Origin: Arion vulgaris
Lineage: Eukaryota; Mollusca; Gastropoda; Stylommatophora; Arionidae
Length of the DNA: 64,000 bases
Direction of reading: 5' to 3'
Assembly: GCA_020796225.1 (NCBI GenBank)
Contig: CM036754.1
Coordinates: 13,469,867-13,533,866, forward strand
In this document: piece by piece, positions 1-64,000 of the stretch
Layout: each line of letters starts with the position of its first letter
How positions within the stretch are numbered: the stretch's first letter is position 1
Translations under genes and position numbers: made by a program
The notes under the pieces: generated by a model
Told to the model about the DNA's origin: nothing
Seen by the model: the letters and a program-made list of their open reading frames with translations, nothing else
Databases searched by the model: none

Positions 1-779
1 GCTAAAATTTGCTACGGGCCCGCGCTAGCCTAATCCGGCACTGGCTACCAGTATCAGATATGTATAGAGGTTGCAAGATACAAACGTAGTTGCATTTGTT
101 TTTGTAGTTATTCATTACCGTATTACCGGGAAGAATGGAAAAATATAGGATTTGCGAGTGTCTCAGCTCTAATAGCAGCTCAACATCATAGTACCCAGTA
201 AGTCATGCTCAGAAACCGACTGCCTCACAATATTTGAAAGCAACTGTTGGAAGTATTATGCACGTTTGCCATTTTGGCAAGTGAGAGTTTGTGAAGATTT
301 TGTCGTTTGGCCAAAATAATAAGAATACCTACATTCTTTAAATGTTTTCGTTTTGTACATAACAATTTCAGCAATATATAGTTTACAAACATTTGTACAC
401 TAATGTGACTTTGCCTGTGAAATGGAATACGAAATGGTGGACTTGATAATGTTGCGGAAGTAATGATCATGTATGTTTATGTTACATTTATTATATTTTT
501 AAAAAAACAAGGGCAAATGTGCTGATTCTCATCGCTTCTAACGAGGAAATGTAGACAGATACGTGAAACACAAACGGACTTTCCGTGGACTAAAGGACGC
601 CTCTTCTACACTCAAGGGAGAAGACCATTCAAAAAACAAAACAAACGGAAGTAATACTGTACATGCTATCTTCTATTTTCAGTTTGTAAATACATTTTAT
701 AACTTCAAACTTTAACTAATAATACATACATATAATTGCATTTATTTCCTGATACTTGTGTGAATTACACTTGTATTAT
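1..779. other. 5' flanking DNA, nothing recognised
   Basis: No coding region, RNA gene or known repeat could be supported here. The sequence is AT-rich, with short ORFs that lack family features. It lies upstream of a LINE remnant and of the first recognised calpain exon. Confidence 0.4.
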
Positions 780-1200
780 TGTATTGCTGCAGCTTTCTGG
801 GAGAACTATTTGTCTGAATAATTTTGTCTTGTATGTTTTGATGTAGTTGCTGCATGTCCATGTCAGGCGTCTGTATTCTGCGAGTAATATTAGTAATTGT
901 GTGTATGTCTGGAGTTGTTTTGGGTAGTGTGTTGAGCTCTGTAGATGTCTGTCTTTTTATCTCTTTGTTTCAGTTATGTTTTTAAGTGTTGCTTTTGGTG
1001 GTTTGATGGTGCTGCATTTAAATAATATATGTTCTTCTATTTCTTTTATGTTTGTTCTGCATAGATGGCATTTCGTTACTTGTTTGGATCTGTTTGCTAC
1101 CCGTTCGTTTGTAGATGTCATATTGTATAGCAATCTAAATGTCACTTCGTGGACTTTGAGGGCTATGCTTGGGTAGTGTAGGTTCATGAAAGTGTTTGTG
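780..1200 (-). mobile_element. LINE 3'-end remnant
   Basis: Read on the minus strand this region gives the C-terminal tail of a non-LTR retrotransposon polyprotein. It has a 'TNERVANRSK' type segment followed by a Cys-x2-Cys...His-x4-Cys knuckle (CHLC...HILFKC), which is usual at the end of LINE reverse transcriptase ORFs. The frame is interrupted, so this is a dead fragment. The clade was not determined. Confidence 0.6.
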
Positions 1201-1863
1201 TAGTTTGTTAGTGAAACACAAATAGCAATGACAGTGAGCAAAAGTGAGTACGCTAAAAACATGTTGATGAAGCTTTCAAATATAAATAATATATGCCCCA
1301 TCGATCAGCTACGTATAAATGTGCTGTTTTCTGAACTTAAATGTGTGCTCGGCAAACCGTAACATTCGACGCAAACCTGTACGCCTAAAGTTGTCTATAA
1401 GTTTATGCACTAAATATGACAAAATTCGTTTCATTATTTAAAAAAAAAAACAACCTCGGTTTAACCACAGACAACTCTAACCTCTAATAAGTTTATAGTT
1501 GGCTCTGGTTTAACACATCTGTGGGCTCGACTGTAGCTTCATATTTATGTGTGTGATTGTAGCAATCACCTTCAAACAAAACAATACCCACTAGAAGCTA
1601 TTTTCCATTTAGACTAGAAAATGTATAGAACATTTTGCTGAATTTTTGTTGGAAAGTTTACAGAAGTTATGAAAACACATCTAAACGTTGATTACAACTC
1701 ATCGTAACTGCGTAGAAATTAGCCAAACACATTAGACAAGTTGGTGGAACGTATCGGTAAAATGGCGTAAGGTGCATCACGTCAAGTAATTGTGGAATTC
1801 GTGAGAAAGTTATCATTGTGAGTTACATTTAAATATAAGTACAATACGAACATCATCATCATC
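1201..1863 (+). other. upstream region of the calpain gene
   Basis: This stretch lies between a LINE remnant and the first recognised calpain coding exon and presumably holds the 5' UTR and promoter or an upstream intron. No convincing TATA box or initiator could be chosen. A stop codon (TGA at 1819-1821) is in frame with the proposed start, so the coding exon does not extend upstream of it without a splice. Confidence 0.35.
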
Positions 1864-2076
1864 ATGAGGCAATGTCTACTTCCTGAGCGCAAACATTCTT
1901 CCACGAACCAGCGATTTGATCCGTTTGCCGGATTAGCAAATCAGAAATATGACGAGATCAAGGCTAAGTGTTTGGCAGAAGGCGTTCAGTTTGAGGACCC
2001 AGAGTTCGAAGCTGCAGACTCCTGTATTTTTTTCAGCAGAAAACCTACCCGTCCTTTTGAATGGAAACGTCCACGT
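1864..2076 (+). CDS. calpain exon 1
   Basis: This exon encodes the N-terminal anchor and the start of protease core 1, with the family signature 'FEDPEFEA...PFEWKRPR'. The start is the first ATG after an in-frame TGA at 1819. The donor is CGT|gtgagt, phase 0. An additional upstream exon cannot be excluded because the N-terminus of calpains is variable. Confidence 0.88.
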
Positions 2077-5000
2077 GTGAGTTTATCTATTGTATTTGTT
2101 CTATTACATTTGTTCTATAGGTTATTCAAGCAGTACTTCATCTCATTTGTTTTGTAGAATATTGAAATTGTATACTGTCTAGCTAGTTTGTTCTATAGAT
2201 TATCTAATCAACGCAACAATATTTAGTTCATTTGTTCTATAGATCACTCAACCAGTAGATCATCGTGTTTGTTGTATACGTCATTCGACTAGTATTTCAT
2301 TTCAAGTGTTCCGTACTTATTCGATATCGGACCCTACCTAAAATGGCTGCTTCTGATGGATCCAGTATATACTTGAGTAAGTTCCAAATTCCTCATCCTT
2401 TCAGATAGAGCTGACCGAAGCACGTTTAAAGCGGTTTAAAGCCGAAGGATTTACTTCATTGCACCGGGTTTTATGGCTCGGTCCTTCTTCGCCTGCTGGG
2501 AGTACTGCACAAAGCACGAACTCCCTAGCTCCGTCAACAATCCTAGGGGTTTCTGAAGAAAATGCACTCATGAACAGAACGGTGCCGTCTGGATTCGAAC
2601 CCACGACATTCGGATCGCAAGACAAAGGCGTAACTACATATCCACAGAGACCCCAGAAACATGTTTATTGCGTATAAGAGTGTGTCAATTGACTGCCTGA
2701 AATCCCCCACTGTCTGGCCGAGAGCAAGCATATATCATCAGACCAGTGCTTCATTTAAATTGTTTTGTGCAACATTAAACAAGCAAAATTGTTCCGTAGA
2801 ACATTAAACCAGAACTTTATTTCCAATTATTTTGTACAACATAAAACAAATAAAATTGTTCCGTAGAACATTACATCAGAACTTTAACTCCAATTATTTT
2901 GTCCCAACACAAAACAAGTAAAATTGTTCCGTAGAACATTAAACCGGAACTTTATTTCCAATTAGTGTGTACAACATTAAACAAGGAAAATTGTTCCATA
3001 GAACATTTAAAAAAAAAAAAAAATTCCCTATCCAGAAGCACTTGAGCTTTTCAGCTCTTCGGTTCGGTGCCCCGAACACCGTAAATCTGGGGAATCTGTG
3101 GCTTTTCTGCCATCCTGCGGAATTGAACCCGCACACACAGAGGATAGTCACCCGTAGTCCAACGCGCTACGAACACGCTGGGCACACGGGCTCCGTAGAA
3201 CACTAAACCAGAACTTTATTTCCAATTATTTTGTCAAACATAAAATCAGATGCGTTTCATATTTATCTAGATCAAATGGATTTCTGTGACGTAGAGGTTC
3301 AGTGCTCGCCTCTCGTGGAGCAATCGGGATATTTTTCCAGAGATTCCTGCTCTCTTAGAAAAGAACCTAAACCATCCAACGATGACTACCACACACTTGA
3401 CAGACAAGGACAGACTATCATCTTCCGACTCAGGATAGGTCATAACAGACTGAACAAACACCTACACAGGCTACGATTGTCCCCATCCCCTCTGTGCCCC
3501 TGTGGCACCGCTGATCAAACCACACTGTCACCCTGTATGTCCTCACTAGAAAGGAATGATGGTCCTACAACACAACGCTACATTCAAAACTACATGGCAC
3601 CACAAATGAGATCCAGGCAACAGTCGACTTCATCATAAGAACGCGTCTAACGGTATAATCATCAAAACTACATGGTACCAGAGATGAGCTCCAGATAACA
3701 GTCGACTTCATCATAAGAACGCGTCTAACGGTATAATCATCAAAACTACATGGCACTAGAGATGAGCTCCAGACAACAGTCGACTTCATCATAAGAACGC
3801 GTCTAACGGTATAATCATCAAAACTACATGACACCAGAGATGAGCTCCAGACAACAGTCGACTTCATCATAAGAACGCGTCTAACGGTATAATCATCAAA
3901 ACTACATGGCACTAGAGATGAACTCCAGACAACAGTCGACTTCATCATAAGAACGCGTCTAACGGTATAATCAACAAAACTACATGGTACCACAAATGAG
4001 ATCCAGACAACAGTCAACTTCATCATAAGAACGCGTCTAACGGTATAATCATCAAAACTACATGACACCAGAGATGAGATCCAGACAACAGTCAACTTCA
4101 TCATAAGAACGCGTCTAACGGTATAATCATCAAAACTACATGACACCAGAGATGAGCTCCAGACAACAGTCGACTTCATCATAAGAACGCGTCTAACGGT
4201 ATAATCATCAAAACTACATGACACCAGAGATGAGATCCAGACAACAGTCAACTTCATCATAAGAACGCGTCTAACGGTATAATCATCAAAATAGCGATCG
4301 CAAAGAAGAAGAAGAGTGTAGGTTAGATCGAGCTTCTAGTCCTAATGGATATGGACGATAAAACGTAGGCACCTGCAGATCACGAGAGAGAGAGAAACGT
4401 TGGCACCGTTTCAGTTTGGAATATCTTCATTGCACTCCGGAGTTGTCCATAGGTGCTCCGATCTCCTACGCAATATCTCCAACAGCGTCCAACAACTGAC
4501 TGTTCCAGTAGGTACCGTGTACAAGGTCATGGCTAACGCCAGAATTATCAGCGGGCGAACGCAGAATAAGAAGAACCCTTGTCAATTCAAAATCAAGAAG
4601 AGCAGGCTGGAAAGCCGCTGCCTGGACAAAATCCATTCGAAATATTAAAAATAAAATTCCTACAAAATATCTTCACCCTCTTCAAAATTACAGCAGGACT
4701 ATCGCCGGTGCTACGGAGTTCGTGTACTGCCGCTGAGATCGTCATATTTAAGAAATATATCGGAGTACACATTCACCGAAGTGCAATGATAATAGTTCCT
4801 ATCAATAAATCTAGACCAAATGAAGGGAAGTAATCAGCGTGAGATATGAGGTTGGAACCGGTTGAAGGGGAGATAAGACGTGTAAATTGAGAGAGAAAAT
4901 AGTTTCCAAAACTAGTTAGTGATGTGATTATTATGGCAGCTGTATGTTGTTGTTATACTAATGGTGTCAGGTTGTTATTTACATTTCGCGCAGACAAGAA

Positions 5001-8000
5001 ACCTTGGATTCAACAAACAGTGAGAGGATATTTGCCACCTGCCGCCCCGCTCTTCACTTGCCGTCTTTTTGTAGGAGCCGGTCTTAAACGCAGACAGACA
5101 CACGGAAAACATGTTGCCATGACAACGTTGGAATTCCGCAACGGTATACTCTCTAACGAACATTCTCTCATCTTCAGGCTGAGTTGTGAAGGTCAAAGCC
5201 TGGATGGAGATAGTAAGGGATGATACAGGACAATAAGGGAAGGGATGGAGAGAATGTGAGAGGACGGAAGTGAGAGAGAGCATTGACAAACCACAGGATT
5301 TCCATAACGTTGTGATAATTACGTGTCTCTATTTTTTCCTCATTTCCTTTTTAAATATTGAGTCATTTTCATGGTTGACTCCGTCGTCACGATAAATCTT
5401 ATTATATTTATTGTAATACCAGTAAAAAGTGTTTGTCGTCATCTCACTTATCGTCATAATCTTCTTCCTTGTTGCTTCTTCACAGTCATCGAGTTTTTCC
5501 AATGATATTTTTCTTCTTCCGCGTCTTCTTTACTTTCTTCTCCTACGTTACTTTCTCCATCGTCATTGTCGTTCTCGTCATAGTTTTTTCTAGACAGCGT
5601 TTTCTACCACATCATCGCCATCTTCGTCATCATGTTTTTCATCATCTTTTCTTTATAATCGTCTTTGCTACTTTTTCTTTATCATCTTTTTTTCAGCATC
5701 TTATACTTCATCAATGTCTTCTTCTTCATAATCATAATTTTCTTCATCATTTTTGTCCTCGTTCTTACTTTCAACATATTCCCCATCGCCGTCTTCAAAA
5801 TTGTCTCCCTTGTCATAGTTATTTTACAAGATCAAAGTTCATAGTTCGCATACATGGTTCCCTAGGAAAGCTACCCTAGGAAATAAAAGCATCTCAGAAA
5901 TCGGATGTGCTCGCCTACTTGTAGGCACATAACTGGCACAGTATACAATCGCTCTTAGGCTCAGATCACATACAAATCACAAAGAGAAGTTAAACTAGTG
6001 GTCGATATGGAGCATTCGAAGAAAAAGAAACATGCAATGTTCAATACAAAGTTCGCATACAGGGCTCTCAAACAACGGTTCGTATACAGGGTTCATAAAC
6101 AGGGTACCATATGCTCAATTCTCTCGTCTACCCCAACTGAAAATGGGTTTCCGTACTTCCTGATTTGAGGGGAAATTCGATTTGTATATTTGTAGAGTGA
6201 AAATTCGTTCCTACGTGGGGAGAGGGGGTAGATGAATAAATTGAAATCATCGCCAGCGCTACTATTGAAAAAAATGATTTTAAAGCCGAAGGATTGACTT
6301 CACTGCACCGGGTTTTACCCCATATGGCTCGGTCCCTCTCCGCAGAAATGGTACGCCACCTGCCGAGAGTATTGCACAAAGCACGAACTCCATAGCTTCA
6401 GCAACAATCCTAGGGTCTCTGAAAAAAATGCACTTGTGAACAGAACGGCGCGATCCGGATTTGAACCCACGACCTTCGACTCACAAGGCTTAACCACTCA
6501 GCCACAGAGACCCCGCTACTATTGAAGTACTATATCACCTTTGCTACTGGCTAGCTGTGAAGTTATTGGTTACTAAACTGACGTCACTGCACTCCGGGCA
6601 GACCCATATGTTCTCAGTCTCCCCCAACAGATATCGAAGAGTATACATACTGATGGTTCCCGTGGCTCGCTGATTAAACACACCTCTCACTCTGCCCTCA
6701 GGCATCCAGTTCTACTTGTACAACAAGTAACTCCAAACTGCTTTAATCGCTTGATCGATTCAACATCTATTTTAGTGTCCTCATCCAACAGACACTCGCG
6801 ATGAGACCGAAGAACACCCCCCTGTGAAGTATTAATAGCAAGTGGTTGCAAGTTTAAATCAGTCACTGTTGAAAGTTTGAATATTTCTCTTTTTTTTAAA
6901 AATGTTTTGATGAAGGAAGCTCTGAATTAAGTGTGCCCGTAGCATCTCAGAAAAATGAACCAATACTTACACTGATGTTAGAATTCGTACGCTTTATAAT
7001 ATTTTAATTTCAATATAGATGGAGACTGCAGTAAAACTATGTAGAATGGCGAAACACGTAATAACAAAGTACTGTAGTTTTACAAAATACAAAAACAGTG
7101 ACAATACACAGCAACGTTTCGACCAAAAGGTCTTTATCAAGCAAATGATACAACAAAAATGACGAATGTCACAGAACACTACATATAGACTTTGACAAAG
7201 ATATTACAACGGTTAAAAATGAATGAAAATATTTTAATTGCGGCTCTCAATAGTGGAGATAAGCAATGAAGAATCTTGTCTCTTATGATTCAGTTTGAAA
7301 ACAAGCAACATCCTAAATAAAGTAGAAAAGTGTCTGCACGATTGTACATACACACACATACTCATACAAACACCAATAGGTTTGACAATCAATCAAGGGC
7401 CATGTCTGCCGGCGTATGCGATCATGTCTCTCCACAACTCTCTTTCTCTCCTTGGTGCAGCTAATCAGTTTTGACTTTTGTTGAACCAAGTTTTCAGTTC
7501 ATCCCATATCTTCTCCCTATGTCTTCCACGATCTCTTCTTCCCTGAATTTTACCAGTTGTCACAAAATGTTCTAATCCTCCTCGATTATTTGACATTGTT
7601 TAATTACTTGATTATTCTGTTGATATTGTTTCTTTTGATAAGATTTGATTAGAATAATTAGATCAATTAGATGAAATTTAGCAAGCGTTCATTCCCATAC
7701 ATTTGATTGTGTTAATTATTATGCTATTTGTTAACATTAGTTAAACCAATTTTATTTGCGTCTCTATGGTTTATGATGTCATGGATACGGACTTTACTTC
7801 TGACGACATGTCGGACATGTTTGTTAACTATCCCTCTGTAGAACATCTCGGAAATCTTTGACTGGCTAATCATTCACTGTAGGTATTTAGTTGTAGAGCA
7901 GTTTCATCATGTAAACCTACAACTAATGAGCACAAACTGCGCAGTATTACAACAAGAAAAAAGATGGAGGAAATGTTAACAGAAATAAATGTAGTTTTAA

Positions 8001-11000
8001 GTATATACATTTTCTTATAACGTCTTTTTTGGCAGCAGAATAGTACGGACTATAACGGACGAGTACGAACTATCGCGGACTGTCACGGATAATCACGGAC
8101 GAGTACGGACTATCACGGATGAGCACGAACTGACACGGACGAGCTTGGAATAAATGTTCTTTCTGCTCGCTATGTACACTCACAGTTTAAGATAGTGTAT
8201 GCATTTTATTTTTAAACTGTTCTAATGAATTTTGCCCAGGCAGCGGCTTTCCAGCCTGCTCTTCTCGATTTGAACTGCCAAGGGTTCTTTTACGTGCTCA
8301 AATTGAACACAAGACCTATGTTTTATCGTCCGTCTTCGATAGGGCTCGGAACTCGATCTAACCTACACTGAGATCAGGGATCTCTGGAAAAATATCCATA
8401 TGGCTACACGAGAGAGCGAACTTGGTAGCTTTGGCACGAGAGACAAGCACCTAACTTCTACACCCCCCGAGACTCCGAGTGTACGTTTAATCTGTCATCT
8501 CTATCTCTCTATCTCTCTCTCTTATCTCTCTCTCTTATCTCTCTCTCTCTCTCTCTTATCCCCCATCTCCCCTCTCTCTCTCTCTCTCTCTCTCTCTTAA
8601 CAACACCTGCCTTGTATTTTTGTTTGCACATTTCTTCATTGCTGTAGAAGTGTTCTTTGGCGTGTGGCCAGTTTTAACGAGATACAAGTTTTGACACTAC
8701 CAACCGGAGATGCTTAGTGTAGTAGGCTTTAAGTGGGTGTAACCACGTGATCACAATGAGAAGATGAATCATAAATTCAAATTTAGTCATCGACTGTGTT
8801 TAGTGTGATAATACAGTGAAAAGAGAGACATTTTGGTTATTGGTTACTGAGCTGACGCCATAGCACTTCTAGCAGACCCATAGGTGCTCAGTCCCCCTCC
8901 CCTCCCCAAACAGATGTCGAAGCAAACGGATGGTTCCTGTGGCTCGCTGGTTAAACACACTTCTCTCTCTCTGGCCATCAAGCATCCAGCTCTATTTGTA
9001 CAACGAGTCATTTCAAACTCCCTAAATAGCTAGATCGATTCAACGTCAATTTTAGTGTCGTCATCCAACAGTAGATCGCCAAGGGACCGAAGAACATCCC
9101 AGTTAGCCATCCTCAATTTCCCTACAATTGATCCTTGCGATGAAAGCATGTCCGCTCTCTCGTTGCCTCGAACACCCGCATGACCAGGATAGTAGATCCT
9201 CGTGAGTCACTGGAGGTTGGAAACCTCTATAGACGAAATCCATGCATACTGCAACCTGACATTCTGACAAGCATCGACTGAGAGTCAGAAACAACACGAG
9301 CCCCAGTAAACGGAGACCCAGAGAGCCAATTTAGGACAGCAGTAGCGGCCTCAACCTTCATCCCATACTGGAAGTAGTTGTCATGTATGATCCATTTTGT
9401 TCTGCAACAACTCTACCATGCGAGCTAGCCAAGAAACTTCAGCCTGATACACACTAGTCCCATCGGTACAAATAACAACATCAGCTGCTTAATTGTGAGT
9501 TCAGCCGTCATTTTGCTACAATCTCTGAACTTCTCTACCAAGGGTAACGATGACGTTGCGGTAGCAACAACTGAACCAAAATCGTTAAATGATCGATGAT
9601 CGAACACAGACATAGACTTTCTTGGGATCAATTTTCTGTTTCCGTCTTTCACTGAAACCTGATTTTCTGCTCTATATGTTTGATTGATTTCACATCATAT
9701 CAGTAGTGTAATTGTTAAGGTCACGTATCATTTGGAGGCGCCTCAATAATCGATATATCATGAAGATATATAGTAATTAATTGTTGAATTTGATCAATAA
9801 TTTTTAAGATAGTAAGGGAGATAAAAATATCTTTTTTTTTTTTTTTTTCGTGTGTGGTAGAGTTATCTTCCCTTTAAAAATTATAGTACATATAACACGT
9901 ATTGACATAATAACATATAACAAAACGCTAGACATATATATAAAATTTAATGGAAGCTTATGGATGAGTTGAATGATTCAGAGAATCATAGATACAACAG
10001 AGGTACAACATAGATACACATATACAGACATAGTGAGAACATAGGTACAACATTTATATATAGTAATACAGTCATCTCTATGTATCCGCTAAAGTATTCA
10101 CTGAAAAGTCAAGTGGAATATCCACCAGTTCTGGAGACTGGACAGGTGTTTTCAAAGGGCGTACGGACAAGTCCAGTGGGGTGTCATCTGGTTCATAGGT
10201 CTGTGAAACTAACTGGCGACGGTTATACCGCCGAAGTCGACCTCTTAATTCCTTTATAGATAAATATATCAACTCCTCCTTGGTCACACTTAGATCTATT
10301 ATTGTGTATAGATGACTATACAATAAACTTTCGAATGTTTCAACTACACATGGATGAGCCAACTGGTTTCCTAAACCGGCCACACAGCCAGTGCAGTAAG
10401 ACGTAAACTCCATTGTCATGGCCCTCCACAAACGTGTTCTAAGGGCATTGCTTAGCTCTCTGCGTGAACCCATTTCTGTAAAATAGCTGTAATAGAAGAA
10501 GAGATGTTATCAAAGATATAAGTAGTGTCAAACATTTATAACTAGACATAGCTAGAGATGGATCCTAGGTGGAAACATCCCTTTACAGCCCTTATCGCCG
10601 GACCAACTGGTAGTGGTAAAACTGTTTTTGTACACAAATTCATGCAAGAACTTATGTCTATGGTCGACCCTCCACCAGAGGAGATTATATATTGCTATGG
10701 TGAGTGGCAAAGCATCTACGAAACTATGAGCGGTATTCAATTTATCCAGGGTTTGCCCGATATGGACCAGTGGATGGGTGATAAGAGGCGTCTGATTGTT
10801 ATAGATGATCTGATGGCTGAAACAGACGACCGAGTAACTAAGCTGTTTACTAAAGGTAGTCACCATCGAAATATTAGCGTTATATATATTGTACAAAACC
10901 TATTTGGAAAAAATAAAGAACAACGAACCATAAGTCTTAATGCCCACTACCTAGTACTATTCAAAAATTCCCGTGATGGATCGCAGATTACTAATCTGGC

Positions 11001-14000
11001 CAAACAAATGTACCCTGGGCGCGTATCATATCTACAAGAAAGTTTTAAAGATGCGACATCACCACCTCATGGTTATTTGCTAGTGGATCTTCGACAGGAC
11101 ACACCAGAGCAGTTGAGATTACGCACCAATATCTTTCCACAGGAAACTCAGGTCGTATATGTCCCCAAATAACATCATGTCGGAGAAGATGAAGCAACAA
11201 GCGGAAATGCTGCGATTCTTGAGGGCGGCCAAACCACCGGCGATCAAGGCCGTTATAAAAACAGCGTCACCGGAACTCGTACGAACCTTATGCGAATGCT
11301 GTCACAACGTGTTAAAAGGGAATGTTCCACTTACACATGTTCAGAAGAGACGAATGCAGCGCTATAAAAACAGTCTTAGAGCGATCACACGAAAGAAACT
11401 ATCGATCAAAAAGCGGAAACAGATCTTACAACAAGGTGGATTTATAGGGGCCTTATTGGGTCCAGTGTTAAATGTGCTGAAAGGAGTCCTAGGACTATGA
11501 TGGCTAAGAAAATGATATTAATTGATCCCCGTCTTTTAGACCAACCGAAACAATATTTACCGCCCGATATTGTCAATGACAACCTACGCGAGCTAGATAT
11601 ACATATGCAACAAATCTTGGATAGAGAAGATATATTGCCACGCGACAAAGCTAGAATGTATCAACAAGTTTTGCATCGCTATATGCAACGGCTCGACCAG
11701 CACAGAAACAAACCGATAGGACATGTGGACATCAAAACAACACAACCGACCCAACCGATCGAGGAACCAGTGATACAACCAACACCAATACTTAAAGAAG
11801 CAGACGAGGAAAGGCCGACCACAATTGAGACAAAGAGTCAAAAGAAGGTCGATGCTAGTATAATACAGACTACCCCAGCGTACTCACTCAGGGGGGAAAA
11901 GAAGACTAAAATTCCAACACCAACTTGGGATAAATGGCCAAAGGTGTGAATGCGTCGTTAAAAAAAACAATACTACAATCCAAAACAACCAGGGTCTTAT
12001 GGCGGTGCCGGTGCATTGCACCGTAGTACTAAAATCAATCCTAAAGTAATCAAAGAGTGGTTGAGCCAGCAAGATACGTACACTCTACACAAACCAATTC
12101 GATACCGCTTTAAACGGCGACCCGTTATTGCAGGCGGGCCGTACCAACAATATCAAGCTGATCTAATAGATATGAGAGCTGTTAGAAAATACAACGATGG
12201 ATTTTCTTATCTGGTGACCTGTATTGATGTCTTTAGTAAATATGCCTGGGCCATCCCGATCAAGACAAAAACTGGAAAAACCTTGGTCGAAGTTATGAGT
12301 CACATATTTACCACTCGTAAACCAATAAATTTTCAAACTGACAAAGGCTCGGAATTTAAGAACAAGACATTTTTAAAGTTTCTTAACAACGAGGGTGTAC
12401 ATTTCTTTACTACAGAAAACGAAGATATAAAAGCCGGTATAGTTGAGAGGTTTAATCGTACATTAAAAGAAAAAATGTGGCGATACTTTACGAAAACAAA
12501 TGAGCTTCGATATGTGGACGTACTAGATCGATTGCTACACAATTATAACCACTCATATCACCGAAGCATAGGAATGGCTCCAGCGCAGGTGACTATTAAT
12601 AATCAAGAAGAAGTGTGGAATACACTATATTCAGCAGCTGACGTCATCGGCAGACAACGCTATAGAGAAGGGGACACAATCAGACTTCGGCAAGCCAGAC
12701 ATGTATTTAAAAAAGGTTATACACCGTCGTGGACCGAAGAAATATTTACAATCAGCCGCGTAAATAATACAATACCGATCACGTATCGAGTAAAAGATAA
12801 AGCGGGTAATGAACTGTTAGGTACATTTTACGCGGAAGAAATTCAAAAAGTTGGAGACAAACAGCTGTATAGAATCGAAACTATTATACAAGAACGCCGG
12901 GGTGTCCATGGAAATGTAGAGTATTTAGTGAAATGGTTTTCCTATCCGTCGTCATTCAACAGCTGGATATCAGCCAAACACATATCACGTTATGAAGACT
13001 AGTGATATGGAAATAGAAGAAGAAGCTAGCGTGGATACACCCGTCTTTGAGACAAACGTAGAAACATGCGTGGGGCCTAGACAATATTTCGGGAACCTTC
13101 TTCCACGCCCCGACATAGTTTTCATTTGTCAAATGATCGTTATATATTTTGTGATTGGTGTCTCACTATTTAATCTAACATACAGCAGTGCAGACGGACC
13201 AGACGGCAAAATTTGGATCGCGTTAATGAGCAGTTGTCTTGGTTACATGCTTCCTAATCCTAAACTAGAAAAACAAAAATGAGTTTCTATATAACACTAC
13301 CAAGTAATGCCTCTTTGGGTAGCTATCCCAATAACACGGCCGGTAATTTCTATGTAAAACTAGCGCAAACAATTGAGCTAAGTTCGCAATACGAAGTTGG
13401 TTTGGCGGAAATTCAGTTTCCAAATACCTACTATAACGTGCTAGACGATGACGTATGGATACAGTACATACCGCCAACCATAGTAACAACAGACCCGCCC
13501 CAAACAGAATCACCTCAGTTGAACACCGTTAAGCCAACCATACGACTTGTATTACCACCGGGTCTGTACACCGTGCCAGACACCTTTATCACTGATCTGA
13601 ATACCCTGATTGCGGGTCTGGAGGAAGGAGACAACCCTCGAATGAGATTCTATCTTAACAAAGTAAACAAGAAACCCAGCTTCAAGCTATACGAAAAAGG
13701 AGCTGAAGTTATACTTAGCGAAATGTTACAACATATCCTCAATTTTACACACCCACGTAACAGAAAACAACCCAGTACTCTATAGTGAGGGAGAGGTAGA
13801 ACTGCATAGTGAGATAACTAATGTCTACGTCTATAGCGACATAGTCGCCGCACGACCTGTTGGAGATGTCATGGTACCCCTATTGCGAGCTGTTCCAATA
13901 GTGGACAGACGGGCTGCGTCAGTATTTCGGATGTATGACAAGCCACACTATGTACCCCTGAGTCGTTTTTCCTTCGACACCGTGGAAATACTTTTAACGA

Positions 14001-17000
14001 CCGACACAGGTAAAACTATCCCATTCATAACTGGGACAGCTATACTGACACTACACTTTCGTACTCGCCGGCACCTCGAATAGCCATGGTGAAACACGCT
14101 CCATTACAGCGAAACAATAAAATATATGAAGACTATTTCTGCCATCAGGCGGGGCACGGCATACCCGTGTTTGTCGGAGGTCGTAGTCAACGAGGGCATG
14201 GACTTGGTTTTTTTTTGGTGGAATTGGACGTGCGATTCTCCCATGGTTAAAGACAGGTGGAAAAGCCTTACTCAGAGAAGGGGTCGGTACTGGGTTGCAA
14301 GTTGCACAAGATGCTCTAGCTGGGAGGAGCATAGGAGATTCCTTTAAAGAGCACGCCAAGGGCGCGGGACAGAGGCTTCTCGCCAGCGCAGTTGATCACG
14401 TTTCAGGAAACCGAGGAGAAAACAACCAATCAGGATCCGGGATCAGAAAACGGCGAAAGGTAGCCCGCCGAGGTGAACCTTTAGTAAAAGAATAAAACGG
14501 GCTACCCAAACGAGGCATTCACACACGAAGCCCAGGAAGAGTCATAGGAGGTATTCAGATATATTTGGATAAATGGCTTTGATTCACCCCAATTCGTGCG
14601 AGTGTCTACATTCTGGGATCGATCTGTTTAGCGTACCACCGACACAAACAGCGGTCGAAGAAGGTCAGTTTGTGGAGATACACCCACTGGCGTCCCTAGC
14701 AGCAAATGCCCCAATTGAGTTTGCAATCTCTGGTAACAGCGAAGAGTATCTAGACTTATTCAATACTTTTTTGCATGTAAGAGCCAAAATAACGTTGGAC
14801 AACGGTGACAAAATACCACCTAATGCGGATGTAGCACCTGTCAACTACTACCTACACAGTCTATTCTCACAGGTCGATGTGTCGCTGAACGATACATTAA
14901 TTACGCCGAGTGAGAATACATATGGATACAGAGCGTATATTGAAGCAGTATTGAATTATGGTGAAGATGCTAAAAAAGGACATCTAACCTCGGGCTTTTT
15001 TTTACAAAGACACAGCAAATTTCCTAGATGAAACAACTGGAGACGCCAATAAGGGCTTACAGACACGTAGAAACTTAACAGCTGTTAGTCAAGAACTCGA
15101 TATGATGGGGCGATTACATTCAGATATATTTGTACAAGATCGATATATGCTGAATGGCGTTGACTTGAAAATCAGATTGACCCCATCTAAGGACACCTTC
15201 AATTTGATGGCGCATGACCCAACCATTAAGTATAAATCAGTGATAACATACGCAGTAATGGTGCTTAGAAAAGTAAAACTAAATCCGGCGATATCTTTAG
15301 CGCATGAGAAAGCCCTGATCCGGGAAATGCCAAGTATCCACTCAAGAGAGTTGGCCTAAAGACGTTTGTTATTCCAAAGGGAATGTTGTCGTATATGCAA
15401 GATAATTTATTCCTAAGTCAGACTCCTACACGCCTAGTTATTGGTATAATTAATTCAACCGCATTTAACGGGTCCTATAAATATAACCCGTTTAACTTTC
15501 AACATTGTGGTCTGACATATTTGAATGTTACAGTCGCCGGTCGAGTCGCCACTGGGAAACCAATTTCGATAGATTATGAAAACAACCGATACGTGCGAGC
15601 CTTTTTGGTACCAATCTAGCCATGGGTCTAATTGGTAAAGACGCTGGTAACGACCTAGACTACAGACAATTTAAAAATGGGTACAGTCTATATGCAGTAG
15701 ATTTGAGTCCCAGCCTCTTAGACGGGGATCAATTCGAGATGGCAAAGTCTGGACCAATCTCAATAGAACTTAAATTCGCTGCCGACACGTCGGAACCCTT
15801 ACAAGTTGTGGTATACGCCGAAAACGATTCGATATTGGAAATAAGTAAGTCGAGACAAGTTATTACCGACTATATTGCGTAAAATGATTCAAACACTTTG
15901 GCGTATCCTTACAGGACGTATCACCAGCAACCACAGTTTTATTCACTATTGTTTGATTTACTAGGCACCACATATAAGCCCAGTAGTATACCCTTGCTTG
16001 CTGAACAAAATGAATACCCATGAAATACGAGACATACTCAGGGGTGATATATATGTCAGACGAATACTATTCAGGGTCTTGGCTCGTGATCAATTACCCA
16101 GACGCATTGACCCAACTAAAGCCTGCGGGTTTGTCATAAATACTGACTGCAGTAACCAGCCGGGCTCTCACTGGATTGGTCTGTATTACAACGGAATTGG
16201 TACCTTTGAATACTTTGATTCGTTTGGATTACCGCCAATTAATACGGATATTACCAACTTTATCACGCGTAATTCCAATAGACAATGTGTATACAACCCA
16301 CGTATATTACAGGATGTGCTTAGCAATGCTTGTGGTCTATACGCTATATATTTCATCTTGATGAAAGCTCGCGGTGGAACAATGCAACGCGTACTAATGC
16401 CATTCTCGGCACCACCGCGCAGACAACACGTCAATGATCGAATTGTTCTCCGTTTGATAAAACCATATATGACCAAAACGGGTCTGCATACTTTACAATA
16501 ACTACTCAATAAAAGTCTGGACACCTTTAACCTAACTGACCAATTAAAACAAGTATGAACATGTTTTACCTCTCATCTGGGTATATAAGTAGCCAGCTCA
16601 GTCAGACCGACCTGCAGTTGTATTCCAGGTTCACCAAGATGCAGACATTTTCTGAAAATACTGTTTACGTAAGCCGAGGCAATGAAATGATTAAACCGCT
16701 GGCCACTGGTCTGAAAGCCGTTTCTGTAAACTGTTATAGAAGGCTGCCTATACTTCACATTCGGAAGTACTTTGGTGAAACACATCTAAAGTTTCCAACC
16801 AAATATGGAATAACGTTATCATTGTCAGAATTTCAAAACCTTCTAGCCTTACAGAACGAAGTCCTAGCCGAATTTGAGCGGCTAACCCCTATTGAAGAAC
16901 TACCCAACTACTCTCTGCGTGATACAACGAACTACTGTCCTAATGGCGCCTCATATGAGTATGCGCCGAGCTACGCACCACTTGCTAGTTGTTACAGTAC

Positions 17001-17254
17001 AACACCACCGGGCCTCGATTCTAAAAACTTTAGACCCGTTGATGAGACTAGTCCACTTCAGCAGACACTTCAAACTGACATCAGACTACCAGCCAAGTTG
17101 AAGCAACAGAGAAAAAAACGACGAGGAAGAATAGACACCTTATAATATGTTTAATGTTGTTAAAGTAAATAAAGGATGAAAAAAAAAAAAAAAAAAATTT
17201 TTATTTTTTTATTTTTACATTCATTTCGTCCTAAAATATTAACTGTTTAAGCCC

Positions 17255-17302
<48 letters not shown>

Positions 17303-20300
17303 TTTGTATGTAATTTAATGTCTTTATGTTATGTACTGTGTATGTCTATAGGGCATGTACTGTACTGTATGAAACATTGATCACCCTAACAGAAGACCGA
17401 CTGACTCTAATTGGTTTAAATCAGCTTCAAATATTGCTTTCATTTTATTATCTGAAAACAGTGGTAGTTTTTTGTGTTCAAATTCTGAATGGATGAATTT
17501 GAAATATGGTGTTACAAAATCAATACACGACTTTAAGTCTAGAAATACTACATCGGCTAGTTGACAAATGAATTCTTGATTGGCATAATGTAAAAACAGG
17601 ATTGAACTCGCTAAAATACGATAATTAAACAGAGTGCTCACTATATCGATTAAGACTATGTCGGCCATATAACGTATTTGACATTGCTTGTCAAGTGAAA
17701 ATAAGTCGGGTTGCATCATATTGGCCAACTCAATGTAAATATTGACATAAACTATCGTGGTGTGTCTTTGTAATCGGTAGTCGATGGTTTGCAAAATTTT
17801 CTTTTCAATTTGTTTGATAATTTTCGGACTATAAACGTTATCGTAGATGTGAAGCATATCTCTTAGAAAGACACGATCGCCGTCTTCAAATTTACTTGCG
17901 ATCCAAAAGCAACTTGGAACGATTAGATTCAAATCATTATTACATCGGCAGTTTTTACTACAAAAGCGATCAAAGACATCCATTGTCAAATGAAAGGTCT
18001 CATTATTAAATCTATAATCATTGCAGAGAGCCGAGACATATACTATTATTTTACTTCTTTTCATTTGTGGTACAAGTTTAGTTTGTACCAGTTGTCGGCT
18101 ATACAAGTGAGTTCGATCATTCATTGTTTCTAATACTTTTTCTATTTCATGAAGTTTGGCCATTTTACCTCTTTGTTCTTTCTAATGTTAGATGATGATT
18201 GTAGTGAGACAAGGTTAGAAAACAACTGCAGTGGTACAACGCGGTCGTCTTTTGTTAACGTTAGAAGATGAAATTGTAAACGCAACAATAGGGAATATAT
18301 ATTATATGTCGCATCTAAGCTTATCGTGAGGTCAAGGGTGTTCTTTGTACATCAAATAATTATTTTAAATTACGCCTCGAATTATATAATTAGGATACAG
18401 ACGTTAAACAATCACCCAAAATTATGGTGTCTACATCGGCAGACACTATGATTTAAGTGCTTACTAGAATTCCGAGTTGTCACAGGCGAAAATTATTATT
18501 CATTTAACCGTTTCGAATTTTCGTGTCATACAATTTAATAATAAGTCAAAATTACCAACTCGATACGCAAAATTAGCGCTTACAACAACATAATTTGTAC
18601 CCGCAAAATTATCTACCAGTGCCAAAGTAATTGTAATCTATCGATGAATCACTAGGAAGTTAGTTTGGTCAGAGCCCGCAAATCAATCACTAGCTGTCAG
18701 CGTCTGTAGCTTTTTTAGTCCACGTGTTATGCATCGATACCCTATTATACATCTCATTTGCATTCATCCGCTCAAGAATCGATCGGCTGTATTCTTTGGC
18801 TTAAATTAAAGAGTTATATTACCAATAGTTCATTCCGTAAGTTTTGCACTGAGCAGAGAACATCTTGCCGTTTTTACTGGAACGCTCTATATTAAAAGGT
18901 ATGTATATTGTATATTTGTACTAACAATATTCTCTTGTTTAATTTGCGATATTAAAGTTATATATATATTGTTACATTCATTGAAGAATAATAAAAGAGA
19001 CTTGTCTAAGGTTGTTTTATTAGTATAAGTCTTCTAATTTACATGTATGTTATATTACACATATAATATGCCTCGCACGCCTAGACTGACTATGCGTCAT
19101 ATCAGTTGTACAAGACTAACATGTAGTGGTTATCTCTCTCACTCTCTCTCTCTCTCTCAGATGAGATATATATATATATATATCACGGACTCTCACACGT
19201 TAATAGTATAGTATGAATACAGATCAAATTGTAGGTTTTATTACATTTTATTTAAATTTCATTAAATGTATTATATATTTATAAATACGTTCAGGTAAAG
19301 TGTCTTGGTAATATCCACACAGAGTTTTCCAACCACCATTCTCTAAGATCCATTCGGATAACATGTCAGTTAGATAACAGGCGACCGCCTCTGCATAATC
19401 TTCTTCAAGTATTCTGATCTCTGTATCTACGTTAGAAGCACAGGACACGATATATTTCCCGATTCGACTGGCTAGAGCAAAAATAATTAAAATTCTACCG
19501 CAGTTCAAGTCTTCTCTTGGTACCAGCACTTGATTGGCAATAGTAACAAAAGTCTGATAACCAAATTCAGGTTGTATGGTTGTAACTAAGTCATCGAAGA
19601 AACGACTGTGTCTCTTTGCAAGATCCCTCACTGACCTATCGAGTGTTTTAGCATATATATTTGTTGTTTGTCTAGAAGTAAGTATAAAAAACGTCAATAT
19701 CCTCGTCTCATTTTTAACACTTATCAAATCCATTTTGTCTTCCAAAGATGTCTGTCGACCAACCACCAGTACGACAAAGAAATAGATGTCCAGATTGCGA
19801 TCGTGTTTATAGACATGTTAGATCTTTAAATCGACACAGGGCTAGTGCACATGGCGGAATACACTACACATGTGCTATCTGCCGATTTGACTACCGGCGG
19901 GAAGACAATCTACAGCGCCATATGATTAAAGAACACACACAAGCACGGATATCACGATTATTATGTGCTCACCCTACGACCTCATCAACTACCCTACCTC
20001 CAATATTCACGCCACGCTCGCATGGATTACGAGCATCACGGAAACGAACTATAGACTCAATATTAGATATACAACATTCTCCCGGTAACCCTGTTTCGCC
20101 TGTACGAAAAAGAACTATAAACCCTGCAGAAACCAGTTCGACGTCACAAGGATTATCATCAATCCACACTGAAACTGACTCGTTACATACATTGCCACCA
20201 GATGTACATAAAATATATACAGATAACTGGCAAGCCATCAAGACACATTCAAAAATAAACAAATTCATGTCTACCTACACCTATTATCACAGTCCACACA

Positions 20301-23300
20301 TGGAACACCCAATAGCTTGGGGTGATCGCCTAGACAAGCTGTTTAAAAACCAGACCAATCGTTTTAAAATTAATTACAGTCATCACACTATTCTCAGACA
20401 TAAGGAAACAAATGACCTTAGATTCTTTCATGCCTCCGCTAATAATGCCTGTGTTTTAGACAAACCAATCTTAATTAATAATAGGACCGAATTTACCGCA
20501 TTCCTTAAAACGTTACACGACAGCGATATTCTAAATTATGCCATGAACCAAAGACAACATTCTAGATATTCTGTTAATTCCATTCCTGCGACAAGCTTTT
20601 ATCTCTATAAAATTCCAAACTATCCGATAGGTTGCTGTATCGAACTGCCAGCGCACATAGTGTGCAATAAAAATATTACGAAATTTCAAGTCGACTCACA
20701 CTCCAGACCATATACAGATAATCTGTGTTTTTTTTAGATGTCTAGCTGTCCATCGGGGCGCTCCAGTTAAAAATGTTAGGCGACCCACACGGAAGCTTCT
20801 GATTCAGTGGCAAGTATACCACAACTTAGCTTCTTTAATATCTTTCCCAGGTGTTAATCTAATTGAAATTCCAGCATTAGAAACATGTTTCGGTATTAAT
20901 ATAGATGTCTTTGAATACGATGATAAGCAGGCATTGACCCCAAAACTAAGGGGTAGTGATAGCTATAAAGATACCATGCGCATCTTATTATATAACAACC
21001 ATTTCATGTACATACCAAATATTGATAAAGCCGCAAACGCGTTTTCGTGTCCGAAATGCGGAAAGCTCTGGCCTAAATATTGCTGGTTGACCCGACATGA
21101 AAAGACGTGTTTATTTGGTAAACAGCGAGAGCAGTATAAGGGAGGCGTGTATAGTACACCGGAGACTATTTGGGAATCAATTGATTCACATGGGATAGCT
21201 GTTGATACGAGTTATATCTATCCCTATCGAGCGACATTTGATTTCGAATGTTATTTTGACCACTCAAATCTACCTAGCTGCGGCAAAGTCACCACATATT
21301 TAGCCAAACATGTCCCTCTGTCATGTTCTGTAGCGTCTAATATTCCCGGGGTGGAGGCACCTGTATGTTTCATAACATCGGGTGATCCACAAGATTTGGT
21401 AGATCGAATGCTCGAGCACCTGTGTTACATCTCTGATATTGGTTACAAGCTCTTGTGTGCGCAGTTTGCTAGTATCTATACCCAATTAACCGAGTTGGGT
21501 GATGCTATGCTGTTGGCAAGATTTGATGCTTATTTACGTGAACTTCCCGTTATAGGATTCAATTCGGGAAAATATGACCTAAACCTGATACTACCCTATC
21601 TCGTTACTTACTTTCTCAATCTCGACGTAGATTCCCCTTTTAATTTTGTTGTTAAAAGGAATCAGAATTTTATGTGTATAGGGACAAAGAAGCTTAGATG
21701 GCTTGATATCGGGTCCTATCTGGCTCCCTCATTTAATTATTCCAAATATCTAGCTGCCTATAAGGTAGAGGAGACAAAGGGTTTTTTCTGTTATGAGTAT
21801 ATAGATGCTCTATGTAAATTAAATGAAAAGAAGTTACCGAGTCATGGTGAATTCTTTTCCAAACTTAAAAATACAAATATCTCTGATATAGAGTACAAAC
21901 AGTGTCAACAAGTGTGGTTAGATAATAAAATGACCACGCTAAGAGATTTTCTTATTTGGTACAATAATAAGGATGTAGTCCCATTTTTAGCTGCTTTAGA
22001 AAAACAGGTTAGTTTTTATGCTCAGCTAAAGATTGATATGTTTAAAGATGCCATATCGGTCCCTGGAATTACGTTAAAATATTTATTTAAAACTCTTGAT
22101 AAAGAGGTCGCCTTTTCCTTGTGTTCCAATCGAGAGCAAGATCTGCATAAGACACTTAGAGCTAATATTGTGGGTGGGCCTTCTATTATATTTCATAGAT
22201 ATCATGAAAAAGGAAAAACTTGTATTAGGGGCAATAAGGTGGTCCAGTGTATCAAAGGGTACGATGCCAATGCTTTATATCTATGGGCCTTGATGCAGAA
22301 AATGCCTACAGACTTTGCAGTTACAAGAAAACCTGAGGATGGCTTCAAACCACACCGCGCTAATTATTACATCATCCAGTGTCGGGAATGGTTAACTTGG
22401 GTGGCCACTTACATAGTATTGAGACACAATTCCCAAAGGGAGCGAGATGCGTTTGGGTTCAAGACATATTAGAGTAGATGGGTGGGATAAACAAAATCGA
22501 ACCGTGTATCAGTTTCACGGTTGTTTGTTTCATGGACATCCCAACTGTCCACTTACTCAAGGTAGAGATATTAACCGAATAAATAACAAACCCTTAGCTG
22601 ACCTGTATAAAAAGACAGTAGATATTCGCGAGTACTTGACTAATGAGGTTAAGGTTTCTGTCATCGAAATGTGGGAATGTGAATGGCAAGATCTGAAAAA
22701 AAATGATCAATCAGTCAGAAATTTTCTGTTGGCTAGACGCCCAAAACGTTTCAAATGTAAGTACCCTATCACCGAGGCAAAACTAGTTGCCGGTGTTTTA
22801 GATGAAACCCTATTTGGGTTGGTAGAGTGTGACATTCATGTCCCAGACAGTTTAAAAGAGTATTTTTCAGAGATGACTCCAATCTTTAAAAATATTGACG
22901 TCACAAGAGCTGATATAGGTGAATTTATGTGCGATTACGCCGTCAAACACAAACTTTTGTCGGGTAGTCGTCGAACTTTAATCGGTAGTTATCGAGGTGA
23001 AAAATTTTACTAGCGACTCCGTTGTTAAAATGGTATCTCAAACATGGTTTAATTGTTAGCAAAATATATCGTGTGATTGAATACCAGCCCGTCTCTTGTT
23101 TCAAACAATTTGGAGATAGTGTATCAGCTGCACGTCGCGCTGGGGATAGAGACGTGGGGTCCTCCATAACCAGTGAGACCATGAAACTTTTAGGAAACGC
23201 TGCCTATGGTAAGACCTTGACGAATAAGGCCATGCACTTAGACGTATCATACTGTCGGGGGGCTGAGACAGGGGTCTTAATAAATAACCCCCTATTTAAA

Positions 23301-24413
23301 CATATGACGCAAATAGGTGAGGATATTTATGCGGTAGAAATGTTTAAAAAGAATACTATTTGGGATCTTCCGTTACAGATAGGCTTTTTGTTTATCAATA
23401 CACAAAATTACGAATGTTAGAGTTTTATTACGATTTTCTAGATAGGTTTGTAGATCGTTCCGATTTCCAATTGTGTGAAATGGACACTGATAGCTTATAC
23501 TTAGCCCTTAGCGCAGCGACATTAGTTGAGGTTGTTAAGCCCCACCTACGTAGTGAGTTTTATCAGGTATATAATAACTGGTTTCCAGCAGAAACTTGTT
23601 TACAGCATCACTCAACCTTTATTAGTAGCCAGGGACCTTAGTTTCGATTGCCCGAGTTGTCAGGCAAGACAATTATATGAGCGAAGAACTCCAGGCCTTT
23701 TCAAGTTAGAATATGAAGGATCTGGAATGGTCTCTTTGTGTAGTAAAACATACCACTGCTTCGGGGACTACAATAAAACTAGCACCAAGGGTTTGACAAA
23801 ACAACACAATAATTTAGACAAAAATATATTTTTAGATGTACTCGTTACACAAGAATCGCAGGGTGGAAAGAATGTTGGTTTCAGAACACAAGCTGGGTCA
23901 ATTTACACATATGAACAACACAGAAACTCTCTCTCATATTTTTATATCAAACGACAGCTACAATCAGATAATGTCACTACGATACCTCTATCTATATAAA
24001 ACAATTTATATTAGAGTTACGCACAAAGTGTTATATATATATATCATTACACTGCCCTATTGTATTTCCATATTTGTTGTATCTCATAACACAACTTATG
24101 CACAGATATATACTTGGTGAATCAATAAATTTATATATATGTCTAGCGTTTTGTTATATGTTATTATGTTAATACGTGTTATATGTACTATAATTTTTAA
24201 AGGGAAGATAACTCTACCACACACGAAAAAAAAAAAAAAAAAAATATTTTTATCTCCCCTTACTATCTTAAAAATTATTGATCAAATTCAACCAATTAAT
24301 TACTATATATCTTCATGATATATCGATTATTGGAGGCGGCGCCTCCAAATGATACGTGACCTTAACCAATTACACTACTCATATCTCTCTGTCTCTCTCT
24401 CTCTCTGTCTCTC

Positions 24414-24446
<33 letters not shown>

Positions 24447-24458
24447 CTCTCTCTCTCT

Positions 24459-24501
<43 letters not shown>

Positions 24502-25987
24502 GTCTCTCTCTCGATCACCTAAAAGACCGATGTACCAGACCTGCCCATAAATTCATTCATGTGGAAATCTGATTCATGCAGCCTTAGCATAGGTGGGTTT
24601 CGTCACATCTTCAGCACCATTTGGAGCTCTGGTGCTTATCCTTCGGCGATGTGTTCGGATTCAGCCAGCGTTTACTGGGTTCTCTGTCCGTCAGCCTTTG
24701 ACTGTCCCCAGTCGACCTGCAAGGCAGCAGGTTGACTGCTACACATTTAGGACACGTGCAGCCTATTTCAGCCAAACCTCCTAAGTCGCCTCTTACGACA
24801 TGCGTGGCGGTAACAGTGGTTCTATTCTTTACACCCCAAATTTGAGCCTCGGTAACCACTCGGGCGTCACATCATATAAACATCATCGTCATCATGTGCC
24901 GTGCCGGCTGGCGTAGGCGATCATGGATCGCAACAAATCTCTGTCTTTAGTGTTTGCTATCAACTCAGATGTTGACGCTCTACGGTGCCACATAAACGTA
25001 TACCGTTTTAACCATCAAGTATTTGGTGTTTTTTTTGTAGGAAATCTGTGACAATCCAGAGTGGATCAAAGCTGGAGCCAGTCGATTTGATGTTCGACAG
25101 GGAGAACTTGGTGAGTAGTTGTCCTGCTAGTCAGTTGTTTGAATGTTCAGCAGGGGGAACTGACAATAGCGGGAATCACATGTCTTATGTGTTAACTATA
25201 AGGTTAGTGATGTGGTCTTGTCGGTAGGTCAGTGACCTAGTCTTGTCAGTAGGTCAGTGACCTAGTCTTGTCAGTAGGTCAGTGACCTAGTCTTGTCAGT
25301 AGGTCAGTGACCTAGTCTTGTCAGTAGGTCAGTCTTCATCTTCGAACGCTCCATATCGACCCCTTCTTAACCACTGTTTGTGATTTGTATGTGATCTGAG
25401 CCTAAGAGCGATTGTACATTGTGCCAGTAATGCGCTAACACGTAGGTCAGCACATTCGATTTCTGCGATGCTTTCTATTCGCTAGGGTAGCTTCCTAGGT
25501 CCTATATCAGTCGCCTCTTACGACATGCTTTGTAGGTCGCAGTGGTACTATTCTTTGCTTCCATTGCGGGCCCCGGCACAACACGGGTGAGTAGGTCAGT
25601 GACCTAGTCTTCATAATTACATGAAGCTGATATAATATATATATATATATATGTGTGTGTGTCTGTCCTGAGTATTTGTGATCAATAGTAATGTTTCCAG
25701 GATTCTCTGTGGCTAAGTGGTCACGGCCTTGCTTTGCGTTCCGAAGGTCATGAGTTTGAATCCGGACCGTACCCTTCTTTTCGCGTGTGCATTTTCCCCA
25801 GAGACCACTGGGATTGTTGCCAGAGCCACTGAGCTCATGCTTTGTGCAATACTCGTGGCAAGTGGTGTGCCATTTCTGCGGAGAGGGACTGAGCTATAGG
25901 GTAAACCCTGTGCAGTGAAGTCAATCCTTCATCTTTAGACCCTTTAGTAATGTTTCCGTGCCATGAAGTATTTTCTCATGTCATCCC

Positions 25988-26037
<50 letters not shown>

Positions 26038-29000
26038 TTCTCCATTTGAAATATCCGACTGTCCCCGTGTGTTCTAATCCACCTTTTTTCATGATATGCA
26101 AAAAACAAATAACGGTTGTTTCTTTCCGATGTCACTCCCAGAGCGCTCTGACCGATTGCAGTACATTAATCTTTAATATTTATAGCTGTGTGGTTATCAA
26201 CATTATTTGCTTAAACCATGTTATCTCTGTTACCTCTATAAATGTTGATATGTATTTGTGTGGTTTTTTTTATTGCCCGTTTAATATGTCAGCATTGGTT
26301 GTGTGTAGAAATGAAGAACTTTTGACTTTCATAGAGAGCGATTTGTTACGTATAATGGTCTTTAAATGTCTGAAAGAGTTGGCTTTGCATGGTTTCTTTT
26401 ATTCTTTCTCTCATTTACATCAACATAGTTGTTGTTTTCAGAGTTACATATAGTATATATTTAAAACAGTAACAGTAAAAAAATATGTTTTATTTTTGTG
26501 CTAAGGCATGCAGGTGTAAGGGGAAATGAACGCGCTGATAGGCTTGCAGGTATGGCTTGCAGGTATGGCTTGCAGGTATGGCTTGCAGGTATGGCTTGCA
26601 GGTATGGCTTGCAGGTATGGCTTGCAGGTATGGCTTGCAGGTATGGCTTGCAGGTATGGCTTGCAGGTATGGCTGCTGTAAAAAGTAGGCGAGCAATGGA
26701 CCAGGCTGATATTATAAATTCCCTAAGAGAGATAAAACGAGTACATGATTCAAGTAATAGTGGTGAATCTACAACACTAACAAGACTGCAAGAACTCCAA
26801 TTCAAATGTGGTGTAGCTAGACAAGAACACTATGCTGGTAGTCAAAGAAGAATAGTAAACCAAAAAAGAACCGGTGTTGTTAGTCACCACACACTGAGAC
26901 ATACTGAGGAGGAGATCGGAGCACGTTATAGACTAATTGGTTCGACGTGCAGTGATGATGATCCGATGACTAAACTAAAACAGTAACAAGTAAATGTGTG
27001 CATTAAAACATTTTTATTAGACCGCGTCTTCTGATTTACCTTTACTTATGCATACTCTACATCAGTGGTAGGCTATTTATGCATACTCTACATCAGTGGT
27101 AGACAACCCACAGCCAACTGGCTGTAACCGATCCGACAACAAGTTTGGACCGGACTGAGATTATTCGGACATTACTATACTCTCCGGTATTTGAGTTTAA
27201 AGAAATGAATTTAGTAAAAGCATACGTCGGCCCCAAGACATACATACAGACACACACAAACCCGCGCGCACACGCTTGCACATACACGCACACGCTTGCA
27301 CACACATGCACACATAGATCCCTATTTTTTAAATCAATGTAAAAATTATATTTAATAATGAGTTGTTAAACATTGCCTGCGAAAAGTTACCAACAACACA
27401 AGAAAAGACAGAATCACTAACATCAGCATAAGAAAGAAAGTTGGCACAAAACCGTGCTTGAATTACATTGAGAGACAAAGAATGAAGTGGTTTGGCCCTT
27501 AATAAGAATGCATCCAAACTCCACAGTATACAGTCTTCTACAACAGAACATCGGAAAGAAGGCAAGAGGAAGACCACGGAAAAGATGGTTAGATGGCGTA
27601 GCAGAATCCTGTGAAAAAGCAAAGATAACAATCACACAAGCCACAGAACAGCGCAAGACAAAAACAGAAAACCACGACACTGGGCAACAACCCGGTGGCA
27701 GTGTGACGACAAAAGAAGAAGAAGAAACATTGCTCTCTAAAAATAATTTCTTTATCTCTAATCTACCAGTAAAAGTAACACAGGTGTTCCCGTAGAAACA
27801 CGTATTGGGGGAGAACTCGGCCGAGATGCTGCAGAAAGTGTCGTTCGTAGTTTTAGATAACGAAAAACTTAGGAAACAGAGCTACTATGTACGATTGGAA
27901 ATCCTTTACGTGATCAAAATAGTGATGTTGAATTTATACACAGATATATATATAGATATATACAGATATATACAGATTATATACAGATATTGCGCATCGC
28001 AGTTATCACAATCTTGATCAGACATTGCGCACCGTAGTTAGCACAATCTTGATCAGGCATTGCGCATCGCAGTTATCACAATCTTGATCAGGCATTGCGC
28101 ATCGCAGTTATCACAATCTTGATCAGGCATTGCGCATCGCAGTTAGCCAGACATTCCCGATGTAGACAAGCTTGTTCAGAAATTCTGTTATAGAATTGGT
28201 AAGCTACTCATCTATAATTTCTTGTTAATTTCTCTTTATTTCTCCCGCTTTCCATCCTCTCTCTCTTCCATCCCCTCTCTCTCTCTCTCTCGCTCTCTCT
28301 CTCATTCCCGTTCTCTACTTTCACCTCAATAATATAATTTATACTTATTAGCTTGCAAGTTATCTAATTTACAGGGGGGGAGAGGGTCTTGTGGCTAAGT
28401 TGTTAAGCCCTCGCCTCGAGTTCCGACGGTTGTGAGTTCGAATCCTGACCACGACGTTCTGTTCACGAGTGTATTTTTTCAGAGACCCTAGTATTGTTGC
28501 CGGAGCTACGGAGTTCGTGCCTTTTGCAATACTCTCTTCAGATGGCATGCCATTTATGCATACGAGTACTGAGCCATATGGGGTAAAACCCAGTGCACTG
28601 AAGTCAATCCTTTGGCTATCTCTTTTTATCTCCATCTCTAATTTATAGAAGGTTTTCCAGAAGTGAGAGTATCTGGCCTTCTGCATTCTCACATTTTCAA
28701 GAGGTCCGTCATGAATTATGCCCTATGGTATGAAAACGGCGGGTGCCTTTACTTATTTTAAATTTGAATATAGAAATTGCATATTTTATTTTGCAGACAA
28801 CAAAAATATAAAAGATGTTTGCGGGATAGAAAACATAGTAGCAGTAATTCAGTAATAGTTTCAATAAGTAATAGCCGTCCATCGCAAGCGATGATGACAA
28901 CAATCTCAGACGTGTACTGTTGCACCTCTCTGGTGTGTGCGGAGGTGACTGTAGAGTCCAATCCTAGTACAGAATCCCCGACCACAGGTGGGGCATACAT

Positions 29001-32000
29001 GATCAAGGTTAGACATGTGCGTGTTGTGTGCTCTGTCTTTCGCGCTGCTCGTTTTCTCTGTGACTCAACAATACGATGATTCTCAGCTATTCGGGCTCCT
29101 CCTTTGTTGCCACAGCGCCACATTTGGCGATCTTGCGCAAGGATTCCCAGCACGTATTGTCTATATCGAAGCATTTCAGAGACACTTTAAGAGTGTCTTT
29201 AAAGCGTTTTTTTGTCCACCAGCTAAACGTCTGCCCCCTTCAAACTCGCCATACATCAACTATTTTGGGATGCGTTTATCAGGCATTCGAGCAACGTGAC
29301 CGACCCATCTCAGTTGGGCCTTCTGCAACAGGGTGTTGACGCTTGGGATCTTTGCTCTTGTGAAGACTTCGCTGTCTGGAATTTTGTCCTGCCAGTTTAT
29401 TTTTAGTATTCTGCGTAGACAGCTTGTGTGGAAATGGTTTAATTTTCTTGCGTGTCTGCTATACACTGTCCATGTCTCGCTTGCGTACAGCAGCGTGGTT
29501 AGCACTATGGCCTGGTAAACTTTCAGCTTTGTGACTATGCTTATCCCCTTCCGTTCCCACACAGTGACACGTAACCTTCCGAACGCAGCACTGGCTTTGG
29601 ATATCCTATTGTGGACCTCAGAATCTATGTTTGCCGATCTGGATAGGAGGCTGCCAAGATAAGCAAAGTTGTCCGTTGACTGGAGACGCTGGTGTTTAAT
29701 GTTGATGACTGGATCGTAATACTGTTCTCTAGGGGCGGGCTGAAACATGACCTCTGTTTTTGGTGTTAATGGTGAGGCCAAACCTATCACAGGCCATTGA
29801 GAACTTGTCCATGTAAGTCTGCATTTCTTCCACAGAGTTGGTAGCGAGGGCACAGTCATCAGCAAACAACAGGTTTGAGATAGTTGATTCTTTTACCTTG
29901 GTGGAGGATTTTAACCTCCGAAGATTGAATAGATTACCGTCTGTCCTGTATCTAATCTTTACCCCATGTTCGTCGCCTTCAATAGGTACTGAACAAATGA
30001 ATATCTATTATTCCTGTTCGTGTTTTCCATTTCACAGACTTCATTCTTACAAAATACGTTCAGAAGTATAAGTACTCGCAAAAAGGGACATTCTTTTACA
30101 TGCCAAATCTCCAAGCAATGGCAGACGAACTTCCAAGAAAATACCTAGATAACCCTAACAGTAATATGGAAGACAACAAAATAAAAACAAGATCCGCTGG
30201 TGAGGCCCCCACCCCACCGGCTAGGAGGATCTTATAAAAACTCTTTTGAAGATCACAACGTGGTGAATAGTACTGGGAAATACTGTTGGTAAAATTATTC
30301 TAAAAGATTGTCCCTGTTTCATTTTCAGGCTAGTACTCTCTTATAAGTCATGAAGCTCTAGTTCAGTTTTTCACGCTGCTTCTTGAGTATGTAAATAGCT
30401 TGCATTGAACAAAGTCTCCACCCCTGGATTAAAAGCCTTTCTAAGCCGGGCACACCCTTTCAGAATAAGAACAAGTCTTATTTTGGTTAGATTTTCCTTC
30501 TTCTTTCTTCCTTTTCTCTAATCTTATTTTACCTCACATCGTCAGGATAAGATGAGATAATACAAACATGTAATTTATTCTACACAGGGGATTGTTGGCT
30601 ACTAGCTGCTGTTGCCTCACTTACCTGTAATGAGAAAATCTTCAATTTTGTGGTGGATCCAAACCAGTCATTCACCAGCAACTATTGTGGTATCTTCAGG
30701 TTAGACATTTTACAAACTTTTAAATTCTTCCTGATATTTTTGAAACCTTTGCTGTTTGAATAAAGTAACATGTGGTCACACCCAGTCGATCTAACAACTA
30801 AGTTTTGGGGAAACCTGACAGACCTGAAGCTGATTGCCAAGTTTGTGGTCCACCTTAAACTAAGCGCACATTGCCCGTCTGCCCAGCGTGTTCGTAGCGC
30901 GTTGGACTACGGGTGACTATCCCTCTGTGTGTGCGGGTTCAATTCCGCGGGATGGCAGAAAAAGCCACAGATTCCCCAGATTTACGGTGTTCGTGGCACC
31001 GAACCGAAGGGTTACGATGTCCATGGCACCGAGCCGAAGAGCTGAAAAGCTCAAGTGCTTCTGGATGGAAAAAAAAACAACAATAAGTACACGACCAGCG
31101 ATGGTTGAAGGAGGATACCTGACAGACTTAAAGCTCAATGTCCAGTTTATGGTCCACAGTAAACTAAGTTGAAACAGACCAGAAATTGCATTAATGACAA
31201 GTAAAATTAATCATATATTCAACATAGTTGTCGAAAGTGAAGCTGACAACACTCTGTGCTAGTGGTCGCCAAGAATTTCTGCAGAGTTGTCGAAAGTGAA
31301 GCTAACAACACTCTGTGCTAGTGGTCGCCAAGAATTTCTGCAGAGTTGTCGAAAGTGAAGCTGACAACACTCTGTGCTAGTGGCCGCCAAGAATTTCTGC
31401 AGAGTTGTCGAAAGTGAAGCTGACAACACTCTGTGCTAGTGGCCACAAGAATTTCAGCAGAGTTGTGGAAAGTGAAGCTGACAACACTCTGTGCTAGTGG
31501 CCACAAGAATTTCAGCAGAGTTGTCGAAAGTGAAGCTGACAACACTCTGTGCTAGTGGCCGCAAAGAATTTCTGCAGAGTTGTCGAAAGTGAAGCTGACA
31601 ACACTCTGTGCTAGTGGCCACCAAGAATTTCAGCAGAGTTGTCAAAAGTGAAGCTGACAACACTGTGCTAGTGGCCGCAAGAATTTCTGCAGAGTTGTCG
31701 AAAGTGAAGCTGACAACACTCTGTGCTAGTGGCCACCAAGAATTTCAGCAGAGTTGTCAAAAGTGAAGCTGACAACACTGTGCTAGTGGCCGCAAGAATT
31801 TCTGGGGTTCAAGGCCAGTTTATCCCCACCAAAAAATTTAAGACTACAAGAAACCCTGATCCTTTACTTTAGGATCTCTCTCTCAAATCACTGCCCAGAC
31901 CGATGTACCAGATTTAAGTGGAAATTCTTTTCATGTGGAAATCTGATTCATGCAGCCTTAGTATTGGCATCTTCTTCTTCTTCTTTGCGTTCGTTCTTTA

Positions 32001-35000
32001 CGACCAATTTTAATCACTCTTTGTGATATGTTTGATCTTTGCCAAGAACGTGTATACGTTGCACATTGGTTTGGTAGGCCTTTAAACGCATATACTTCTA
32101 CAAGTTTAAGACACATGCATCCGATTTCAGCCAAACCTCCTTAGTCGCCTCTTACGACATGCAGGTAACAGTGGTTCTATTCTTTACACTCCAATTTGGG
32201 CCCCATTAACCACTTGGGCGACTTTGGGATCTAAATTACAATGAACCAAGATATGTAAATCTATTCACATTTTATATTTTCTCACCGCTTATAAAAGTAT
32301 CGTTTATCGTGCTTGTTTTATCTGTTGTCATTATTTTTATTTTTGCAACATGAAGATATCAATTTTGTTTTTTTTATCTTGCATGCCTATTATTAATTTT
32401 TCAATCCCTTTTTTGCGTTGTTAACAACAGTAACACTGTATCATCAGCATATCTTAGTTCAGGTATTTCTCTTCCTTCGATTATAAAAGGATTGTATTGT
32501 TCTTCTCCACTATCTTCTGTAACATTCCTCATGTTGTGTTTAACATTTATGCTGATGGCTCTTTAGCATATATTATTTTCCACTTCCATTATCTGTGTGT
32601 TCAAGTTTCCATAATGTCCTGCTACCATCGTCATCTTTTGGTCATCTTCTGTCTCATCTTCCAGGAACCATGCACTCCATTCTTGTTATCTCTAAACAAA
32701 TGGAACATTTAATGTCACTAAAATATTTCAGTTTCAGAGACATGATATTGTTTATATCACATAACTTGATATCAGCATAAACTGAATATGATGAATAAAA
32801 GAAATTTATCAACCGAATATAGGCAATGAAGTGGAAAATCAGGGACGCCATACAAATGATGCATATTACCAGCTCAAATAGAAAAGAGCAAGTTTTACTT
32901 TTTAGACTGCACAGGCCACAGCAAACTGAGGTACCTTCATTTCAACAAGCTAAACATATGAATTTCTGATGAATCTAATTGTCGGACTGACAAAATGACA
33001 TCTGAACATTTTTACAAAGAAGTCCTGAATATGATGAGCAAAGAAGACCATTTCATGATAAGTTATTTTGGAGATCTTGACAACTTTAGGTGAACCACTG
33101 TTTTCATTAAACTTCTTCAACTTGATATCAGAGAGGGAACATCCCTCGCCATTCAGGCAAGACTTCAGAAATACGTATAATTTAGACCCCAAGTAAAGGA
33201 TAAAAAACTCCAGAAGTCCAACACCGTACCGTGTGAACACCTAGAATTGTTGACCTAAGATATCAAACACCAGAATTTCCTCAACGTGAGGTTATTAGCA
33301 CAGTGTGTTATCAATTTCAATATTAGAGATATACTGTTTGAATGAGTTGTACTATTGTGTCTACAAGGTTCAACTTCTGGCATCAGGGAGACTGGCAGGA
33401 AGTTGTTGTAGATGACAGACTGCCAACTTACCGTAATCAGCTCGTGTTCATGCACTCCACGGAGAAAAGTGAGTTCTGGAGTGCGTTGTTGGAGAAGGCA
33501 TATGCCAAGTAAGTTTATTCTCATAGTATTCACCAAGTAAGTCTGTTCACATCTTCTCTTCTTCTCTAACTTCCCTTGAAGCATAATGCATCAACACATT
33601 TCCTCCAACTAGATTTGTCTTGGGCAAGCCATATTAGTTCATTGCAGGTCTTTCCAGCCTCTTCTCTTTCTCTGTCTACAATTCGTCTCCATGTCTCTCT
33701 AGGTTGCTCCCTATCTCTCTTGCCTCCTGGATTCCATTTCAAAGCCACATATGGGTGCCTTCTTCTTTCTTCTTCTTCTTTTGTCGTCACACTGCTACCG
33801 GGTTGTTGCCTAGTGTCATGGTTTTCTTTTTTGTCTTGTGCTGTTCTGGTGGTTTGGGTGATTGTTATTTTTGCTCTTTCACACGATTCTGCTACGCCAT
33901 CTAACCATCTTTTTCGTGGTCTTCCTCTTGCCTTCTTTCCGATGTTCTGTTGTAGAAGACTGTATACTGTGGAGTTTGGATGCATTCTTATTAAGTGGCC
34001 AAACCACTTCATTCTTTTTTTTCTCAATGTAATTCAAGCAAGGTTCATATAGGTGTTTGGTCTTCTAAATTCTCAATATATGTCCCAACCACTTCCACCT
34101 CCTACGTTTTATTTCCTCATTGATATTGTTGACGCCTGTGCATCGAGTGAACACATATTAAATAAGTCTGTTCTGAAAACATCTTCCAGTTAAGTCTGTT
34201 CTCACATCTTTCACGAATAATGGTGCCAAATTAAATATTGATTTTCATGAGAATCATTGCCTGGCAACATTCTAATTAGATAATAACATTATCATTAATC
34301 AATAAAAAGACATTGTGCAGCGCAACTGTTGTTACACATGATATGTCATGACTTGTGTTACAGAACTTCACTCGTGCAATAATACTGATTGCAAATAGTA
34401 AACAAAAATGTGTCATGTGTATGCTACTCATACTCTAATCATGATCAGTACGCAGACAATGAGTGGAATTTCTACTATATTACTCTAGTGTTAAAATGAT
34501 CACATTCAACAATGTGTATGCTACTCAAACTCTAATCATGATCAGTACGCAGACAATGAGTGGAATTTCTACTATATTACTCTAGTGTTAAAATGATCAC
34601 ATTCAACAATGTGTATGCTACTCATACTCTAATCATGATCAGTACGCAGACAATGAGGGGAATTTCTACCAAATTACTCTAGTGTTAAAATGATCACATT
34701 CAGTTTTTGTCCCTGGACATGGAGGAGTTAAGAGCAATGAATGCACGGACATACTGGCTGACTTGGCAACGGTGTCAGAAGGAAAAGCATTGGGCCATCC
34801 TGACATACTGAATGCACTGACAGACTCCGCTCAAGTAGCGAATTTTCAAGGTTGTAAATTGTAGTCACTGGCAAAAATACAGAAGATGGGAGTTTAGCTT
34901 GGTGCAGCCCATAAGGACAACCACAAATTATATACAAAATGATTGTGCAACCAACACAGAACTGGTGGGTTTTAAAAAAAAGTCATTTGAAACCAAGAAT

Positions 35001-38000
35001 TGGCTTTATTTACACTGGGTTTCCCACTATGGCTTAGTCCCTCCCCACAAAAATGGTATGCCACTTGCCAAGAATTTTCACAAAGCATGAACTTTGTAGC
35101 TACTATAGCAATCCTAGGAATGTCCAGAAAGAATACACCAGTGAAATGATCTGGATTTGAACACTTGACTTCAGAATGCATGATAAACTACTTGACTACT
35201 TTGCCCTAATTGTATGTTCCCCAAAATTCATAAACTCAATAATCCTGGTAGGCTTATCGTTTCCGCTTGCTCTTGCCCTACTGAACACATCTCCGAATTC
35301 CTGGACAGCATCTTTAATCCTATAGTTTCCACCTTACCTTCATTTTTGAAAGATACGAACCACGCTTTGTCTGGTTTTTTTTCCATTGAGTTGCTACCGA
35401 CAGGACCTACCGTCTCTTCCTTCTTGATGTGTGCTCATTGCACACCTCTATACCTTATTCCGACGGCCTTAAAGCTCTCCAGTTCTTTCTCAATAGGAGA
35501 ACTAATCCACTTGTGTTAACCTCTGCTCTCCTTTGTCTTGCAGAACTAGTTCTCACTCTCAACTCCTTTCAGTTCAATGACCAATTCTTTGAGCAGATCA
35601 GTTGGGTCGCCATGGACACTAAAATGGGATCTAGTTATGCTAGTCTATTCATGGGTTATCTTGAACACCTAGTATAGACTACATATTATGGCCCTCTTCC
35701 GTCTCTTTATCACAGATACATTGATGACTGTATTGGCACTACTGATATGCCTGAAGCTGATTTGTCACGCTTCATCAATTTCATTAATGTTTTCAACCCT
35801 TCTATCCGTTTTACCACTCACATCTTCACTTCTTACGTCAACTTTCTTGACATTACTATCTCCATTAACCTATCCACTATCTCTACATCAGTATATTATA
35901 AGCCTACTGATGCACATAGTTTTCTCCTTTATACTTCTTTCCATCCCCAGGCTTGTCATGATTCTTTGACATTCTCATAGCTCTTGCGTCTTCGTCGCCT
36001 TTGTAGCGAGGACAATGACTTTCTTGATAGAGATCTCGAGATGCTTGATTTCTTCCGCAAGCACCTATACCCAGAGAAGGTGCTTGTATCTGCTATACAT
36101 CGAGTTCAAAAAATCACTTGCCAGCAGGCCCTTACCAACCAGCATAGGACTGCTAACTCTACTGTGACGACAGGTCTCACAATAATGTTTATAACACACT
36201 AGGCCCAACAATAGTAACTTAAACTTCTCACAAAATTTCAAAGTGAAAATACACAAATATTCTTACTTGTTTACTTATTATGTGTGTATCATGTGACTTG
36301 TTGTTTGTCTCTTGGTCTTCTTCATACTCTAAAACCAGATCTTGTACTATTGTAAGATTTATATAATGTCTATCCATCTGTCTCTTGGTCTTCCTCATAT
36401 TCTAAACCCAGATCTTCTACTATTGTAAAATTTCTGCAATGGTGTCTATTCATCTGTTTCTTGGTTTTCATCATGTTCTAAAACCAAATCTTCTACTATT
36501 GTAAAATTTCAGCAATGCTGTTTATCCATCTGTTTCTTGGTTTTCTTTGTACCTTAAATCCACGGCTCAGAAACATGGACAGCCTACTCAAGACACGAGA
36601 GGAGACTTAACATCTTTCACCTTCGATGTCTCCGCAAGATTATGAACATCAGGTGGTACGACAAGATAACCAACTCTGAAGTACTGCAATGTGCAAACCT
36701 GCCTTCCATCATGGGCATGCTCAGCAGTAGACGACTAAGATGGTTGGGGCATGTGAGAAGAATGGAAACTTGTCGCATACCAAAACAAATGTTGTTCTGT
36801 GAACTTTCGGAGGGAAGAGGCACCAGGGCAGACCACTGCTCAGATATAAAGATGTCTGCAAAGCCTCAATGAAAAACTTTTCTATAGGTCCCAGCACATG
36901 GGAAAGACTAGCTGATGACAGAGTTGTGTGGAAAGCCAACTTGCGAAAGGGCGCAGAATCTTTTGGAAGAGACTTATGTATGAGCTGAACGACAAGAGAG
37001 AAAAGCGAAAACTCAGAAGTTGTCATAGTAAAACACTTGCCAATTGACCGTCTGTAAAGACGAAAAAGGCCATATATATAAATCCATGTCCATCAACTAT
37101 TGTAAGATATTTATTGCAATAAGAAAAAAATCACAATTATATAACTAACAACTTGTAACTATTGACTTCAACACTTCTAACACTGCAAACTGCTAACACT
37201 GCAAACTGCTAGCACTTCTAATCTAAGCAAGAGCTGCCTTTACTTGTCATGTATTAATGTTTATCTCATGATATCAGGCTAGTGGGCTCATATGAATCCC
37301 TGAAAGGTGGCAGCACCTGTGAGGCTATGGAGGATTTTACTGGTGGTGTGACAGAGATGTTTGATCTGAAAAATTCACCACCAAATTTGCTGAAAATTAT
37401 GCTTAAAGCCTGCCAACGTGGCTCCCTGATGGGCTGCTCTATTGATGTATGTATGCAAATCTTTGTTTGCTTTCTTTTTTTTAATTTAACAAAATAACAT
37501 TTGTAGAAAGTGTTCAGATTAATCAATTCCAAATTACCTAATTAATCATCACAAGTACAACATCATGAGAAAACAAAATGGGGAATATTAACATTTCTGC
37601 AATCATCATCAATGTCAGTAACAGCAATGTGTCATCATCATCAAATAGCTTGTCCTGAGCAGAACTTTGCCACCCCAACAGTTCTCCAGAATTTCTCTCT
37701 CTCATAGGCCAGATGTCCTGCCTCTGCAGCCGTCATGTTCAAATCATCAGATACATCCTGAATCCATCTTCTTCGCTGTCTACCTCTTCTTCTCTTTGCC
37801 GGTGTGCCTCCTTCCATGATGGTTTTCTCCAGCCCTTCATGTCTTTTTATATATCCAAAATATCTCAATTTTCTCTTTCTTATTTGTAGCATCAGCCAGT
37901 TTTGTTTGAGTTCAAGTTTTTTCTGAATAGATCTATTTGTTTTCTTCTCTGTCCAAGATATACTGAGGACTCTTCTGCAAGACTTATATTCGAAAGCACA

Positions 38001-41000
38001 TATATGTTTTTCCACTGCTTTATTAAATGTTCATGCTTCACACCCATACGTTGCCACTGGGAATATGCATGCTCTTAATATTCTGATCTTTTTTCCCTTA
38101 TCATTTCCATTCCATACTGTTTTTAGTTGTTTAATTATTTGTAAAGCCATGTTTGTTCTTCTTTTAATTTCCTTCATCCCATTTCCATCTGTTGTTAGCA
38201 GTTGACCAAGATATTAAAAACTGCTCACATTTTCTACTTTCTCTCCGTTGATAAAAATATCTTGTCATGTTCGTTTTATCTGTTGTCATTATTTTTGTTT
38301 TTGCCACATTGAGATATAGATTTTTTTTTTTTTTGCTTTACTATCATCATATTTACATTTCCTTGTCAACATGCAACTACACATATATTTTCACAGGCAA
38401 TACCAGGTCAGATTGAGTCTGAGCTGGCCAATGGTCTCATCTGTGGTCATGCTTACAGTGTTACTGATGTGCAACTGGTAAGGATGTGTAGTTTAATATT
38501 GTGTTTGTGTGTGTCTTTGTTTGTCTGTTTGTTTGTTAGAATCACAATTCCCCCACGTTTGTATTATTTATTCAATTAATAGTGGTGAATATACAACCCT
38601 AACCAGACTGCAGAAATTACAAGTCAAATGTGGTGTAGCTAGACAAGAGCACTGTACTAGTAGCCAAAGAAGAATAGTAAACCAACAAAAAAACCGGTAT
38701 GATTAGTTACCACCCACTGAGAGACATACTGAGGAGGAAATCGAGCACATATGGACTAATTGGTTCGATGTGCAGTGAAGATGATCAGATGATTAAACTA
38801 AAACTTAACTGTGTCTCTACAGTGGAACTAAATTCTACAGTGGCAGTTGAATTGTTTCTAATGGCTCTCAGGTTGTCCCAGCCTCAATTGCATACCAGGA
38901 AAGCACTGGAAAGTAAAGATGGCCAACTTTAAGTAGGCCACATAATCCATTGTGCGTCATCACTGGCCTCTTTGTCTCAGATCACAATAGGTTTTGCATC
39001 ACGTATTTTGTTCTGTGCTGAATCAAAACGTCTATGTGGCTGTAATGGCCTACTCTGGAGTGGCAATCTTTGCCACAGTTGTTACAGGTGAAACTGGAAA
39101 CTGGAGCTGATACATAGGTTGGTCTCTTTGCCCTCCATTGTGGGCTGATGGTTAATGAAAAATGTGGAACTAGTAGACCATATTTCACAATATTTCTCAT
39201 TGTAGAAAAATAGTTCCTTTACTTTTATCTCTCTCATCATTATCAAATAGCTTGTCCTGAGCAGAACTTTGCCACCCCAACAGTCCTCTGGAATTTCTCT
39301 CTCTCATAGTCCAGATGTCCTGCCTCTGCAGCAATCTGTTCAAACCATCAGTTACATCCTAAATCCATCCTCTCCCTGATATTATCTCTCTAGAGCTGGA
39401 TAATAAAGAAAAATATGGAGAGAAAAAGTCAGGTTGCTGTATAAATGTTCTAGAATGATGTTGTTGTGGATCTCTGACAGAGAGCACAGAAGAAACTTGT
39501 TAGGGATCTGGCAGTAGAGAAACATTTCAAGCTTGCATGGTTCGGATATGAGACAGACATGACTCCCTCTCAAAACAATTCTTCAGTGAGCAACAGAAAG
39601 TGGTAGGAGAAGAAGACGCAAAGAAAAGCATGGGCTGATAGCATCAAGTATTGGTCAAGAAAGGACTTTTCCACAATCGTCTGCCTAACAGAGGAAATAG
39701 ATCTTTGGAAGGAATTATGAGCTTGCGATTTCATCATGGAACCCCAGGACCTTATTGGGTTATAAACTTTATTATTATTATTGTCATTATTATTATATCT
39801 CCAGCTGTTTGCATTAGACAGTGCATATCTCCTGCTGTTTGTATTAGACAGACTGTATGTCTCCAGCTGTTTGTATTAGACAGTGCATATCTCCTGCTGT
39901 TTGTATTAGACAGTGCATATCTCCTGCTGTTTGTATTAGACAGTGCATATCTCCTGCTGTTTGTATTAGACAGACTCTATGTCTCCAGCTGTTTGTATTA
40001 GACAGATTGTATGTCTCCAACTGTTTGTATTAGGTTCATAGTTCTCCTTATTGTTAATATTCACATTGTAATCTCCAACTGTATTTAGCATACAAAATGT
40101 TACTTTTCTCTGAATGATAATTCTCTATTTAGGCTGACATTAAGACTTCAAGGGTTCAAGGTCAGATTCCTATGGTAAGAGTTCGAAACCCTTGGGGTAA
40201 CGGCTCAGAATGGAAAGGAGCTTGGAGTGATGGGTAAGTAAATGAGAATAGATACATAATTTATTTACTGAAGCAAATCAGACCTTCAAGAGTTATGGTA
40301 CTTTGACCCTGATAGTTTGCCCTTGTCTGATTTCTTATCCACTTCTTCAGGAGAGCATATGTCCCTTCTGCAGTGATTCTCTCCCCTACAGGAAACTAGA
40401 TCTAAAGTAATTAATTTCTTCTTCTTTGCGTTCATTCATTACGACCAATTTTAATCACTCTTTGTGATATGTTTGATCTTTGCCAAGAACGTGTATATGG
40501 TGCACATTGGTTTGGTAGAGTAATTAATATGTTTCTCCTGTAATAGTATCTGCACATTGTGTTGCTGGCATCATGCGTGGTTGCAACTTTTAGTTACCTT
40601 ATGTAGGATATTGTGTTGCTGGCATCATGTATGGTCGCAACTTTTAGTTCCTATATGTAGGATATTGAGAGCCATGATAGCATAGTGGTTAGTGCACTTG
40701 TTTCTTAGACGAATAGTCCCATGTTCAAAATTTTCTACTTAGTCAGCCCATAGACTTGATCAGAGGGCTCTGTCTTGCCAAGTTGCAATGCAGAGACCTT
40801 TTGTTGTTGCCCTACAAAGTCACAAGTCATATAGACCACTAATTGCTATTTGTTGCTACTGTCATTACTGTCTATAATACCGCTTTTAGGGTAGCGTGAG
40901 GACAGGGGCACATGTGCCTGTGGAATTTAATTGCCGCATGGCTAGTGCAGTTGCCACAAAACTGTTCAGGTTGGGATGTTTCTTTATACCCCATGCACAA

Positions 41001-44000
41001 AAAACTCCTTAGTCTTACCGGGGATTGAACACAAGTCTCTGCATGAGAGTGTGCACTATAATCCATTCTGTCAGAAGCTCCACTAATATTTGTATCTAAG
41101 GAAAAGAAGTATGACCATGAATCATTCATAAAAATGTGTACTCTTGTGTAAATTATATTATTATTTTGTTAAATAACAGGTTTGTCTGGTCATTATTTTT
41201 CAGATCAAGGGAATGGAGTTTGCTGTCAGAGGCAGAAAAGAAAGAACTTGGACTTAACTTTGAGGATGATGGTGAATTTTGGTGAGTAAAACTTTTGAAA
41301 ATTACTTTAATAAAATCTTACAACTTTGCAGATAAGATAATGATAAAAATTAAATAAGATAATGCAGTTAACCTTTCTACCGAAGGTTTTTTGTCATGCA
41401 GAAGGAGGAGAGACTGGGGTGGAGGTATGGTTTTTGCCTCTCACTCAAAAAATACTCATTTTGCTTTCCATGAAGATAATGATTAGATGTTGAGAGGGAA
41501 GTAAATGAGGAGATGCTGAGAGTGAAGTGAATGAGATGTTGAGAGTGAAGTGAATGAGGAGATGTTGAGAGTGAAGTGAATGAGGAGATGTTGAGAGTGA
41601 AGCCCATAAGAAGATGCTGAGGGAAGCCTATACATGAAAATGGTTATCCCTCAGTGGAGAAAGTAACAGGTTTTATATTCTTGATAGAAAATAATATTTA
41701 GATTATAACACATGATTTAAGATGCAAACACGTCACCATGAACACAAAAAGAGCAATGTTCAACACAATCTTTCTCCCACATTATGTTACCAGTGCCAAA
41801 CCTGGACGCTGACAACAAACGATAGAAGAAAACTAGTCACAACAGAGATGAAGTGTCTACGCAGAATGCTGGGTGTAACAAGAAGAGACCGGTTGAGAAA
41901 TGAAGACATCAGGAAAAAGTGGGTACAACATCAGTACTAGACTTCATCAAGAAACAACAAATTAAATGGTTCGGTCACGTAAGCAGATTACCATCAGACA
42001 GTGCACCCCAAAGAGCAATGCTGCTCCGATACAATGGGTACAAAGCAAAAGGCCGGCCACGCAAAAGATGGACCTCAGAGATAACAGAGGCGACGAAAGA
42101 GACTATCTACGAAGCGCATACTAGGGCCCGTTTTAGAAATCTCTTCCTGACCTGACGCTGTGAGGCATACAGGATTCGAGAAAGAAAGAAAGAAAGACAC
42201 ATGATGGCAGCAAGCAACATTCTTGGAGAAAAATATAAGATGATTAGAATAAAGGTACTGGACAACTTATTATAATCACATGAAATAAAGCCAACCACTG
42301 AAAGAATTAAACAACATCAAGAACAAGAAGTGGTGAGACTTCATGTTCATCTAACAAGTCAGCATGGTAGATTAGTCAGCATTAATTTATCAAAGAGATT
42401 TTTTAATACAAGGATCTAAAGGTGAAGGATTAAGTTCATTGCAATGTCTTTTCCATATGGCACCAACCCTGTTGGTAGAAATGGCATGCCACCTGCTAAG
42501 AGAGTTGCACAAAGCACGAACTCTGTAGCTCTAGCAGCAATCCTAGGGATTTCATGAAAAAATTCCACATATGACTTGGTTCAGATTCAAACTTACAAAC
42601 TTCTGAATGACGGGCAACCACTTCACCTAGAGACCCACAAAGATTACTTATTACTTTACTATCAAATACTCTCAATAAATTTGTTGTAAATCCTCTCAGA
42701 GTTAGTTAGTTAGAAATATCAAGAAGAATTGTTAATGTTGAATTAAATAATTTAAAAATTAAACCATTTGTATTTGTAATCTATACATACCCCCGCCTCC
42801 CTGACACATTGTAGAGAATCTGTAAGTGTTATACTTTGTGGCATCTTCTTGGGAAAGCAACAAACTTACACCATCTTAATTGGTCTGAGGCAATCATAAG
42901 TTACTTCATAAGTTGCCCAAGTTTTTAGTATATGTTTATTATCCAAGTCTCCCCAGTTCTATCTCTGCCAAGTTGTTCTTGTTATACTTTTAATTTTGAT
43001 GCTTCCTCAATAGTTTTGAGCATTGAAATTTTGATGATGTCTTACAGAGGCTTCATAATTTTAACTGAGTATTCTCAGTTCTATATCTAGTAGAGCTGAA
43101 TTTTCCTCCACTACAAATGGCTGTCAGGTCTATCTAACATCAATTAGGTACAAGAGAAATACTTGAAAGTAGTAGCGGCTGAGATGATGTTGATCCCATC
43201 ATCTGTCAATGGTCAAAGAAAAATATGGACCCAATACTGCCTTCCCCAATGTATAATATTATATGAAAACAAGTTCTAAATAATTTTTACTACACCTGTA
43301 ACTTTAGTCAAAGTACATTCTCATGGTTTTTCTCTTTTTTAACAAATTATTCAGGATGTCTTTCCAAGATTTTACATCTAACTTTCACAAGCTGGAAATC
43401 TGCAACTTAGGTCCTGACTCCTTAGATGAAGAGGATCTTCAGAACAAGAAGAAATGGGAGACCTTCAAAGTGCATGAATCTTGGATCAGAAGAGTGAATG
43501 CAGGAGGATGTCGGAACTATTTGGGTAAGGACATATGCACATTTTTTTATCCAGACAAGTTGTTCTCTCTACAACAAAGATTGTACTTTCTCATGACTTT
43601 GCAGTTTCTATGTATATTTTATTGATACATGTCATGTCTCAAAGCTGTTGTTGTTGTTTTTATTTGCATTCGTTCTTATGAACCAAGTTAACCCCTCTTT
43701 GTCATCTCTGTGGTTTGTGCCAAAAACATAAGAATGTAGAGCTCTGTTAGGCTCCTGTGGCATTTAGGATAGACACATTCAAATTTTACAAATGGCAACT
43801 ATAATATTTTACAAACAGAAAAATCCCATTTTAAAGTATCAGCCTGGAGCTCTTCTGTAGCATAGTATCAAATCAAACTGGTCATAGGGAAGCCATCAGA
43901 GCAGACTCATATCACTAATGTCTCTGAGGTAAGAAGTAGGACAGATGTATTATTTGTGCTAAGATATCAAATCCTCTTTTCCTGGGAGAAAGAAAACTGA

Positions 44001-47000
44001 AAACATCCACCGCAACAAGCCTCTTCTAGGAGACAGAAGCATTCTAAGTAGTACATGAAGAATTTGTGAAAGTTGGACAATCATTGCAAATGGCGTGAGG
44101 TATTTTTTAAGATATTTCAAAGCTGATATACTAACTATTTCAGTATGCATTGCAATATGCGTGCGTCCTGGAGTAACAAAAATTACGGAGTGAAAGGGTT
44201 AAGATTGTGATGAATAGCTAAACGTATTATCTAAAAATGTCTCCATAAAAAGCATATCAAGTATATCAGTAAAACACTGATATGAGGAAAGTTCAAAGAA
44301 CTGCAAGGGCAGCAAGAATAATTAGTAAATAGATCTATGAAAGCAAGAAAAAGAAATACTGAAAAATCTCAAATATGGCATGGAAGAAAGTAAAAAATCT
44401 TGAAAAATGAAAAGAAATAATGATTGAAAACATTGAAGAGACATGATCTACTATGCTAGTTGGCTTGACACTAAATGTTGAATATAAAAGAATGCTAAAA
44501 TAATTTTACTTGCATTTTGGCGTCAATATTTTTTCATAATAAGTTGGTGTTTCATACCAATATGTTATCACAGTTGATTGGTTAGTTGATAATAATGTGT
44601 TATCCCAGTATTTAGTGTGGTTTTGTTGATACCAATACATTATTACAGTAAGTCGATTTCCTAGTTGCTAATCCCCAAAGGATTATGAGTATGCATTATT
44701 CTGTGTCTGTCAGACAGTTATACTTGTACATTCATCTCCTGAGTCTTATTACTGAAGCTTGTTTGAGCAGGAACGATTTCGACCATCTATTAAACCCAAG
44801 AAGGTTGCTTGAATCAATGGAATGGTGACACAGTAACATGGTCTTATCAGTCTTTTACTTCAGATGGAACTATGCCATGGTTATCTTACAACCTTGATGG
44901 CACGCTGAAAATAAATGGATTAATTTCCTCAGAGCAGTCTGGCATAAGTCTTCAACAAGCTTTACCATAATGTAGATTATATCAATCTTTGCTTTGCTAG
45001 AACATCTAGTTTTTTACCAGACTGTCTTGCAAGAAAGTGATGCAAGGTTTAGGCTAATGTATTTCATGACTCTGATGCACTAATCTTTCTGCATCTCTTA
45101 TTCGTTGTCAGCAAGTACTAGTTTGATTGAAATATCTTGCAGTACATTTCTATCTTCATTACCTTCTTCTACAGATACATTCTGGACAAATCCACAGTTC
45201 CGCATGACCTTAGTTGACCCAGATGATGATGATGATGATGACCTTTGCACTGCTCTAGTTGCCATTCTCCAGAAAGATAGACGAAAGAAGCGTAAAGAAG
45301 GTTTAGATTTCTTAACCATTGGTTATACAATCTATAAGGTAACTAATGTTGATGTTGAAACCAACAAAGACAAACTTGACAGTTACTGTAAAAGCTAGCA
45401 ACTAGTTTAGTTTACTTTACTTAAGTTTAGTCGTCAGATCATCATCACTGCTTCAGAGCCTTCAACCATAGATCATTGCCTTTAGTATTATACAAAACCT
45501 TCATTTCTTGTCTTTGTCCTAGAAATTAATGACTAAGGACAATTTCAAGTCAATACACTACTAGATTTGGACTCCACGTTAACTAGTTTTTCTCCTTCAA
45601 AACTCGCAGCTCACTATTTCTGTCCCTAGAGTGATTTCTATGTTAGCTCTGTATGACCCATTAATTTACAAAATCATGGTGGGTCTCAGTTAGCAATGTT
45701 GATAACGCACTTTGCTAGTAACAACGTGTTGTGAAAAATCCTTGGTTCGAGGCAAGTTTTGGTAAAAACTATCGGTGTGCACACAATACATGGTTGCACT
45801 ACAAGAAGCTCTGATCCTTTACTTGGGAATATCAAGTACCTCTGAAGTTGGAGTAAGGCTCGCCTTAATAATGTGAGAAACTAGTTTTACCTTGCACAAA
45901 AGCTTGTTAAAACGACTGCCAAAAAAACTTTTATCAAGCACAAAGGAACACAAAATGATGTATCTTTTGGTTGATAAAGATTTTTGTTCAAAACATCCAT
46001 TTAACCTGTTTCTCTGCATTGTAAAACTATGTTTTTTTTATGTCTTGATGTTTTATATTTGAAAATTCTATTACTGCAAATATTTGACAGTATTTGGTCT
46101 ATTTTTACAAATTAATAATCTGTTTAACATTTATTGATTAGTGGTCCAACCTCATAACACTATGGCAGATTCATGGCTCCCCGGTATCCTCCAGTAGATG
46201 CATTTAACTTGCAGTAAGTAGTAAGGTGCTGAATACTTTGCTCATGATTAAAATTTAATTTTTGTGTGACTGTTTTGTACAGATAGAGGATCCAAACTGT
46301 GGCCCATTGGATATGAAATTTTTCAAGTACAATGCATCTGTTGCCAAGTCCCCAACCTTTATCAACATGAGAGAAATCTGTGGAAGACACAAGCTGCCAC
46401 CTGGAACATATGCCATTGTTCCATCTACATTTGAGCCACACTACGAAGGAGAATTTTTACTAAGAATCTTTACAGAGAAAGTCAATGACTCAAGGTATGT
46501 GAATTATCTTGTTTGTTTTTTTCTTAAAGTTTTTTACTTATTTTGAAGGTATGCCTCATTCAGTCATATATAAAGGGGTTTTTGGGGGGTGTATATGTTT
46601 GAATATACTTGATTGCACCAATGTTTTGGTAGTGTCTGTGAGTGTTTAAACCATTTGCATTGCATTTCGAAGGTCATGGATTTGAATCCAGACCACTCCG
46701 CTTTGTTAATGAGGGAATTTTTACTGGAAACTCCTAAGATTGTTGCCAAAGTTCATGTTTTGTGTAATATTCACCCCCGGCGGCATGCCATTTCGGCAGA
46801 GATGGACCGAGCTCCATGGGAAACATCTGGTAGAACTAAGTCATGCTCATAGTTACAGCAAAGGAACAGCTGTCTTCCTTTACAGTTTTCCATATTGAGC
46901 TTGTAGTAAGGGCTCCTTTTTCTCCGCTTGTCTTGATCACTGAGCCAACATTGTATACCACAGCATCACCATCTTGTGTATGTTCATCCATGTCCATCAT

Positions 47001-50000
47001 TGCCTTGACCTTTGTATTTACTATAATAGAAACCTGTTCTGTGCAGCTTCTGTCAAGTGCAATGTGGATGAAATGGTAATGTTACTAATGTTACTATCCA
47101 CAGGCATTGGTACCCATTTGCTGCTAAGTTTAATATCTTTAAATCTAAATAACTGTTGGATAACATATTTGGCATGGCATATCCATTATTTACCTCTCTT
47201 CAGTCGATTCTCTTCAAGTGTAGCCAGCACATCATGTAGATTGCTGAATACCAGTCTTTGTCCTGAGCTAGTCACCTGCTCTGAATTACATTTAAATTTA
47301 CTACCCATGGTGAGGAAGTCTGGAAGGTATCTCATAGACTGCAGCACATTCTGCCCCCTCCTTTCCATAAAAGAAGACTGTTCCCAGACAATTCTACAGA
47401 CCACTTGTACCAAAAAGAGTGATAGGTCAGTGTAGAAGGCACTAAAGGGGCGTACCCAAACAAATGTTATTGAAATTGGATAACTGAATATGTTTGATAG
47501 ACACAACATGTTGTAGATAAACCACTATAAACTACAGAACAATATACCTACATTTTTTGGTTCAAATCACAAAGAGTGGTTAAAAATGGTTATTCTATAG
47601 TGAACGCTAACAAACAACCCCAACAACACATTCAATTAAAAAAATATTTAAAAAACAAATCGTTCGACCATATAACATGATTACCATCCAACACTACACC
47701 ACAACGAGCACTACTATTCAGATGCAATAGTTTCAAGGCAAAATATTGACCATGCAAACAATGAGCTGCAGAAATATCAGATTGTAAGAAACTCCATAAT
47801 ACAAGGCACACTCTAGGACACTTGCCAGAACTCTTTGCTTACCCAGTAACGCTTATAGACACACCAGAAATAGAGGAAGAAAGAGGAAGAAACCTCAAAT
47901 ATCTAGTCCTAGATGTTTGAAGAAGAGATAGCAAGATTCTTTTGATTTCTTTTCCTAACTTACCATGCCATATACCAAATTTGTTAGCTTGGTCAACTAG
48001 AGGTGCTTGAACATGGAAAAAATCTTTTGATTAGAAAGAAAAAGTTCTTCATTTGTCTACTCCATTACATGAAAACTATTATAGACATTTAAAGTCATAT
48101 TTTTCTTCCTACAGTGAGATCGATGAGAAGACAAGATTGGAGGAAGATACTGTAAGTTGTTTAGTCACATTTTCTTATAGCTATTTCACCAGTGAGTTTG
48201 TGTTCCCTTGATTTTATATACTATCTATAGTTCTTAGTAACCCTTTTTGTTTTACAAATATTTGTATAGTTCTTTTTTTCTAGTTGTTTATAGTTGTATT
48301 TACATATACAATTTATAGTTGTATTTACATATACAATTTATAGTTGTATTTACATATACAATTTTCAAGAAGGAAAAACAATATTCTTAAATGCACTTTG
48401 TATTCAATGTTCTCAGATACTAATGTCCCAGATATATATATGTTTTATCTAATCTAAGATTTCATCAAATTTATAAACAATAAATACTATTAGTTGATAT
48501 GTATCTACTTAGCTACTATGTAAAGTCCAACTTACTTTAGAATATTACATACATTACAACACTACATGTTGTACTAGTATATATAATTGTTATTGTTACT
48601 GGAAGAACAGCCATCATACCATTTTCTTATTGAAGCAATTTATTTCTTTTTAATGTTTTAATTATTCATTTGAGATATAAGTGTAAAGATAAATAGTGGA
48701 AATAAGGAAAATCTAAAAATTAATTGTAAGAGAATAATTGGTTGCCTGAGAAACATTGTAATTGTACATTAATGATCAGGCTTAAAAGTAACTTAAAGTG
48801 TGCGACTGAGAACAAGGTACATGATCAAATAACTTTATCACCAGTCAACAGAAAACTAGAATATTAATGTTTGTTATATAGGGAATTAAAGCCTCTTTAA
48901 CCAGAGGCATATCAATTTAAACCTAAGAACAAGTCTTTTTTTGGGGTTATATCTGAGCATGAAAGCCAACAAAATATAATAAAGACTTAACTTCTTGCAG
49001 AGAATCTGAATATTAACTTGATGATGGTGATGATAACATAAGGTATTAGTAGATATTTGTTGTTGTGTTTTGCACATAAAATAGTATGTGTGTTTGTTTT
49101 AAATGTATCTTTAAGTTTAGCATTCTGTTTTTTATTCTCTATTTTGTTTTAAAATTATTGTCACTTTTCCTCTTGATTGTTGTGTATATCTGTATTATTT
49201 AGTTCAAGAATTTGCCTGTTTCCCGGAAGCCAGCAGTAAGTTGTGCATTTTGCATGGTTCATTTCCCTTTATTTTTAAAATCCACTTGGTTTGTGTGTCA
49301 TATGATATATGCTCCAGTATACCATTTACTTTTTTTTTTTTTTAAACTTTGCTTTGTTTTGATGCATACTGACATATATATTTATGTTAGCAATATTATA
49401 GTCTTGCTCATTTCTTCCAGAAACACTTTGTTGCTTGCTTTGGAATTTCACCTTCTTCTTAGCATGTTTTTGCAGTCATATTTATTCCCTTAACAGACGG
49501 CTATGAAACGATCCTTCATGTTTTTAAAGCATAGAGGAAGTCACTATGGCAAAGTGGTTACGTTGTTTGCCTTGTATTCTAAAGGTTGCGGTTTTGAATT
49601 CAGACAGCATCATTCAGTTTACATGTACATTTTTTCTGGAGATTCCTAGAATTGTTGCTGGAGCAACAGAGTTTGCGCGTTGTGCAGCACTCTCGCTAGG
49701 CAGTGTGCCATTTTGACCAAAAGAGATGGAAACATATGAGGAAAGTCGATTTTGTTCAAATGACTCTTTATATTTTAAAAAAATTCTCAACATTAACATG
49801 AATTAATGAAGATATAATGACAATTTATTTAAGTAATTTTGTTTTATTGTTTAAGAATTTTTAAATGCAGTCATTTTTATATTCAGTATAGTCATCTTTC
49901 TGGGATGGATTAGCATATTGCATAAGCGTTTGCCTGTCAACTACTACACAAGATAGTTGTGGGTTCATTCCCACCCTAAATGTTCCACATGTGAGAAAAG

Positions 50001-53000
50001 GAATTGGCCCTCTTGCCTCCACATTATCCACATAAGTGCCTCCATTATATTTACAATGCTAAATGACAGAGACAATCATTGAATGCAAAAAAGTTGAAAA
50101 GTGATAAATTGCTTATTGACTCAATTGTGTGATTCAATGAATACCATAAAATTACAACACTGAAAAAAATAAAATACCTAATAGCCTGGAAAATTGGCAC
50201 AAGAATATCAACTATGAGGAAAGTAAAATTACCATTTTTGACAGTACTGTTTAGAATTGAAAAAAATCTCATTCCAAAAATAAAGCAGGATATGAAAAAT
50301 ATTACCGTCAAGAAATGATGAGGTAATTCTACTTTGCTTCAAAACAGTTCACAAAAAGTGAGAGACCACTGTTACACAGAATTTGAGATGGGCATCTCTA
50401 GTTGTCAGCTGTCCTTGTAGACTGACAAATATGACAGCAGAAAATGTAATTCAAAACAAGTCCCTGTAGGTAGGCCTCTAGAAATAATGTGACACACATC
50501 CATCATCTTCGAAGGAAAGCTGTATGGAACTGAAATACTGAAACAGATAGCAGACTATACCAGAGAATACAGAATCCCATTCTTTAAAAAAAAAAAAACT
50601 ATCGTTACTGGACAGGTGGGATGAGAGCCTGAGAAATTTAATGGCTGCATGGCTAGTGTAGTCGCTGCGAAGCTGTTCAGGTTAGGATATTTCATTTTTG
50701 CCCATAATGGAAAAAATCCTTGGCCTTACCGTGAATTGAACACTGGTCTCCTGCATCTAATCCATTTGACCAGATGCTCCTCCCAGTCTTAAATGAGTAA
50801 TAAGCATAGAAGAAAATTGCTTATAAATTATATAAATAATAATAAGTATACAGTTACTTAGGAGAGCTGCTGTAGCGTAGTTGTTAGTGAACTCGCTTCA
50901 CAAGGCTGGTGGTCTGGGTTCATCTCCCGCAATGCGCGGGGAATTTTTCCCTACCACGACGGCTCTCAGGTCGACCCAGCCTCAACCGGGTACCAGACAT
51001 GCTCTGAGAAGTAAAGGCGGCGGCGTGATGCTGACCACATCACCCATTGTGTGCCGACGGTCAATGAAAAATACAGGCCTAACAATGTATTGACCACGAG
51101 GTATGAAAGGGTTCCTTTACTTTTTTTTGTACTATACAGTTACTTAGAAATGGACCTTCAATAGCATGAAAAATGTTATACTTTAGTTGTAGCATCATGT
51201 CATACTTGGGATTTTTTTAAACTGTCATTAAAATATGAATTGTTTGACAAATATTGTATTAAATGTACTTACCCTGTCTTAACTTCTGAGAAGTTTGGAT
51301 AATGTCTGAACTACAAAGAAAGTGTAAACAGAACTTGTCAAGGAGAAAGAATCCATCACCAACAAGATGATATTTGGTTGCATGACATTGGGTACATCTG
51401 TACAGATTTGTAATGTGTAACTTTACTTTTGTGTCTGATTTTGTCTAGGCAAAATGAACCCTGATCCAATTTTTTTAGAACCGAATATTGTTATCAACAT
51501 GTAGTTACCTTAATATATTTGTATCTACTTGCAATTATCTGAATGATAATATCACATAGAATAGAACACAAATAGTGGATACAACCCAAAGCATGACAAC
51601 ATGAATATTTTAAAAAAGAAAAGCGCAGACCACAGTCTTCAGACTTAGAACAGGACACTGCGGTCTCAGAGCACACCTCCATAGAATGAATCTCATGGAC
51701 TTGGCTGCCCGCAGCTGTGGAACACCAAGCAGTCCCCAAAGCACATCAACCTTGGTTATTGGTTATTAAACTGATGTCATTGCACTCCGGGCAGACCCAT
51801 AGGTGCTCAGTCTCCCAACAGATATCGAAGAGTATGCATACTGATGGTTCCCGTGGCTCGCTGATTAAACACACCTCTCACTCTGCCTCTCAGGCATCCA
51901 GTTCAACTTTTACAATGGGTAACTCCAAACTGCCTAGATCGATTCAACATCGATTTTAGTGTCCTCATTCAACAGACAGTCGCGAAGAGACCAAAGAACA
52001 TCCGCTTATCGATCTTCAACTCCCAACAATCGATACTGTTGATGCAAGCCTGTCCACTCTCTCATTACCGTAAACACCCGTATGCACATCAACCCGAGCA
52101 GCGTGAGAATGGAAATTTGGCCACCAGAAACAATCCTTCAGAACAAACTATGGAGGGGCCAGTAAAGACATCATGCGCACCATCCTTGTTTATGACACAT
52201 ACCGGAATAGTTGCGTAGCAGAAGTTGAATGCAGAAGAAGGAGAAGATTAAATGAGCATTCAGAAATCTCAATTATAGTATTACTTGTGAATGTAGCAAA
52301 TAAACAAAGAATTAATTAATAGGAAATACATATTTTCTAAAAATGTTGAGAAAAGAAACAAAATATTTATGTTGCTTATTTGTATATTTTTTTTTTAAGT
52401 TAAAATGGTTTGTGTTGCTGAATGACCATCTTAGTACCCTGGCAGACCCATATTTGCTCAGTTCCATTCCCCAACATAGGTCAAAAATTATGCGTACTGA
52501 ATAGTTCCATGGTTAGCAAGCTGATTAAACACACCCTCTGTCCCCATGCATCCATTCTTGCTTGAAAAATGACAAAATAGTGATACTTTCTTTTGCCATT
52601 TCTGTAGATATTTTAAAAATTCCTGAAGTCAGTTAAATATCAACCTGGGTTATTTGTTGTATCAGCTTTTAAAAGTCTAAATAAAATATGGAACTGCAAG
52701 TTATACAATTTTAAAACTAAATTATGAATTTTCAATTCAAATGTTGTATCAATCTTAACATATGCCAGCGAGAGTTGGAAAATTACTAAAGATATAGAAA
52801 GTAAGTTGAACACATTTGAAGATAGATGTCTGCGAAACGTAATGAACATAACATTGAACCAATTTAGGAGAAATTATGAAATCAGAGAAATGTCTGGTCA
52901 AACACTAGTAACATCTGTTACTTTTAATGGTCAAAAAGGAGAAGATGAAGATATGTTGGTCACATGTTCAGAAGAAAGGATCAAAGAATATCAAAGCAGA

Positions 53001-56000
53001 CATTGAAGTGGGAGGCAAATGGATCAAGAAAGAGAGGATGCTCTAGGGAAACCCTGAAATGAATTTTACTCTGAGTGGCAAAAAATATAAGACTCAATTC
53101 CATGGAAGAGATTGAGCGAGTTGCCATTCTTGAGTTATATGGACAAAGTACTTGAAGGCCCTATGTAACGTATAACGGTACTAGAGGAATATATATAAAC
53201 AAGCTAGTAGGTTCCTGTAATATATTAACTTCTGTTTGAACTTGACGGTGAATGACAGTTGTAACAACATTCAACATTTACTGTCACTATTTAAGTGTGT
53301 ACTAACAAACACAGAAATGAATAATTGTTTGATTTGCTATTCTTGGCACGGGGCTATGGCGACGAGATTTCAGCTTATCAAGTGGCACCTGCATATAGTG
53401 CACCATCTCAGGTAGTGACTTATTTTACAATAGAAGTGCATTCATTGTTGACATGTGTGACTGTGTGAAGTGTGAAACTGTCTTAGCAGAAATCAAAGAA
53501 TTGTTTAAAATCTTAGAGAACTGTTTGAAAATGAATGACCTAACAAATTCATTAGCAAATATGTACATAATATAGTTTGCTGTGTATGTAATTTAGATAT
53601 TGCTGTTTGATTTTTTGATATAAAGAGAATGGTGTTGTTGTTTGTGTAAGTGTAAGATGGTTAAATAAAATATCTAGAAGTTAGGTTAGAATGTTCTTTT
53701 TTGGGTCCTAAGTATTTTTAAACAATTGATTTTGGTTGTTTGTATACAAGTTTAATACACGATTTAGTTGGTGTGATCTCAATTTAATAAAAGTATATTT
53801 GTGAATAAACATCCATGCATGTTCCATCAAAAGTGATGGTGATCATTCCGTACTTAAGATTTTTCGTTCATCAGCTTTCGAGGGAAAAATTGCTAGTCTT
53901 TATTTGTACTGCAATGACTTATAAGCTCATTTCAGCAAGGAAACGTTTTAGGCATTTTGAGCACAGAATTTATATCATGTCAGCTCGCTAAGTTTTTCTA
54001 GCTTGTCTCTTCTGTTCTCTCTCTCACGATCACCGCCTAGACCGATGTATCAGATTTCCCATAAATTATATTCATGTGGAAATCTGATTCATGCAGCCTT
54101 AGCATTGGTGTGTTTTACATCACATCTTCAGCACCATTTGGAGCTCTGGTGCTTATCCTTCAGCAATGTGTCCGGTTTCAGCTAGCGTTTAGCGGTTCGC
54201 TCGCCACTCTGTAGCCATCTAATGTTTTTACGGTGTGGGGCTAGCCCACGCCCAAACTCTTTGTCGCCTCTTACGACATGCGTGGCAGGTAACAGTTGTT
54301 CTATTCTTTTTACCCCAATTTGGGCCCAGGTAACCACTTGGGTGGCTTCTGTTCTGATACTATTTGTCCTTTAAGTTCCCATGCTGCTGCACCTTTATAC
54401 TGAAATACAAGCGTTTGCCTGTCAACTCGGACACAAGAGGGTTGTGGGTTCAATCCCACACTTGATGCACCACACATAAGGAAAGGAATTGGTCATCCTA
54501 CCTCCTGCACTCTAGGGTATAGAAATGTGAATGGAAGTGATTCATACCCTAAGGTCTGAAATATCTACGGAAAATGTTATATATAAGCCAAGTGAAACGA
54601 TCCTCTACAGAATCCTTCCAGGTGTCATGGTCAATGCTAAAGGTTTTTAGTGAAGTCTTGAGCATGTCCTTAAAGCACTTCTTTTGACCGACTGATAGCG
54701 GCTGCCTTTATGTATCTGCCACTAAAGTAGTATTTTAGGTGGTCGATGTTTTGATATGCAAACCACATAGCCTAACCATCATATTTGTGACTGCATAAGG
54801 ATGGTGTTGATGTTAGGGATGCCAATTATTTTCAGGACAATGGATTCTGGGATCTTGTCCTGCCTCTTAATGTTTATCTCCTTTCTGAGACATACTGTGT
54901 GAAAGAGGTATAGCTTCTTTGCATGTCATCTGTAAATAGTTCCAATCTGATGCTCTATACACCTTCAGTATTGTGTGTAAGCAGAGGCCACTAGAATGCC
55001 AGATGAAAATCTTGGAGATTCTGATGTTCACTTCCTTGTCAGTAGTGTTGTTTTGAGACAGCGTGCTGCAAAGGTATACCAATATATTCATAACTTTCAG
55101 TTACCTCTGAAATCACAGTAAGACTTGCCTAAATAGTGTGAAAAACTGTTGATACGGAAAGCAAGCCTTCACACAAAAATCGGTCAGAAGTGACATATTA
55201 TTAGGTGCTCTGACTTCATCTGAATTAATAGCAGGTGAACAATTTTAAAAAATAACTTTCAGTTTTACGCCATTTAGTTTGATAGTTGGCTCTTGAAAAT
55301 GTTTGCCAGGTGCTAGTGTGTAGATAATTACTGATGTCTTTGTTGTGATGGCAATCCCAAAGTTTGAACAGGCCTCAGAAAATCTATTGAGCCCCTTTTA
55401 AAAGCTAATAATAGGATAATTAACAACATAAGCATGGAAAATAAAAAATTATAGATGGAAAAGAGACTATCAAGGGCATAGAATAGTGAAAACTGATCTA
55501 TCATGACTGCAGCACATGCCAATAATGGTTTCAATAAATTAGAAGAGTCAACTACTAAGATCTACATATCAAGATCCTGAATAGTCATATCTAACCAACA
55601 TATAGCCAGAGCATACTACACTTTAACCAGGGTATGCATATGTTATTGGGATCTGTTCTTTCTATGTTTTACTTGTTTTGTGTTGTTTGGCTAATTCTGA
55701 TCCATGCTGCTCTGTTTCTTTAGGCCAAAAATGCCCCACAGAAACAAAGAGTAAGTTGTATCTGACTAAATAATCTTTATGAGACAAAATTGTGATCTTC
55801 TAACAAGTTAACATACATGTTCCCCATTGTCCAACTGGTGTTTCAAGATATGGTAACAGTGTGTATTTGTTTTTGGTAATCAAATTAATTCAATATGTTT
55901 ATAATACTTATATATTAATTTATATGCATGTGTATTTCTGCTTATCTAAATATGTTTAGTTTATATTTTATTACAGCAAGCTGTACTTTTGTTTATAGTC

Positions 56001-59000
56001 TGTTAAAAACATTATTGCAAATAAAAATGAAAATCGTGGCATATCCTTTACAGGACTTTGCCAGCAACCACAGTAAACGAGTCATCGATTTTCTATGCAC
56101 CACTTATACATTCAGTAGTTTGTCATTGCTTTCTGAACGGTGAAGTCTATTTTTACCGTTCGTAAAAGTCTACGAAACAAATTTGCTTCCAAACTGCCTT
56201 CCGCGGAGTTTGAACCAGGTACTCTTGGGTTGTGATAGAGCACACTACCGCTTAAGCTGCAGAAGCAGAAAAAAATTGTTAATCATGGTTAATATGTTTT
56301 CTATCATTATAGCCCAACATGTGTTAGTTAGTTAGTTTGTTCCTTTCGTGCCAAAGGCACATAGGGCAGAGGTTTTAGATCTCCATGTGATGCGGTTCGT
56401 TGTTAGCAGTTGGAGATCTTGTATGGCTTTACATCCCAACAGTTTACTTTCTTGTTGGATGGTTCTTCAAGAGTGGTCTTTGGTCTTCCACGTTTTCTTT
56501 TCCCAACTGGTTACCACAGGACTTGTCGATTTAGTCTCTTTTCGTCTGATCTAAGAACATGACCTAAATATTTCCACCTTCGTTTCCTTATAATATTTGA
56601 TACATGTGTACATCTTTTAAATTGTTTTTTTTTACTACAAGTCCCCAGATTCAGATCAGATGCCTGCTCACTGTTCGCTCAGAAATTAACAAGTTATTGA
56701 GCAGTGGTTTTCAAATTGTATTTAATATATCTCAGGGTTGGAGTCAGTATTGACAAACTCTGATAACAAATTAATTTGTAGTGGTACTAGCAGTTCTAGC
56801 AGTTATTTTTCTTCAAAGATTACATATTTCCAAGCACATGTTTTGTAAAGTTATATGTTATTACTGAGTTAGACAGGGATTCTTTTATTCTTCGTGTTTA
56901 GCTTTGCCATAGAATGGCTGATAAAACAAACTATAACGGTTAACAGCAGAGACATTCAATGGACTGTGGGACAAAATTAGTCTTTTGACCAGTCAATACG
57001 AGGAGGCTCAAAAGAAAAGTATCTATTTTCCAGAACAGCATAAACAATTAGACTTAAAGTTAGCATTGCAGAAGCGAAAATTGTGAGGAATAATAAAAAC
57101 AATCAGAAAACTCAATTATATTACAAAATGCAATCGTAGAATAAGCTAAAAATTGCATGTGTCTGAGAGATATAATGTCGGTGATTCCAAAAAAGACATC
57201 AATGACAAAATCAAGAAAGCAAGAGAAACTTTCGTCATGCTCCACAAAATCTGGAAGGCCAAAGGATTAAGTCTGAAAACAAAACTAAAAATAAAAAGAA
57301 TCAATGTCCTGGGAGTGTTATTATAAGTAGTAAGTGCTGGTAAATGACTAAAACATCATACACAAGTTGGAGACATTTCAAAATAAATGGTTAAGAAGAA
57401 TCCTGCAGATTTTCTGGCCAAAAATAACAAATCAAAAGCTTTTAAAATGAACAAATTTTGCAACATTGGAGACCATTATTTTTTTAATAGAGATGGATTG
57501 GGCATGTATGCCATATACTAGATGAGTCATTGGCTAGGATCTCTCTTCGTTGGACAGCAGATGGGAAAATAAGACTTGGACGTGTAAAGGAAACATGGAG
57601 ACCATCAACATTGGAGACCATTATTTTTTTAATAGAGATGGATTGGGCATGTATGCCATATACTAGATGAGTCATTGGCTAGGATCTCTCTTTGTTGGAC
57701 AGCAGATGGGAAAATAAGACTTGGACATGTAAAGGAAACATGGAGACCATCAACATTGGAGACCATTATTTTTTTAATAGAGATGGATTGGGCATGTATG
57801 CCATATACCAGATGAGTCATTGGCTAGGATCTCTCTTCGTTGGACAGCAGATGGGAAAATAAGACTTGGATGTGTAAAGGAAACATGGAGAAGAATGATA
57901 TAAAGAAAATTGAAAGAGTGTAGTCAAAAGTGAAAAATGATTGGTAGACAGGTGACAGATCGGCAGCAGGAGAAATCTCTTGTGAACGTTTTTTTGCCAA
58001 ATTGTACATGAAGAGAATATAGATGAGACTATTGAGTCATTATACAAAATTAGGTAACATTGGTATAGACGTTTTACTGGCTAAATACAATGATCTTAAA
58101 ATTATTTTTACAGTGTTCTTTTTAACATTATTGGACTGTATCACTTTGATTCCAGCAGGTTCACATATCAAACAGATTTGAAAGCCACTTCTGTAAAGTG
58201 ATCATGCGCAGAGACATATCTCCCTACAGTTTTGTCATTTGTGTCAACATATAACAGAATAAATTAAAGAATGTAACCATTTTGTGTCGTTTTTATTGAT
58301 GTTAATAGTCTTGATATGAACATTTAATTTCATTTTTTAGATGCATTTTTGTCACTAACTGATAATTTTTACCAACAGTGTAACCACTAAACTTTAGGAA
58401 AGTTATTTTTCATAAATGTAAACTTGGTTCAGAAGACTGGGTCAAAACCCAAAGGATATCAGTAGATAGGAAGCCTTGTATTTTTCTTTCTTTCTTTCTT
58501 CTCGAATCCTGTATGCCTCACAGCGTCAGGTCAGGAAGAGATTTCTATCTGAGCATTCAATATGGTGTATCTTCTGCAATTGACAAGCCGTGAGCATCCA
58601 GATATGAATACATGGTTTCTGAAATTCAATTAAAGTTTATTTACCATGATGGAACTCTGTTAGCCTCAAGAGACGAGCATGTAGCACACATGGGGGTGGG
58701 TTTTTATTTCTGCTTTTTCCTGGCACATTTTATGTCAGAAAGTTGACTTAGTCTGGCTTCACAAGTTCGCAGACTTGTTCTAAGAGTTTGTCTTCAGATG
58801 GATCTGTCCCTGGTCAGTTTCTCCCAGTCTTGTGTATTCATGTCTAGTGCCTTTAAGTCATGCTTGCATACATCTTTGTTATGAAGGAAAGGTTGCCCCA
58901 CCATTTTTTTGCCAGACACCAACTTCCCATTTGGAGTATCACTGGGGATCCAGCTATCATTTTCTGGATCACAAGACCAAGCCACCTTGAGTGATGGAGG

Positions 59001-61838: not shown

Positions 61839-61839
61839 G

Positions 61840-62760
61840 TAAACAAGTTTTTTTTAAATTCTTATGTTGTGCTTCGTACTTCCAAAGTATTTTTAGTTAA
61901 GGATTCCATAAAAGCTCAAAAGTCTACCGGAGTGTTTCAAGTACTGTACTGGGTTAATTAATCATGTCTTTCCTACATAGAAAGAAATCTCTGTGCAGAT
62001 AATCAGCCTATGTTAACTAACATCTGCATATTTGCACATATTAATGAGGAGTAAGCGGGGTCAAATAACCAGTCCCATGAGTATATGCAGAAGTTTATTG
62101 TCTATTGGATATGTAACCTTACAGAAACCTTCTAGAGCATAAAATATATTATTGGAAGTGAAAATATATGACCCACTGGTGTATGAAAATATCCAAAATT
62201 CCCAGGAAGGTCATAAAAGGTAAAATAAGGTGTCATAGGAGTATAGTGTGTTAAAATCTGTTTATCATGAGAAGTTTTGATCAACTATCTACCTAAAGAA
62301 TTATAAATTTCAAACAAACCTGTGTCTTAAAAATCTATTAATCTAGAATCACAAGTTGTCTAGGATAGTTCAATATGATAACAATTAACTGCTGTCTTAT
62401 TGGATGGTCAAGGAAGATAAATGGTCATAGAAACACTTGCAAACAGATGCATATTGAAAAATTCATTCAATGGACACTAGCAAGAACAAAATATAGAACA
62501 TTGCTAGCCACTATTTTATTTTAGATGTTAGCAAGGAAAAAAAACAACCGCAGTAACAAATTTTGTGTGCCTTTTATAGATCAGAACAATTGGAATGTGC
62601 TGTTATGCAAAACTAAAATAATGATATTTATATTTATTTACAAAGGTGTAATGTTAATCCAATCCCACATCACTTACCATGTGGCGTTGGTTTAAAACGA
62701 AAAATCTATCACTATTTCCCAATATACCACAATGTATGAAGACAAGTTATTTTTGTAATA
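61840..62760. other. intron 15, nothing recognised
   Basis: No supported gene or repeat. Confidence 0.3.
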
Positions 62761-62764
62761 CTTA

Positions 62765-63020
62765 TTTTACTTCTTCTTCTTTGAACGTTCTATATCAATC
62801 ACTTGTTAATCACTCTTTGTGATTTGTATGTGATCTGAGCCTAAGAGCGATTGTATGTTGTGCGCCTACAAGTAGGCAAACACATATGATTTCTGTGACG
62901 CTTTTTTATTTACTAGAGTAGCTTCCTAGACCCCTACCTCAGTCACCTCTTACGACATGCCTTGTAGGTTGCAGTATTACTATTCTTTGCTCCCATTGCA
63001 AGCCCCGCAACACACAAGTG
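62765..63020 (+). mobile_element. dispersed repeat, family G
   Basis: 'gatttgtatgtgatctgagc', 'agcgattgta' and 'cacctcttacgacatgcctt' match 25336-25590. Confidence 0.62.
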
Positions 63021-64000
63021 ACTTATTTTACTAAAACTTCAGTATGTTATGTTAAGTGATCGACATCATGGCACATTGGTCATTCCCATGCTGCTCCGTC
63101 CTCCACTCTCGCAGCTATCCCAATGTCCACTTGCTCACTGTACCGATGGGTAACATATTCTTGCCAGTGATAATAGTTTTATTATAAAGAACTTCAGTCA
63201 TTTAAAAAAATTCATATTCTAACAAAATTTGGAAATTTCTATAGCTATTATTATTGTAGAATTTATCTTTCACGATAATGATTGTCATCATTGTTCTATG
63301 TTTATAAATTAGACTTACATGTCAAGTTATTTATAAAGAATATGAACAAGCAAAAATCTCCGGCCAGGTCAAGAAACTGTCAACCAAGAGCATGGTCACA
63401 TAATTAATGTTAAAATACATAATTTAGTTTTACACACAAAATAAAAATGACTTTAAGGGACTATTGTTCCCAGAAAATCTTTTCAGAATTTAAACTAGAA
63501 TTATCATAAGGTCAGTTCTTCCGATCAATATTTTCTCACATTCGACACGTCCATGCATGCTCATCCTCCAATGTAGCAACTATCCCAATGCTTTGATGCT
63601 CACTGTGCCCATGTGGTGTTGGCTGGCATATCTTCTCTCTTTACCCAATAGACAGCAGCCACATGTATATCTACACATAACCCCCATTTCAATCAAGCTA
63701 TTCAATGTGATTCTGTTTCACATGTGATGAGCAGAGAAGATTATAAATGTCTATACTTTTGCAACTTTCAATGGATACTGCTCCTGTCAGATTATCTTCC
63801 CTTTCATTCCCTTCAACCCTGCATCTCCAAGTGTATAAAGTCAAGACAGTTATTCTTACAAAAGATCTGCTGAATGCTGAGAATTATCATCTGTTAAACT
63901 ATTGAAGATTGTGCTTATTTTTATCCTCATAAAAAGATGATTTTCTTAGTAAATAAACAAAATTTTAATGTAATTTAATTTAAACTAAACTTTCTATCAG
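63021..64000. other. intron 15, one small duplicated segment
   Basis: 63075-63160 and 63550-63635 share 'gcaactatcccaatg'-like words followed by 'gctcactgt'. Otherwise nothing is recognised to the window end. Confidence 0.35.

What the first reader, a model, noticed from the sequence alone, without database searches (positions are those of the whole stretch)
17381..19733. Polinton carrying both a cyclin and a Bcl-2 homologue
Two adjacent intact minus-strand genes encode a two-fold cyclin with the key CDK-contact Lys and Glu positions, and a Bcl-2 protein with BH3-like, BH1 and BH2 regions. A viral cyclin together with a viral Bcl-2 is a hallmark of some gammaherpesviruses. Finding both in one integrating Polinton/adintovirus suggests an independently captured programme that drives the cell cycle while blocking cell death. 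I know of no described Polinton with this pair, but I could not search for one.
Basis: partly seen in the sequence, partly recalled or inferred. Interest (0 to 1): 0.95.

Follow-up and report, generated by a model that had tools for sequence, protein, structure and literature searches.

The report
Polinton with cyclin and Bcl-2 genes
A virus-like mobile element with matching ends carries, among its own genes, unbroken genes for a cyclin and a Bcl-2 relative, a pair that would likely let it push an infected (probably animal) cell into copying DNA while blocking that cell's suicide.

Summary
A 14,678-bp Polinton/Maverick (9702-24379) has ~250-bp terminal inverted repeats, (AGT)2//(ACT)2 ends and a 6-bp target duplication CATATC. 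It encodes packaging ATPase, chromodomain integrase, capsid-like genes, adenain-type protease and PolB. Inside lie an intact 260-aa cyclin (Cyclin_N 3.8e-23) and an intact 161-aa Bcl-2 protein (PF00452 2.4e-10), both minus strand. The cyclin is nearest cyclin E (84% bootstrap, five proteins), unlike the D-type herpesvirus cyclins, which supports independent capture. It keeps the CDK-contact Lys and Glu, but its docking patch MRAIL reads KRSKI. The Bcl-2 protein is nearest Bcl-xL/Bcl-2 and lacks the BH3 Gly-Asp core and an obvious membrane tail. A left-end ORF carries PLDLSVR, an adenovirus-E1A-like motif. Likely role: S-phase entry plus apoptosis block; untested. PolB, capsid and penton-like frames are broken in this copy. 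Seven related loci lack the pair; none is shown to be complete. Anti-apoptotic and candidate oncogenes are already reported in adintoviruses (PMC11071296); ten searches of an open-access library, several with capped lists, showed no cyclin-bearing Polinton. Host, other copies and expression were not tested. Interest 0.62.

The parts
9702..9952 (+). left terminal inverted repeat, begins AGTAGT
   Evidence: alignment
24123..24379 (-). right terminal inverted repeat, ends ACTACT
   Evidence: alignment
9696..9701 (.). 6-bp target-site duplication CATATC, left
24380..24385 (.). 6-bp target-site duplication CATATC, right
10081..10473 (-). 131-aa left-end ORF with PLDLSVR and PLDFSV (CtBP-binding-like motifs, as in adenovirus E1A; motif meaning recalled)
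   Evidence: PxDLS in 0.525% of 20000 residue shuffles; ORF this long in 1 of 2000 resamplings; no Pfam match at E<=0.1
10558..11172 (+). packaging ATPase
   Evidence: Pox_A32 6.4e-6; 4399 relatives at E<=1e-3, best 83% identity
12016..13002 (+). retrovirus-like integrase with C-terminal chromodomain
   Evidence: rve 1.8e-12, Chromo 1.8e-8
13279..14080 (+). penton-like gene in two frames (name inferred from position)
   Evidence: tblastn with the L002 homologue, two frame pieces
14573..15879 (+). major-capsid-like gene in four frame pieces (broken)
   Evidence: pieces match the 479-aa L002 ORF; name inferred from synteny and recalled likeness, no Pfam hit
15998..16501 (+). adenain-type protease
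   Evidence: Peptidase_C5 9.4e-5
16555..17145 (+). PC4-like ORF, 196 aa
   Evidence: PC4 3.5e-5, 23.7 bits, just under the cut-off of 25
17381..18163 (-). cyclin, E-like, 260 aa, intact
   Evidence: Cyclin_N 3.8e-23; cyclin E1 1.7e-19 over residues 6-226; tree
18029..18061 (-). cyclin residues 35-45: stretch where MRAIL..W..E of cellular cyclins reads KRSKI..Y..A
   Evidence: alignments
17804..17893 (-). cyclin residues K91 to E120, the CDK-contact Lys and Glu positions
   Evidence: alignments; role recalled
19248..19733 (-). Bcl-2 family protein, 161 aa, intact
   Evidence: PF00452 2.4e-10; Bcl-xL 1.1e-12; TIGR00865 1.3e-15, under its cut-off
19748..23996 (+). family-B DNA polymerase in several frame pieces (broken), N-terminal C2H2 fingers; first ATG 14 nt from the Bcl-2 ATG, divergent
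   Evidence: pieces match the 1409-aa L002 PolB, itself DNA_pol_B_2 2.9e-9; fingers 4e-9; the pieces themselves have no polymerase hit in Pfam

Best explanation
This is an integrated Polinton/Maverick whose accessory genes include an E-like cyclin and a Bcl-2 protein, likely captured from a host and likely serving to force the cell into S phase while delaying its death. Shown: the element, its ends, the two intact uninterrupted genes and their family membership. Inferred: the cyclin, with CDK-contact residues kept, little sequence outside the fold, and a docking patch changed from MRAIL to KRSKI, would activate a CDK2-like kinase while being hard to restrain by Cip/Kip-type inhibitors; the Bcl-2 protein would use its BH1/BH2 groove to hold pro-death BH3 partners, without a BH3 core of its own that could be turned pro-death. 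Together they would supply nucleotides and replication factors for the element and buy time for virion assembly. A left-end ORF with a CtBP-like PLDLSVR motif may be a third helper.
For: Element bounded by TIRs, (AGT)2//(ACT)2 ends and a 6-bp TSD (the end motif and flanking accessory regions are described for vertebrate Mavericks in PMC8097293, passages). Family matches. Cyclin grouped with cyclin E1 against A2, B1 and D1 at 84% of 200 bootstraps on 147 columns. Both genes are uninterrupted. They sit in the stretch after the protease where relative L003 carries other cellular-type genes, TBP and dUTPase. Bcl-2 ATG lies 14 nt from the first PolB ATG and an AATAAA overlaps its stop region, a compact layout. 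Gammaherpesvirus cyclins resist CDK inhibitors, and MHV68 cyclin and M11 are shown together in the mutant map (PMC3271081 passages). HVS ORF16, an anti-apoptotic vBcl-2, also lacks the BH3 core (PMC2376094 passages).
Against: No function tested. PolB, capsid-like and penton-like genes are in broken frames, so this copy may be dead; intactness of the pair is then weak evidence for use. No second Polinton with the pair: 0 of 7 related loci, and no relative of any of the seven queries tried in IMG/VR. The pair's stretch is more AT-rich (about 33% GC) than the other intact genes (39-45%), so a later insertion is not excluded. Cyclin_C gave no match. Cyclin identity to E1 is only 25.8%, the tree branch is long and the tree holds five proteins. 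Sequence alone does not settle pro- versus anti-death. The MRAIL register is the aligners' choice.
Confidence: 0.6

Rival explanations
1. The cyclin and Bcl-2 genes are host-derived DNA that entered this particular copy after integration (retrocopies or a nested insertion) and have no role in the element's life cycle.
For: Stretch 17.0-19.5 kb is AT-richer (33-34% GC) than the rest; absent from 7 of 7 related loci, none shown complete; homopolymer and (CA)n tracts near 17.2 kb; a 25-nt AT-rich imperfect repeat at 17201 and 18958 around the cyclin (84% identity).
Against: No clear flanking duplication or sense poly(A) tail for either gene stood out; two unrelated genes on one strand in the slot where L003 has other accessory genes; Bcl-2 start fits within 14 nt of the PolB start; flanking host DNA is 40-43% GC, not 33%.
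Confidence: 0.17
2. The genes are the element's own but do something else: the cyclin serves a transcriptional or other CDK and the Bcl-2 protein is pro-death or acts on autophagy, for example to aid release.
For: Only 25.8% identity to cyclin E1 and 17.5-23.4% to the other three; docking patch and membrane tail not kept; functions of Bcl-2 folds are diverse (general knowledge).
Against: Best matches are cyclin E1 and Bcl-xL/Bcl-2 (the 60 rows shown, of 122, are all Bcl-xL or Bcl-2 constructs, the other 62 were not seen), and the BH3 Gly-Asp core is missing.
Confidence: 0.15
3. The pair is a common, undescribed accessory set in a large adintovirus clade and this is an ordinary member.
For: The ATPase has 4399 relatives at E<=1e-3, without readable context (in 116 of the 120 rows listed the longest contig is under 10 kb); adintoviruses are reported with anti-apoptotic and candidate oncogenes.
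Against: In the same protein database the cyclin found no relative and the Bcl-2 protein found only one, cellular-looking.
Confidence: 0.08

Closest known systems
Adintoviruses / animal Polintons (Mavericks), including reports of anti-apoptotic and candidate oncogenes (PMC11071296; PMC8097293)
   Same: Integrase with chromodomain, packaging ATPase, adenain-type protease, PolB, TIRs, (AGT)2//(ACT)2 ends, accessory regions beside the core.
   Different: The word cyclin is in neither paper's held text (PMC11071296: 0; PMC8097293: 0 in the listing); PolB here starts with C2H2 fingers and no OTU-like domain was detected by Pfam.
Gammaherpesvirus v-cyclin plus vBcl-2 (for example MHV68 cyclin and M11)
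   Same: Short cyclin and short Bcl-2 protein in one virus; a vBcl-2 without BH3 core has a precedent in HVS ORF16.
   Different: Those cyclins are D-type by sequence; this one is E-like; the virus is a herpesvirus, not an integrating Polinton.
Adenovirus E1A plus E1B-19K
   Same: S-phase driver plus Bcl-2 homologue (E1B-19K is listed as vBcl-2 in PMC2376094) in viruses with an adenain protease; the left-end ORF here carries the PLDLS motif that E1A has (recalled).
   Different: E1A is not a cyclin and works through Rb, p300/CBP and p27 (PMC6252338 passages); no LxCxE in the 22 element frames scanned.
Walleye dermal sarcoma virus rv-cyclin
   Same: Integrating virus with a captured cyclin.
   Different: Retrovirus; D-type homologue acting with CDK8/CDK3 (PMC6252338 passages); no Bcl-2 partner known to me (recalled).
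Planarian Burro giant Gypsy-like retrotransposons (PMC6431247)
   Same: Mobile element of an invertebrate with a BCL2-like motif (passages).
   Different: LTR retrotransposon polyprotein, no cyclin mentioned in the passages seen.

Membership tests
Polinton/Maverick | terminal inverted repeats, 6-bp TSD and (AGT)2//(ACT)2-type ends | tested here: met
   end motif from PMC8097293; 6-bp TSD as a Polinton trait is recalled
Polinton/Maverick | retrovirus-like integrase | tested here: met
   rve 1.8e-12
[quoted passage not shown]
   frame pieces match L002 PolB; L002 PolB hits DNA_pol_B_2 2.9e-9; broken in this copy, no direct Pfam hit of the pieces; protein priming itself not tested
Polinton/Maverick | packaging ATPase, protease, capsid genes | tested here: met
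   Pox_A32, Peptidase_C5; capsid-like pieces by synteny and similarity only
Adintoviridae (as defined in PMC11071296) | integrase with C-terminal chromodomain | tested here: met
   Chromo 1.8e-8 at residues 285-326
Adintoviridae (as defined in PMC11071296) | PolB with N-terminal OTU-like domain | tested here: inconclusive
   N-terminal 329-aa ORF shows C2H2 fingers and no OTU hit at E<=10; an OTU-like fold beyond Pfam not tested
Adintoviridae (as defined in PMC11071296) | hexon recognisable by BLASTp from reference adintoviruses | not tested
   no reference hexon was in hand
Cyclin | N-terminal cyclin box with CDK-contact Lys and Glu | tested here: met
Cyclin | second cyclin fold | tested here: inconclusive
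   no Cyclin_C match at E<=10; cyclin E1 alignment covers it; model too poor
E-type cyclin | closer to cyclin E than to A, B, D | tested here: met
   73.5 bits against 44.7 (B1), 40 (A2), 31.7 (D1); 84% bootstrap, five proteins; wider cyclin families not included
Bcl-2 family | BH1 and BH2 regions | tested here: met
   N77-x-G-R80 and W128-ILENGG-W135 in the Bcl-xL alignment
Bcl-2 family | C-terminal membrane anchor (usual, not universal) | tested here: not met
   best 17-residue hydropathy in the last 45 residues 0.48, against 1.91 in P0001
Gammaherpesvirus v-cyclin | D-type sequence | tested here: not met

The most novel reading that the evidence does not exclude
A Polinton has, independently of herpesviruses, built a DNA-tumour-virus-like kit: an E-type cyclin freed from Cip/Kip docking, a Bcl-2 death blocker and an E1A-like left-end protein with a CtBP motif, making it a transposon-virus that carries its own transforming programme into the host germ line.
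Probability: 0.3. Interest if true: 0.88.

Novelty: new variant of a known kind. Interest (0 to 1): 0.62.

Why it matters
If true, the cyclin-plus-Bcl-2 solution known from gammaherpesviruses arose separately in an integrating virus-transposon with a different (E-type) cyclin. That would show which two host controls a small nuclear DNA virus must break, and it raises a testable question: do integrated Polintons with such genes feed host proliferation disorders or supply hosts with new cell-cycle genes?

Tried and rejected
Whole-database search: cyclin 286 candidates, none at E<=1e-3; Bcl-2 12 candidates, one hit, P0001, 30% identity, which looks like a cellular Bcl-2 protein with a membrane tail. 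Seven IMG/VR scans, with integrase, cyclin, Bcl-2, capsid piece, protease, ATPase alignment and capsid alignment, gave no relative. The idea that the pair was carried in by a nested element was looked for by repeats and found no clear support. The sigma-70 promoter scan is irrelevant to a eukaryotic element and found no excess (14 sites against a mean of 14.3 in shuffles). PHROGs gave no informative match for either protein. A host assignment was attempted by comparing the window DNA with the seven related loci: only three matches, all within the ATPase gene, so 'mollusc' stays unproven. A selection claim from intactness was rejected: several core genes are also intact, and the two TIRs differ by six length differences of 1-3 nt and three substitutions (counted on the alignment), so some frame breaks could be sequencing errors. 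Starrett 2021 on adintoviruses was not held; its gene lists are not used. Papers whose listing counted both 'polinton' and 'cyclin' were partly checked: in PMC9952930, PMC12085832, PMC10120064 and PMC11633385 the word was 'cycling', and in PMC4202336 cyclin and Polinton are unrelated transcripts; PMC10294476, PMC8905726 and others were not opened.

Full report
WHAT IS THERE. Pfam identifies Cyclin_N at 3.8e-23 and Bcl-2 at 2.4e-10, both above the curated cut-offs; Cyclin_C is not matched. First-order resampled sequence of the same stretch never gave an ORF of either length (0 of 1000).

THE ELEMENT. Inverted repeats flank the region. Aligning the two ends gives terminal repeats at 9702-9952 and 24123-24379, starting AGTAGT and ending ACTACT, with CATATC directly duplicated outside each. 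The (AGT)2//(ACT)2 end motif, and accessory regions beside the core modules, are described for vertebrate Mavericks in PMC8097293 (passages seen). Gene content from left: minus-strand ORF, ATPase (Pox_A32 6.4e-6), two small ORFs, integrase with chromodomain (1.8e-12; 1.8e-8), a small ORF, penton-like and capsid-like frames, adenain-type protease (9.4e-5), PC4-like ORF (3.5e-5, just under its cut-off), cyclin, Bcl-2, PolB. PolB and capsid were recognised through L002, an 11.8-kb contig binned with an Escarpia laminata endosymbiont, whose 1409-aa ORF hits DNA_pol_B_2 at 2.9e-9 and which has ATPase, integrase, penton-like, capsid-like and protease genes in the same order, but with PolB before the ATPase instead of at the other end. 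The window's PolB pieces on their own have no polymerase hit in Pfam.

STATE OF THE COPY. Against five L002 proteins the window gives 12 tblastn stretches: PolB in four and the capsid-like gene in four, in changing frames, the penton-like gene in two, integrase and protease in one each; 11 of the 12 hold no internal stop, and the last PolB stretch holds five because it runs over a further frame change. So breakage is mainly by frame change. The two TIRs differ by six length differences of 1-3 nt and three substitutions, so part of the breakage could be sequencing error; I cannot decide. Cyclin, Bcl-2, ATPase, integrase, protease and PC4-like frames are open.

THE CYCLIN. The best solved relatives are human cyclin E1 (1.7e-19, residues 6-226, both boxes), then B1 (44.7 bits), A2 (40) and D1 (31.7), among 60 rows shown of 64. 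An ML tree of five proteins, 147 columns, put it with E1 against A2, B1 and D1 at 84% of 200 bootstraps, on a long branch. Identities are 25.8% (E1), 23.4% (B1), 22.4% (A2), 17.5% (D1). K91 and E120 align with the CDK-contact Lys and Glu (role recalled). In the hydrophobic docking patch (recalled as M210, I213, L214, W217, E220 of cyclin A) the window has K35, K38, I39, Y42, A45 in the register chosen by both HMMER and MAFFT. The protein has no TPxxS phosphodegron-like motif and little sequence outside the fold. Inference: it likely activates a CDK2-like kinase and escapes Cip/Kip docking. Gammaherpesvirus cyclins are D-type in sequence, act most like A and E, and resist inhibitors (PMC3271081 passages), so the function would converge while the ancestry differs.

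THE BCL-2 PROTEIN. Best solved relatives are Bcl-xL (1.1e-12) and Bcl-2; the 60 rows shown, of 122, are all constructs of these. BH1 reads N77-C-G-R80 and BH2 W128-ILENGG-W135. The BH3-like stretch reads LDRSVRD where Bcl-xL has LREAGDE in the alignment to 7wjh. No strong membrane tail: best 17-residue hydropathy in the last 45 residues 0.48, against 1.91 for P0001. HVS ORF16, which blocks apoptosis, likewise lacks the BH3 core (PMC2376094 passages). Inference: a soluble or weakly membrane-bound pro-survival protein. Its ATG is 14 nt from the first PolB ATG on the other strand, and an AATAAA lies at its stop.

OWNERSHIP. For the element: both genes lie inside TIRs and TSD, are uninterrupted, share a strand and sit after the protease, where relative L003 carries TBP (5.7e-37) and dUTPase (4.6e-38) instead. 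Against: AT-richer stretch (about 33% GC against 39-45% for the other intact genes and the PolB N-terminal frame) and absence from the 7 relatives. Of these seven only L002, L003 and L005 reach past the protease or capsid end, L002 by only about 0.8 kb, L005 is decayed, and none of the three shows inverted repeats of 40 nt or more, so none is shown to be complete and the absence is weak. The only tblastn match of the cyclin in these loci was 14 residues at E=0.84, and Bcl-2 had none at E<=1.

THE LEFT-END ORF. 10081-10473 minus encodes 131 aa with PLDLSVR and PLDFSV. PxDLS occurs in 0.525% of 20,000 residue shuffles, two PxD[LF]S in 0 of 20,000 (the second pattern was chosen after seeing the sequence). 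An ORF this long arose in 1 of 2000 resamplings of that stretch. PLDLS is the CtBP-binding motif of adenovirus E1A (recalled). It has no Pfam match and in the related loci only two matches at E=0.27 and 0.90. No LxCxE in any of the 22 frames scanned.

LITERATURE. Ten searches of an open-access PMC library: (0 papers; 6 of 6 listed; 19 of 20; 20 of 171; 20 of 724; 20 of 79; 12 of 26; 8 of 8; 4 of 4) and 76 (30 of 59,756, ordered by number of terms held; two listed papers held all three of polinton, cyclin, bcl). No listed title or abstract start reports a Polinton or adintovirus with a cyclin. Five papers that count both words were opened at those words and are unrelated, mostly 'cycling'. Otherwise I saw listings, except passages from PMC11071296 (and its section 16), PMC6431247, PMC3271081, PMC10812802, PMC8097293, PMC6252338 and PMC2376094. 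PMC11071296 says most mammal-associated adintoviruses appear to encode anti-apoptotic homologues and/or candidate oncogenes; its text holds no 'cyclin' and no 'bcl'. PMC6431247 reports a BCL2-like motif in planarian Burro retrotransposons. Most subscription papers, supplements, and Starrett 2021, were not available, so 'new' means not found here.

VERDICT. Observation confirmed; interpretation partly supported. New variant of a known kind: a Polinton with an E-like cyclin paired with a Bcl-2 protein. Function is inferred from residues and precedent, not shown. One copy, unknown host, unknown expression.

Noticed in passing
window 10081-10473 (-): Left-end ORF with PLDLSVR and PLDFSV, like the CtBP-binding motif of adenovirus E1A; in the seven related loci only matches at E=0.27 and 0.90.
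   Followed up: partly
L003:10652-12449: A Polinton contig binned with a Limnohabitans MAG carries a TATA-binding-protein gene (TBP 5.7e-37) and a dUTPase (4.6e-38) after its protease.
   Followed up: partly
L001-L007: Polinton DNA sits in bacterial MAGs of GTDB (tubeworm endosymbiont, mussel symbiont, Limnohabitans), presumably host or other eukaryotic contamination.
   Followed up: no
window 36704-37066 and 60583-60941: Three inverted-repeat pairs, 91-96% complementary, about 23.5 kb apart; only one ORF of 150 aa or more lies between them (46974-47435).
   Followed up: no
window 27491-27727 and 33766-34002: Two inverted-repeat pairs, 94% complementary, about 6 kb apart, possibly another DNA transposon.
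   Followed up: no
window 3030-3191 and 30873-31066: Interspersed repeat in opposite orientations, up to 98% complementary, SINE-like in size.
   Followed up: no
window 19731-19748: Bcl-2 and PolB start codons are divergent and only 14 nt apart, so their leaders must overlap the other gene or one starts elsewhere.
   Followed up: no
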